Shown here one piece after another: positions 1-64,000 of a stretch of 64,000 nt of DNA; positions within the stretch are counted from its first letter, which is position 1; every line of letters starts with the position of its first letter. A program made the position numbers and the translations under genes. This DNA comes from Isoetes taiwanensis (lineage: Eukaryota; Streptophyta; Lycopodiopsida; Isoetales; Isoetaceae): the NCBI GenBank assembly GCA_021234155.1, contig JAJEKV010000003.1, positions 16,538,386 through 16,602,385 on the forward strand, in the 5' to 3' direction. The notes below the pieces were generated by a model, which worked only from the letters and a program-made list of their open reading frames with translations, made no database searches and was not told the DNA's origin.

Positions 1-23
1 TGTTTAATGTGAAAAGTCTGCAA

Positions 24-308
24 CTAAAATATCAAATCCTGAGGATCCAAAAGATTACCAAAATGTGCCAAGAATTTCTTGACCAATTCATCCCAAGAGT
101 TAGCTCCTAAACTTATAACATACTCAAGCCAAGCTCTAACCTCATCATTCTTGAAACATTTTTTAAACTCAGAGAACTTGCATCCTTTTTTGTGCCCATA
201 CTCTTGGTAATACTCCTCAAAAGTCTTTAGAAAATTGTTAGCATTCATGCTTGGATCAAAGGTAGGAACAAGAATAGGCATATTCAACTCAAAGTAATGA
301 CAAGGCAT
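24..308 (-). pseudogene. Ty3 retrotransposon gag fragment, N-terminal part
   Basis: This is a 94-residue open frame that starts at MPCHYFELN and contains FDPSMNANNFLKTFEEYYQ and then GHKKGCKFSEFKKCF. The same motifs occur at the start of gag in RE-C (29155-30029) and in broken form in RE-B, so it is the N-terminal gag segment of the same long-LTR lineage. Gag forms the cytoplasmic particle that packages element RNA. Only the amino-terminal part is inside the window; a frame stop sits near 24 and the rest would run off the left edge. To its right (309-413) is about 100 bp of leader-like sequence and then an LTR remnant, which is the expected order for a minus-strand element. No primer-binding site is visible there, so the leader is probably deleted. 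Confidence 0.7.
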
Positions 309-413
309 ACCTAAATTTGCCTCAGATAGTCACAAAGAGGGTGCTGCAAAAGAGGCTTCATGATTCTCCTGTGCTTTAGCATGGTCAGATGTCTCATTAT
401 TCTCCTGGGGGCC

Positions 414-1168
414 AAACCAGGAATATGCCGTATTTTTTAATTTTGAAAAGCTAGGCTATGGTTTAAAAGGTCACTCATAAAATAGTTGAAGAATTTGGAG
501 CACTTAGGCAATGGTAACCCTAATGTGTTGGGAATATGCCAAGTTTAGGCATCATAATTGGGAATATTCCATAGGGTACACATGTAACATGGTCACTCAT
601 GGCACAATGATAGGTGGGACATAAGGGTATAGGGAGTTGCAAGAAAAGTTAGGCTAGGAGAATTTGCAAAAATGTGGCATAGGAGATGAAAAGAAAAGGG
701 ATAAAAATATATGGAAGGCAATGGTAAGAACAACTCATGGGGGAATAAGATGCATTAGAAAAGGAGGGATTAGGCAAGGCTTGATATGGTATGCAAGGGT
801 GAGCAAAAGAGGGTATAAGGGAAAAATGGCTAGAAAATTTCAAAAGTTTAAGAATACGGTGAAAAAAAAATGGATAAGAATGGCTAAGGGGTGGAATCAA
901 GTACCATGGGGTCTTCCAAACTTTGTCTTCCAATCTTCAAAAGGCATCTTCCAATCTTCTTAACCTATAATCTTAGCATCTTTTAGCTAACTTTGACCTC
1001 AAATGGCATACCTTCATGGAAGTTGACCTTGAATATTTTGTGTTGACTTTTGAAAATTGGTATTGTTTGACCTCCACATCAATGTTGACTACCAAGCTCT
1101 TCTTTGACTTAGTCTCCCTAGTTTCAATATATAGCCAATAATTAGTATGTTGCCCTTTGGGGGCAACA
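414..1168 (-). repeat. Truncated LTR, RE-B family, minus orientation
   Basis: This stretch aligns over its whole length with the 16905-17649 part of the RE-B LTR, including the AGGAATATGCCGTATTTT segment and the terminal block TGTTGCCCTTTGG-GGGCAACA at 1148-1168. The inner ~1.1 kb of the LTR is missing and the sequence joins directly to the gag leader. It is diverged from the intact RE-B LTRs, so it is an older copy. Immediately to its right lies 3' internal sequence of the same family, so this LTR has internal-type sequence on both sides, as in a tandem array reduced by recombination. Confidence 0.75.
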
Positions 1169-1625
1169 TCTCGCCAAAACAAGAAAATGGTTGGTCCCCT
1201 CAGCCATATTATGCCAGAAGGAGTAGATAGAGGGGTCTTCAAACTATGTCAGAGTGTGCAAATGAGGACAAGATGGGATAGAGTGTAGGGTGCAAATATT
1301 GAAGAGATGAGTGTGAGTGTGGTGATGTTGTGGTAATAATGAGGTGAAGTGAGTGTAATGAGTGTGAATATAGTGGTAATATGGTATGGATAGAGTGTGG
1401 TGGGTGAATAAGGATGAAATAAGTATGAGGATGATAAAGAAATGGTGTGAATGAAGTGTGAATGATATAAGGAGGTGAAATGAGTGTACTAGTGCTGAGA
1501 TCTCGCCAAAACAAGAAAATGCATGTCCCTTCTTCAAAAATTTGCAACTCTGCTATGGTGGTGAAGCTGAAATGCAGAGTGCTTTGCTTGGGAATGAATA
1601 CAAGAATGAATATATAGCATTATAA
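1169..1625 (-). repeat. 3' internal (untranslated) region of RE-B-family element
   Basis: It starts exactly at the LTR boundary with the 21-nt motif that reads TTTTCTTGTTTTGGCGAGA on the minus strand (1169-1189). The motif recurs at 1501-1521, and a segment at 1546-1585 matches RE-B 18050-18090 (CTCTGC...GTGAAGCTGAA...GCAGAGTGC). Between them is G/T-rich simple sequence built from GTGAATATGGTAA-like words. No coding potential was recognised. It corresponds to 17650-18130 of RE-B. Confidence 0.7.
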
Positions 1626-1925
1626 CAGGGGGCTTTTCTTTCTGTTTTTGTACTGTTTTCTCTAAGGTTTTCATATGATTTGGTGGCCGTATTCATCCAG
1701 ATGTACTAAATAGTATTTCTAGAGTGCACCCTTTTTGTCAGCCATTGATTTTAGAAAAGGGGCCAAATCCTGTGGTGGAGACTTCTTTATTTTTGGTCCT
1801 CACATTATTTTTAGGGTTTTTTTTAGGGTTGTGTGGCATTTTTTAGGGTTTTTGTGTGTGGCCAAGCTTTTGGGATCAGGTAGAAGCTGCTGGTAATGCA
1901 CTTAAATCTTCGGATCCACATTCTA
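1626..1925. other. Unassigned spacer between inverted element fragments
   Basis: This 300 bp sits between minus-strand and plus-strand copies of the same element family's 3' region. It contains several TTTTTAGGGTTTT runs (1810-1850) but no gene, terminal repeat or target duplication that I can support. It may be the remains of the sequence into which the two fragments were brought together. Confidence 0.4.
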
Positions 1926-2338
1926 CAAAATCAGCTTCACCATCATAGCAGAGTTGCAAGAATTTGATACTAACTTCCATTTAAAACTCCTTATTCTTGT
2001 TTTCATTCCCAAAAAGAAGAAGAGCACTCTGCAAATCACCCTTACCACCATAGCAGAGTTGCAACTTTTGAAGGTCAAGAAGGAGACATGCATTTTCTTG
2101 TTTTGGCGAAATCTCAAATACTTGCACATTACTCCATCTCCATTCCATCACCACCCTACCTTTTCTCACTCACCATACTCCATTCACATCATTCCATGAC
2201 CACATTCACACTCATTTACACTCTCATTCCATCATGTTTCCACTTGGACACTTTGGTACAAAGTTGAAGACCCCTCTAGTTATTTATTTTTGACATCACA
2301 TGGCTGAGGGGACCAGTCTTTCTCTTGTTTTGGCGAGA
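1926..2338 (+). repeat. 3' internal region of RE-B-family element, plus orientation
   Basis: This is the reverse complement of the kind of sequence seen at 1169-1625. It carries two copies of CACCA(T/-)CATAGCAGAGTTGCAA (about 1935-1960 and 2045-2065), pyrimidine/A-rich simple sequence, and the 21-nt motif at 2091-2111 and again at 2318-2338, where it abuts the LTR start. It is non-coding. Confidence 0.7.
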
Positions 2339-4304
2339 TGTTGCCCCCAAAGGGCAACACGCTAATTGTGATCTATGCATTCAAACTAAGTCAATTCATC
2401 TTGGAAGACTAGGTCAAAGTTTGGAAGATTCTTGGTATTCAATATTGATATGGAGGTCAAAGGTTGCTCATTCTTCAGGTCAACAAGAGCTCAAGTTGAA
2501 AAGTTCACAAGAGGTATTTTATTTGGGGTCAAGTGCTTATTCAAGAATATTCCCTAGAAGAATCTGGGTTATGAAGTTTGGAAGGCATCTTTTGAAGATT
2601 GGAAGTTAAGAGTTTGGAAGACCCCATGGTACTTGATTCCATCCTTTAGCCATTCTTATCCATTTTTATTCATATTCTATTCTTATCCCTTGGAATTTTC
2701 TAGCCATTTCTCCCTACACCCATATTCTCTTTTGTTCACCCTTGTATACTCTATCATGCTTTGACCAATTACTTCTTTCCCAATGCATCCTTATTTCCCC
2801 ATAAGTTATTCCCACCATTGCCTCCATATCTTTTGCCCTTTTACTTCCTATGCCACATTCTTGCAAATTCCCTTAGCCTAAACCCTCTTGCAACTTCTCA
2901 TACCCTTATGCCTATCTATCATTGTGCCATAAAAAAGCCATGTTATGTGTATACCTCATGGAATATTCCCGTTCATAATGCCCAAAATCTGGCATATTCC
3001 CAAAACATTAGGGTTACCATTGCTTAAATGATCCACCTCTTCAATATTTTTCATGAGTGACCCCTTAAACCATGGCTTAACTTTTCAAAACTATAAAATA
3101 CGGCATATTCCTGGTTTATACTTCAAGAAATACGGGAACCGTATCACGCAAATTTGCAGAAAATACAGCTGCTTCAAACCTAAATATGGAAAGAGCTCGA
3201 ATCATGCCGGAATCGAATTTTTAAGCTATAAAAACTACCTAATCCTGGACTCCCGCTCTTAAGCATCATATTAAGCCTAAATCTAAGCCCTAAGATGCCG
3301 GAATCATTAAATTCAAACTTACATACCAGGGGATCGTCAACAGAAGTTTTTCGAAGGCCCAGACGTACTCAAATCCGACATTGATCATTGTTGAGCAAGA
3401 TCTGAACGATTCTTGAAGTTCCTGAGCACTCCTCAATTGGATTTACAAAGATCTAGTTGACATTACTTTCAAAAAATTATCTTATGTCTTCTGATGATTA
3501 TTTTACTGTATCTGGAGCTATGATGCATCCTTACCTATTGTTATCATGATATATTTACCTTCATATCAATTTAAATTGACTGCCAAGTTGTCAAATCCAT
3601 CTCTGATATTTTTCTTAGCAATTCTTGCCTTAAAATATTTCACAGAAAAACCTTGAGTGTTTTCAAGCACCTTTGGCCCACTAGCCATCTATTCTTAGAG
3701 CCTGTGTGAGCTAGAGGATTTGAAATCATCCAAAAATACCACACCTAGCTCAAGTTATAAAAATTTGCTCACTGTTTTGATCAGTTTTGACTGTATTTTG
3801 CCAAATCCAGCCACAAAAAATACTTTTACAAGTCCAAATGGAAATCTGACTACTTGTCTCTCTTCCTTATCACCATTACATTATATTGCTTTGGAAATTC
3901 CCAAAAACACGCTTGACAACTCCAAATCTCATTTTCTGATCACTGTTTTTCATATTTGACTGCTATTGACCAAGTTTTGACCCCACTTTGAGATCGAATA
4001 ACTCTCAAATTTAGTCTCTGACTTGGTCAGGGACTTTATCATTGGATACCTACAACTTTTTTGAGCCAGTCTACAGCAGTTGACTCGAGAAATCAACCCA
4101 CATTTCATCACCACATCTGTTTTAGTAAAGGTACCATTTTTTTGAAATGGGAAAGGTATAGAACTTCAAATTTTTGAGCTTCTCTATAAATTTATCTTGC
4201 ATAGACTGATCACCTTAAGTGATCTGGAGGTTCTAACCCCAATTTGGGTGAAAACTTAGATTGGTTCATTGTGGTTGACCTTTAAGCCAGGTTTAGGGTC
4301 AACA
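2339..4304 (+). repeat. Full-length LTR, RE-B family, plus orientation
   Basis: It begins TGTTGCCCCCAAAGGGCAACA and ends GGTTTAGGGTCAACA, matching the first and last bases of the RE-B LTR, and is 1966 bp against 1919 and 1897 bp for RE-B. Internal landmarks follow the RE-B LTR in order, including the GGAATATTCC block near 2955, the ATACGGCATATTCC block near 3100, and GATCTGGAGGTTCTAACCCC near the end. It is clearly diverged from RE-B. The 5-bp flanks (CGAGA and CAGGG) do not match, so this is not a clean solo LTR. The bases after it continue as 3' internal sequence with no primer site. Confidence 0.8.
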
Positions 4305-4592
4305 CAGGGAGGCATGCATTTTCTTGTTTTGGCGAGTTCTCAACATCTGCACATTCATCTCACCCTCATACACTCCATTCCCATCATCACCTTATCATAT
4401 TCACATTCATTTCCACGTTTTTCACTCATCATATTCCACTCACATTCTCACACTACCATATTCACCTTTGCTCCACCAACACTTGCACTTTACACTCTTT
4501 CTCTCTACCATAACTCTCACTTGGACACTTTGGTACAAAGTTGAAGACCCTTTATGGCTGAGGGGACCAGCCATTTTCTTGTTTTGGCGAGA
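4305..4592 (+). repeat. 3' internal remnant between two LTRs
   Basis: It starts CAGGGAGGCATGCATTTTC, which equals the RE-B internal sequence around 18020-18045 in reverse, and carries the 21-nt motif at 4317-4337 and 4572-4592. Between them is pyrimidine-rich simple sequence (CATTCCCATCATCACC-like). It is what remains of an element's internal region after deletion of gag-pol between two direct LTRs. Confidence 0.7.
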
Positions 4593-5783
4593 TGTTGCCC
4601 CCAAGGGGCAACATACTAACTGATGGTTTATGTATTGAAGTTAGGACAAATCATTTTGGAAGGCTAAGTCAAAGAGGAGCTTGGTAGTCAACATTGATGT
4701 GGAGGTCAAACAACATATATCTTCAAAGGTCAATACTCAAGGTCAACTTTTATGGAATGTACTCTATTTGAGGTCAAGGTTAGTCAAAAAGGTGATGGGT
4801 TAAAAAGATTGGAAGATGCTTTTTGAAGATTGGAAGTTAGAGTTTGGAAGACCCCATGGTACTTGATTCCACCCCTAGGCCATTCTTATCCAATTTTTAT
4901 TCACACTCTATTTCCATCCTTTTGAAATTTCCTAGCCATTTCTCCCCAAACTCATATTCTCTTTTGCTCACCCTTGCATACCCTACCATACTTTGCCTAA
5001 TTCCTTCTTTTTTAATGTATCTTTATTCTCCCATAAATTATCCTCACCATTGCCCTCCATGTTTCTTACCCCCTTTTCTTTTCACTTCCTATGCCATATT
5101 TTTGCAAATTCCCCTAGCCTAATTCTTCTTGCAATTTTTATGCTCATCTACCATGGTGTCCTAAGAAGCCATGTTGTATGTATACTCTATGGAATATTCC
5201 CAATTATGATGCCCAAGCTTGGTATATTCCCAAAAACATTAGGGTTACCATTGCCTAGGTGATCCAATTCTTCAATTATTTCATGAGTGATCCCTTAAAC
5301 CATGGCCAAGCTTTTCAAAATTATAAAATACAGCATATTCCTGGTTTATACCTCAAGAAATACAGTCACTGTATCGCGCGAATTCTCAGAAAATACAGCT
5401 GCTTCAAACCTAAATCTGGAAATGAGCTTGAATCACGCCGGAATCGAATTCTTAAGCTTTAAGAACTGCCTAATCTTGGACTTCCGCTCTTAAGCATCAT
5501 ATTAAGCCTAAATCTAAGCCCAAGATGCCGGAATCATTAAATCTAAACTTATATACCTGGGGATCATTGACAGAAGTTTTTTGAAGGCCCAAACGCATCA
5601 AACCTCAACATTGATACATGTTGAGCATGATCTGAAGACGTTTATGAAGTATCTGAGCATTCCACAGTTCGATTTGAGAAAATTGGATTGATATTCCTGT
5701 TATGATTTTATTATATGACCTTTTGAGATATTTTGATGATTGATTTATGATCCTGAGACCTCTATTCATCTTGTATTACCTTC
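4593..5783 (+). repeat. 3'-truncated LTR, RE-B family, plus orientation
   Basis: It begins TGTTGCCCCCAAGGGGCAACA immediately after the 21-nt motif. It then follows the RE-B LTR in order: the GTCAACATTGATGTGGAGGT segment, the ACAGCATATTCCTGG segment, and the GTTGAGCATGATCTGAAGACG segment near 5615. Similarity stops after ACCTTCATAT around 5780, leaving about 1.19 kb of a ~1.9 kb LTR. The missing end may have been replaced by the Helitron-like DNA that ends at 6878, but the exact junction is not clear. Confidence 0.7.
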
Positions 5784-6850
5784 ATATAAATGATTTGTGC
5801 TATCTTTTGAAACACATACTATATTGAGCTTGAATGCTGCAAAAGAATGGAATGGCTACAACTAAGCTATTCCTTTTGTGACGTTAAAAAGAGTTTTTTT
5901 CTTTCTTTTGCCAGATTGATGTATTTCTGTTTGTATTGCATCTTAATTCCAGATGCACTTAATTTTCAAATGAACATACCAATATACTCATTACAACGGA
6001 TGCAACCAGGAAATAGCACATAAACTACAAGGCCTTCACATTGGACGCATGCAGGACATCTAATGGCACGTAAAGTGCCTTTCCAGTTTACTGCAACATT
6101 CACATGGCACTCATCTCGCTAATGTTACCTTTGCTTTCACTATTTATTTGTGCTATCATAGCCCCAGAATGGTGTTACAAAAATATATTATGCCAATGTA
6201 CATATGTTACTCCTTTATGTTGAACAACAAATGTTCTTTATGCATTTTATGCAACGACAAAATGGAAACCTTTAATAGAATGGTGGTATTGGAACATCGG
6301 TATCTTGACATTCATGCCACTAAAACCAAAGCCAAACCAAATGTATATATATATGTATCAATAAACAGATAAGACTAACACTTATGCGCATAATTCACTA
6401 TACAACCATATGTATCAAGAAACAGAAACACAGAAAACAACACTTATATTTTAGAAGTTCTATTATAATAAAACATTTGAGATAAATATGCAGACATTCT
6501 TGAGAAAACATAAACCATATTATACAATAGTGATGCATCTTTCCTTTAATAATGCATTACTTAGATGCTTCTGATAGAAGCAAGAGGCAAACCAATTTCA
6601 ACAAAGCAAGCTCACTCACATCATTTGGAATGAATCATCAGTAGTTGCTACACTTATAATGTTCCTTTAAGACCCCTCTAACCATTCATAATTCATCATA
6701 TTCAAGATTGACTCTATATAACTCTACACTTCATAATTGAATACATACCCATTGAAAAACTTTAACAAGCCCACTTGCACTCTTGCCTACAATTTGATGC
6801 TTACCTCCTCCGTGGACGTTAAAATAATATCTATCTTAATTATGTACTAG
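5784..6850. other. Non-coding DNA upstream of a Helitron-like 3' end
   Basis: A/T-rich sequence with no supported gene. It may be the body of the Helitron whose 3' end is at 6878, but I found no convincing 5' TC terminus. Confidence 0.3.
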
Positions 6851-6878
6851 GCCCGGCAACGCCGGGCACCATTACTAG
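6851..6878 (+). mobile_element. Helitron-like 3' terminus
   Basis: A perfect 7-bp hairpin GCCCGGC-AAC-GCCGGGC (6851-6867) is followed seven bases later by CTAG (6875-6878), and then a T. A GC-rich hairpin about ten bases before a CTRR end, inserted before T, is the diagnostic 3' end of Helitron rolling-circle transposons. No Rep/helicase gene is visible upstream, so this is at most the end of a non-autonomous element. Confidence 0.6.
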
Positions 6879-8464
6879 TACACAATAAACCCTGTTATTG
6901 GCTATGAAAAGTTAAGAACTGCACTTGACTATGTGAAATGTCTCTGAACTGCATGTCAAAGAAACCAGCCAAGGCTCTGTTTCAAGTGCTCCAATTGTTG
7001 GCTGAAAGTAAAACAATACGTTATAGACAAAAAAGTTATATGTTATAGCAATAACTGCTGCTCAGGATTAACACTGTTCATTAGTATGGCTTTATTCTTG
7101 CGCCAAGTTCAAGTTGGATAGACCGAAAATATCAACATGTTGAAAGGAGAATAATTGTGTTTGACAAATGATAAGTCAAACTTCTAGGAATATGAGACCT
7201 ATAAGTAACAAAATAGGCCACACACACTGAACCACTGAGATGGCTTTTGCACCTGCATATCACAATGTACAATCAGAAGCCAATTGTACCAGCTTCCAAA
7301 TCCAGACCCAAGACCACTATTGGAAGAAAGCTGTGGAGGACTGGGGGAAACTAGGATTATTGTTGTCCAAAGCAAGACCATATTCAGGCATGCCCTGCAC
7401 ATACTTACTGTGTTTAGGTGCCGATGGCAAACCATGAACAGGTGAAATGTCTTGAAAATGTTGTCTGTTCATCATTCCCATTGCCTGCTTAATGCTTTTC
7501 AATCTTAAGCGCTTTGTGACATTGCAGACATCCTAGAACAACCCCATAGATGTTTGTAATACAACTCTAAGTAAGAGTTGCAAACTTCTAATAGGACATA
7601 CTCTGCATCTCTTTTAACAGGAATGTATGTATGGCATTTTAGTGATTAACAAACGTAAAATACTTATTGCACCATTGCAGAATCTTAAATGAAAATGAGG
7701 TGTCCTTGTCAAAATTATATTGCCAGAAACAATGGCAATATTGTAAAAAGAATAGATTGAACTTTTCATACAAAAAAATGGACAGATATAACTCTACTGG
7801 AAACAGAAAATGTACCAAGTTACACGCCATTGTCTTTCTCGTAGTCCCCTTACACATAGGTTAAAGGTTAAAGCTGCATAGCTTTAAAAAATATCAGTAA
7901 TTTCGATTAAAACTGATATGCTAACAAATCTTTATATGCTTCTGATTTATTCTTTGGTGCCAAAATTAAGTCCTCTTATTTCAAATGCAAATCTTCATAA
8001 AGAAGGAATACAAAAATAGATATATCTACCTAGTTGTCCTCCATAATTGTTCAAAATGATGCGATGCCCGTACAAAAATAAACATCTACTTGGCTGTCCT
8101 CTAGAACTGTTCCAAATGATGTGTTATTGGCTTGCCTTGATAGTTCCAAATAAAACCTACAGAAAACAATATGGCAGTGAATGTCTATATTAAGGCAAAA
8201 AATCCATCTATAACATTTATGGAAAGCAACATTTTTTGAAGAGCAAGCAAAGCAGAAAGAGATTGTTTGCTATGAAATGCATATTGTTCACCTGCATGGT
8301 TTCAAAAACGTAAACCACCAGGGAGCCAAAATTCCTGGATTTTGGCTTAATTGTTTAAAACAGGTATTTTTTGGGTTGTAGGCTTCTGGCGGTGCCGCTT
8401 ACAGCACTGCCACAAGTACATTAAAATTTTGTCTCAAAATTTAATGCCTCAAAATCGATCATTG
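6879..8464. other. No supported gene
   Basis: I see only short random frames in this A/T-rich stretch. A near-repeat at 8010-8055 and 8065-8115 (CTAGTTGTCCTCCA-AATTGTTC versus CTTGGCTGTCCTCTAGAACTGTTC) suggests a small old tandem duplication. Confidence 0.5.
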
Positions 8465-8590
8465 ATAGTATCAAACAACATATTAAGATCAAAGATCTGA
8501 CTGAGTGATCAAACAACAGATTAAGATCAAAGATCAAAGATCAAACAACAGATTACAAAAATGGACCATTGAGTGATCAAAATTTAATGG
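8465..8590. repeat. Short tandem repeats of ATCAAACAACAGATTAAGATC
   Basis: The words ATCAAACAACA and GATTAAGATCAAAGATC recur three or more times with small variations, and AAAATTTAATG-CTCAAAATC at 8440 and 8579 flanks the block on both sides. It is a minor local duplication without coding content. Confidence 0.55.
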
Positions 8591-8601
8591 CTCAAAATCA
8601 A

Positions 8602-8893
8602 TCACTGATCGCCACTTGAATCGGGTAGAACAAAGGTGCAGTTATTAAATGTCGCTCCCACTTGATCTGCTTCATCTTTATATTTCATTTCTGCAATATC
8701 CTTCAGCTTACCCTCTTCTGCCTGATGGAATGCATAGGCATGGGAAATACAACTCTGAAGCCTCTGATGGCTGAAAGTTCTTTCTACCACTGATAAGCTC
8801 AAGTAACATCAACCCAAAGCTATAAACATCATTCTTCTCCGATTTTGCTAGCTTATAGAGCCATTCAGGAGCTAGGTAACCACTGCACCCCTG
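8602..8893 (-). pseudogene. Receptor-like kinase exon fragment (kinase subdomains VIII-X)
   Basis: Read on the minus strand, an exon begins after a splice-acceptor-like TTCTGTTGCAG. It encodes [21 protein letters not shown] and then [14 protein letters not shown], the activation-segment APE motif and the DVYSFG motif of plant lectin or LRK10-type receptor-like serine/threonine kinases. After the codons for YFP the frame shifts by one, and the continuation [22 protein letters not shown] is in another frame. Upstream kinase subdomains (P-loop, catalytic HRD, DFG) are not present in the adjacent DNA, so this is a broken exon fragment and not a working gene. Confidence 0.75.
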
Positions 8894-8910
8894 CAACAGA
8901 ACCAAAAACT

Positions 8911-8985
8911 GAATGAATGAAGCAAGAAAGTCGATGAATGAAGCAAAGAACTCGAGGAATGAAGCTAGAAAGTCGAGGATGAAGG
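8911..8985. repeat. Tandem repeat, ~21-bp unit, about 3.5 copies
   Basis: Units of GAATGAAGCAAGAAAGTCGA follow one another with few changes, directly next to the kinase exon fragment's acceptor site. Confidence 0.7.
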
Positions 8986-9253
8986 TAATACTTCAAGATG
9001 ACCTACAAGAAAGATAAACATTTGTTAGAAACAAGCAAACAGGAAGGCAAGAACATAAAGGAGGCAAGCACGGCCGAAAACTTGCATGCAACAAACAAAA
9101 CAGGGCTTGATCTTCAAAGAAAAGCTCCCTATTGTGAAAAAACTCGATCCAACAAGCGCCAGATACAACCAGCTCAAAAAACTCGTCAAATCATCAAGCG
9201 CCTCAACGGAATGACGTAGCGCCATCACCGAAGCTCTGGAGCTCCGCCATAGC

Positions 9254-10711
9254 TGTGATGACCCTTACTTCCTCTACGATGCTCCCATCATATCAGAAGG
9301 CAGAGTTCATCCCCCTAACAGCCAAACTGGCAGGGGCCATACACCTGACACCAATCCCAAGAACTGGGTCAATGAGGAAGAGTGGATGGGTCATTTGCCC
9401 CGTCTTCCTTCGGGATCGACCTAGCTACGGAAGCGCGAATAAACATGAGCACATGACATCGATACATCAATAAGATCACCTCGAAGGGTGAATACACCAT
9501 AACATAGCATGAGTAACGAAGTCAATGCAGACCGAATTCATGGCAAATGGATTGGGCTGGTATAAGAACATGGCTGTTGGGTAGTCCACTCCATCTGCCC
9601 CTCCCGTGCACACTTTGCAGAGTAGGTTGAAAAGTATTGGGACCGGACTGTAGCCTGCCGGGTACATAGCCAAGGGGGCTATTGCTGGGTTGCATCTCCC
9701 CAGCCCCGATGGGGCAGGAGGAGAGTCACCTCCCCTCCAGAGGCATGCATGCCCATCACAGGCGGCTAGAGGGCCACTGCCCATATTTGACTTGAACCCC
9801 ATTGAAGGTGACGCATCACCCAAGAGATGTCGAGCTCATGCCTTGCCCACACGCAGTGGCAAACCATTAAGCCTAGCCCACTAAGATTCCTGGTAGGCTT
9901 TACACACCAGAGGGATCAATCAGTGATGGGACAAGTCCCCCTTATTCCACCGGTCTAGCCCCGCCACCCACAACCAGGCGGGCTCTTGCACACGGGCCGC
10001 ATTAATTTGGAATTAATGAGGCTATCTAGATACATCAACTACTGAGGCTTTCAGGGCCTCTACCCCCCTTCCCAATACACAGGAGAGCATCTATCAAAGA
10101 ACATCATCATCATCAAGACTGGAATATAGAATAACATCTAATCTATCTACCTAAACATCCACAGTTAGGTTCCTTTGTTAGGGCTTATGATCTTAGACTC
10201 TATAAGGCCTCTAAGGTTGAACTAATATGCTAAACCAGCCCATTGCCGGACTAAGAGTCGGCATTGCACAACAGAATGACAATTTACCTGATCCCTGACT
10301 TGCTCCAGCTCCTCGAAATATGTCCATGCCTTCAATCAGGCTGAAGTAGCTGCTCCTAGAAGATCTGTTGTGCAAATGCGGCTTATCGACGCCTGGCAAT
10401 GCGAACTAGGATCTTGGCTTGGCCAGAATGGCCCAAGGAAGCCAAAATGCGAAAGGGAAAAGGTTTAGGGTTTCCCTTTTGGTTCCTTACATGGGAACTT
10501 TTAGGGTTAGGGTTAAAAGGGGTCAAATGGGTTATTGCCACTTGGCAAGGGGGGTTATAGTTGTATATGTTTATTATGCATGCACAACATCCGAGGTTGC
10601 CTCCTAGGTGCAACCCTTCACGGCTCTCACATACTTGTCATGCTGACATGTACGTGTGACGTGGCAATATAATATACGTATTTGGATCGTATGTTATACT
10701 GGAACGTCACA
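9254..10711 (-). repeat. RE-A 3' LTR (1458 bp)
   Basis: It matches 44015-45531 almost throughout. Relative to the 5' copy it lacks about 80 bp present at 44255-44340 and has a ~25-bp insertion near 9361-9385. Near the right end are the AACTTTTAGGGTTAGGGTT block and the GTCATGCTGACATGTACGTG palindromic block. Frames inside it of up to 115 aa are not conserved as genes. Confidence 0.85.
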
Positions 10712-10722
10712 ATCTCCCCACC
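10712..10722 (-). promoter_or_regulatory. RE-A polypurine tract
   Basis: On the minus strand GGTGGGGAGA-T stands directly before the TGTGAC start of the 3' LTR. This is the standard position and composition of the RNase H-resistant plus-strand primer. Confidence 0.75.
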
Positions 10723-11406
10723 AGCATCACGCGTCTCCCCATCTTGGAAACCTGCATACCCTACAATTACATTTGATATATATAATTTTACAACATAATT
10801 ACCCCAAGGTACTATTTCAATTTATCATAACACATCCTTGTTTAATATCATACTATGGTAAGAGGTTCTTTGATCTTCTTGCTTTATCGTCTATTATTCA
10901 CAAAATTTTATGGCTTACACCATTATCATTAATATAGTTTCAAAAATTCTCTAATTAAGGTTCCGTATCGTTTCCTTACAACACATTATGACAAAACATG
11001 TGTTGCAAGTCTTCGCAGTGCGACCTTCCTGCTGCTAGACTCTCCTATTGGCCTACAGGTCCAACTCTACGTCAGTATACATTTAATTATTATAAAGTTG
11101 GTTGTTAGGGAACCACCCATTAATTACAATTTATATGAATGCAAGTCTAATCTCCTGGCATATGAAGATTATGTTTCTTCCATCTTGGCCGTGGAGACAG
11201 CGCCCTATCATGCCTAGGATGATCACTCATGCCTACACCTTTAGTTGCCTTTGGCGTGAAGGGCGGCGTCCTTCCCGTATTTAGGCGTGAAGGATGGCGT
11301 CCTTCCCCTGGTAGGCATTGACTAGAGGTGCTTTTCTATCAATGCATGCCTGAATGATCTCTTATCTCTCAAGGTCATCTACTTCTGTGGGACGGAAGTA
11401 GACTTT
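10723..11406 (-). other. RE-A 3' untranslated internal region
   Basis: This is the non-coding part between the chromodomain stop codon and the polypurine tract. It includes two tandem ~30-bp units at 11253-11310, each with GGCGTGAAGG..GGCGTCCTTCCC, whose GAAGG/CCTTC halves can form hairpins. Confidence 0.6.
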
Positions 11407-12740
11407 TTAATCTTCTTTCCACTCACCTATCGGATCGGTATCGACTACTTCGATGATGAGCCGACCCTTGCATTGCTCCATGAATTGGAGGTACTGCTTC
11501 TCCAAATCTGATTGTAGTATCCACGTAGCGTCCTCCACAGGTAAGTGCGTCCATTTCACTAGGTATTGGAGAAATTGGGATTTCCTTGTCTTCTTATAGG
11601 CCCTGTCAAGAAGAACCTCTGGGATGATTTCGAGTTGGTCGTCCATCATTTCCAGTAACTTAGTTGTCTCCAATACTTCCTCTGGATTAGGAGTGTACCT
11701 CTTTAAGAGACTTACATGGAAGACCCTATGGATTTTGAGATGTGCTGGCAGGTCCAACTTGTAGGATTGGCTACTTACTCTTTTGGTTATCCTGAATGGT
11801 CCATCCCATTTTGGAGCAAGCTTCTTGCAGTTGCCGATGCGGAGCTTGGCCTGCTTCACCTTGATCTTTAACCATACATTGTCTCCCACCTGAAATTCCC
11901 TTACCGTCCTGTGCTTATCGGCTATGCTTTTCTGCCTACTTCTCGCGGCTAGAAGGTATCCTCTTACCTCCTCCGCTAGCTGCTGCATATCCGATAACAT
12001 CTGCTGGAAGACTTCCACTTTTGACACTGGGTTGTGCCAAGTATCTGGGGTAAGACACTTATACCCATAATTAATCATGAAATGAGACATCTGGGATGAC
12101 TCCTGCTTTGTGCTGTTGTAGGCAAACTCCACTACGTGGATGAAATCATCCCACTTAGACTATTTGTTCCACACATAATTCCTTAGCATATCTTCAATGA
12201 TCCGGTTGGTTCTCTCTGTCTAACCATCCGTCTGCGGGTGGTATGTTGTGCTCATAGAAAGCTTCGTCTGAATGGTGGTAAACAAATCCTGCCAGAATGC
12301 ACTCATAAATTTAGAGTCTCTATCCGAGATTATTTCCCTTGGCATCCCGTGGAGTCTAAATATCTCTTTGGTGAACAATATGGCAGTATCCAATGCCGTG
12401 TCTGTGGTCCTACACGACACGAAATGTGCCATCTTCGACAACTTGTCCACCACCACCATTAGTGCATCCTTGCCTCTTACTGTCCTCGGAAGCCCTGTAA
12501 TGAAATCCATACTTATGACTTCCCATTTTGCATTTGGCACTGGCAATGGCTCTAAGGCTCCTGGAATTCGTAGTTGCTTCGCTTTCGTCTGCTGGCATAA
12601 CTAGCACTCCCGAATGTATCTCGCTACTTGCTTCTTCATGCCGGGCCAAAAGTAGCTGCTTCTGACTTTGAAATATGTCTTCATGAACCCTGCATGCCCT
12701 GCTATGGGACTGTTGTGTGTATCGTGGAGTATTAACTTCC
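11407..12740 (-). pseudogene. RE-A integrase with C-terminal chromodomain, broken by stops
   Basis: Integrase joins element cDNA to host DNA in the nucleus. In order on the minus strand I see a zinc-binding region with RECxLCQQTK (about 12590-12700), the DDE core with WEVISMDFITGLP and REIISDRDSKF and then TTYHPQTDG (12220-12546), and a downstream frame of 241 residues (11407-12132) with WDGPFRITKR, HRVFHVSLLKRY and a chromodomain around QFLQYLVKWTHLPVEDATW. The chromodomain places RE-A among plant chromoviruses, whose chromodomains direct integration toward methylated histone H3 tails. The frame is cut by three TAG codons where CAG (Gln) or a similar codon would be expected, between the two cysteines, after HPQTDG and near 12160, plus frame changes near 12700. 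These C-to-T changes look like methylcytosine decay. Confidence 0.85.
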
Positions 12741-13377
12741 TTACTCCCGAAGATTCTGGTACACACAACTTATTCTTATGTATAACAGGTTACCTTCCTT
12801 CTTATAATGCTTGAAGGTATCCCTTTCCTTATTTGTTCTTGCCTCTTTAGAGAGGCTTGTCCACACTTCTTTAAAGTCGCCGTCTGATGGCAACGTCTCT
12901 TCGATCCTTTTGCCATACTCACTTGTGAGAGTCAATATGGCGTTGCAATGGGTTCTTGTCTTCAATGGCTTCCTGGAGAGCGCATCTGCTACTACATTTA
13001 GCTTCCCTGGCTTGTAGACTATTTCGAAGTCGTACTCTTCGAGAAACTCCATCCACCTCCTTTGCCTCAAATTCAGGAGTGATTGCGTGAATATGTACTG
13101 GAGGCTTTGATGATCTGTGTCTAGTTGGAACTTTCTTCCCAACAAGTAGTGTCTCCAGATTCTCAAGGCCCTCACAATGGCCAAAAGCTCTTGGTCATGT
13201 GTTGGGCAGCATTACTCTGCATCATTCATCTTCTTGGAGTCGTATGTGACTACCCTTCCCTCCTGCATGAGGACTGCTCCCGTTGCTATCTTGCTAGCAT
13301 CTGTCGCTACAAGCTTATCATTACTTGGATCTGGCAAGACTAAGACTGGCGCAGTCGTTAAAGCTTCCTTCAATGTC
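12741..13377 (-). pseudogene. RE-A RNase H domain
   Basis: The 147-residue frame reads [21 protein letters not shown], then [15 protein letters not shown] and [10 protein letters not shown], which are the Ty3-type RNase H motifs including the TDH and ADALSR acidic positions. It removes the RNA strand during reverse transcription and lies between RT and integrase, the normal Ty3 position. The segment at 13185-13377 holds the beginning of the domain in disrupted frames. Confidence 0.8.
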
Positions 13378-14426
13378 TCAAATGCTGCATGGGCCTTCCT
13401 TTGCCAATGACTCGCCCAATCTTTTATCTTTCCTGCTTTGGTGAGGTCCGTTCAATAGGGCTGCCACCTTTGCAAAGTTCTTAATGAACTTCCTATAATA
13501 CCCTGCTAAGCCGAGGAAGCTCCTCACTTCATGTGTGTTCTTTGGTGCCAGCCAATCAATTACCGCTTCAATCTTTGCAGGGTCGGTGGAGATCCCTTCT
13601 GCTATGATTACGTGCCCCAAGTACTCCACTCTTTCCGTCGCGAAGTGACACTTGGATAGCTTCGCAAAAAGCTGATGCCTCCTCAACTTTTCAAGTACTT
13701 TTCTCAAGTGCTGGACATGCTCCTCTAAGGATTTGCTGTAGACTAGAATGTCATCAAAGAAAACTATGATGAAAGTATCTAGGAACTCGCGGAAAACATC
13801 ATTCATGAGCCTCATGAAGATTGTTGGAATATTGGATAATCCAAACGGCATCACTGCGAACTTATAATGGCCATATCTCGTCCTGAATGCAGACTTATGG
13901 ATGTCCTCTTCCTTGATTCTGATCTGGTGATAGCCTGACCTTAGATCTATCTTGGAGAAGACCTTTGCTCCTTGCAACTGATCCATCAAATCATCTGATC
14001 GAGGTAGGGCATATGTGTTCTTGATGGTGTGCTTGTTAAATTGACGATAGTCAATGCACATTCTAAGACTTCCATCCTTCTTCTTGACGAAGAGTATTGA
14101 CGCTCCAAATGGTCTAGCAACTCCTGCAATTGCTTCTTCAATTCCGTCAACTCCTGGGTTGACATTCTGAAGGGCGCCTTGCTTGTTGGCTTAGTTCCTG
14201 GCTCAAGTGCTATTTCACACTCGATTCCTCTGTAAGGTGGAAGTTGCTTAATCTCATCTGGGAACAAATCATGAAGTTCCTTCACCAACTTTGCTATAGG
14301 CTTTGGGAGCTTGCTCAATGCTTTGGTCTCTTTGTCTTCCTCTGTCTCCTGCTCGTCAACTTCGAGTTTAAAGACATAGGCCACTTGCTCCTTCCTTATG
14401 CACTTAAGTAACTTCTTACTAGACAT
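13378..14426 (-). pseudogene. RE-A reverse transcriptase
   Basis: Two frames together cover the RT: 13986-14426 (ELHDLFPDEIKQLPPYRGIECEIALEPGT) and 13378-14061 ([63 protein letters not shown]). The palm motif is FFDD where Ty3 elements usually have YIDD or FIDD. A frameshift near 14000-14080 separates the halves and another near 13430 ends the connection region. RT copies packaged RNA into DNA in the cytoplasmic particle. The order protease-RT-RNase H-integrase fits a chromovirus. Confidence 0.88.
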
Positions 14427-14729
14427 GCATTCATGATTGGGGTGACTTCTTTACCTGTTATCTCAATGACCTTGCCCTCTAGCGTCGTTAATGTTACTTT
14501 TCGCTTCCCACAATCAATTGTGGCTCCTGCTGGTCCAAGGTATTCCATGCCTATGATCAAGTCGTACTTGCCGATGTTCATCACTTCTGCTCCCATTCCA
14601 ACATTGATACCTGGCAAGTCTATGTCAAAGTTGATCCTCTTCCCTGCTGTGTGTCGGATTGCCCAACTAGCCAACACAACCTGTAACCCCTGTCCTTGCA
14701 CTCTGGAAGGTTCTTGATGTCGTGTAGGG
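14396..14729 (-). pseudogene. RE-A protease, C-terminal half only
   Basis: The frame contains NFDIDLPGINVGMGAEVMNI and YDLIIGMEYLGPAGATIDC, which resemble the flap and C-terminal half of retroviral-type aspartic proteases of plant Ty3 elements (DLIIGMDWL-like). I do not find the catalytic D-T/S-G motif upstream, so the N-terminal half is missing or shifted out of frame. Confidence 0.6.
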
Positions 14730-15392
14730 TCAGGTAAGCTTCTCCTTGAATGATGACTGGGTTAGGCTGGTGATGCCTAATCCAAGTGGTGGAGCTGTCC
14801 TTGTCGCTCTTAGCCCCTCTTCAAAACTCTGAAGTTCCTCCTCTGCTTGCTGCCTTTCTTGTGTCGGGTCGACGTTGATGATGTCTTCTACGTCTGACCC
14901 ACGTCCTTTCTCTTCCTCCTGCTCTGCCTCCTCGTACTCCAGAAGCATCTGCTCCTCTTCACCTGCTGCCATGGGCCATAGGCTCGAGCTCTAGGGGTTG
15001 GACAGATGGTTCTCCTATCTGGGGTTGGGCTCTTTGGGATAGGAATATAGCTACAGCCGCAGTGTAGGAGAAATATCTCCTCCTATTTACAGCTACTGGC
15101 ATGTAATTGGGCAAGCGGCTAGCCTTATTTTCTAGGTACTTATCTATCTTGGGAATGTCCTGCAGAGCTGTACCATGCTTGATGCAAAGTATCCTATGCA
15201 AGGGGGAAGTTCTAATAGAGAGGGCCCTATCTTGGTATGGAATTCAGTCATGATCTCTTGGTAGTAAGGAGTAGCATTGATGGTGGAATCCACATCGATC
15301 TCCTTCTGAAAAACAACGAAGACCGAGCCGATGTCAGCTTCAGCCACATGAGCAGTGGCGTTGTACCATCGCCTAAATGCAGATGTTACCAT
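14730..15392 (-). pseudogene. Unrecognised frames in the gag position of RE-A
   Basis: Three overlapping frames (15144-15392, 14959-15201, 14730-14972) follow a TATA box at 15503-15511; the first ATG downstream of it is at 15392 (MVTSAFRRWYNATAHVAEAD). The last frame is very acidic (EEEQMLLEYEEAEQEEEKGR). No zinc knuckle or familiar capsid motif is visible. Their position directly before protease makes them the likely gag remnant, but I do not recognise the protein. Frameshifts near 15190 and 14965 would be needed to make one product. Confidence 0.45.
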
Positions 15393-15502
15393 GATGCTAG
15401 AGCTGCTGGGGTTATCAAACAGATGAGAAAGCGCCTCTGGGAGCTGAAAAATTGCCTTGGAGTGAGGAGCAAAGGAGTAGGGTGCAAATGAGGGTTGTGG
15501 TC

Positions 15503-15511
15503 CTCTTTATA
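15503..15511 (-). promoter_or_regulatory. TATA box before RE-A gag/pol unit
   Basis: On the minus strand TATAAAGAG lies 111 bp before the ATG at 15392, in a context (AAACCCTAAAATTTTT upstream) that resembles the region before the H3-like gene. Confidence 0.5.
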
Positions 15512-15684
15512 GACAAAACCCTAATTTGGAAAAATTTTAGGGTTTGGGGATAATCTATCATTCTGAGGTGCTGCTATGGAAATCATAGGCAAACTAGGTT
15601 AAAGAATGCATCCTAAGGATCCTATTGCAACAAATTTCATCTAATTTGGATGTAGTTGGGATAAGTTAGATCTAATTTGGTTTG

Positions 15685-15730
15685 ACCACTCACAAAGTGC
15701 GCGAGAGGCACTTTCAAGATTTTAGGAATG
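15685..15730. repeat. R4 palindromic repeat, left part (cut by RE-B)
   Basis: It reads CCACTCACAAAGTGCGCGAG and ends GGAATG. It continues after RE-B at 36943 with GAATGGCTCCTGGTGCACTC, GAATG being the target duplication. The arms CCACTCACAAAGTGCGC and GTGCACTCTGTGAGGGGTGG are imperfect inverted repeats. Confidence 0.75.
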
Positions 15731-17649
15731 TGTTGACCCCCAACCTGGCTAGAGAGTCAAACACAAGAAGCCAACTTGAGTTTTTACTCAAGTTGGGGTT
15801 AGAACCTCCATATCACTTAAGGTGATCAGTCTACACAAGAATTTCTCAGGGGAAAAGCTCAGTTATCAAGTATTCATACCTTTCCCAATTCTAGAATATG
15901 GAGCCCTTACTCAAGTCGATGTAGCTCTCATAGACGGATTGATTTCCAAGGTCAAGTGATTGTGACTTGTACAGAAAAGTTATAGGCAAGCAAGGGTGAA
16001 AACCTTGACCAAGTCTGAGATTTAATCTGCAAGATATTCGATCTCAAATTTGGGTCAAATTTTGGTCAATATCAGCCAAAACTACAAACAGATCTTAGAG
16101 TTTTATAACTTGAGTTGCAGATAGAATTTTGAAGAGATTCCAAAACTAAGGTGCAGTATAGATCCCAAAGGTGAGGGGCATGTAATCAAATCATAATTTG
16201 GATCACTAAAACTATTTTTTTGGCACTGTTTTGTGAATATCAGTCTAAAATTGTATCAGACAGAATGCAAAAAATGGTAACTTGAGTTTGGGATGGATTT
16301 CTTTCGAAATTTTTGTGCACATAGGTGCAAATATGATAAGAAAGGAAGTGCAAATGGTCATATGCAAGAAAAAATGAAGGGATACTTCACTGTAAAAATG
16401 TTTGTGATGCAAAAATACTAAAGGATCATGACAGTCAACTTTTTAAATACTTGGCAGGCAATTTTCATTGAAATGAAGGTAATACACGGTGAATAAGAGT
16501 CTTAGGATCATAGATCAATCATCAAGATAGCTTAGGAGGTCAATAAATAATATCAAATCAAGAATATCAGTCCAATTTTCTCAAATCGAACTGTGGAACA
16601 CTCAGATACTTCATGAACGTCTTCAGATCATGCTCAGCATGTATCAATGTTGAGGTTTGATGCGTCTGGGCCTTCAAAAACTTCTGTCATTGTTTTCCCC
16701 GGTATATAGATTTAGATTTAATGATTCCGGCATCTTAGGACTTGATTATAGGCTTAATGGGATGCTGATGAGTGGGAATCCAAGAATAGGTAGTTTTTGT
16801 AGCTTAAGATCCCAATTCCGGCGTGATTCGAGCAAGTTTCTAACTTTAGGGTTCTTCAACTGTATTTTTCCAGAGTTTGCGCGATACGGTGGCCGTATTT
16901 TTGGAGGTATAAACCAAGAATATGCTGTATTCATTTAGCCATTTCGAAAAGCTAGGCCATGGTTCAATAGAGATCCAAAAATAATTATGAAGTCATTTGG
17001 GTCTATAGTAACCCTAATAATTTGGGGAATATACTAGGTAGATACCATGACTGGAATATTCCATGGGGGATACTTGGGTGGCATGGGTAATTAGGCACAT
17101 TTGGTAAATGAAGTGAGGGAGCATAAGAATTTGCAAATAAGGGTTGGGCTAGGGACATTTGCAAGAATGTAATATGGAAAAAATGAGAGAAAATATATGG
17201 AATGGGAAGATCATCCTTTGGGGTGAACAAAAGGCCTTTAGAAAAGAAGGATTTAGGCAAGCATGGTGCAATTGGCAAAAAAGTGAACATGGGAAGATAT
17301 AGGCATGAGAGAAATATGACTAGGAAAATTTTGAAATGGGGGTAAGAATATGGATAAAAAATGGCTAGGAGGTGGAATCAAATACCATGGGGTCTTCCAA
17401 ACTTTGTCTTCCAAACTTCAAAAAGCATCTTCCAATCTTCACAACCCAGAATATCATAGAGCATCTTTTGAATACTTTTGACCTCAGATAAAGCATCTTC
17501 CATAGGAGTTGACCTTTGAAGATTAATATTGTTTGACCTTCATGTCAATGTTGACTACCAAGCTCTTTTTTTATTTAACTCTTCCACAATAACTTGACCT
17601 ACTTCAATACATGAACCAACAGTTAGTATGTTGCCCTTTGGGGGCAACA
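15731..17649 (-). repeat. RE-B 3' LTR (1919 bp)
   Basis: Its outer end on the plus strand is TGTTGACCCCCAACCTGG and its other end is the hairpin TGTTGCCC-TTTGG-GGGCAACA (17629-17649), which is the start of the LTR in element orientation. It differs from 35046-36942 by scattered substitutions and small indels, for example ~22 bp missing near 36710 in the other copy, so insertion was fairly recent. Confidence 0.92.
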
Positions 17650-18532
17650 TCTCGCCAAAACAAGAAAATGGCTGGTCCCCTCAGCCATAAGGGGTCTTCA
17701 TATTTGCTCCAAAGTGTCTAAGTGAGAATTATGGTAAAGAGAAGGTGTAAAGTGTATGTGTTGATGAAATAGAAGTGAGTAGGGTGGTGTGAGGATGTAA
17801 GTGAGTGAGAAAAGGTGAGAATGAGTGTGAATATCATAAGGAAGTGATGGAAATGGAGTGTATGAGATGAGGTGAGTGGGTGGATAAATGTTGAAATCTC
17901 GCCAAAACAAGAAAATGTGTGTGAAAAAAGGTAAGAATGAGTGTGAATATGGTCAAGTAGTGCTGGAAAGGAAGTGTAGAAGGGTGAAGTGAATGTGCAA
18001 GAATTGAGATCTCGCCAAAACAAGAAAATGTATGCCTCCCTGATCCTTAAAAATGCAACTCTGCCATGATGGTGAAGCTGAATTGCAGAGTGCTTTCTTT
18101 TGGGAATGAAAACAAGAATAAGGAGTTTAAATGGATAGCAGGACCACTTATGGCAGATGAATAAAGATGGAGAAAGGATGCACCTGTCATGGAAACATAC
18201 AAACAAGTTAATCTTGATCTTTGCACCTCTGCTATAATGGTGAAGCTGAATTTGCAGAGTGCACATTTAGGGAGATAAAATGAGAGTGCATAGCTGAATG
18301 GAGGGCAGGACCACAATGAGACAGATGAATGAAGATGGAAAAAGGGTGCTCCTGCAAATGACACTTGGCAATTAATAAAAATCCTTGTTCTGAAGCTGTT
18401 TGATAGCTCATCCTTCATAATGGCTAATCTGCAAATATAAACTCAATGAAGACATTAGTTCTAAATTTAAGACAAAGTGAAATCTAATCCAACCTATCTA
18501 ATATTTAACTTTAATTCTAACTTGTCTAGGTT
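17650..18532 (-). repeat. RE-B 3' internal untranslated region with iterated motifs
   Basis: The 21-nt motif (minus-strand TTTTCTTGTTTTGGCGAGA) occurs at 17650-17670 against the LTR, 17897-17917 and 18010-18030. A second motif with CTCTGC-AT-ATGGTGAAGCTGAA and GCAGAGTGC occurs at 18050-18092 and 18228-18262, each followed by a similar stretch ending near GCAGGACCAC. No coding frame is supported. Confidence 0.75.
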
Positions 18533-20221
18533 CTAGAACATAAAAAGAGACAAGCATATATGATGATCCCAGTACCTTTTCAGGTGAATAGTGTTGATAG
18601 GATTTGGAAGTGGCATTCCTGAAGTTAATTCCTTTAACCAATAAGAATTGGTGCCTGCAGGTTCCAACACCTCATAGGGACCTTCCCAGAGGTTTTCAAA
18701 CTTACTAGCCGAGTCTTCCCTTGACTTATTCCATTTTAGAACTAACTCTCCAGTTTTGAAAGTTCCCTGTATTTTATGAGCAGCTTTGAAAGCAGCCAAA
18801 TCTTTGGCTTTTTTTAGCAGATTAGCATTCTCAGCTTCCATTCTATACTCCTCTAAATGTAAAAGGGTATCCAATCTTTCCTGCAAAGCATATTCAAAAG
18901 GCAAACATAACTTATGGGCTAACCTCAGAGATGGAAGCTCAAGTTCTACTGGAAGTACAGCTTCAATGCCATATACTAGATTGAAGGGTGTGTGAGTGGT
19001 TGCTGCTTTAATGGTGACTCTATAAGCCCATAGAGCATCCACCAGTTTGACATGCCAATCTTTTTTATTATCATCCATTGTTTTCTGCAAAATGCTTTTC
19101 AAAACTTTATTAGTAGCTTCTGCTTGACCGTTACCTTGGGGATAGTAGGAGGAGCTCTTGGTATGTTTGACCTTAAGAATGGTCAATAAATTAGCAATAA
19201 CGTCATTCACAAAAGGAGTACCTCTATCAGAATGCAATTGTAAAGGAATACCAAACCGTGCACAAATATACTCATGTAAGAACTTTGTTGTTGTAATGGC
19301 ATTAGCCTGTCTTAAAGGAATTGCCTCTGCCCACTTGGTAAAATAATCTGTAGCCACAATAATGTGCTGATGTTGTCCTGCAGAAGGGGGGTTAATAGGG
19401 CCAATATAATCTAATCCCCATATTTGGAAAGGTCCTGGAGAAATAATGGGGTTTAATGCAGCTGGGAGGAGGATCCTTTTGCCAAATATTTGACACTTGT
19501 GGCAAGATTTTATAGCAGTATAACAATCTTTGAATATTGTAGGCCAATAATAACCTGACCTGAGAATTTTCTTGGCAGTAGTATCTCCAGCAAAATGGCC
19601 TCCACATACTCCTTCGTGCATTTCTCTAATGATCAAGGCAGACTCCTCTTCATTGACACACCTCAGTAATAGTCCATCCCTGTTGACTTTACATAAAACA
19701 TCATTAATCATTTTAAATTGCCTACACTTTTCTTTAAATCTCCTTTGCTGGCTCGAGGTCAGCCCTGAGGGCATTTCCTTGAATTGAAGAAAATTCGTTA
19801 TAGGTAGCTGCCAATCCTGTTGGTCCTGTTCTTTATCATCTGCCTGCAGATAAGCTAAGGCATCCACAAGGTCAACAACTTCTACTGCATCCTCATGATC
19901 AAAGAAAATGTAAGGTAAATAAAGACTGGGACTCTTCACCTGATGTAACTCCTTTATGGAAATATCAAAGGTTTCTAGCTTGCAAGCCCACCTTTGAATT
20001 TTTGGTTTAGAGGTAGCCTTACCAAATAACAAACCTGTTGGATTTTGCTTCATATAAACTTGAACAGAACTCTTCAATAGTAAGTGACCTTGTCTGTCAA
20101 TGAGGAACATAAGAGCAGCAGCACTCTTCTCCATTCTGGTGTATTTTTCTTCAGTTGAACTCCACTGTTTGCTCGCAAAAGCTATGATGTGCTTGTCCTG
20201 CAGAATAGCTAGGCCTATGGC
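18533..20221 (-). pseudogene. RE-B degenerate RNase H plus integrase
   Basis: The 533-residue frame (18533-20134) starts inside an RNase H-like domain. KIQRWACKLETFDISIKEL matches the end of the Ty3 domain, but the TDH position is VYMKQN, so the catalytic aspartate is absent. The integrase follows. Its zinc-binding residues are H173, H180, C211 and C214 (HEGVCGGH...CHKCQ). The catalytic triad is D242 (GLDYIGP), D303 (HSDRGTPF) and E339 (GNGQAEATNK), giving DD35E spacing. The C-terminal part has LWEGPYEVLEP (GPY/F module) and no chromodomain. The frame is otherwise intact over 1.6 kb. A stop at 20222 separates it from RT. Confidence 0.9.
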
Positions 20222-21299
20222 TTAATCAGTGATGGTAATGTAGACCTCAAATGGCTTGTTCAAATCAGGTTTTTTTAGAAGAGTAGCCTCAGAAATGGAT
20301 TTTATAAGCAACTCAAAAGACTCCTGGCAATCTGATGACCATGTGACAGGGACATACTTGCTCTCAGATTTGGAAATCCTGCCTATCCTTGTCAACTTGG
20401 AAATAGGACTTATAATGTGAGCAAAATTAGGAATATACATCCTAAGAAAACTAGTCATGCCAATAAAACTTTTGACCTGCTTCAGATTTTTGGGGGGTAC
20501 CAGCTTTTTGAGAGCTTCAACTTTTTCTTGTGCCACTTGTATACCATTATTGGATACCTCATGCCCCAAAAGTTGCCCTTTGGATGCAAAAAAAACACAT
20601 TTCTTTGGGTTAAGATTGACTCCAAATTCCCTGCACAAAGAGCATATTTTTGCAAGCAATTCCAAATGATTAGTAGGGTGAGATCCTAAGCAAAGGTCAT
20701 CCAAATAAACTCTGAATTCTTGAGGAGACATAGGCCTTAAAATAACATCCATAGCTCTCTGGAAAGTAGCAGGTGCATTCATTAGTCCAAAAGGCATTCT
20801 CTTCATTGCATAAGTTCCCCAAGGGGTAATAAAAGAGGTCTTGGGTTGGTCTTCTTCCTTAATGCCAATTTGATTAAATCCTAAAAATCCATCTAGAAAT
20901 GAGTACACCTCTTTCCCTGCTACAACATATAAAATTTCTTCTAAAAAAGGCAAGGGATAGCAGTCCTTGATGGTAGCTTTGTTAAGATCTCGATAATCAA
21001 TGCAGATCCTTAAGGCACCACTTTTTTTCTCTACAGGTACAATGCAAGACACCCATCCTGGATTAATGATTTCAATAATAACACATGCATCTAGCATTTT
21101 ATCCAACTCATCTTTAATCAATCCCATCAATGAAGCATTAATTCTTCTCAGTTTTTGAAAAACAGGTTTACATCCCTCCTTAATCTTGATTTCAAATTGG
21201 CATACCTCAGCTTTAATACCAGTAAGCTCAGAATAATCCCAAGCAAACACATCTTTCCTTTCTTCAAAGAACATTTGTATATTCTCCCTATTTTGGTAT
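20222..21299 (-). pseudogene. RE-B reverse transcriptase (3' part of split frame)
   Basis: Downstream of the RE-C insertion point the frame runs FFEERKDVFAWDYSELTGI, then RICIDYRDLNKATIKDCYPL, FSFLDGF-type YSFLDGFLGFNQI, MPFGLMNAPATFQ, and the palm motif YLDDLCLG, then the connection region VKSFIGMTSFLRMYIPNF. The YLDD form with CLG after it is shared with RE-C. The frame is uninterrupted from the insertion point to the stop at 20222. The first ~25 residues of the open frame right of 21299 belong to the RE-C LTR and are not RT. Confidence 0.9.
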
Positions 21300-23687
21300 T
21301 GTTGAAGGCTTTTTTGGCAAAACCTCCAACCTAATGGTTTAGAACCTCCAGGTTGCTTAAGGCAACCACTCTGAATCACCAAAACCTGGAAAAGTCACTG
21401 AAATTTCAAGATCAGACTGCTTTCCCTGAAGCAAAAAAAATGGTCTGACCATAAACTTGTGCCATTTAAAATCAAATCAAGCAAATCAATTGATTTTTGA
21501 TAGAGATCTTCTTAACAGATGTGGGAATCGGTGTTCAAAAGTCTAGATAGAGCTGAGATAAGCAAGGTTCTCAAAATCACACTTCTGACTGGGTCAAAAA
21601 TTGGTCAATACCAGCAACAGCAAGCTATTTTTTGCAGATTGAAGATGGAACAAGTTTTTTTAGTTTTGGAAATTTGAGATATCTCTGACTGGTGTCTAGA
21701 TTGAAGGCAACTTAAAAATTGCAGGAAATTAACAACCTAAAGGGTAGAATTGATTAAAATCTCCTATCAGTCTGACTGTGCAAGAACCCGAGAGCAACTT
21801 TACCTAATATGAAATCTAATTGGCTTTTTTGTGTTTTTTTCAAGTGTATCAGTTCGGAAATACCCTCTAGTTATAGTGCATAAAAATTTCAAACTAAATT
21901 ATTTTTTAGTTTTCTGAAAATCAAGGATTAAACTCAAGAACAATCACCACACGAATTTTTTTCTAAGGTCAGATTTTCATTCAAGAAGCTATTCAAAAGA
22001 TCAACATCAATTTCCCTGAGTCTAATGGTCTCAGGAAAAACAATCAAACAGATCAAATTGTCAATAATCTCAAAAGTGGTCGATAATCTCAATAGCCCGT
22101 CAATTCTTCCGAATTTGGAGGCTAGAGGAGCAAATGCAGCTAGGAATCAGTCAATCCGGCTCGGAAAAGCTTCAAGTCGACGTTCTTCACGCATACAACC
22201 CCCGGAAAACAATGCAAGATCTCAATCCATCTTAAACGGCCCTGTTTCAGTTCAAATCTTGGCAAATTCCTGTTTGAAATTCAAATTTTTGTTTGTTTAT
22301 GAGTCGGTATGGATGCGTGTAGGTGAATGGAGGGTGCAGAGCTATGATTAAGCAGGTAATTCCAACCAATTTTCCGGATCTTGGCCTTCATCGAAAATTA
22401 GGGTTCTTGAAAAATAGTCCAAATATCCCACAGGCATGTTTAGAAAAGCAGACTAGTGTATAAAAGGAATTTTACCGCAATTTCTTCCGAATAAACGTGC
22501 CATTATGAAGGGGGAACCGGCCCGTGCCGTTCCCCCCATGCCCCATGGTGCCACGTGGAGGGTGTGGATTGGTGGATGAGTCTGGCGGGGGGGTGTAGAA
22601 AATGCTAGGTGGGGTAGAATAGGAAAATTTTTTTTTTTTTTATAGAAAGGCCGCGAATCTCAAGGCAATAATCCAAAGGCCAAGATAAAGGATATTAGCA
22701 TATTCTCCCATCTCAATTGGAATCTTTTGCTAGGAATAATTTTTTGCATAGCTTAACCATAGGATGTGAAATATGGCAAAAAAAAGATGACTAGGCAATT
22801 GTGATGGCATATGACATGGCAATGGTGATGACTAGGCAAATGACATGGCAATGTATCTTGACTCAATTTTTGTCTAGCCAAAAACTTTTTCAACTTATGG
22901 ATGTGGATGACACGTGTATGGCATATATGATGATGAGGAGGATGATGTGCAAATGACATGGCACTCCCAAGTGGCAATATTACATAGAATCATAATCAAC
23001 TTGAAAAATGGAAGCCCTTTAGCCAATTTTTAATTTTTTGAACTTGGGGATGGAGGGAGTATGATGTGAGTGATGATGAGGAATGATGGAGATGTGAGGT
23101 GGCTTCCAAGGTTATACGTGGCACAATGCCACCTTTATGCATAACTTTTGCAAATTTCTTGACCATTTTTCTTTTTGGAAGCTTATCATGGAAATGAATG
23201 TATGGAGTTATGGAAGAGATGAGAGTGAAGCTTTTTTGGCTAGACAAAAAATGTTGTCAATTGGAAAACAAGGTTGATTGAGGATGTACCAACTTGGAAA
23301 TCAAGGAAAGAAGGTGGTATGGGGTGAAATAATGGTATAGGAATTTGCCTCAATATGAACTTGATCTAGAGTTATTTTGCACATACCATGGAACTCTTGG
23401 GGGTCTTCAAAACCTTCTTATGTCTTCAAAGTAAATGTTTGTGTCCTTTGCTCTCTTGTTTGCTCAAATATGATGACTTGACTTTTTCTTGCTCCTTGTG
23501 ACCATTTAATTTGATCTAATGAAATAGCTTCCATGAATGTCCTTCCTTAGTCTTCATCAAAAAAATTCTTCAATGATCTGAAACAAAATAATCCTTCAAG
23601 AGTGTAATCAGCTTAAAATCAGCATTGGCAGCTTGTCTTCTTCTTGTGTTGTACAATTTCCTCTTGCTGCCACAAAATGTGGCAGCA
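21300..23687 (-). repeat. RE-C 3' LTR (2388 bp)
   Basis: In element orientation the LTR starts at 23687 with a perfect 10-bp-stem hairpin TGCTGCCACA-TTT-TGTGGCAGCA and ends CAACA at 21300. A 108-residue antisense frame (22025-22351) is present in both LTRs but has no recognisable domain. Differences from the other LTR are mainly one-base length changes in runs of T, A or G. Confidence 0.92.
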
Positions 23688-24700
23688 TCATGCTAAAAAA
23701 GAAAGAGGAAGCTGGTCTGCCAGCTCCCATACTTCAACCTCACAGCTTCAGCATGTTGAGAAGTTTGCCTTGATGGGAAGTTGAACTAGGCACTTCTGAG
23801 GGAAATGAATGTGGCAAGGAGTGAAGTCATATGGAATAAATAGGCCAACAAGTGAGCAGATGGAAGTATGACAATGGCTGGTGCACCTGCATGGAAATAA
23901 AAATGTTCAGCATTTGCAAGCCTGCTTGGTGGGATGTTGATTTGGCAGTGCTTGCTAAAGGGATAGGAATATGAAAAGAAGAGTATATGATAAGGCTTGA
24001 TGCTAGGTAGGACCACAAATGTGCAGATGAATGATGGCCAACCCGTGCACTCGCATGACAAATAAATATGATTAGCATTTGCAAGCCTGCTTGGTGGGAT
24101 GTTGATTTGGCAGTGCTTGCTAAAGGAATAGGAATATGAAAAGAAGAGTATATGATAAGGCTTGATGCTAGGTAGGACCACAAATGTGCAGATGAATAAT
24201 GGCCAGCCTGATGCACCTGCATGACAAATAAAGATGATTAGCATTTGCAAGCCTGCTTGTGTGGGATGTTGATTTGGCAGAGCTTGCTAGAAGGACATGA
24301 TCATGAAGTGAAGGTAAGGAATAAGGCTCGGATCTTTGGGCGGGGATCACTAATGCACAGATGAATGATGGTCAGACTGGTGAACCTGCATGGAAAATAT
24401 TCAACCTCTTGAAGACAACATCCCTGGACTGCTAAACCCTGTTAAAAGCTACACATGACATTTTAAGCAGTAACAAAGTCAGAATAATACTTAATCAATC
24501 ACAAAGAACATACGTAACAAAATGTTTTTGATGTTTTTGATGTTTTTATCTTTTTATAATTTTTTCTCAAAGTTGAATTTATGTCTAAACACACTTAAAT
24601 CCTAATTTAAGTTAAGGATGCATCTTCAGATTATGCAAACAAACATAGGGCAACATGTTGTTGCCAATACCTCTTCAAATGTAGAATGTTGATAGGATTT
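23688..24700 (-). repeat. RE-C 3' internal region with three ~166-bp tandem repeats
   Basis: The word CATTTGCAAGCCTGCTTG recurs at 23911, 24076 and 24242, giving a period of 165-166 bp over roughly 23870-24390. Each unit contains GGGATGTTGATTTGGCAG, an AAGAAGAG or AAGTGAAGG block and AATG-TGGCCA. The array creates open frames on the minus strand that repeat themselves and are not genes. No polypurine tract precedes the LTR at 23688; on the element strand the adjacent sequence is pyrimidine-rich. Confidence 0.8.
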
Positions 24701-24727
24701 GGCAGCTTATAGTTATCTTCCACGATC

Positions 24728-26110
24728 TTAACCAATTATGAATCTCGTCCCCGCTACACCTATAACTTCAAAAGGACCCTCCCATAAATTCTCAAATTTG
24801 CTTGCAACCTTCTCCCTTGCTTTATTCCATTTCAAAACCAATTCCCCTTCCTTGAATATTCCTTGGAGCTTGTGAGCAGCTTTAAAAGCTGCAACATCCT
24901 TGGCCTTTTTAATCATAACAGCATTTTCTGCTTCATATCTGTGCTCATCCAATTGCATCAGCCTTACACACCTTTCCCTCACACTTCTTCCATTTCAGTT
25001 GATTCTATGAGCCAACCTTAATGAAGGTAACTCGAGCTCTATAGGAACCACAGTTCCACACCATAAACCAAGCTAAATGGAGTATGATTGGTAGAATTTT
25101 TTACTGTAGTTCTATAAGCCCACAATGCATCATAAAGTTTTTCATGCCAATCTCTTTTTGACAAACTAACAGTTTTTTGCAATATGGACTTAAGAACCTT
25201 GTTTGTTGATTCTGCTTGGCCATTTCCCCTGTGGATAGTAGGCTGAACTCTTTACATGCTTAACCTTAAGGATCTCTAGGAGTGTAGCAATAACTTGATT
25301 TACAAACTGAGTTCCTCTGTCAGATATAATTTTAAAAGGTATCCCAAACCTGCTGCAAATATTTTCATGCAGGAACCTAGCAGTTGTAAAAGCATTTGCT
25401 TCCCTAAGAGGTACAGCTTCTGCCCATTTAGTGAAGTAATCTGTTGCAACCAAGATATATTGATGTTGAGCAGATGAAGGGGGATCTAAGGGTCCTATAA
25501 AATCCAAACCCCAAACTTGGAATGGTCCAGGTGATACAATGGCGATGAAGTGGTGTTTGGCTGTAATATTCTTTTTCCAAAAATCTGGCACTTATGACAA
25601 CTTTTAATTTTATTATAACAATCTTTAAACAAGGTTGGCCAAAAATACCCTGACCTCATGATCTTCTTTGCTGTAGTATCTACAGCATAATGGCCTCCAC
25701 AAATGCCTTCATGGCATGCCTCTATGATTAATTCAGCCTCACCCTTGTCAACACACCTGAGCAGCACCCCTTCTTTATCCACCTTGCATAGCACACCTTC
25801 AATGAGCCTAAAAGTTTTACACTTTTCCTTGAACCTCCTCAGCTGGCTGCTATTCAGATCTTTTGGTATCTCAGCATGCTCCAAAAAATTCTTAATGTCA
25901 ACCTGCCAATCAATCATCTCACTGCCAAAAGCTACTATGTTAGTTGTATTTTCCTCATTCAAACCTTCTTGATCTTCATACTTAAACATCATATTAGGCA
26001 AATAAGCACTAGGATCTTCAAGAACTTTAATTACTTTAATGTCAATATCATAATTTTGTACCTTACAAGCCCATCTGCATAACTTTGCCTTTGGTAAATT
26101 TTTGCAAACA
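24728..26110 (-). pseudogene. RE-C integrase, in three frames
   Basis: The frame at 25495-26001 has the zinc-binding region CHEGICGGHYAVDTTAKKI and SCHKCQIFGKR. The frame at 25190-25591 has the core with VWGLDFIGPLDPP, ATDYFTKWAEAVPL and ISDRGTQFVN. After a frameshift near 25230 (GKWPSR, where the conserved GNGQAE should be) the catalytic glutamate is out of frame. The frame at 24728-24982 has LWEGPFEVIG, the GPY/F module. There is no chromodomain. The normal role is insertion of element DNA; this copy is inactive as read. Confidence 0.85.
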
Positions 26111-26230
26111 ATAGTGTCAATGGGTTTTGCTTCATGAAAACACAGGTATGACTGTTAAGCGATAAGTGTCCATGCTTTTCCAATAAGAACATTAGTGCAG
26201 CAGCACTTTTTCTAATCTTTGATATCTAAG

Positions 26231-26857
26231 TTACGTGGTCGGACCATTTTTGCTTGAAAAGGCTATAATTCCATGTTCTGTGGCGGGGCTATACCTATGG
26301 CTCTCTTGGTCACACTTATATATGCAAAGGAAAGTTTTTGTAAGATCAGGAGGTTTTAAAATAGTAGGATTGCAAAGGGTTTCTATAATTTCCTCAAAAG
26401 CTCTCTGGCAAACATCATCCCATTTTATAAAAATATACTTACTCTCTTCCTTGGAGTATTTACCAACCCTGGTCAACCTGGCTATAGGACAAATAATGTG
26501 TGATAAGTGAGGCACATATATCCTAAGAAAACTTGTCATCCCCATAAAACCTTTAACCTTTTGAGGGTTTTACGTGGTGTCAACTTCTTCAAGGCTTCCA
26601 ATTTCCTACTGACCACCACGGATCCCTTGAGTTGATATCTCATGTCCAAGAAGATCCCCTTTAGAACAGAAGAAAACACATTTCTTAGGATTTAGGCTCA
26701 CTCCACTTCCCCTGCATAATGAACATATTTTTGTTAGCAAACTGAAATGATCTCTGATAAATGTGCCTAAACACAAATCATCCAGAAACACCACAAGTAA
26801 TTGTGTGCATCTCCTTGAAAATAGTGTCCATAGCTCTCTGAAAAGTGGCAGGAGCAT
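26231..26857 (-). pseudogene. RE-C reverse transcriptase, C-terminal half
   Basis: The frame at 26606-26857 carries the palm motif FLDDLCLG and NPKKCVFFCSKGDLLGHE, and 26231-26545 continues with MGMTSFLRIYVPHLSHIICP. These match the RE-B segments one for one. Small indels near 26600 and 26800 break the frame from the N-terminal half at 26778-27923. Confidence 0.85.
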
Positions 26858-27923
26858 TCATTAGTCCAAAAGGCATTTTTTTCATTGCAAAATTACCCCA
26901 AGGTGTAATGAAAGCAGTCTTTGGTTGATCCTCCTCCTTTATGCTGATTTGATTGAAACCTGAAAAACCATCCAAGAATGAAAACATTTCCTTACCTGCT
27001 ACTGCATATAGCACTTCCTCTAAAAAAGGTAGAGGATAACAGTCCTTAATTGTGGCTTTGTTGAGCTCCCTATAATCAATGCATATCCTAATTGTCTTAT
27101 TCTTTTTCTCAACAGGTACTATACAAGATAACCATTCTGGATTCATAATTTCTGCTATTACCCCAGCATCCTTCATCCTATTCAATTCTTCCCTAATCAA
27201 GGTCATCAATGATCCATTTATCCTCCTCAGTTTTTGTATTACTGGCTTAACTCCTTCCTTTGTTTTTATCTCAAATTCACAAATCTTCTTGTCAACCCCT
27301 TTCAGCTCATCATAATCCCAAGCAAATACATCACTCCATTCTTCAAAAAAATCTCTTACCCTACTCTCATCCTCTTCCTGAAATAAATCCCCTACATAAA
27401 GAGTCCTTTCCTGATTATTCTTTTTTATCTTCAGCTCCCTGGCCTGTTTTTCCTCACTAGCATTAATCACTAATATGGGATACAACTGCTGTAATTCTTT
27501 CCTCTCCAATTCTTCCTCATTGATGGCACCTTCAGCTAGATGCTCTAATAGAACATTCTGCAAAAGTGCATCAGCCTCTGAATTAAACTCCCTTGGTATA
27601 TGATGTATCTCCCATCTTTTGAAATCCAATAATTCTCCCAAAACTTCATCCCTTAAGAAAATCATATCCGGATTCTTTGACTGATATTCTCCCAATACCT
27701 GTTTGCAAACAAGCTGAGAATCTCCAAATATAACCAGCTCATTAATTCCCAAATGTTTGGCTTCTTGTAAGCCTGCTAATAGAGCTCTGTATTCTGCCAC
27801 ATTTGATGTTATCCCCTGAGTAAATTCTGCCAACTTTAGCCAAAAGCTTGTTAGAGTTATCTCGATAATTGCGAAGAAGCGAAGAACATTCAATTTTTTT
27901 GATATACCTCCATCAAACCACAT
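26778..27923 (-). pseudogene. RE-C archaeal-type RNase H fused upstream of reverse transcriptase
   Basis: One 381-residue frame begins with an RNase H of the archaeal/plant type: WFDGGISKK (first catalytic D), SNVAEYRALLAGLQEA (E), VIFGDSQLVCKQV (D), and EFNSEADALLQ (final D). After about 90 linker residues comes RT: FEIKTKEGVKPVIQKLRRIN, RICIDYRELNKATIKDCYPL, FSFLDGFSGFNQI and MPFGLMNAPATFQ. Ty3 elements normally place RNase H after RT, and in Tat-lineage elements the extra archaeal-type domain also follows RT. Here it precedes RT, as in RE-B. The frame is continuous across the two domains, so the order is not an assembly join. Confidence 0.9.
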
Positions 27924-28059
27924 GTATGCATGTTCACCAGATTTTTTAGCTTACCCTCTTCTATTGAACATGTTGCAATTGTAGGAACAAAATCTCATAT
28001 TCTCCACAAGGATTTTGGGATAGCATGTCTATCTCTAAGAAATTTAAGGCCTCCAGTTC

Positions 28060-28566
28060 TCAAACCCGTTGTAGAGAGTCACTTTCTTTTTCCCATCTGA
28101 AATAATACATTCTCCCTTGGACCACACCGGCCTTGCATCCACAGTAGACAACCATTTCCTGCCCAAAAAGTAGATCATAAATATCAGTATTCTCATCAAC
28201 CCCTTCAAAAGCTACCACCACAAAACTAGCAGCCACAATAATACCCTCAATGTCAACTAAAACACTACTAATTATCCCTATAGGATGAATTTTTGTGTTA
28301 GAGAATGATTTCAAAACCATAGGTGCTCGTCTATCACATTCCAAACCACAAGATTTCATTATGTGATGTGGCATCACATTCAAAGGGGAACCACCATCTA
28401 ATAATACTTTGGTTAGAACCTTTTTACCAATGTTTGCAACACAAGTAAAAGGCCCCGGATCAGCATCATCACCGGGATAATACAAGCTCACCAACATGAT
28501 TAGTAAACATATCCTCTTTTTTTCCTCATTTAAACTCAACAACTTTTTTTTTGTAAGAGGGAGCAA
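28060..28566 (-). pseudogene. RE-C aspartic protease
   Basis: The frame includes GPFTCVANIG, KVLLDGGSPLNVMP (active-site loop, with DGG in place of the usual DTG or DSG) and AAFVVV-type ASFVVVAFEGVDENTDIYDLL (flap and C-terminal half). RE-B has the same LLDGGSPLNIMP motif, so the substitution is a lineage trait. It would cleave the polyprotein. The last ~30 residues drift out of the conserved frame (FGQEMVVYCGCK where RE-B has GRRWLATVDARP), showing a frameshift. Confidence 0.8.
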
Positions 28567-28598
28567 TCCTTAGCAAGGTTAGTAAGTCTATGCTTATC

Positions 28599-29105
28599 TT
28601 AGAATTTTTTTAGCAAAATCTCCAAATCTTCTCCTTCTTTATCTTTTCTTGCAAATTTTTGGGTGGAGGAGGTTGGTACTACCCTAATAATTTCATCTTT
28701 CCTCTCCTTATCTTGATGAACAACTTTTTTGAGCAAGGGGATGAGATAATACCTGATTGCCTTCAAAATCTTTACCTCTTTACTGCATTCCCTTCTTTGG
28801 TTACAAATTACGCTTCTTTGCCTTTGGATTCCAAATTCCTCGAGTGTGTACAGCCAAAATCTCTTCTTGATCCTCCATTTCTGCACAAATCGATAGATGC
28901 ACTTGTTTACATTTGCTTTGGCTAACTCTTGTCTAGCAAAATACTCTTTGACACTACACTTATCTTCAAGATGACCTATGCCCTTACAAAAAGTACAAAC
29001 AGGACATTCTTTACCATAATGCCCTCTCCTACCACACTTAAGGCAAGGCCTATAATAACAAACTTCAGAAGAATGACTATCCCTTAGACAATGAATGCAT
29101 GGGGG
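28599..29105 (-). pseudogene. RE-C gag C-terminus with zinc knuckles and linker
   Basis: On the minus strand at 28925-29105 the translation has CIHCLRDSHSSEVC, KCGRRGHYGKEC and CTFCKGIGHLEDKC, giving CX2CX4HX4C nucleic-acid-binding knuckles that match three in RE-B gag. They are not in the same frame as the gag body. A lysine-rich linker frame (28599-28886) follows before protease. Confidence 0.75.
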
Positions 29106-29154
29106 AAAGACCCTTTTCTCGGTTTGGATGCCTTCAACTCTTGAAGTTGTTTAG

Positions 29155-30029
29155 TCACTTCAGCCAATGCCTCAAATGCATCTTGAGCAACTTCGGATTT
29201 TTGAATCTGCGGTGGGGATAATTGCCTCCTCGGCCTTGGTAGTTCTCTTCTCCTTCACACGGCATAGATTGGCACTGATGTTGTGTATTCCTGTTCAAAT
29301 TCTGGTGAAAAGGATCATTAGTAAATCGCATCATAGGTTCATTGAGCGAGAAATAAACATCTGCTAATTCTGTAGCTTTAGTAAAGGCCTTATGTATGGT
29401 GTCAAATCCTTCAGAATCCTGTATCCTGGTCATCTTCTTGTGCACCCTAGGTCTGTCACTTAATCCATTTATAAAAGCTGCTACTAAATCCAAAGTATGA
29501 TGGAGGACATGCTCAGTTTGGCATTTTAACAAATATGCATTAAACCTTTCTGTATATTGATGAATAGTCTCACCATGCTTGATGTGGAATGAGTGTAGCT
29601 CCAGAGCTAATTCTCTTGGCTTAACCAATTTCCCAAATCTGGTTAGAAACTTAGGCACAATATCTTCCCATGTTCTAGTACCTAAAGCAGTCACATAATC
29701 CAACCATGCTCTTACCTCCTCATTCTTGAAACATTTCTTGAATTCTGAGAGCTTGCAGCCTTTCTTGTGTCCATAATCCTGGTAATATTCCTCAAAAACC
29801 TTCAAAAATAATTAGCATTTATGCTAGGATCAAAAGTTGGTGCGAGAACCGGCACACTAAGCTCATAAGATTGATGGAGACAAGTGTTCCCCAATACATT
29901 GATTCCTTGGGGCCGCAGTGAGAACTCTCGGGGTTTTCTTGTGCCTCTGGCTGCTTTCAAGATGATCATTTCCCTTCTTGGTGCCATTAATTCTTCTTCA
30001 AAGTATAGTAATCCCGGTAGGACCTCCAA
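29155..30029 (-). pseudogene. RE-C gag, matrix/capsid region
   Basis: It opens with a frame at 29802-30029 that includes MAPRREMIILKAARGTRKPR and PTFDPSINANYF. After a one-base frame change it continues at 29155-29805 with FEEYYQDYGHKKGCKLSEF, KPRELALELHSFHIKHGETI, HQYTERFNAYLLKCQ and LVAAFINGLSDRP. These are retrotransposon_gag-family features (the QF.. MRQ../HQYTERF segment). The start is set at MAPRR because it lies just after the primer site and RE-B has the matching MAPKQKFP. Confidence 0.85.
30011..30028 (-). promoter_or_regulatory. RE-C primer-binding site, tRNA-Gln
   Basis: Three bases after the LTR end the minus strand reads TGGAGGTCCTACCGGGAT. Its complement ATCCCGGTAGGACCTCCA equals the 3' end (T-stem, acceptor stem, CCA) of a plant tRNA-Gln as I recall it. 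Confidence 0.75.
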
Positions 30030-30031
30030 AA

Positions 30032-32416
30032 TGTTGAAGGCTTTTTTGGCAAAACCTCCAACCTAATGGTTTAGAACCTCCAGGTTGCTTAAGGCAACCA
30101 CTCTGAATCACCAAAACCTGGAAAAGTCACTGAAATTTCAAGATCAGACTGCTTTCCCTGAAGCAAAAAAAATGGTCTGACCATAAACTTGTGCCATTTA
30201 AAATCAAATCAAGCAAATCAATTGATTTTTGATAGAGATCTTCTTAACAGATGTGGGAATCGGTGTTCAAAAGTCTAGATAGAGCTGAGATAAGCAAGGT
30301 TCTCAAAATCACACTTCCCGACTGGTCAAAATTGGTCAATACCAAAGAATGACAAGCTATTTTTGCAGATTGAAGATGGAACAAGTTTTTTAGTTTTGGA
30401 AATTTGAGATATCTCTGACTGGTGTCTAGATTGAAGGCAACTTAAAAATTGCAGGAAATTAACAACCTAAAGGGTAGAATTGATTAAAATCTCCTATCAG
30501 TCTGACTGTGCAAGAACCCGAGAGCAACTTTACCTAATATGAAATCTAATTGGCTTTTTTGTGTTTTTTCAAGTGTATCAGTTCGGAAATACCCTCTAGT
30601 TATAGTGCATAAAAATTTCAAACTAAATTATTTTTTAGTTTTCTGAAAATCAAGGATTAAACTCAAGAACAATCACCACCGCGAATTTTTTCTAAGGTCG
30701 ATTTTCATTCAAGAAGCTATTCAAAAGATCAACATCAATTTCCCGAGTCTAATGGTCTCAGGAAAAACAATCAAACAGATCAAATTGTCAATAATCTCAA
30801 AAGTGGTCGATAATCTCAATAGCCCGTCAATTCTTCCGAATTTGGAGGCTAGAGGAGCAAATGCAGCTAGGAATCAGTCAATCCGGCTCGGAAAAGCTTC
30901 AAGTCGACGTTCTTCACGCATACAACCCCCAGAAAACAATGCAAGATCTCAATCCATCTTAAACGGCCCTGTTTCAGTTCAAATCTTGGCAAATTCCTGT
31001 TTGAAATTCAAATTTTTGTTTGTTTATGAGTCGGTATGGATGCGTGTAGGTGAATGGAGGGTGCAGAGCTATGATTAAGCAGGTAATTCCAACCAATTTT
31101 CCGGATCTTGGCCTTCATCGAAAATTAGGGTTCTTGAAAAATAGTCCAAATATCCCACAGGCATGTTTAGAAAAAGCAGACTAGTGTATAAAAGGAATTT
31201 TACCGCAATTTCTTCCGAATAAACGTGCCATTATGAAGGGGGAACCGGCCCGTGCCCGGCCCCCATGCCCCATGGTGCCACGTGGAGGGTGTGGATTGGT
31301 GGATGAGCTGGCAGGGGGGGAGGTAGAAAATGCTAGGTGGGGTAGAATAGGAAAATTTTTTTTTTAATTTTTATAGAAAGGCACGAATCTCAAGGCAATA
31401 ATCCAAAGGCCAAGATAAAGGATATTAGCATATTCTCCCATCTCAATTGGAATCTTTTGCTAGGAATAATTTTTTGCATAGCTTAACCATAGGATGTGAA
31501 ATATGGCAAAAAAAGATGACTAGGCAATTGTGATGGCATATGACATGGCAATGGTGATGACTAGGCAAATGACATGGCAATGTATCTTGACTCAATTTTT
31601 TGTCTAGCCAAAAAACTTTTTCAACTTATGGATGTGGATGACACGTGTATGGCATATATGATGATGAGGAGGATGATGTGCAAATGACATGGCACTCCCA
31701 AGTGGCAATATTACATAGAATCATAATCAACTTGAAAAATGGAAGCCCTTTAGCCAATTTTTAATTTTTGAACTTGGGGATGGAGGGAGTATGATGTGAG
31801 TGATGATGAGGAATGATGGAGATGTGAGGTGGCTTCCAAGGTTATACGTGGCACAATGCCACCTTTATGCATAACTTTTGCAAATTTCTTGACCATTTTT
31901 CTTTTTGGAAGCTTATCATGGAAATGAATGTATGGAGTTATGGAAGAGATGAGAGTGAAGCTTTTTGGCTAGACAAAAAATGTTGTCAATTGGAAAACAA
32001 GGTTGATTGAGGATGTACCAACTTGGAAATCAAGGAAAGAAGGTGGTATGGGGTGAAATAATGGTATAGGAATTTGCCTCAATATGAACTTGATCTAGAG
32101 TTATTTTGCACATACCATGGAACTCTTGGGGGTCTTCAAAACCTTCTTATGTCTTCAAAGTAAATGTTTGTGTCCTTTGCTCTCTTGTTTGCTCAAATAT
32201 GATGACTTGACTTTTTCTTGCTCCTTGTGACCATTTAATTTGATCTAATGAAATAGCTTCCATGAATGTCCTTCCTTAGTCTTCATCAAAAAAATTCTTC
32301 AATGATCTGAAACAAAATAATCCTTCAAGAGTGTAATCAGCTTAAAATCAGCATTGGCAGCTTGTCTTCTTCTTGTGTTGTACAATTTCCTCTTGCTGCC
32401 ACAAAATGTGGCAGCA
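30032..32416 (-). repeat. RE-C 5' LTR (2385 bp)
   Basis: It is the partner of 21300-23687, with the same terminal hairpin at 32394-32416 and the same CAACA end at 30032. On the plus strand a TATAAAAG box lies in the GTGTATAAAAGGAATTT segment near 31185, which is antisense to the element. Confidence 0.92.
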
Positions 32417-32421
32417 GGTAT

Positions 32422-33326
32422 TCAATTAGATCTCCAACAAACAAGGTTCTAGTCTTACCATTTTTTGTGATGGTAATCTCTTCAGTATCCTTTTCCTCTG
32501 ATGCATTAATGGTTAGAATAGGACAAAGAGCCTTTACCTCACTAGCATCAAGGTCTTCCTCTGGAATAGCTCCCTCAGTTAGGTGTGACATAAGAGTTTC
32601 TCTGCATAGGGCATCAGCTTCCACATTTTTCTCTCTTGGTATGTGGGTAATCTCCCATGAAGCAAAACTCGAAAGTACTCCCATTACTTGGTTTTTTAAG
32701 AGCTCCATATCTGCATTTTTTGTTTGGTAGTCTCCTGAAACTTGTCTACAAATTAATTGTGAATCACCAAAAATGTGAATGTTGGCAATATCCATAGCTT
32801 TGGCTTCCTGAAGACCTGCAATTAAAGCCTTATATTCTGCTACATTAGATGTAATTTGGGGGAAGATTCTCCCTACTTTAGCTAAAAGTTTATGAGAGGA
32901 ATCTTTCAGAATAGCAGATGATGCAATATTTAGTTTTTTAGAAATACCTCCATCAAACCATAAGAATCCTGATGGCCCTTGTTTGCTGGGGAGTGCACAT
33001 TCCATAATGAGAGGAACCATTTCACATTTCCTTGGTCTTGTATTTTTTATTCTGTAAAATCCCAAAGGTTCTTCAATTAGCATTTCTTTGATAAAGTTTA
33101 CCTCTTCATTGGAACCATAGGAGCCATCTTGATTATAGATTGTAGCAGTTTGAGAACCATTGGAGATGGTACATCTCCCTTGAGACCAGACTGGTCTAGC
33201 ATCCACAGTGGCTAACCACCTTCTTCCTAAAAGTAAATCATAGATATCAGATTCATCCCCTATGTCTTCAAAAGCTACCACAATAAAATTAGCAGCTATA
33301 GTTATGCCCTCTGTATTGACAGGCAC
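32422..33326 (-). pseudogene. RE-B protease C-terminus and archaeal-type RNase H (5' part of split frame)
   Basis: After a single stop codon at 33327 the frame continues in phase with the protease flap region (AANFIVVAFEDIGDESDIYD, LLGRRWLATVDARPVWSQ). The RNase H follows: WFDGGISKK (D125), SNVAEYKALIAGLQEA (E164), IFGDSQLICRQV (D188) and EKNVEADALCRE (D238), counting from residue 1 of this frame. All four acidic positions are present, so this domain looks catalytically complete, unlike the post-RT domain. The frame reaches RTLFVGDLIEY and is then cut by RE-C. The final codons inside 32337-32416 belong to the RE-C LTR. Confidence 0.9.
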
Positions 33327-34634
33327 TTAAGTTACCACACCAATAGGGGTGATCTTAGCATTATAAAAAGATCTCAATAGTATAGAAGCTTTCTTATCCA
33401 CCTCGAAACCACATTTTTTCATAATGTGATATGGCATAATATTTAGGGGGGATCCCCCATCAAGTAACACGTTTGAGAAGGTATAACCTCCTAAAGTAGC
33501 TGAACATGTGAATGCACCAGGGTCTTCTTCATTCTGTGCTAGAACAAGGTTAGTGGCATCAGTGAAATTCACACAAGCATTTAATACCTCACCACTAGTT
33601 TGCTGCAGTACCCTTTTTCTATAGCTAGGTGCAATCTTTAGCAATGTGAAAAGATCCACACTCACCTTGGAATTTTTAAGCAAAACATCAACCTCATCAA
33701 AGTCTTGATCTTTCTTACCATATTTTTGCTGAGGGGGTGGAGCTATAATTTGAGCAGGTGCTTCCACTACAGGTGGTGAAGACCTGGCAGTAGAATGCCT
33801 ACTTGGTTCAGCATGTGCATGAGCTTCATTCATGCTTCTAGTTTGCACCACCATAACTTCTTCAGATTTGGGAGCTTCTGTAGCTTGAATAAACCTTATA
33901 GAGGTGCTTGGTTCAGCAAATCTCACAGGAGGTTTAGGCTCTGGTCTCCTTTCTTTTTCCTGCTTAGCAAAATATTCCTTAACAGCACACCTAGCATCAG
34001 TATGGCCAACTTCTTTGCAAAAAGAACAAACAGGACATTCCTTTCCAAAGTGGCCTTTTCTATTACATTTGGGATACACTTGCCAATAGCAAATTTCTGA
34101 TGGATGAGAATTCCTATTGCAATGAATACATTCAGGGTAAATTTTACCTGTTCTTGCAGCCTTGAGTTCAACCAATTGTTTGGTTATTTCTGCTAAAGCT
34201 TCAGTAACCTTAGATAGATCTGACTTCACCTCTGCAACTTGAGAATTTGCTTCCTCCTCTTTAGATTTCTTCTTTTCTTTCTGTATGGCATAAACTGGAA
34301 TAGAAGGGTGATGATCATAATGTGCATCAGTAGCATCAGGGTAAAACGGGTCATGGCTATGGTGAGGAACATGGTGCTTGTCAGGTAAGGTAGAGAGCAT
34401 CTGAGTCAAGTCAGTAGTTTTGGCAAAAACTTTGTATATAGAATTAAATCCTTCAGCAGCTTGGATCTTGAGTGGTCTTCTTTCCAGACCATTGATGAAA
34501 GCAGTAACTAAAAACAGAGTTGGGATGGTGACTTGTGCTCTTTGACACCTGCTCATAAATGTACTAAACCTCTCCTTGTACTGATTCACACTCTCACCTG
34601 CATGTATATAGAAACCTTGCAACTCATTAACCAA
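33327..34634 (-). CDS. RE-B gag (C-terminal two thirds) and protease N-terminus
   Basis: The 435-residue frame begins in the capsid region (LQGFYIHAGESVNQYKERF, LVTAFINGLERRP). It has a coiled-coil-like stretch (VKSDLSKVTEALAEITKQLV) and three zinc knuckles: CIHCNRNSHPSEIC, KCNRKGHFGKEC and CSFCKEVGHTDARC. It then enters protease with GGYTFSNVLLDGGSPLNIMP. Gag assembles the particle and binds RNA, and protease would process it. One stop codon (TAA at 33327) interrupts the otherwise continuous frame into the next segment. The stated start is only the first in-frame Met; the real gag start is further upstream in a broken frame. Confidence 0.85.
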   Translation of the reverse strand: MVNELQGFYIHAGESVNQYKERFSTFMSRCQRAQVTIPTLFLVTAFINGLERRPLKIQAAEGFNSIYKVFAKTTDLTQMLSTLPDKHHVPHHSHDPFYPDATDAHYDHHPSIPVYAIQKEKKKSKEEEANSQVAEVKSDLSKVTEALAEITKQLVELKAARTGKIYPECIHCNRNSHPSEICYWQVYPKCNRKGHFGKECPVCSFCKEVGHTDARCAVKEYFAKQEKERRPEPKPPVRFAEPSTSIRFIQATEAPKSEEVMVVQTRSMNEAHAHAEPSRHSTARSSPPVVEAPAQIIAPPPQQKYGKKDQDFDEVDVLLKNSKVSVDLFTLLKIAPSYRKRVLQQTSGEVLNACVNFTDATNLVLAQNEEDPGAFTCSATLGGYTFSNVLLDGGSPLNIMPYHIMKKCGFEVDKKASILLRSFYNAKITPIGVVT

Positions 34635-35006
34635 ATCTTTTGGAGCAGCTAACTTACCAAACCTGTCCAGGAACTTCTTGACAAGAAGTGGTACCCATTA
34701 ACTTTTCATAAGTTAACCAAGCACCAACTTCACTTTCTTCTTTGAAACATTTTTCAAATTCTGAGAGCTTGCAGCCCTTCTTGAAGCCATAATCCCTGTA
34801 AGTAGTCCTCAAATATTCTCAAAAAGTTGTTAGCACTCATACTGGAATCAAAAGTAGGCAAAGGAACAGGAACATTCAACTCAAATTGGTATGGCATGTT
34901 TTAGTTGAGAAACTTGAATTCAATGGCCTTTCTCTGCAATGATCTGATGCATCAATATCTTCTAATGGTTCTTGTTCTGCTGGAAATTTTTGCTTTGGAG
35001 CCATGA
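34635..35006 (-). pseudogene. RE-B gag N-terminus, frameshifted
   Basis: Translation from MAPKQKFPAEQEP near 35004 and the later segment with FELNVPVPLPTFDSSMSANN, FLRIFEDY and then YGFKKGCKLSEFEK-like sequence covers the expected gag start. A one-base insertion after the FEDY codons and further breaks near 34700 and 34920 shift the frame. Confidence 0.7.
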
Positions 35007-35024
35007 GTTCTGAAATCCAGGAAG

Positions 35025-35042
35025 ATCTCGGTAGAACCTCCA
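35025..35042 (-). promoter_or_regulatory. RE-B primer-binding site, tRNA-Gln
   Basis: Three bases after the LTR the minus strand reads TGGAGGTTCTACCGAGAT. Its complement ends AGAACCTCCA, fitting a tRNA-Gln whose acceptor begins GGTTCTA. It differs from the RE-C site by three bases, so the two elements may use different Gln isoacceptors. Confidence 0.7.
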
Positions 35043-35045
35043 AGA

Positions 35046-36942
35046 TGTTGACCCCCAACCTGGCTAGAGAGTCAAACACAAGAAGCCAACTTGAGTTTTT
35101 ACTCAAGTTGGGGTTAGAACCTCCAGATCACTTAAGGTGATCAGTCTACACAAGAATTTCTCAGGGGAAAAGCTCAGTTATCAAGTATTCATACCTTTCC
35201 CAATTCTAGAATATGGAGCCCTTACTCAAGTCGATGTAGCTCTCATAGGCGGATTGATTTCCAGGGTCAAGTGATTGTGACTTGTACAGAAAAGTTATAG
35301 GCAAGCAAGAGTGAAAACCTTGACCAAGTTTGAGTTTTAATCTGCAAGATATTCGATCTCAAAGTTGGGTCAAATTTTGGTCAATATCAGTCAAAACTAC
35401 AAACAGATCTCAGAGTTTTGTAACTTGAGTTGCAGATAAAATTTTGAAGAGATTCCAAAAGTGCAGTATAGGTCCCAAAGGTGAGGGGCATGTAATCAAA
35501 TCATAATTTGGATCACTAAAACTATTTTTTTGGGACTGTTTTGTGAATATCAGTCTAAAATTGTATCAGACAGAATGCAAAAAATGGTAACTTGAGTTTG
35601 AGATGGATTTCTTTCGAAATTTTTGTGCACACAGGTGCAAATATGATAAGAAAGGAAGTGCAAATGGTCATATGCAAGAAAAAATGAAGGGATACTTCAC
35701 TGTAAAAATGTTTGTGATGCAAAAATACTAAAGGATCATGACAGTCAACTTTTTAAATACTTGGCAGGCAATTTTCATTGAAATGAAGGTAATATACGGT
35801 GAATAAGAGTCTTAGGATCATAGATCAATCATCAAGATAGCTTAGGAGGTCAATAAATAATATCAAATCAAGAATATCAGTCCAATTTTCTCAAATCGAA
35901 CTGTGGAACACTCAGATACTTCATGAACGTCTTCAGGTCATGCTCAGCATGTATCAATGTTGAGGTTTGATGCGTCTGGGCCTTCAAAAACTTCTGTCAT
36001 TGTTTTCCCCGGTATATAGATTTAGATTTAATGATTCTGGCATCTTAGGACTTGATTATAGGCTTAATGGGATGCTGATGAGCGGGAATCCAAGAATAGG
36101 TAGTTTTTGTAGCTTAAGATCCCAATTCCGGCGTGATTCGAGCAAGTTTCTAAGTTTAGGGTTCTTCAACTGTATTTTTCCAGAGTTTGCGCGATACGGT
36201 GGCCGTATTTTTTGAGGTATAAACCAAGAATATGCTGTATTTAGCCATTTCGAAAAGCTAGGCCATGGTTCAATAGAGATCCAAAAATAATTATGAAGTC
36301 ATTTGGGTCTATAGTAACCCTAATAATTTGGGAAATATGCTAGGTAGATACCAAGACTGGAATATTCCATGGGGGATACTTGGGTGGCATGGGTAATTAG
36401 GCCACATTTGGTAAATGAAGTGAGGGAGCATAAGAATTTGCAAATAAGGGTTGGGCTAGGGACATTTGCAAGAATGTAATATGGAAAAAATGAGAGAAAA
36501 GATATGGAATGGGAAGATCATCCATTGGGGTGAACAAAAGGCCTTTAGAAAAGAAGGATTTAGGCAAGCATGGTGCAATTGGCAAAAAAGTGAACATGGG
36601 AAGATATAGGCATGAGAGAAATATGACTAGGAAAATTTTGAAATGGAGGTAAGAATATGGATAAAAAATGGCTAGGAGGTGGAATCAAATACCATGGGGT
36701 CTTCCAAACTTCAAAAAGCATCTTCCAATCTTCACAACCCAGAATATCATAGAGCATCTTTTGAATACTTTTGACCTCAGATAAAGCATCTTCCATAGGA
36801 GTTGACCTTTGAAGATTAATATTGGTTGACCTTCATATCAATGTTGACTACCAAGCTCTTTTTTTATTTAACTCTTCCACAATAACTTGACCTACTTCAA
36901 TACATGAACCAACAGTTAGTATGTTGCCCTTTGGGGGCAACA
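35046..36942 (-). repeat. RE-B 5' LTR (1897 bp)
   Basis: It is the partner of 15731-17649. The start in element orientation is at 36942 with the same TGTTGCCC...GGGCAACA hairpin, and it ends at 35046 followed by the primer site. GAATG follows at 36943-36947. Confidence 0.92.
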
Positions 36943-37105
36943 GAATGGCTCCTGGTGCACTCTGTGAGGGGTGGGGCTCTGTTTGGGTCTAAGATAGCTC
37001 AAAATTTACTATCTAAGGGTGAAATCCTACTTATCTCGATGAGTTAAGGCGGATTGTGCCCTTAACTTTCTACATTTGGCCAAGTCTTGGCAAAGAGCAG
37101 TGGCC
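36943..37105. repeat. R4 palindrome, right part, and RE-A spacer
   Basis: The first 34 bp complete the R4 palindrome (GGCTCCTGGTGCACTCTGTG and GGGGTGGGG). The rest is RE-A internal non-coding sequence that leads into R3. Confidence 0.7.
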
Positions 37106-37160
37106 GACCACTCACACAGTGCGCGAGAGGCACTTCCAAAATTTTCAGAATGGCTCCTGG
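37106..37160. repeat. R3 palindromic repeat, left part (cut by hAT)
   Basis: It contains ACCACTCACACAGTGCGCGA and CTTCCAAAATTTTCAGAATG, and ends with the hAT target duplication GCTCCTGG (37153-37160). The right part is at 41982-42012. Confidence 0.75.
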
Positions 37161-37499
37161 CAGGGAATAAATTACTAAACCCATATTTTTGTTTAGCCAG
37201 AATAGGTTTAGCTAAACTACCTCGAAATTGGAGTCAAAACTTTCTTAAGTTTGGCTAAACTAGATGTTTTTTCTAAACTAAAGTTTCTTGTCTTTAGCTA
37301 AACAAGATATTTTCTTCCTTCAAAAGTTTCTATCACTTGGCTAAACTTTGACAAAGAAATGATATAAATAATAGCCATTTGTTATTGAAAAAAAAACAAT
37401 ATTTTTAAAGAAGGGATTTATTGCAATATTGTTCAGTATATAAAATAAATGGAAACATCTTGTAATAATAGTATTATGAATCATTAATCATAAATATAT

Positions 37500-38252
37500 C
37501 TAATCTTCATCATCCACAATAAACAATTGGTTAAGGTCTTCTTCTTTGCTTGTTTGTACTTCAGACAATGTATTGGTGTTGTTCTCCTCAACTGCAACGT
37601 ATGTTCTAGTAACCGATCTGCGCTTACAAGCATCATTCCAAAGTTCAAAAACCCTCTTATATGGGAAATCATACAAGCTGTAATCACATGCATACAGCCT
37701 TAGTGTGGCATCCAAATTATCATCAAGCCTATTTCTGAGCTTATTCTTCAAAAAACTCAATGTGGAAAAGCATCGTTCATCTTGGACACTTCCCAAAACC
37801 ATGCAAAGACATAATTCTGCAAGTCTAAAATACTCAGAAATTGCTACACGCAATAGACTATTAGATCCAAGCAATTCCCATAGTCGAGTGACAGCACCAA
37901 ATTCTAATGGGTCCTTGAGATCTTTAAATCGTTTAACCATGGTATCTCCAAAAAGAGGGCCCTGTGCTTTTAATTTCTGATAATCCAAAAGCCCATCAAT
38001 GCGGCCATCACTGAAACTCTTTTCACAACAAAAGTATTGTTTGATAATCTTCATTTTCGACTTAAAACATAAAGCAATAGATTTACTTGAGCTAGCCGTA
38101 CTATTCCAATTATGAGGGAAAACCACTCCAATGGCATCCAATACTTCATCAGGAGGAAAACAAGAGCGAAGCTCATTAGCTAAAGCATTTGCAGCCTGCA
38201 CATGACCAAATCAGATTTTATTTAAGCATCATAATAAGAAGTATGATTTTCC

Positions 38253-38284
<32 letters not shown>

Positions 38285-39707
38285 GACTTTTGGAGCAAAA
38301 TCAGAATTTTTTAAGCACCAAATCACTATTAATATTAAAAATTTCAAGCTCGATCATGCAGATTAAGATATTATAAGAAAACTAGTTATAAGCAAGAGAG
38401 TTTCATACCTCTTTCATCTTATGCTTCACCTTGTCCACCACATAACCAAAGTCCTCGTATTGAAACTCAGCTTTGATAAGTCGATTGGCTCGTCCACGAG
38501 GTTTCTTCATTGTCAATTCCATGTACTTGTCCCTCACATGGGCACATAATATTCCCCTTTCATTACATGCTAGAAAGCTCTCAATAGATCCAATCTGCAC
38601 TAATTTCCTCCACATGGAAAATACTTTATGGCGCTCAAAGCAAGTCTGCCGAGTGTTAGGATCATCAATGTATAATTGTTCAATCTCCACTTGCATTGAT
38701 TTGCGTGCAATATTATACTCAGGTATGAAGATATTACCATCTTGCGATATTGATATTAAATAATAAAGCTTATGTAGCAGCGGTTCCAATGCAAACAAAG
38801 TCAAAATAGTTTCTCCATCTACCAAAAGATTGTAAAGCTCGGTAGCAGTGTTTACCGTTGCTCTATCGTCGCTACATGTAAACTCATCTGCACATGCAAT
38901 CAAAGATGCATATTCTTCACACAATCTTTTGACAGGACCATACAAAGATATCCACCTCGTAGAAACATTCTTCAATATTCTTTTTCCATCCGTAAGTCCC
39001 TCTGCTAAGGATTTGAAAGCGGCACACCTCTGTGGACTTTTAGAAAAGAATTTATATGCCTTTTGTACCAGTAACTCTACCTTGGCAATATAGGAAAAAT
39101 CTGAAATTACCTTATATGCCAAATTAGTGCGATGACTCATGCAATGTATAACCTGCAAATAAGGAGCCATATGCGTTTGAATTCTGACTCCTAATCCAGA
39201 TCTGCTGCCCTGCATAACAGAAGCTCCATCTGCTCCAAAGCAAATCAATTTCTTTGCACAATCTCTTGCCGTCATACCAACAACATTGGAGATATGGTCC
39301 ACAATGACATTATACAAAGTTTCAGCATTAGAACTGGTACTCAACTTGAAGATGCCGAGATAGTGCGATTTTCTTTGATATCCCACAACATTATATAAAT
39401 GCATTGCAGCCCAATTCGTGTTATCAACGGCAGTAACTTCATCAAAAGACAAGGACAAAAATTCAGAATTTTCTACCATATCGCGAAGATCACTCTTAAC
39501 GGCCTCGTTCATAAAACCAGCAAATTCCCAACCTGCAGGAATAGACCAATGATATAATGGACATAAAGGCAACTCATTAGAGAGAAATAGCTCCCTAATT
39601 TCTGGGTATTGAGTCATGGGCCTGCCACTTTTCAGCAAGAAGAAGATAGCTTTCATTTGAACACTTTTTGTTCTAAACTCCTTCTTGTCCTGTTCAGAAA
39701 ACATCAA
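37500..39707 (-). CDS. hAT transposase, ZNF862/C17orf113-like group, two recognised exons
   Basis: The first recognised exon (about 38409-39690) encodes the RNase H-like catalytic region with SLSFDEVTAVDNTNW, ICFGADGASVMQGSRSGLG and QVIHCMSHRTNLAYK. It ends KHKMKE at a GT donor (38408), and the 213-bp intron ends with CATGTGCAG (38196). The second exon (37500-38195) continues in phase with AANALANEL. It ends in the hAT dimerisation region SVQDERCFSTLSFLKNKLRN followed by LDDNLDATLRLY. The two exons give about 660 residues with no stop. The first exon appears to start at an acceptor (TTTTCTGAACAG) near 39690, so at least one upstream exon, perhaps with a zinc finger, should lie in 39700-41900; I could not find it. 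The enzyme would excise and reinsert the element. Confidence 0.85.
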
Positions 39708-41981
39708 ATGTAGAGGCGTTCAAAATGTTTTCCATAGCATAATAGTGAAAATAGTGAACCACTTTATACAAAAGGACATTAGAGACAATATGAGTTAGTC
39801 CGGAAAAACAAAATCTAATGCTTGTTCTATAATGGGATGGATAAGCATGGTTGATCTATATGAGAATACATGTAGCATGAGTGAGATGGTAAAAACTGAT
39901 CTAAGAATAAAGAGTTAAAAATTAAAACACACAAGACCCCCTCTATCATTATCTAGCAGAAGGCAAGGAGTAGGTCTATTATTCTAAGTATTATCAGCTG
40001 TCATCATTGCTTATTCCTATAAGGAAATCTTTAGTTTTAGCCTGAGCCGTTCTTAGGCATGTCTAACCTGCACGCTTATCTGATCATTTCATAAAAGAAC
40101 ATGATTCATAATTCACAAATCAAATTAGAGCAGTGAATGGGTTGTTAAAGTTCTCAGCTTAGTAGGCTACTAGCTTTTGTATGCAACATTTAAAGAGTTA
40201 ATATAAGAGCAAATGAGCAGAGCATGGACTAGAGGTGGACAGAATAAGCAATCTCAATCTCAATGCAGATTTGACATGTCATAATAAAACATAACAATAT
40301 ATCTTAGGTGCTCAATCATTGTACCTCTGTTTGCGGGCCCTATTATTTTGATATTGAACAAAGGTTGGTATCAGAAGCAACCTGTAAGCACTTTAGTAAG
40401 CACTCAAATTTCTAAGCAAAAATACATCAGGAATTTAAACGTACTAAGAGTCAACAAAGTAAGAGCACCAGGAATTTGCACGTACTAAGAGCAATAAAGT
40501 AAGGTAGCATATACAATGATGTGTTCTTACAAGTCACAATCGTACTAAGAGTCAACTTAAAAGAAAGAGAGCAATAAAGTAAGGTAGAAGAAGACAAAAT
40601 GCTAAAGATAAAGAAAGCAATCAAATAAAAGCACCTTAGAGTACCTTAGAGTAGCTTGCATACGCTTTTGTACTTGACAAGCTTTATTTAATGCACACAA
40701 GTCTCGTTGAAACAACCCAAAACCATTTATGGATGATGTTGATCTAAACTTACTTAATCTGCAGAAAAAAGGACTGTAAACATGTGCATAAGAGGTAAGA
40801 GGGTAAAAATAATAGCTCAACAACAACATGTGCATAACAATAGCTTAAAAATAAGAATATGGCATAACAGAGTACAAGTAATAAATGCTTGCCTTAAACC
40901 CATAATTTCACTAGTCTATGCAATGATTTAGATGAGGGCTAGCAGGATAGCGACCATTTATTTGATATGGGGATGCACATCACCAATAAGAAATCTACCT
41001 AATATGTTCATTCAAGGCTACAACTGCATTTGACAGTTAAATGTCTTAAACCGTCCATACATTAAGGCAATTAGTTCTGTTTTGTCTTTGTCCTAGTATA
41101 TAGCAATGAGACAGAGCTTTTAGGATGCCTTTTAAAGCATCCATCTACACAGGAATGCTATGCATTAACAGTTATTCCTGGACAAGACTTTTCCATTGTC
41201 TTTAATGCGTGCCAATGGAACTTTGAAACACATTTTAAAAATTACATAGGTCCAGCTTATGGATGCATGCATGGTTAATTCTTGAGCAGAACATTTCTAA
41301 GGCTCCATCACCAGCATCACTGCGCAGTGATTGGAGTGTTATGGTTATAGCCTTGGCAACAAAATTTGCATCTACAAAAATGGGACCCGGATAAATTGCA
41401 TCTACAAAAATGGGACCCGGATAAATGGATTTTATTACGACAAGGAAAGAGACAGAAAAGATATGGGAAGATAATTTTGTGTCTGGTTTCCTACAGATGT
41501 GACCCAATTTCGTCCTTCTATACAAAAGATGAACACAAAGCCTAAAAAATGGACTCAAACCTTAATAGTTTAGCTTGATGTCTTCTTGTAAAAGTCTGAG
41601 AATCGCCTTAGATCATTATCTATGTATTTTTTATGCTTGAATCTGAAATCTGCAACACAAAAATTGGATCAATTTTTTTTTTTACAGATCCTATTGGGCG
41701 ATTTGATGAAGCTCCTACCGGATTTGAGGATTGATGTTTGGCGATTTGGCCAGTCTTGGGAGCCCCACACCATATAATGTTAAGCAATTTTTGACACAGA
41801 TGGAGCTCCACCGACAATGATCTTTGGCGAAACACCCCGATGGTTGGCGGTGGCGCCAAAAATCTTAGGCAAAAATTTTTTTTTTTTGGTCATTTTTTAC
41901 ATTTAGTTTAGCCAAAAAAAAAAATTAAAAACCCCTAAAAAATCGCCAAATAGCGAAATTTAGCTCTTATATTATTCCATG
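39708..41981. other. hAT 5' region without recognised exon
   Basis: A/T-rich sequence containing short direct repeats of AAAGTAAG and CGTACTAAGAG (40440-40590). No further transposase exon or BED finger was identified. It includes the 30-bp tandem repeat at 41368-41427 and the right terminal inverted repeat. Confidence 0.5.
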
Positions 41982-42012
41982 GCTCCTGGCACACTCTGTG
42001 AGGGGTGGGGTC
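41982..42012. repeat. R3 palindromic repeat, right part
   Basis: It starts with the duplicated GCTCCTGG and continues CACACTCTGTGAGGGGTGGG, the right arm of the R palindrome. Confidence 0.75.
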
Positions 42013-42158
42013 AAAAACACTGGCTTTTGGTCCAAATTCGGTAATTCCAAATGCAGATATCATGATTCATGAATTGAACCTAATTACTTACAATTTTACA
42101 CCTTAACATGATCAAAACATAATTTTGTATTTACAAAAAGTTCCATATTTACAATAAA

Positions 42159-43272
42159 CTAACAGTCTTCTTTCTTAATAAACCTAGCTAGTTTCATGTC
42201 CCTAGGCATACAAGTTACTCTATTTGCATGGAGGGCACATGGTAGAGAGTCTTCAAAATGTTGGACTAGCTTCTGCTCCGCCGCCTCCTGTAATACGAGT
42301 AACATATCATCTGTTACTCTCTTCGTGCTGTCGAACTGCTGCAAAATCTCGCGGGTCAGTCTCACGAAGGCAGCTCGTGGTATTAACAGCCCGTAGCTCC
42401 TTTGAAAATGGCGGATCTCCCAAGCAGCTCTCGCGAAGTATGAATCCGCCTTTCTCTTCATTGGCTTCTTTGGGGGTGTTGGTCTCTCCGGATGTTACCT
42501 TGTGCTTCTCGTAGTACGTCGAGTACTCATACATTTTCATGTATTGATTGTACCCCTTCAACTTCTTTCTGCACTCTTGCTCATGCTTGAGTACATAGGA
42601 CTCTCGTGCTGGCCTGCCCTTCTTCGGGTCTGTTGTTGGCTTTGGCCACTTGGGGTAAGGGGGTGCTGCTGCTGCCGATTCCTCCTCCTCGGCGTCGACA
42701 TTTGAAGGTCCCGAGCCTTTAATTGGGTGGGGGACCCTTGTCTCCTCCTCGTCCAACTTAGTGTCCGAGGATGAAGATGGCAGTCTGTCGGGCTCCCGCT
42801 CCGTTATGGTGACCCCCTTAGCTGGTGTAGACTTCTTCTTGCGCCGGGGTTCCTTAGGCACCTCGGGATCCTTCCCTTTGTCCTCTTTTCGCTTTTGGCG
42901 TTCTTGCCTCAGCCTCTTCTGCTCCATCTTCTCTTGGATTCTCTTTCTCTTTGCTGCCCTCTTCCTCTTCCCCATCTTCTCAATCTTCTTTCTGCGCACC
43001 ATCTTCTCTGGTAGATCTTCGTCCTCGTCCTCCTCGTTCTGTCCTCCATCACCCTGACTCTCAGGATTTTCCTGCTCTTCCGTATCTTGGGCGTGTTCTT
43101 CTTGATCCTGCTGCTCTTGATCCTCCTCCTCGACATCGGGATTTGGGTCCGGGTTCTCCTCTTGCCTGGCTCGCTCCTGAGTCTCTCTGGCCTTCTGTTG
43201 AGTAGCAAGGACTTGGGCGCTGACGAAATCATCAGGTACTACCATCCGAGCATTTTGTTTGGTCCGGGCCAT
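42159..43272 (-). CDS. Histone H3-like protein with long charged linker, encoded within RE-A
   Basis: The start at 43272 is the first ATG after the TATA box at 43376-43384 and sits in AAACATGGCC. The protein begins MARTKQNARMVV, matching the H3 tail except T6N and K9M (numbering without Met), then AQVLATQQKARE resembling H3 QLATKAARK. Next come an acidic block (EENPDPNPDVEEEDQEQQDQ), a basic K/R-rich block and a proline/serine linker. The last ~95 residues (42159-42461) are an H3 fold: EIRHFQRSYGLLIPRAAF (alphaN/alpha1), REILQQF, then LLVLQEAAEQKLVQHFED (alpha2), and CALHANRVTCMPRDMKLAR (loop 2/alpha3). The fold aligns to H3 without gaps and has H3-length loop 1. EIRHFQ and LLIP recall CENH3. 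The tail/linker and fold are in frames that differ by +1 and meet near a CCCCCAAAG run at about 42470-42485. It is intact if that is a sequencing error or programmed shift. Function is unknown; a chromatin role is inferred. Confidence 0.8.
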
Positions 43273-43375
43273 GTTTTGAAATAGGGTGATCGCCTTCCGG
43301 GCGCCTAAAAATCGCCTTGTTCGATGAAGAGCAGCTAACTGGAGAAGGAAAGTGAAAATGAGGAACCCTAATGGT

Positions 43376-43384
43376 CTATTTATA
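43376..43384 (-). promoter_or_regulatory. TATA box of the H3-like gene
   Basis: Minus-strand TATAAATAG lies 104 bp before the start codon, preceded by AAACCCTAAAATCCCC. No ATG occurs between the expected transcription start and the chosen start codon. The arrangement parallels the TATA box at 15503-15511. Confidence 0.65.
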
Positions 43385-43490
43385 GGTCTGGGGATTTTAG
43401 GGTTTGGACCTGCAATTTCATGTCGTACCATTCTGCAAGGCATTAGTGTTTGTAGGATAATTACATTAGGTTTGTTTAGGAAAAAAGTGT

Positions 43491-43567
43491 CCACCACTCA
43501 AACAGTGCGCGAGAAGCACTTCCAAAATTTTCGGAATGGCCTAGGGCGCACCTTGTAAGGGGTCACC
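43491..43567. repeat. R2 palindromic repeat
   Basis: The arms are CCACTCAAACAGTGCGC and GGGCGCACCTTGTAAGGGGT, with CTTCCAAAATTTTCGG between them. It lies about 110 bp upstream of the H3-like gene's TATA box. Confidence 0.75.
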
Positions 43568-43703
43568 CCTTTTTTACTCAAACTTTCAATTTATAAGGTG
43601 TTTCTTAGTGTTATAATATATAGATCTAGCTCAAATTTAAGGACTAAGCTGTCCTGCCCTATCAGATTACACTAATTATGCATCTATCTAGGTCAACATG
43701 GGT

Positions 43704-43777
43704 CCACCATTTACACAATGCATGAGGAGTACTTCCAAAATTTTCGGAAATGCCATGGGCGCACTCTGTGCGGGGTC
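43704..43777. repeat. R1 palindromic repeat
   Basis: It is the same unit as R2 (CTTCCAAAATTTTCGG core; right arm GGGCGCACTCTGTGCGGGGT), about 210 bp further upstream. The paired arrangement R1-R2 is mirrored by R3-R4 before the gag/pol unit. Confidence 0.75.
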
Positions 43778-44001
43778 ACACCTTTTTGGCCATAATTTTC
43801 CAGGGTTTTGCTAAAATTCTTACTATCCTAGCATTACTCTACTTAACTGCTCTAAGGATTGGAAAGGAAAAAACAAATTAAAAAAAAAAAAAAATCCCAA
43901 TTTTCGAGGTTCATGCTTGGGTGGCTATTCCCAAGACTGGAAGTCTACTGTTAGTCCTAACAGGGAATGGTCAGTGCCCGATCTTGGTCTACCAAGATCA
44001 T

Positions 44002-44013
44002 GCTCTGATACCA
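44002..44013 (-). promoter_or_regulatory. RE-A primer-binding site, initiator tRNA-Met
   Basis: One base after the LTR end the minus strand reads TGGTATCAGAGCATG, the classic plant retrotransposon site complementary to the 3' end of tRNA-iMet. Confidence 0.92.
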
Positions 44014-44014
44014 C

Positions 44015-45531
44015 TGTGACATCCCCTACTTCCTCTACAATGCTCCCATCATATCAGAAGGCGGAGTTCATCCCCCTGACAGCCAAACTGGCAAGGGCCA
44101 TCCACCTGACACCAATCCCAAGTGGATGGGTCATTTGCCCCGTCTTCCTTCGGGATCGACCTAGCTGCGGAAGCGTGAATAAACATGAGCACATGACATC
44201 AATACATCAATAAGATCACCTCGAAGGGTGAATACACCATAATATAGCATGAGTGACAACATCAACATAAATAATAGCAACAAAAGGGAATCCTACCCAG
44301 GGCTCAGACTCATGGGGAATCGACTGACGGCTTGGGTCTCCAGAAGTCAATGCAGACTGAATTCATGGCAAATGGATTGGTCTGGTATAAGAACATGGCT
44401 GTTGGGTAGTCCACATCCGCCCCTCCCGTGCACACTTTGCAAAGTAGGTTGAAAAGTATTGGGACCGGACCGTAGCCTGCCGGGTACATAGCCAAGGGGG
44501 ATATTGCTGGGTTGCATCTCCCCAGCCCCGATGAGGCAGGAGGAGAGTCACCTCCCCTCCAGAGGCATGCATGCCCATCACAGGCGGCTAGAGGGCCACT
44601 GCCCATATTCGACTTGAACCCCATTGAAGGTGACGCATCACCCAAGAGGTGTCGAGCTCATGCCTTGCCCACACGCAGTGGCAAACCATTAAGCCTAGTC
44701 CACTAAGATCCCTGGTAGGCTTTACACACCAGAGGGATCAATCAGTGATGGGACAAGTCCCCCTTATTCCACTGGTCTAGCCCCGCCACCCACAACCAGG
44801 CGGGCTCTTGCACACGGGCCGCATTAATTTGGAATTAATGAGGCTATATAGATACATCAACTACTGAGGCTTTCAGGGTCTCTACCCCCCTTCCCAATAC
44901 ACAGGAGAGCATCTATCAAAGAACATCATCATCATCAAGACTGAAATATAAAATAACATCTAATCTATCTACCTAAACATCCACAGTTAGGTTCCTTTGT
45001 TAGGGCTTATGATCTCAGAATCTATAAGGCTTCTAAGGCTGAACTAACATGCTAAACCAGCTCATTGCCGGACTAAAAGTTGGCATTGCACAACAGAATG
45101 ACCATTTACCTGATCCCTGACTTGCTCCAGCTCCTCGGAATGCGTCCATGCCTTCAATCAGGCTGAAGGCAGATGCTCCTGGAAGATCTGTTGTGCAAAT
45201 GCGGCTTATCGGCGCCTGGCAATGCGAACTAGGATCTTGGCTTGGCCGGAATGGCCCAAGGAAGCCAAAATGCGAAAGGGAAAAGGTTTAGGGTTTCCCT
45301 TTTGGTTCCTTATATGGGAACTTTTAGGGTTAGAGTTAAAAGGGATCAAATGGGTTATTGCCACTTGGCAAGGGGAGTTATTGTATATGTTTATTACGCA
45401 TGCACAACATCCGAGGTTGCCCCCCTAGGTAAACCCTTCACGGCTCTCACGTACTTGTCATGCTGACATGTACGTGTGACGTGGCAGTATAATATACGTA
45501 TTCAGATCGTATGTTATACTGGAACGTCACA
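44015..45531 (-). repeat. RE-A 5' LTR (1517 bp)
   Basis: It is the partner of 9254-10711. It begins in element orientation TGTGACGTTCC at 45531 and ends GTCACA at 44015 next to the primer site. ACAGC follows at 45532-45536. Confidence 0.88.
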
Positions 45532-48202
45532 ACAGCCGAGGAAGAAAGAAGGTAAAAGAAAAGGTGCCGGAAAAAAAAAATTAATCTTCCGCCAGGTGGC
45601 CGGAATTTTGGCTCCCTATACGTGAGGGAGCCGCCTGGTTCTCGGGGTTTCCGGCGGGAAACTGGCAGCAGTGTCGTCGTTCGCGGCATTATCCCTCCAA
45701 CCAGGCGGTTCCCTAGCACATATGACCCATTGCAAATAAAGGATGGCCATAAAAGATGGAAGATTTACTCCAATGACATTTAGCAAAGAATAGATGGGAT
45801 TATGATATAACCTCAATGAAATGGAATGTCATAGGTCCATCAATCTGCACCCTGCCCTTGCTGCAGCTCTTGAAATCGCAAAAAATGAAACTAATAACTT
45901 CCCATAATGCCTGCAAAAGAAAGAGCATATGACGACAATATAGAATTAATCAGTGCTCACTCTGATGACTGACATAAAAAATTAAGAATATGAATATTAC
46001 CTCTACATGTTGCCATAGTTGTTGTGCCATATGATATTTAAAGCTTGACCTAACTCACTTGTGAAGGATGCGCACCAAACTACAGCCTGAGAGTTTCGGC
46101 GCCTTTCCTTCAAAGGCTCCTTCGCATAGTTCCAGTCTTGGAGTTTAAATGCTCTGCAATGTGTTTTAAAAATGTGAGTACCAACCTGTTAAACGTGAAA
46201 TCTTGTCTCATTCCTTGCGGAAGAAGCTATAGAAATATCTCATGCTGATATCTGATAGCAATCTATGCCGAGCTTTGGCTATGGCAGGTCGAGCTTTATC
46301 CAAGGGTATTGGCACCATAGACCTGGGCTTAAAGTGGGAGGAGAAATCACGTCATAGAAAAACGGAAGCCAAATATGGAAAAAGGGATATTTATACCTAT
46401 AAATATCACGCCCCTCCCTGATGGCTTTATGCAGAGTTAAATATCATCTCCATAAAGTATCAGAGCTTCAATTTCTAAAGATTGAAGTGCTAGAGAATTA
46501 AGGGCCCTCGGGAAAATATGAAGCATATCAACAAAGAGCAACGGACATTGCACATCTCAGAAAATGCCCAGGCCACGTCTTTGTTTGAGAATGATTCCTC
46601 TCTTGAAAATCAAAATACAGCTCTTTCCAAGCATGAAATCCTGAAAAATGCAAGAGTTAAGATAGAGGCGTGAGAGAGAGGAGGCAACCAGAGAAAGAAA
46701 AAAAGATTCAAAACCTAAAATTTGAACTTGAGCTCCAATCTCCAGCTCCAAGGCCTATGCTCCAAAATGAAAGCTCCAGCAAGATTTTCCTGAAACCATA
46801 AGCAACACAGTTTGCATTGCCATAAACTGCCGTAATGTAAACCAAGTTAACCGGCTATAATGATCCACCGCTCCCAAGAAATTAACTGCTCGGGCATTGT
46901 GAAAATCTATTGTGAGGGAAAACATAGCTGGAATAATAAACTTCCAATTATTTCGTTTGGTATTTGAGGACCGTATTTCACGCATGGTTTTGCCTAGATT
47001 TGGGTTATGTATCGTATGCAAAACCATAGTCCAACTGTATTTTTTGAGTGACTTGAGCTGCTTGTTGGCCAGTCAAAGTAGCATTCCAAAAATGGCTCTG
47101 GGATGTGTGTGTGTGTGTTTTTTTTTTTTTTTTGGTTTGCATGGTTTCAGAATGGAAGGATAAGAATGCAAACCCTTTCTTCTTTCGGCAGAAGCGGCAA
47201 GGGATCCGAGCGGGGCGGTAGGGGTTCTGGCTGAAGCTCCTTCACTTCTTGAAATTAGAAGGAAACATTTTCAATATTAGATCGGAGCTGAAGAGTAGCC
47301 CCAAGTATGTGGCAGCACAACACAACGAAAGAATTGGAGATATTGGGGCCGGAGGCATTCCAGATTGCATAGGGCTGCTGCAGATTCCAGATTTCTGGAA
47401 GCATTCGAGATTGCATAGATTCCAGATTGCATAGGGCTGTTGGTAAGGTTGAGGCCCTGCCGCAAGATCTGGGCAACAGATCCCAGCAGAAGTCGGGCTT
47501 GAAGGCACGCTGCTGCCAGAAACAACAGAAAATTGCACGATGCTGCCAACTTTTGGGCAACGGATCCGAAGAATCTAATCCTTTTCTTATCTCTGGTTTT
47601 TGCAGGCTTACTTCAAGCAAATAGGGTTTGCGATTTAGGGAAAGGGGTGCGGCAGAAGATCGGCATCTCTATCTCTCCTCTAGCAAAAGCTATTGGGATT
47701 CCCGCAGCAACCAAATAGGCACAGATGGATTCGATCTTCAGTTTTTATTGTTATTGTTTGTTTTTTTTTTTTCTTAATCTGTCTATCTCATCTTCTTACA
47801 GGAACCAAGCATAGAAATTTATTCCAGATATATACATGGCGAATTCAGCCTCTTGATACAGATGCAGAATAACTCAAAACAGTTTCACTCTAGATTTTCT
47901 ATTTTAATTCCATTTGTTTATCAATTCTACTTGCATTTCTTGTCAGCCAAAGACAACACACACAGATTAAGGCCAGATTAAGGCTCCTAAAATTCATCAG
48001 AGATTTCAGCAGACCATTCTCTCACAGAGCATTATTTTTTCCACACAACATAATCATCGTAATCACTTAATAATCACTTAACTGAAACAGAAGAAAAGCA
48101 TCATGTATTAGGTTTTTGGTTTTTGTTTTTGTTTCCAACCATATGCTCGGTTTAGACCATGGGAAGTGGCAAGCAAATTCTTGACAAAAAATTTAAAGGC
48201 AA
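45532..48202. other. No supported gene; simple repeats and a hairpin
   Basis: An inverted repeat GGGAGCCGCCTGGTT (about 45627) and AACCAGGCGGTTCCC (about 45698) encloses GC-rich DNA. A (GT)n run followed by ~18 T occupies 47104-47133. At 47350-47445 the words CAGATTGCATAGGGCTG and GATTGCATAGATTCCAG are repeated in tandem. Frames here are short and match nothing I know. Confidence 0.5.
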
Positions 48203-48995
48203 TTTATAAAAATGCCCTTCTATTTTATCTAAATTATGAGAATATCCCAGTATTCTCATAAATTATAGAAATGCCCCTACGTCGAGCTCCTATCCCCGAA
48301 AATACAGTGAACCGCATACCCAGGGATTTGTGATTCGCCGTAGAAGCTTGAGCTTGCTTTGCTTTGCTTATATAGGCTTAAGTATTTTCAAAGAGCATTG
48401 CCTTGCATCTTCCATATCCTTTAGCAGCAAAAGCTGCTGGTAAAAGCTCATTGTGCCTGAGAAAGATCTCATTTATCAGCTAGCTGAATTCCCTCTGCAA
48501 GCTTTTGTGTAGAACCTTCTCTATAGAAGCTGCGGCAGACCCACGATGCAATGCATCACTGGCAAATTGTGTAGCATTGAAGTCATCATACAAGCATAGA
48601 TTCGGGCAACATTTCTGTGGTCTCGGTTGCATTCTCACCACAATTTGGGGACTCTGTCATATCGATTTGAAGGGCTTCTATGGCTGGGCACAATCCAAAT
48701 CACAATCCAAAGCATGAAATCTGAAAGAATAACATTTCAGAATCCAAAGCATTCAATTCATATAAAACATGCAATTCCGTTCCATTAATATAAAAACGAT
48801 TCATAGCCCGTTACAAAAAGCTTGAACTTAAAAGAAAGCGATCCATGGCTGCCAACGATTTTGGCAAACGTTCCACAGAATTTGGGCTGGGTCTGGTACG
48901 GACCAAATGGCAGGCAAGGGCATTTCTATAATTTATGAGAATACAGGGGTATTTTTATAATTTAAGTAAAATACTAGGGCATTTTTGGGTTGCCC
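48203..48995. mobile_element. Small inverted-repeat (MITE-like) element
   Basis: The first ~80 bp (AATGCCCTTCTATTTTATCT, ATTCTCATAAATTATAGAAA, TGCCCCTA) are the imperfect inverted complement of the last ~75 bp (GGGCATTTCTATAATTTATG ... CTAGGGCATTTTT). The interior has no transposase. I could not find a target duplication, so the outer limits are approximate and the superfamily is unknown. Confidence 0.55.
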
Positions 48996-49589
48996 CTAAG
49001 GGGCAAACCCTCATTTATGTGGGTTTATGGCATATTCAAGTATATGTCAGCATATGCCTAGGATATGCTGATGATCGCCCAAACCGGCCATTGCCGCGAA
49101 CCGCGATTAGCCTCAAGTTGCCCGAACCCCTTCAGGACTCCGGCTTCTTGCTCTTTAAAATTTATGTGCTCTTATGCCTTAGCTCTGCTATGGTGGAATA
49201 AGCTAGCAAATGGTGGCCTTGACCATGGCTTCAAAACCCAGGTGGGTTTTTCAGTTTAACTGTTCAAAATAAAATGGAAGTTGGAATACATAAGGAGCTT
49301 TTTCATAGTAAACAGACTGGTGAGCGGCATTAGCAACAAGCCAGTGTTTGTCGCAGAAACAAATGAGGTCATGCCATTTCTTTATATAAAGGTAGAGAAG
49401 GCACTATTTCGACCCTCCACAAATGCATCCACGTTGAGAGCATGTCGTAATTTTCACAATAAAGATCAAGTGATTGTCAACATGACTTCTACTAGTTCCA
49501 GTTGTTTTATCCCCGCTTTGGATATGAGTATCGCTTTATCTGTGGACAATGAAGGAAGCCCACCGCCTATTTTGAGTTATAAATATTGT
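48996..49589. other. No recognised gene
   Basis: A 145-residue frame at 49281-49718 begins here, but only its last part overlaps recognisable TTC5-like exon sequence, in a different frame. I cannot support its first part as coding. Confidence 0.4.
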
Positions 49590-52500
49590 TGTCTTTTCTG
49601 CGAGAAACTAGAAAACAGCCCTCACGCCGAAAGCACAATGGGAATATTGGAGAGGGAAAACATTGGATACAGGATCGAATATTGTAAAGAAGTCAAGACC
49701 ATCTCTCAAAGGTGGTAAGCATAACAATGATAAATGAAACATAGGTGCATGATCACATCTATGAAGCACTCTCCTTAACTACTTGAGAATCGCCTCCTGT
49801 AATTTGTGATTACAGGTTTCATCCTTCTGCAGGAAGGTCCACATTTTAAAGTACCATCTTGTTGAATCGTGGAGCGGTGAAGCCGGATCCTTCCTTGGTA
49901 GATGTATGGTCATGCTTGGAAAATTGCTTCGAAGAAGAATGATCTTAACTCTGCAAAAAAATTGTCTCACACTTGCTTTAAGCAAGGTAAGCGATGTTAA
50001 CCTCATTTTGTAATGCTATTTGGTAGTTACAATTCTCGTGCAATGTTCAAAATAGGGGCCTAATAAACGTATCCCTCAACAGCTTTCCATGCTAGAAAGG
50101 TGTCTTGCAAAAGGCAAGTTTCATTGTCTTTTTGCTACGTGTCCTTTGAAGTACAAGAAATATCTTATGTACGTATAAATGCCCATGCAGGAACACCCGA
50201 TGAAGCGGCAGTTATTGAGGAAAGCATTAAGCATGCAAAACAAGCCATTGAACTCGATATCAAGGATGGCGATCTTGGTGTATGCGTTATCAATCTTTGG
50301 TTATCATTCATAACATGCTTGACTTAATTAATTGAGGTCCATATGTACTTGGTTAAATGCGGATGACCCGGGAAATGCTTATTTGACAAGTTTTTTTTGC
50401 AACTGGTGCTTGAGATCGGAACAAACTTTGTCAGTCTCTAAAAGCATATCAAAATGCTGTACGTAATGCTACTTCTGATTAACTTGCTTACCCCTGTATG
50501 TCATCCGAGTATTTACTATCTACTACTACATTTTCATATAGAATTAGATCAAGTCTTGGGAAACGTCTAAACTCCTAGCCCAAAAATAAGGGATGTTTTC
50601 CTATGGGAATCGACAAAGCAGCACTAATTAATATCTATGACATTTGCTTTTGCAAGAATTGCCTCAGATATGTTCGACAGAGCCAGTGTTGGTCTTCAGA
50701 TCATCAGCCCAAAGACATTTTATTCCACATATTGATGTAAACTGGTTTCTAGGGAAGTCTATACAAATTTGTCATGATATGTTCTGATTAGGCCATAATT
50801 CTTAGGATTCATTAAACAAATGTGCAGGAGTTGGGCCTAAAGTGTATTTTTTTCCTTAGATCCTTTGCCTTTCCTGTGTTTAGTTGCTTCCTTCTTGCAC
50901 ATATTTGTTAGAAGACAAATCAAATTTCTTTTCCTGTATGGTTTATTCATTAGTCAATTGGAGCGTAATAATCCGTGGCCGATCTTGTTTATGCGGTTTA
51001 ACTTTGATGCCCCTATCTCCACGGCCATTGAAAACCGCTTAAGGACCGGAAACTATAGATCCGGTAAATCTGCGAGATCGAATGATGACTTTTAATACTT
51101 CATGAAAGATCATGCCTATCAGCTTATTCTTCTCCCGAAGTGGCCTCAGGAAATTACATCCTTGACATTGCAGTTTGCAAAATGATGCTTTAGCTAACTT
51201 GCTAGAAGATATGCATCTCTTGACCAAAATGCATTTCCATGACAAAACTCATTTGGAGGTTTGAAATTTGGGGATTCATACGATGAATGATGAGTGGGAT
51301 CAATGTAAAGCTTTTTATGGCACAATATCGCCAGCAGTATTCATTGTTAGACTACTGCAGCTTGGTACGGATTTCAAGCAAGAGTATCTATGCAACGAAA
51401 TAACACGACATTGGATGCTTGGAAGAGAATCTCAACATCTCCTGGAAGGTCAGGAAGCATGTTCCAAAGAGAGGAAACTCCATTACGTTGCAAAAACACA
51501 CAATCTTTAACATTTCTTCCAAGGTTGATCTGTATGAATTGCCAATTTCATGTACATCCTTGTGAATTTCTAGACCTACTTTTGAGGTTGAAGTTTCTAG
51601 GCATTCAAACAAAACCCTGTCTATTGTGAGATTCTTCATTTAGCATGCTTGTAGCTGGGATTCTTAATTCTGAAAAAATTTATCTGCTGAGCTGATCTGT
51701 TGCATATTTTGCAGGAGAAAGATGACCAGGCAAATGGTAATCCTGATTTATATTTCAAGAGTGCTATTGTAAGTATATGCATACTCAAGAATATTCATGG
51801 CTTGCATTTTTCTTATAGGTTCTAAAAATGGAAATGTTTGTATAAATCTTTAAGATGTTTTCATGGCCCATATGAATAGATGTTAGATCAGTTCATATGA
51901 GTAGACGTCTTCATTGTAAAATCTAGTATATGCAGTTGTATCCACCCTAGTAACTCTTCTCATTTCCTCTCTTGTTTTTTTCTTTCCTTTTGTTCTTTTG
52001 GGATCCTTTCTCTGTCATTGCTAGTATCAAAGATGGGGGATGCTTGGGCCTTAATATCTAGAATGACAGAATCATTACAAATGCTTTTCTTGAGCCATTA
52101 ACATTTAGAATGGCGTAATTAGATATAAACTATTTACTCTCTTGTATCCCAAGGTCCCTTTTTTTAGCAGCAGCTTCAAAGCATGGGAGTGGATTGGATT
52201 GTCTATTCTCATCAGCCCACTTGTCATCTGTTTTAGAAAGCATAATTTTGAGGCTTAACATGCTATTATTCTAGTTTTAGGAATTCACTTTGTGTTGTGC
52301 ATGCCATTTCTGTTTTGTTTTTGTCAAATCTTGTTAAACAACTCTGGTTTTATAGGCCTATCAATATCTAGAAGACTATGAGAGCGCGCTAAAAGCTTAC
52401 AATGCTGCATGTGAGGGGGATCCTAGACTTCCAGGGAAAAGTGAAATAGAGAAAACTATGAAGCTACTAGCAAAACGGAGGATTTAACAACGCATAAGGT

Positions 52501-53160
52501 GAAATTTGTGCTCGATGTATCCTGAAACCAGTTTAAATTTTTCTCACTGACCATATTTGCAGGGAAGGCTCAAACCAAAAAAGTTTGCTTCATTGGTGGC
52601 ATCCATCCCTTCTGCTAAAAGTGATATTTGTCCTATGAGTATGCTGAAGGATGGCCTGAACAAGGGAATGGTTGTAGCTTGCAAAGTCCTCGTGACAAAT
52701 CTGTGCCTTTGTATGTGAGCTTGGATTTAGCACATAACATACTTCAATGCTGATTCCTCAAGTATTATTGCTTTTTTCATACTTTACTGTTTATACAGAA
52801 CTTTACTGCTTATACGATATTATATTGCTTGAGATTCAGAAGGGAACCGCTTCGTTCTTTCAAGATATGCACTCCGTAGTGGCTTAGTGAGTTTAAGTTA
52901 TCATAAGACCAAATTTTGGTTCCTATTATTGAATAGCTTTTTGTCGCAGATAAGGGATGGCGCTTCTATTGCTTTGTCGGGCCCTTTTTCCAAAGTAGGA
53001 CAGCTTCTTGGGAAGACAAGGTTGAGCCATGGACATGCGGCCTTTCTTAGTCGATGCTTATATTAAGTATGTTTGTGATTGTTGTGCGTGTGAACTGCAG
53101 TGTACACATACAAAGGGGTGAGAATTGATAGTCCACAACAAATTGAAGTTAGGTGGCTAG
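49590..53160 (+). pseudogene. TTC5-like tetratricopeptide/OB-fold gene, disrupted
   Basis: Exon-sized segments in order match tetratricopeptide repeat protein 5: EYWRGKTLD and EYCKEVK (49600-49715); KPDPSLVDVWSCLENCF and NCLTLALSK (49860-49989, donor GTAAG); QLSMLERCLAKG (50080-50120); SIKHAKQAIELDIKDGD (50190-50293); DRNKLCQSLKAYQNA (50360-50460); NPDLYFKSA (51715-51774); YQYLEDYESALKAYNAACEG (52357-52490); GRLKPKKFASLVASIPSAKS and LKDGLNKGMVVACKVL (52561-52700); EGNRFVLSRYALRSG (~52840-52885); IRDGASIALSGPFSKVGQLL (52950-53022); and VYTYKGVRIDSPQQIEVRW (53100-53160). TPR repeats come first and the OB-fold last, as in the family. Damage includes frame breaks at 49650, 49935 and 49965, a missing T near 50290, TGA for Trp near 50413, and a missing A near 52475. 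TTC5 is a protein-protein adaptor. Confidence 0.8.
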
Positions 53161-53386
53161 TCCATATCCCCAAAGGATGCAAGTGTGCTCGATTATACAT
53201 TCGTAGCACATACCTTCATAATTGTAATATCAAGCATAAATTATAGTTCAAGTTGTCTCAAAATGTTTATAGGAATCGTCATAAATGTCATAAAAACATA
53301 TTTCATGTCTAGTCTAGTCTTCTATTAACAGTGTTATAGTAGGCTATAGTCGCATTATTTGATTAATTAGGTCGCAGTGATGAAGA

Positions 53387-53570
53387 GGGTTCTAATGGAA
53401 AAACTTATTAAAATTTAGTTGATGACTCTAGTCAAGCTTTCTCTCTCATGCTTTTTGGGAAAAAAACTTTGATCACATTGTGTCATATTGTTGTATGTGT
53501 CTCACGAACGGGATCCCTAAGAATATGCCCATGCATCTTTCATTTCTAGGGCTACTATTTGGCCCCTTTT
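53387..53570. repeat. Duplicate of the Helitron target region (empty site)
   Basis: This segment, from GAAGAGGGTTCTAATGG through TTTGATCACATTGTGTCAT to CTTTCATTTCTAGGGC, is about 95% identical to 53667-53760 joined to 55716-55790. It contains CACATTGTG uninterrupted, exactly where the other copy holds the Helitron. Confidence 0.85.
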
Positions 53571-53760
53571 TTTAGAGCACCAGCCCTACTAAGCCTACGG
53601 CATTAGTTTTTATTTTATTTTTATTGAAAGATGCTTTCATTCATAATGGTTTTTTTTTTTTATATGAAGAGGGTTCTAACGGAAAACTTATTAAAATTTA
53701 GTTGATGACTCTAGTCAAGGTTTCTCGCTCATGTTTTTTGGGAAAAAAACTTTGACCACA

Positions 53761-55715
53761 TCTTTATATTATAAAAATATAGCGTGTGTCTTCCATGGAG
53801 ACCTAGATCGAATGGTTGAGAATTTGATCGACCGACGGTGAAGATGACATGTGCATGACTTCAACCAAAATTTCATCGTGAGGTTCACTCAATCCGACAA
53901 TGAAGGGGTAAAAGGGGAAAGGAAAAAGGGAAAAGAGAGGAAAAAGGGAAAAGAGAGGAAAAATGGAAAAGAGAGGGGAAAAGGACAAAAGGAAAGGGAG
54001 AAAGGAAAAAGGGATAATAGAAATAAAAGATAGATAGATAGATAGATGAAAATAGAAAAAGGAAAGGGGAAAGTGGGAAAAAGAAAAAAAAAGTGGGGAA
54101 GTGAAAAAGGGAAAGGGAAGGAGAAAATGAAAAAGGGGAAGGCAAAAGGGCCGAAAGAAAAGGAGAAAGTGAAGGCAAAAGGGCCGACGGAAAAGGGAAG
54201 GGGAAAAGGAAAGGAAAAAAAAAAGTGGAGAAAAAGAGAAGGGAAAAAGGGCATAGAAAAAAGGGAAAGTGAAAAGGAAAAAGGCGAGGGTGGGAGAAAA
54301 TGGAAGGGAAAAAAAAAAGGGAAGAGAGAAAGTGTTGGGAGAGGAGGAAAATAGAATGGAAAAAGGGCCATCGGGAAAAGGGAAAGGGAAAGGGAAATGG
54401 GAAGGGAAAAGGAAAATGGTGAAAGGCACGGAAAAAAGGGGAAGAGGAAAAGGGTGAATAAAGGGGAAAAGGGAGGGAAAAAGGGTATGAAAAAATGGAA
54501 GGGAGAAAGGAGAAAAGAGAAAGAATGAGGAAAGAAGAAAAGGGAAGAGAAAATGGCATGGGATAAGGGCACCGGAAAAATTGGGAAAATGAGGAAAAGG
54601 GAAGGAAAAAGGGGAAAAAAAAAGATGGGGAGAAAGGAAGGGAAAAAGGGCATGGAAAAAGGGAAAGGGAAACGAAAAGAAAAAAGAAAAAGAAAGGGGG
54701 AAAGGGAAGCTAAAAAAAGGGAAGAGGGAAACGGGAAAAGGGAAGGAAGAAAGGGCACGAGATAAAGGGGAAGAGGATAAGGAAAGGCAAAAAGGCATGG
54801 AAAAAAGAAATGCGAAAGAAAAAAGAAAGAGGGAGGGGAAAGGAAACTTGAAAAAAGTGCACGAAGAAAAAGGGAAGAGGTAAATGGGAAAAGGGAAGGG
54901 GGAAGGGCATGGAAAAAAGGGGAAGAGGGAAAGGGTGAAGAAAGGGAAAAAGTGAGGCAAAAATGAGCGTGCGAAAACGGAAGCAAAAAAGGGCATGGGA
55001 AAGGAAAAGAGAAGGGGAAAAAAAGAGGGAAAAGAAAAGGGAAAAAAGGCATGAAAAAAGGGAAAGTGAAAGGAAAGAAAATAGAAAAAGAAAGGGGGAA
55101 AGGGAACCGGGAATAAGGGCATGAGAAAAAGGGGGGGAAGGGGAAAAGGGGACAAGATAAAGTGAAAGAGGAAAATGGTGAAGAAAAGGGAAAAAAAGGA
55201 AGCGAAAAAATGCATAAAAAAGGAAAAGGATGGAAAAAGAGGAAAATGGGCATAGAAAAAAAGGGAAGACAAAAAATGTGGAGAAAAGGGCATGGAAAAA
55301 GGGAAATGGAAAAGGAAAGGAAGAGGAAAAGGGCAAGGAAAGGGAAAAAAACACAAAGAAAGGGGAAGAAGGAAGGGGTCGAGAAAAGAGGAAAATGGAA
55401 AGGAAAAAATCCATCAGGAAAAGGTAGATGGGAAAGGGAATAGGGAAGGAAAGCCTGGGGAGAAGGGTGGAGAAAAAAAAAAGGGGAAAAGAAGAAAAGA
55501 AAGCATGTAAGGAAAACGAGAAAAAAGGTAAAAAAAATGGAAGTGTGTAGGGAAAAGAAAAAGGATAAAAGCGAGATAGAGCAAATGGCATAAGGAACGA
55601 GAAACGACGTCGAATGCTTTAATAATGAAGCTCTTTCGGGTTATTCTCTTATTGCTACAATATATTATTTATAGATTCTCAGCTTATGCCTAGCAACGCT
55701 GGGCACCGTTCCTAG
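53761..55715 (+). mobile_element. Non-autonomous Helitron (1955 bp)
   Basis: The 5' end is TCTTTATATTATAAAAATAT after an A. The 3' end is a 7-bp hairpin GCCTAGC-AAC-GCTGGGC (55688-55704) followed by ACCGTTC and CTAG (55712-55715) before a T. Insertion between A and T with no target duplication is the Helitron rule, and the empty duplicate at 53387-53570 confirms both ends to the base. There is no Rep/helicase gene. Most of the body is a purine-rich tract. Confidence 0.9.
53900..55560. repeat. ~1.66-kb polypurine/polypyrimidine tract
   Basis: The plus strand is almost entirely A and G, built from GGGAAAAGG and GAAAAAGGGCATGG-like words repeated irregularly, with (GATA)n at about 54028-54050. 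The long frames in it on both strands (for example phenylalanine/proline/serine-rich on minus) are by-products of composition. Confidence 0.85.
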
Positions 55716-55790
55716 TTGTGTCATGTTGTTGTATGTGTCTCACGAATGGGATCCCTAAGAATATGCCCATGCGTCTTTCATTTCTAGGGC

Positions 55791-56032
55791 ACGAAATGAC
55801 CCAACAAGAAACATGAAAATGAAACAGAAAACATGAAAACACACTTTCGGGCCACAGAAGGGCAACCCATCGTGCGCAGCATCTTGTTATAATTTGCCCA
55901 AAATTTAATGGCCTTTGATCTGGCATAAAACACAGAATAAGTAAGTAGGCCGGAAACACATTTTTAGATGCAAAATATAACACCCGGAAAAAAGGGCACA
56001 CCAGCGTTACCAACCACCCAAGAACATCTTCT
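55791..56032. other. No recognised feature
   Basis: Unique-looking sequence after the Helitron target repeat; nothing supported. Confidence 0.4.
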
Positions 56033-56118
56033 TTTTTATTTTGGGAGGGCTTTGGTTTGTGAGCTTGGAACGCCGCATGTAACGCCGCATGCGGCGTTCC
56101 CTCTGCCCCTTGCGGGAT
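56033..56118. repeat. Duplicated palindromic module, copy 1
   Basis: It shares about 90% identity with 59121-59205. It contains a perfect 13-bp inverted repeat GGAACGCCGCATG ... CATGCGGCGTTCC (56067-56100) with an internal direct repeat AACGCCGCATG, then CCCCTTGCGGG. Confidence 0.75.
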
Positions 56119-59100
56119 TATTTTCGAAGTCGGCGTCTGGTTTTCTCTCCTCCCTAGCCATTCAACTTCGAGCGGGAAGGGAGAGGCTCAGAGCGGCGAT
56201 GGGCCTGGTCTGCTACAGCTAATTAGCTGGGGCTCATCTGGAGACTGACATTGCGGCTTGCGGTATGGTTATCTCCGCCGCAGATGTTATTTTGCTCAGT
56301 TCTGTGAAACCTGGGGAGATTGGATCTGTGTGCATGATCTTACCTTCTTTATATTTCTAATATCTTTTCTATTGTCTTGCATGCCTTTTCGCAGAGCAAC
56401 AACCAAGTATTCAATCGTGAGGTCTACACGATTCTTGCGTAGCCATAACACATGGCCTCATAGCCAAAAATTGTAACGAAATTGGAAAACCAAGCAGCCG
56501 GGTATGTTGAAGCCAATGGCAGCAGTGGTTAAGCGTTTTCTTGCCATGTATATTGCTCATTTTTATCCTTTCTTCGAATAGGAGCAGCATTACAAGTATA
56601 TTTATGCCATTTATATTCCTGCTTGACTGTCCTCCAGAAATGCAGGGCCAACAACTTTTCTTCTTGGCATTCTTTTGCAAACAGGAACATGATTTCAGCT
56701 TCAGTTTCTTTGGAAAAGCTCGGCTTTAGGGTTTTCATTTCGTGTAAGTTGAGGAAAGCAGAGATAACTGATTTGTTCTTCTTTTTTCTAGGATTTGACA
56801 GGCCTATTTTATATATAGATTTCGTTGTGAAGACTATCATTTTCATTCGAAAGTTCCATATGTAGGCTGATTTTGCATCCTCATAACAAATTTTTGTCTT
56901 TCTGGTATAACATACAGGGAAGAGACGTTATGGCTGCAAGCATGATATGGTGGTTAGATGAAGCATATCTTTCACAAGAAGGTGTGCATCCTTCTGTAGC
57001 TTATCCTTTGCAAATGTGTATTCATTTTTTTCCAGGTAAATTAAAGTGCTGGCCCTTTCAATCTAGGCCAAAACCATGAAGAAGATAGTGCCGCCTTGCA
57101 AGGTCGAGCATCCCCTCAAGCCATGTATTCCTATGGGCTATTTTTATGCGCTTCGTAGTTATGAAAGAAAAGTACAAGGCATTAAAATGCTCCATCTAGG
57201 TATGCTTCGCATATCATTTCCAAGGCCCATACTTTTATGCTCCCACACGCTGGTCGAAATGGATTCTCGATTTATTTCTTCTTTTATGTTCCGTGGTTTA
57301 AGAAGCACAAAGATCGGGACTTAAACAATCTTGAGGCCAACACTTTTCATTCTTCCGCTTGAAAATCATGATGCCACAATAATTATTGTTTTGTTTTCTT
57401 ATTTCTTCTCATATACTTTCGGTATTCATCATGCTTTGTTTGGAATTGGCAATATCTGCACATTCTACATATCTTCAACTATTTGTGTTAGAGAGCATTC
57501 TCTACCATATTATCTCAAGGTATGCTGCAAATGACTTGATAAAACGACATTTTTGTTAACAAATAGGTGACATAATATGCTAAATGTTATATTTTGCAGG
57601 ATTTTCTATTTTTAGAAGTTGATTGAGGGAGAGCAAGCAAATGATCATGATGTGAAGGAAGCAGATGATAACGATATGTTAAGGTAGGACTTTCTTTTTG
57701 CACGTGAATTACCGCTTAATGCATGCATTATACAAAATATGGGTAATTGTAAGATAGTTCTACATATTCTATCTCTGAACCATCCTTCAATTTGCTATTT
57801 GGGATTTTTATTTGTGCACAATGCGTGGGAAACTCACAAAAAATAATTATGTCCCGAGATGCTTAGACGATGGAGGTGAAAGTTTAAGAGAAATTTTAGC
57901 ATTTTGGAACATGTTATTAGGATTTGTTCTACTTGAAAACCTACTGCTACACTCCTGCATGTGAATGGTGCAAACAACTTGATAAACCAGCAGTTTTGTT
58001 AATAAGTAGATGACATAATAATGCTAAATGTTATATTTGTAGGATTTTCTCTCGCTTTTAACACGCCGATTGATGTCAAGCAAGCAGATGATAACGATGT
58101 TAAGGCATTTCATAACTATGGAGTGATCCATCCGCCTTCCTTAAGGCAATTTAGAGTGAATGCATTGGGTACATTTGAATTCGCAGCTAATGCCACCTAT
58201 TTTTATTGCAGATTAGGTGTTGGCATTTCTCATATAATGTTCTGTTTTATAGCCATGAGAGATGTTTTCCATAGCACATGAGGTACATATTTGCCTTCAT
58301 TTCAAATCATGTGCCTTATTATCCTGTAATATATATGGTTTTTATATTCTTAGCATGTTGTTTCTTTTTAAAGTGAGACTTCCTAGACCATAGAATATAA
58401 TATAAACAAGAATTAAGCAGTGTCATATCTATCAAGAAAAATTAAAGTCACAAGCAAGGGGTTTCCCAACAGACAAAATTCATTGATTCAAGCACCAAGC
58501 TTCTTTTGTTTCTTTGAATGTCCCCGCCATTGTAATTACTTCATCAAGTGATATATACACCATTGTCGCTTGTAAACTTCAAGTTTCTCCTTTCCTCGCC
58601 AATGTAAACTCATTGTACAAATTCCCTCTTCATAAGCAAACAAATTGAGAAATGTATTTGTCAATTATTTTTCAAAGACTTCTTTGTTGAAAGTCTTATA
58701 AGAACCTGGTATGGGTAGAGAATTATCTAGCAAAACCCATTCATTGTATTGGAAATGTTGTTATATGCTCCTTGAGTTCGAACTATTGTCAAATTTTGCA
58801 GCATATCCTTACTTTGTAATGCATCTTGAGGCCTAATGTAAATTTAAATGTGTTTGTGCTTCATATTTCCAACTTTGTTCATGTGATGAAGCTACACTGG
58901 ACTGCAAGCATATCCGGATTTAATTTGGTTAATTCTGGAAGAAAATGCAACTTTCTTGATAAGTTGAAACTATAGAGCATTATAAATTGCAAGTATTTGA
59001 AAAGCTATGATTGATTCATTAGCTGACCAGTTTAAAATAACTTATAAAATCCACATAATCGAATTGGGCATTATGATTACTTTAAGCCCAAATTTATGCC

Positions 59101-59120
59101 TATGACTTCATTTATCTTGT
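56119..59120. other. Unassigned DNA with an internal tandem duplication
   Basis: 57520-57690 and 57955-58110 are diverged tandem copies: both have TTGATAAA, AATGCTAAATGTTATAT, AGGATTTTCT and CAAGCA-ATGATAACGAT-TTAAGG in order. Frames such as MAASMIWWLDEAYLSQEG (56930) and MKKIVPPCKVEHPL (57076) are open for 60-80 codons, but I do not recognise a protein family. This could be a degraded gene with AG/GT-bounded exons. Confidence 0.4.
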
Positions 59121-59205
59121 CTTTTATTTTGGGAGGGCTTTGGTTTTTGAGCCTGGAACGCCGCATGTAACGCCGCATGCGGGGTTCCCTCTTACCCCTT
59201 GCGGG
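59121..59205. repeat. Duplicated palindromic module, copy 2
   Basis: It is the same module as 56033-56118; the inverted repeat at 59155-59188 has one mismatch. Similarity continues weakly into TTTCCTCC-type sequence downstream in both copies. Confidence 0.75.
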
Positions 59206-60496
59206 ACGCCAATGCTAATTTCGAATCTGACCGCCCATTTCTTTCCTCCTTGCGTTTGTGTGGCAGAAATTCGAGCTTGAGGTTTTCACTCTCTGTACTC
59301 TATGTTTTGGCGCTTCAGACTCTACATCTATGCTCCACAAGTTCTTGAGCTGGGACGGATCCGCATTATAAAGTGCTGCTTTGTTTAGTTCTATATACAA
59401 AACATACAATGTCTGTTTTGTGCCTTGATTCATTACATGCATTATTAGTTCCTACTTCTATATTTAAACTTCGATATTTAAAAAGACTCGATCATTGATA
59501 AAATGATACGGTTTAAAAACTTCTAAGTTTAGGACATTCAATAATCATATAACTGCATCAGTAATGCAATATCATCATTGGAGCCCAAGTTGTTGCAAAA
59601 TCACCATTGAAGCCCAAGTTCTGGTCCTTAATGTATTGAGATTGAAAATCCAAGGAATCCAAAAGACCATTCGTAAAAGTTTTTATTAATTGTTGGGGGT
59701 TTAGCGACAATGGTATTGTTAGCCAGCTATCAATGCATTTCGAAGCTATAAAAGGATTTAGATAAGTAGCCATGTGTAGAACCATTGTAAAATGATGTAT
59801 AAATTGTAATTATTGCACTCGCTGCTTGAAAGTCCATCTTAGAACGAGTTTTTCATCATGACGCAGGTGTATAAGAAAGATCCCAAATGCATTGCAGTTG
59901 CAATTTTCGATTGAAGGCAATGACCATATAAGACAACAATGATCTCAAGTCTTTTGTTAATGTAATAAATCAAGCATAGTAATTAGACATGTTTGTAGCA
60001 ACTTATGTGGAAAAATGGAATCAATTGATTGCTTTTAGAAATATTGACTTTACTTTCAAGCCATCAGCGTGTTGGACAAATATTACAATACTTTCTAGGA
60101 AGCCTAAATATAATATTTCTTTTATGCAATTGATAGTGCGTGAAGAATGCATCCACTCTTCAAGATTTTGTTTTATCAATGAGAATTTAGGAATTAGAAA
60201 ATTCCAAAAGACACAAGGAACTAAAAGGCATTCCAACCCTAAACCAATTTTCTCTATGCGTCTACTGCGTATGTTCCACCCCATGCTTTCCATTACTTCT
60301 ACCCATTCAAAGTGTTAGGGCTAATGCTCACATCTCTAAACCGTAAATCCTTCATAATTTGTTCATAATTTGTACTCCATTACGTCTATATCATGACTAC
60401 ATTTACATGTTTTTTTTTTTTTTTTTTTTTTTTTGACATTTATAGGTTTTAATACAAACTCCTTAAATTTACCCATTCCGCACGTAAATGACTAAT
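59206..60496. other. No supported gene; poly(T) run
   Basis: Short unrelated frames only. A run of 25 T occupies about 60410-60434. Confidence 0.45.
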
Positions 60497-60523
60497 GCCC
60501 GGCCGTCGGGCACACGTTTCTAG
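60497..60523 (+). mobile_element. Helitron-like 3' terminus
   Basis: The hairpin GCCCG-GCCGT-CGGGC (60497-60511) is followed after eight bases by CTAG (60520-60523) and then T, the same pattern as at 6878 and 55715. The 5' end was not found. It lies about 60 bp before the first recognised LSF2-like exon. Confidence 0.55.
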
Positions 60524-60585
60524 TTTTATAATATGTGAACCATTATTGAGGTAACCCTGCCTTTGCTGGATTTTTTACTTTTTAG

Positions 60586-62765
60586 GTTGCGGTACACACA
60601 ACAAAGTCGTGCAACATGCTGTGCACCGGAAGATTTGAATTTGCTACAAGCCTACTTGCCGCAAGCAACGGAGATTATCAGAATAAAAGAACTAGGGATG
60701 GAGAGATTAGCAGAACAAGTCTCAAAAACGAGGAATACAATAAGATCATGCAGCGAGAAATGTTAAACCCATACGAGTATCACCATGCTCTAGGTAAGTT
60801 CGCTTTTCTTTCTCCGGCATTTATATTTCATAAGTTTTAAGTTTTAGGCAAAAACATAGCGAGATTTCCATGTTTTTAACTTTCCAGATGGGCTTCCGGT
60901 CAATTCAAATTTCATTCCATACTTTCATCAGATATTAAAAATCTTAACTTGTAAGTTGTAACATACCACAATGGCAGCATCCTATAGAAGGCGAAGTCTT
61001 GATTGGTTATTTAAGGTAACCTCAGGCTTAATAGCCTTTGATCCGCTTGGTCCATGTCCATCGCGATTATAAGACGACAAGAGATTGGGACGTTTATTTC
61101 AGAGACAATTTTGCTCATACTCAATAGAATCCGTAAGAATCTACCTGTAAATGATTTCTTTCGTGAGGATAATCATCTATTTCATAAGTAGATGCTCAGT
61201 TGTCTCTTCCAAATTCGAATTTACCGTATTTCCTAGGCAACTTAAAAGTATTCTGAAGAGCTTGGCAGTTAAAAGCCAAAATACATCATTAAACGCTATA
61301 ATATTTGAGACTAGGAATACAATCAAATTCTTTTTAAAAGAAGAATCTGTTAGATCTTTTGCCCGTGTCAATTTGTTACACAAGATCACCATTCTGCAAT
61401 TATATTGCTGTGCCTGTCTGCAGCTCCACACCTATCCTCTTGGGATGGTAAATCATGGGCGTGGGAAATATAATGCATGGTCTATGGCCTATTGTTAGTT
61501 TTTACAAGTGAGGATTGTTGAGGAAAATTGAAGGAATCGGACAGCCTTTTATGAATGAGAATCAAGAAGTGGTTTATTTTCCTCGAATCAAAGGAATTTG
61601 AAGTTTATGTTTGGTCCTTCACAACATAGTCTAATGTTTGCTTGAGTATGCGAGAAGTTGATGAGGCCTTCTTTAAAACCTTTGTTTGGAGAAAGAACTT
61701 TTTGATTCTGCAACCTACATCAATTACCAGGTCTTGGTTGTTATTTTATCTGTATCAGTTTTTAAGTCGCAGGCTAGAAACATGGTTTATCTTTGATGGA
61801 GACAAATGTACATGGTTTGGCTTTGTCATGCCTTTCCAAATGATTTTTATACCATCGTGCAAATTGGTTGGTTTTTGTAGGGATGTACTATACAAGATAG
61901 AAGAAAAGCTTATTGTAGGGTCCCAACCTCAAAACAGAGATGATATTAATTTTCTATATGATGAAGAGCATGTCACATCTGTCCTGAACTTACAGCAAGA
62001 CAAAGATATAACATATTGGGGAGTAGAATTGATTCAATCGTGCAACAGTGTAACAAACTTGAATTTCTTATACACGAAATCCGGTGAGTTAAAAAACATT
62101 GCCGGACAGTATAACAAGGGTCTTTTTGTTATAATCTTTTACAATCATAGCAAACATTTTATGGTTCATTGGAAACAATGTAACCATAGGCTTCTTTTCC
62201 AGAATGGATTACAAGAATCTGATAGAAGAAAGATGACCACTATGTACTTACACTCGTGAAGTTCCTGTTTTGGCAGGCAAAAGATTTTGATCCCCTTTCG
62301 CTGCGGCAAGAATTGCCAAGAGCAGTATCCATAGTGGAGTCTGTAATAGATTCAGGTCAAACAGTTTATGTTCATTGCACTGCGGGATTGGGAAGGGCAC
62401 CAGCCATTGCTATTGCTTATCTCTACTGGTTTCGCAATATGAATGTAGGTTTAATTAAATAAACTTGTTAATTCTACTGGCTCCGTGATATGAATGTATG
62501 TTTAAACGGAGTTCTGTTATTCTCGCAGTAACTTGGTATGCACTTTTATTTGCAGATGAATACTGCGTATGATTTTTTGGCAGCCAAGAGGCCTTGTGGA
62601 CCTAGGAAAGAGGCCATTCGTGGAGCAACTTATGATCTTGCAAAACAGGATTCTTTGAAAACTCCTTTTGAAAGCTTGCCAGACTTTGCTTTTACAGACA
62701 TTACGCCATGGGAAAGAAAGCTAATTCAAGATCGAGTTCGGAAATTATGGTCATCAATGCAGTAA
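60586..62765 (+). pseudogene. LSF2: LSF2-like phosphoglucan phosphatase gene, frame-disrupted
   Basis: Four exons fit LSF2 (Like SEX Four 2), a plastid dual-specificity phosphatase that dephosphorylates starch glucans. Exon 60586-60793 (acceptor TTTTTAG, donor GTAAG) ends SLKNEEYNKIM and NPYEYHHAL. Exon 61881-62093 has LIVGSQPQNRDDINFLYDEE, VLNLQQDKDITYWGVE and, in a shifted frame, DSIVQQCNKLEF. Exon 62277-62444 has AKDFDPLSLRQELPRAV and the catalytic loop VHCTAGLGRAPAIAIAYLYW (CX5R). Exon 62556-62765 has NTAYDFLAAKRPCGPRKEAI, RGATYDLAKQDS and ERKLIQDRVRKLW, the LSF-type C-terminus. Exon 2 needs one added base after MYYT and one near VELI to stay in frame, and the RRP codons before AKDF are absent. 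No transit-peptide exon is visible upstream. It is either a recent pseudogene or a real gene with indel errors. Confidence 0.85.
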
Positions 62766-64000
62766 TTTGTTCCATCTCTTACACAAGTATATAGAAACTT
62801 TTGTTGCTTTCGTGAACTTCTAGCAATCGATGTTTGGGTTAATGTGATTGGTGAGACCATTTATGGAAGAGGTAATCTCCTCTGGTAAAAGATTTTGGTC
62901 GCCAGCGATGCGTGAGCCCTAAAATCTTTTGCCGAAGAAGATTAACAAGTAAACATAAGGTGATTCAGATTCTACAGAACCAGTTGCGGTCTGCAAAGTG
63001 GCAAGGTTTCTTTTCCTCATTTTTTTTTTGCGTTTATAACACCTTTAAAAATGATGATACTTAAAAATAGGATCTGTTACGTGGAATGGCAAAAGGGAGC
63101 CAGCAGCCGGGGTGTGCCAGCCAGCTTGCCTTGCTCTGGCAAGAATCGCCGACCTTTTGCATTTCCACAAAGGCCAAGGAAAGGCAGCTGATCTGGGAAT
63201 GATGCTTCAGGTTTTGAACTCAGCTCAGGTTTTGATGCTTCAGATGATCAGGGGCGATGCATTAGCTATGGCGATGGTGTCAGACTTCAGGCTCTTGCAG
63301 ATTTCAAGCTATGCTTCAGTTAAGAGGTAACTTGCCCCAACTGGTCATGCCAGAATGCTGGATCTATTTTTCATTCTTAGAATGATTGCCACAGGGCTTA
63401 ACTATCATTGGATGACAGACCAGATCGAAGACCAACTTTCCTTGATGTACATGTAAAGAGTTCACGACAACACACCTACAATGCCACATTCCTCTCCATC
63501 TACCTGAAACAAAACGTTGCTGCAGGATGGCCTCTTGAGGGTTCAAGAAGCATTGCCATAAACATTTTGTACTAAAAATAGAAACCATTATTACCTTGTC
63601 AACACTCCTAGTTAACCCTCACTTCACTTCAACAATCCAATCTAGAATAGGAAAAAAAAAAAAAACTCTTTTACGTTTTGTACTAAAATAGAAACCATAT
63701 TAGCTTGCCAACACTCTTAGTTAATCATCACTTGTCCGGGCCCAAAAGTCCTCACTTTTTAATAGTTATTCTTAGCTCTATCAATCTCCTCTTCATCCAA
63801 ATTTCATACGTGTCAAATCGCTTAAATTCTTCACACATTTTGTAGCATATGTCAAATCCTCAACTTCCATCCCCGTATAAGCAACCCAAAAGTCATGAAG
63901 AAGGTTATCATTTCAATCCTTCAAACAAAAGTCATGAAGTGAATGTTGCGTGCATGTCAATGGTATTGACTTTAGTAGAACCACTATGGCCAATGCGAAA
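62766..64000. other. Downstream region without recognised gene
   Basis: The first part may hold the LSF2-like 3' UTR. AACGTTTTGTACTAAAAATAG and ACGTTTTGTACTAAAATAG at about 63560 and 63673, with similar sequence after each, form a small tandem duplication. No coding region is supported. Confidence 0.45.

Follow-up and report, generated by a model that had tools for sequence, protein, structure and literature searches.

Single H3 genes are carried by several DNA viruses, among them xenomavirus, Dishui Lake phycodnavirus, sylvanvirus and others (PMC9145170). According to the sections covered of this review on viral histones, the folds of these proteins are 73-87% identical to host H3, some have longer N-terminal tails, and the chaperone site reads SAIL or TAIL (PMC9145170). 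The same sections report that bracovirus H4 (CpBV-H4/CvBV-H4) enters host nucleosomes, and the terms retrotransposon, retrovirus and RNA virus have 0 occurrences in the review (PMC9145170). The word histone has likewise 0 occurrences in a review on the additional ORFs of LTR elements in plants (PMC7264820), in the Isoetes taiwanensis genome paper (PMC8566536) and in the I. sinensis genome paper (PMC10541799). A preliminary description of the DNA analysed here knew of no described LTR retrotransposon with an H3 gene. This agrees with the open-access literature as judged by titles and the openings of abstracts among the papers listed, in which no retroelement-encoded histone was found and exact phrases gave 0 papers. 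The H3-like gene considered in the following is, in comparison, part of an LTR retroelement of I. taiwanensis.

The RE-A element and its H3 gene

The window, i.e. the whole stretch of 64,000 nucleotides under study, contains an LTR element termed RE-A, the parts of which all lie on the minus strand. Its 5' LTR (44015..45531, with TG...CA ends) pairs with a 3' LTR at 9254..10711; the two diverge by a K2P distance of 0.046 (1431 sites), and the flanking sequences ATAGC (9249-9253) and ACAGC (45532-45536) match in 4/5 bases. The primer binding site TGGTATCAGAGC (44002..44013) was read from the sequence and presumably fits initiator tRNA-Met. What remains of ORF2, a conserved element protein to which Pfam gave no match, was located at 14665..15548 by tblastn with the relatives L014 and L020. 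It is followed by a frame-broken aspartic protease region (14396..14761; Pfam RVP_2 was found on L014), the reverse transcriptase (RT; 13378..14190, Pfam RVT_1 E 5.6e-39), a region from RNase H to the start of the integrase (12741..13211), and the integrase with a C-terminal chromodomain (11407..12600). The latter is split into two frames (12600-12220 and 12159-11407), and Pfam detected SH3_Tf2-1 (E 2.5e-21) and Chromo (E 2.8e-08) on 11407-12159. A polypurine tract inferred from the sequence (10712..10725) adjoins the 3' LTR. By this gene order, which is the one expected for Ty3 elements (PR-RT-RH-INT), and by the integrase chromodomain, RE-A is a Ty3/gypsy chromovirus. No gag was found in the window copy, where the ORF2 remnants pass nearly straight into the protease.

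The H3-like gene, of the kind referred to below as type I, occupies 42159..43272. As initially described, it lies on the minus strand between the 5' LTR with its primer site and the pol genes, and it copies the H3 tail at its start: the first residues are MARTKQNAR (43246..43272), which in other copies mostly read MARTKQTAR. They are followed by a linker in which acidic stretches precede basic ones, and by the C-terminal H3 fold from alphaN to alpha3, which together with a short lead-in forms an open frame of 111 aa (42162..42494). The gapless alignment to H3 claimed for this fold was borne out, since it matches Pfam Histone PF00125 with E 7.7e-20 and its best PDB match is an H3.3 chain (E 3.2e-19, gapless over 88 residues). 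One point has to be corrected: compared with the intact relative L015, 47 nt are absent near 42491, a deletion that the preliminary description overlooked and because of which the tail and linker are in a different frame from the fold. One open frame for the window gene is therefore rejected. With the H3 frame split and gag missing, the window copy of RE-A is dead; the RE-A family itself is not.

RE-A is interrupted by other insertions. A nested LTR element with further nesting, separate from the H3 element, spans 15731..36942 (direct-repeat pair 15731-17649/35046-36942), and this region includes, at 32337-34697, domains for gag and RNase H that belong to another element. Two transposase-like ORFs on the minus strand (236 and 438 aa), inserted in RE-A at 37500-39719, look hAT-like to us; Pfam found no transposase in them. 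A GA-rich (purine-rich) degenerate repeat with nine copies of a 94-nt unit was seen elsewhere in the window (54100-55407).

Copies and families in the host genome

The host genome (1,658,258,908 bases in 1110 contigs) was searched with the window fold, which gave at least 150 scored matches with 77-100% identity, the window included; this is a lower bound, as 7860 candidates appeared at first look. Twenty type I loci, picked mostly for long open frames, were fetched together with flanks of 3.2-3.5 kb on the upstream and 6.2-6.5 kb on the downstream side. The exact 12-mer primer site was present in the first 2 kb of 11 of these 20 loci, and also in L037 (type II) and two type III elements; the distance from primer site to start codon was 641-764 nt in the copies measured. 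The gene order in the fetched copies is PBS - H3 - ORF2 - gag - pol. With L010 left out as near-identical to L009 and the window element added, ORF2 was matched in 17/20 loci, gag in 9, RT in 7 and integrase in 6, all of them lower bounds, with slices that often stop short of pol. The integrase match of L028 and one ORF2 match of L013 sit upstream of the H3 gene and are therefore ascribed to a different element or insertion; in L013, ORF2 is also present downstream of the H3 gene. The pair L009 and L010 (G000:C907:46161456-46171455 and 46744953-46754952) lies 0.58 Mb apart on one contig and is alike in H3 frame length and in the place of the primer site, which suggests a segmental duplication.

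The converse search started from the RT. The 16 longest open frames among 142 scored RT matches (31,915 first-look candidates) were used, and at each locus the 1.3 kb expected to contain the fold were read. An H3 fold was present 4.2-5.5 kb upstream in 13 of the 16 slices, in one open frame in eight of them and broken in five. It was absent from the slices of L054, L045 and L048. The first contains ORF2, so that any fold would fall outside it; the second contains LTR-like DNA, so that the H3 gene is missing or displaced; the third gave no match. A chance position of the H3 gene beside LTRs is rejected by this result. The long acidic-then-basic linker of the preliminary description was found again in the full-length copies read, except for L041, in which it is largely deleted. 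That the gene belongs to the chromovirus, which had been made dependent on other copies carrying it, holds as well, since they do so at the same place. Judged from these copies, the H3 gene is a regular part of the elements, and it is so in three families.

The proteins of all three families have about 380-430 aa, with a linker of roughly 270-320 aa that contains acidic and basic stretches. Type I, the type of the window, starts with MARTKQTAR, has 378-415 aa (seven copies, each read over its full length from MARTK), and shares 47/90 residues of the fold with host H3 (L012). Type III starts with MARTKQTARKP, and the two copies that were read from the first residue onwards have 423 and 427 aa; the type III fold shares 52/90 residues (L046), and the RT frames of the two copies have 1214 and 1608 aa. 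The N-terminal part of type II (MAITK or MANT...) differs from that of H3, the protein has 409-425 aa, and the fold is 79/90 identical (L033). Among the 150 matches listed for a canonical H3 query, 15 were host genes (96-98%) and 135 were not, 49 of the latter with uninterrupted frames of at least 400 aa. The seven non-host matches that were read (L030-L036, with L032 contained in L037) are all type II, while the type of the remaining ones is assigned by identity and frame length.

Downstream of the H3 gene, one type II copy continues with ORF2, another ORF, a Gag-Pol frame of 948 aa (capsid, protease and RT), an insertion and the integrase; the chromodomain of the type II integrase was recognized by Pfam (Chromo, E 1e-07). 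In the type II element L038 the RT is interrupted by an insertion at about 5090-6350, and in L037 neither gag nor pol was seen within its slice. The pol parts of type II and type I are 47-84% identical and L037 has a relative of ORF2 (a weak match, E 1e-06), and the types are therefore taken as one lineage. The first 230 residues of the type II protein (L033:318-1577) gave no Pfam match, omega over the first 200 aa is 0.069, and a low-confidence model would place a small five-strand sheet and long helices in this part. Three further matches to canonical H3 with 72-76% identity and short frames (G000:C1038:4667665-4668072, C1033:11216679-11217056 and C1077:2561977-2562354) extend into the tail, from residues 3, 12 and 11, respectively; these could represent variants of the host H3, retrocopies or a further type of element.

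Selection, residues and descent

Omega values (Nei-Gojobori, on individual unmended copies; pairs non-independent, open-frame copies chosen, pol samples small and many dS near saturation) were 0.071 for the type I fold (21 sequences, 150 of 210 pairs with usable dS; 0.066 in another computation), 0.023 for type II (6 sequences, 15/15 pairs; 0.026 in another computation) and 0.009-0.068 for type III (8/15 pairs with finite dS), in line with the expectation of a dN/dS below 1 across copies that had been put forward beforehand. The rest of the H3 protein has omega 0.166 in type I (118/136 pairs) and 0.121 in type II (10/15). In the same kind of elements, 0.057 was obtained for the RT (4 sequences), 0.055 for the capsid (4 sequences, 4/6 pairs), and 0.082 and 0.224 for the first (6 sequences) and second part (4) of ORF2. 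ORF2 itself, which fills the interval between H3 and gag, is conserved at L014:4534-5457, L020:4838-6217, L038:200-1293 and window 14665-15548. Silent change in the folds was large (median dS about 0.9-1.0) and protein change small, a pattern that dead copies would lose; the fold was therefore under selection while the copies diverged. On these comparisons, purifying selection acts on the H3 fold about as strongly as on RT and capsid.

The H3 tail peptide is kept over the first 8-10 residues in types I and III, followed by the long linker, and is not present in type II. In 25 rows of type I starts (L003/L028 and L005/L027 each being one locus twice, L009/L010 near-identical, L014 read out of frame and three loci without a start), 24 have retained K4, and position 9 is occupied by Met, Ile, Val or Leu. 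Lysine occurs at this position in L050 and L041, both found from the RT, and in type III (MARTKQTARK). The loss of K9 is therefore special to the window-like part of type I, and silencing evasion via K9 loss is rejected as a general rule. The comparison of contact sites covered nine H3-H3' and eleven DNA-contact residues of H3, of which the former are largely kept. In one copy of each type, the H3-H3' residues are the same as in the host in 9/9 (II), 8/9 (III) and 7/9 (I) cases, and those in contact with DNA in 11/11, 7/11 and 7/11, respectively. The chaperone site at 87-90 reads FAIL in type II, EALL or EMLL in type III, DMLL in type I and SAVL in the host, and types I and III have a proline at R63. 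A profile search together with structure prediction had been proposed as a check on the fold, of which the former gave the PF00125 match; the structure models were poor (mean pLDDT 61 and 53). Foldseek linked the type II model to nucleosomal H3 at 2.9e-07 with a TM-score of 0.10, probably as a result of its near-canonical sequence, and found no match below 0.001 for the type I model.

Types I and III may descend from canonical H3 or from CENH3, and the element H3s may go back to one capture or to two. In the tree, type II groups with canonical H3, and types I and III form one clade. A descent of the latter two from CENH3, with an action at centromeres such as steering the element there, is suggested by the position of this clade in the tree with outgroups, where it joins Arabidopsis CENH3 (support 96/94.7 for type I and 86/87.8, not starred, for I and III), and by the motifs EIRHFQ, LLIP and, in type III, VTLMR, which are shared with Arabidopsis CENH3. 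However, the branches concerned are long, and a single clade of all element H3s was not rejected (p-AU 0.061 and 0.135). The CENH3 fold has a longer loop 1 than H3, and this insertion is absent from the element folds: those of types I and II align gaplessly to H3, and that of type III is of equal length. Furthermore, the best 60 of 174 PDB chains for the type III fold are all named H3 or H3 variants, the N-terminus of types I and III is of the H3 type, and a host CENH3 was not located in the genome search as judged from its overall ranking, which shows host H3 and element-like matches. We therefore regard a CENH3 descent combined with a centromeric action as unlikely.

Possible roles and comparison with known systems

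The identity, anatomy and selection of the element H3 can be taken as close to certain. With regard to its function, we propose that an autonomous Isoetes chromovirus lineage took up a host H3-class gene, which would have become the first gene of the element, between the primer site and gag. Its position as the foremost open frame on the genomic RNA would favour good translation. Because the fold and the contact residues are kept, the protein may pair with host H4 and form (H3-H4)2 tetramers, and it could enter such tetramers and nucleosomes on element cDNA, on new insertions or on target chromatin. The long charged tail would then project from the nucleosome and display K4, together with K9 in type III, at a large distance from the core. 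On element cDNA and new insertions, the protein could resist silencing; at target chromatin, it could mark sites that are read by the chromodomain integrase. For the fungal element MAGGY, a chromodomain that binds H3K9me2/3 is reported in the part covered of PMC3350952.

The steps of this proposal differ in probability. A deposition in nucleosomes is predicted and is favoured slightly; the differences of types I and III from the host at 87-90 and the proline at R63 speak against it. Provided that deposition occurs, a role in anti-silencing or targeting is fairly probable, although the Lys 9 kept in type III, L050 and L041 argues against anti-silencing via K9. Taken as a whole and up to a presumed deposition, the statement that the transposons encode a nucleosomal H3 variant whose tail is oversized appears moderately likely. 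More tentative, and somewhat short of an even chance, is the wider reading that these elements have their own chromatin, in which an H3 variant (with a CENH3 origin possible in two of three families) and host H4 assemble on the DNA of the elements or at target sites into nucleosomes that are private or re-marked and thereby resist silencing or direct integration.

Other explanations of the gene have to be weighed against deposition. A structural or packaging protein of the particle, the linker and fold of which, with host H4 or on their own, condense cDNA or RNA in the particle or tether the pre-integration complex to chromatin and which is not a lasting nucleosomal histone, would fit a first gene beside ORF2 and gag, the long charged linker and an integrase that bears a chromodomain. 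On the other hand, Gag already has a zinc knuckle, and both the 79/90 host identity of type II and the kept H3-H3' residues exceed the needs of packaging, so that we consider such a role rather unlikely. The strong conservation of K4 and its neighbours in types I and III could also point to a decoy or mimic, the ARTKQTAR(K) N-terminus or the fold of which occupies host H3 readers, writers and chaperones with no nucleosome assembly. Type II does not have the peptide, yet its fold has an omega of 0.023; since this type lost the peptide but keeps the fold, the fold is the common need of the types, and a decoy is quite improbable. Host H3 is multi-copy (the 15 listed matches with 96-98%), and host H3 genes or pseudogenes might lie beside LTRs by chance. 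The constant place of the gene relative to primer site and RT, with the fold at 13/16 RTs, a protein of about three times the length of H3 and the RT-like constraint make this explanation scarcely credible.

The nucleosomal H3 variant that we favour would have several implications. Core histones are known from host genomes and some DNA viruses, and a retroelement H3 with RT-like constraint would be a new kind of element-encoded protein, which would give a direct handle on the contest between transposons and host chromatin. It makes testable whether a parasite may substitute a component of the nucleosome and thereby evade or redirect silencing, and it provides natural H3 variants with tails near 300 aa in which K9 is kept (type III) or lost (most of type I). 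If the private-chromatin reading were true, the host genome would contain parasitic histone genes by the hundreds or more, which would conflict with its own H3. For annotation, H3-like genes in such a genome may mostly belong to transposons.

An ordinary chromovirus carrier and single H3s in DNA viruses are already known; of a core histone that forms a standing part of a retroelement, no description was found in the open-access literature. The Isoetes elements have the LTRs, primer site, gag (capsid and zinc knuckle), PR, RT, RNase H, integrase and chromodomain of chromoviruses in the same order, but differ by the H3 gene and a conserved ORF2 before gag; to our knowledge, no chromovirus with either of them has been described. 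With CENH3/CENP-A, types I and III share several residues (compared with the Arabidopsis sequence), whereas the absence of the loop 1 insertion, the H3-type N-terminus and the long linker set the element H3s apart. As in the sections covered of the viral-histone review, a parasite carries one H3 with identity to the host (79/90 in type II) and an altered chaperone site, which in type II (FAIL) resembles that of the viral single H3s and in types I and III does not (PMC9145170). In contrast to those DNA viruses, with tail extensions of 35 and 53 aa (PMC9145170), the carrier here is an LTR retroelement, with a linker near 300 aa, three families and a high copy number. Bracovirus H4 is, according to the same sections, also a host-derived histone with an extended N-terminus, but it is an H4 with 38 added residues, is derived from a DNA virus and acts on the parasitised insect (PMC9145170). 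Finally, maize Bs1 and other LTR elements with captured host genes likewise contain a sense-oriented gene of host origin, as far as covered in PMC7264820; in comparison with these, the Isoetes H3 is full-length, is found at the same place across three families and is under a constraint like that of the RT.
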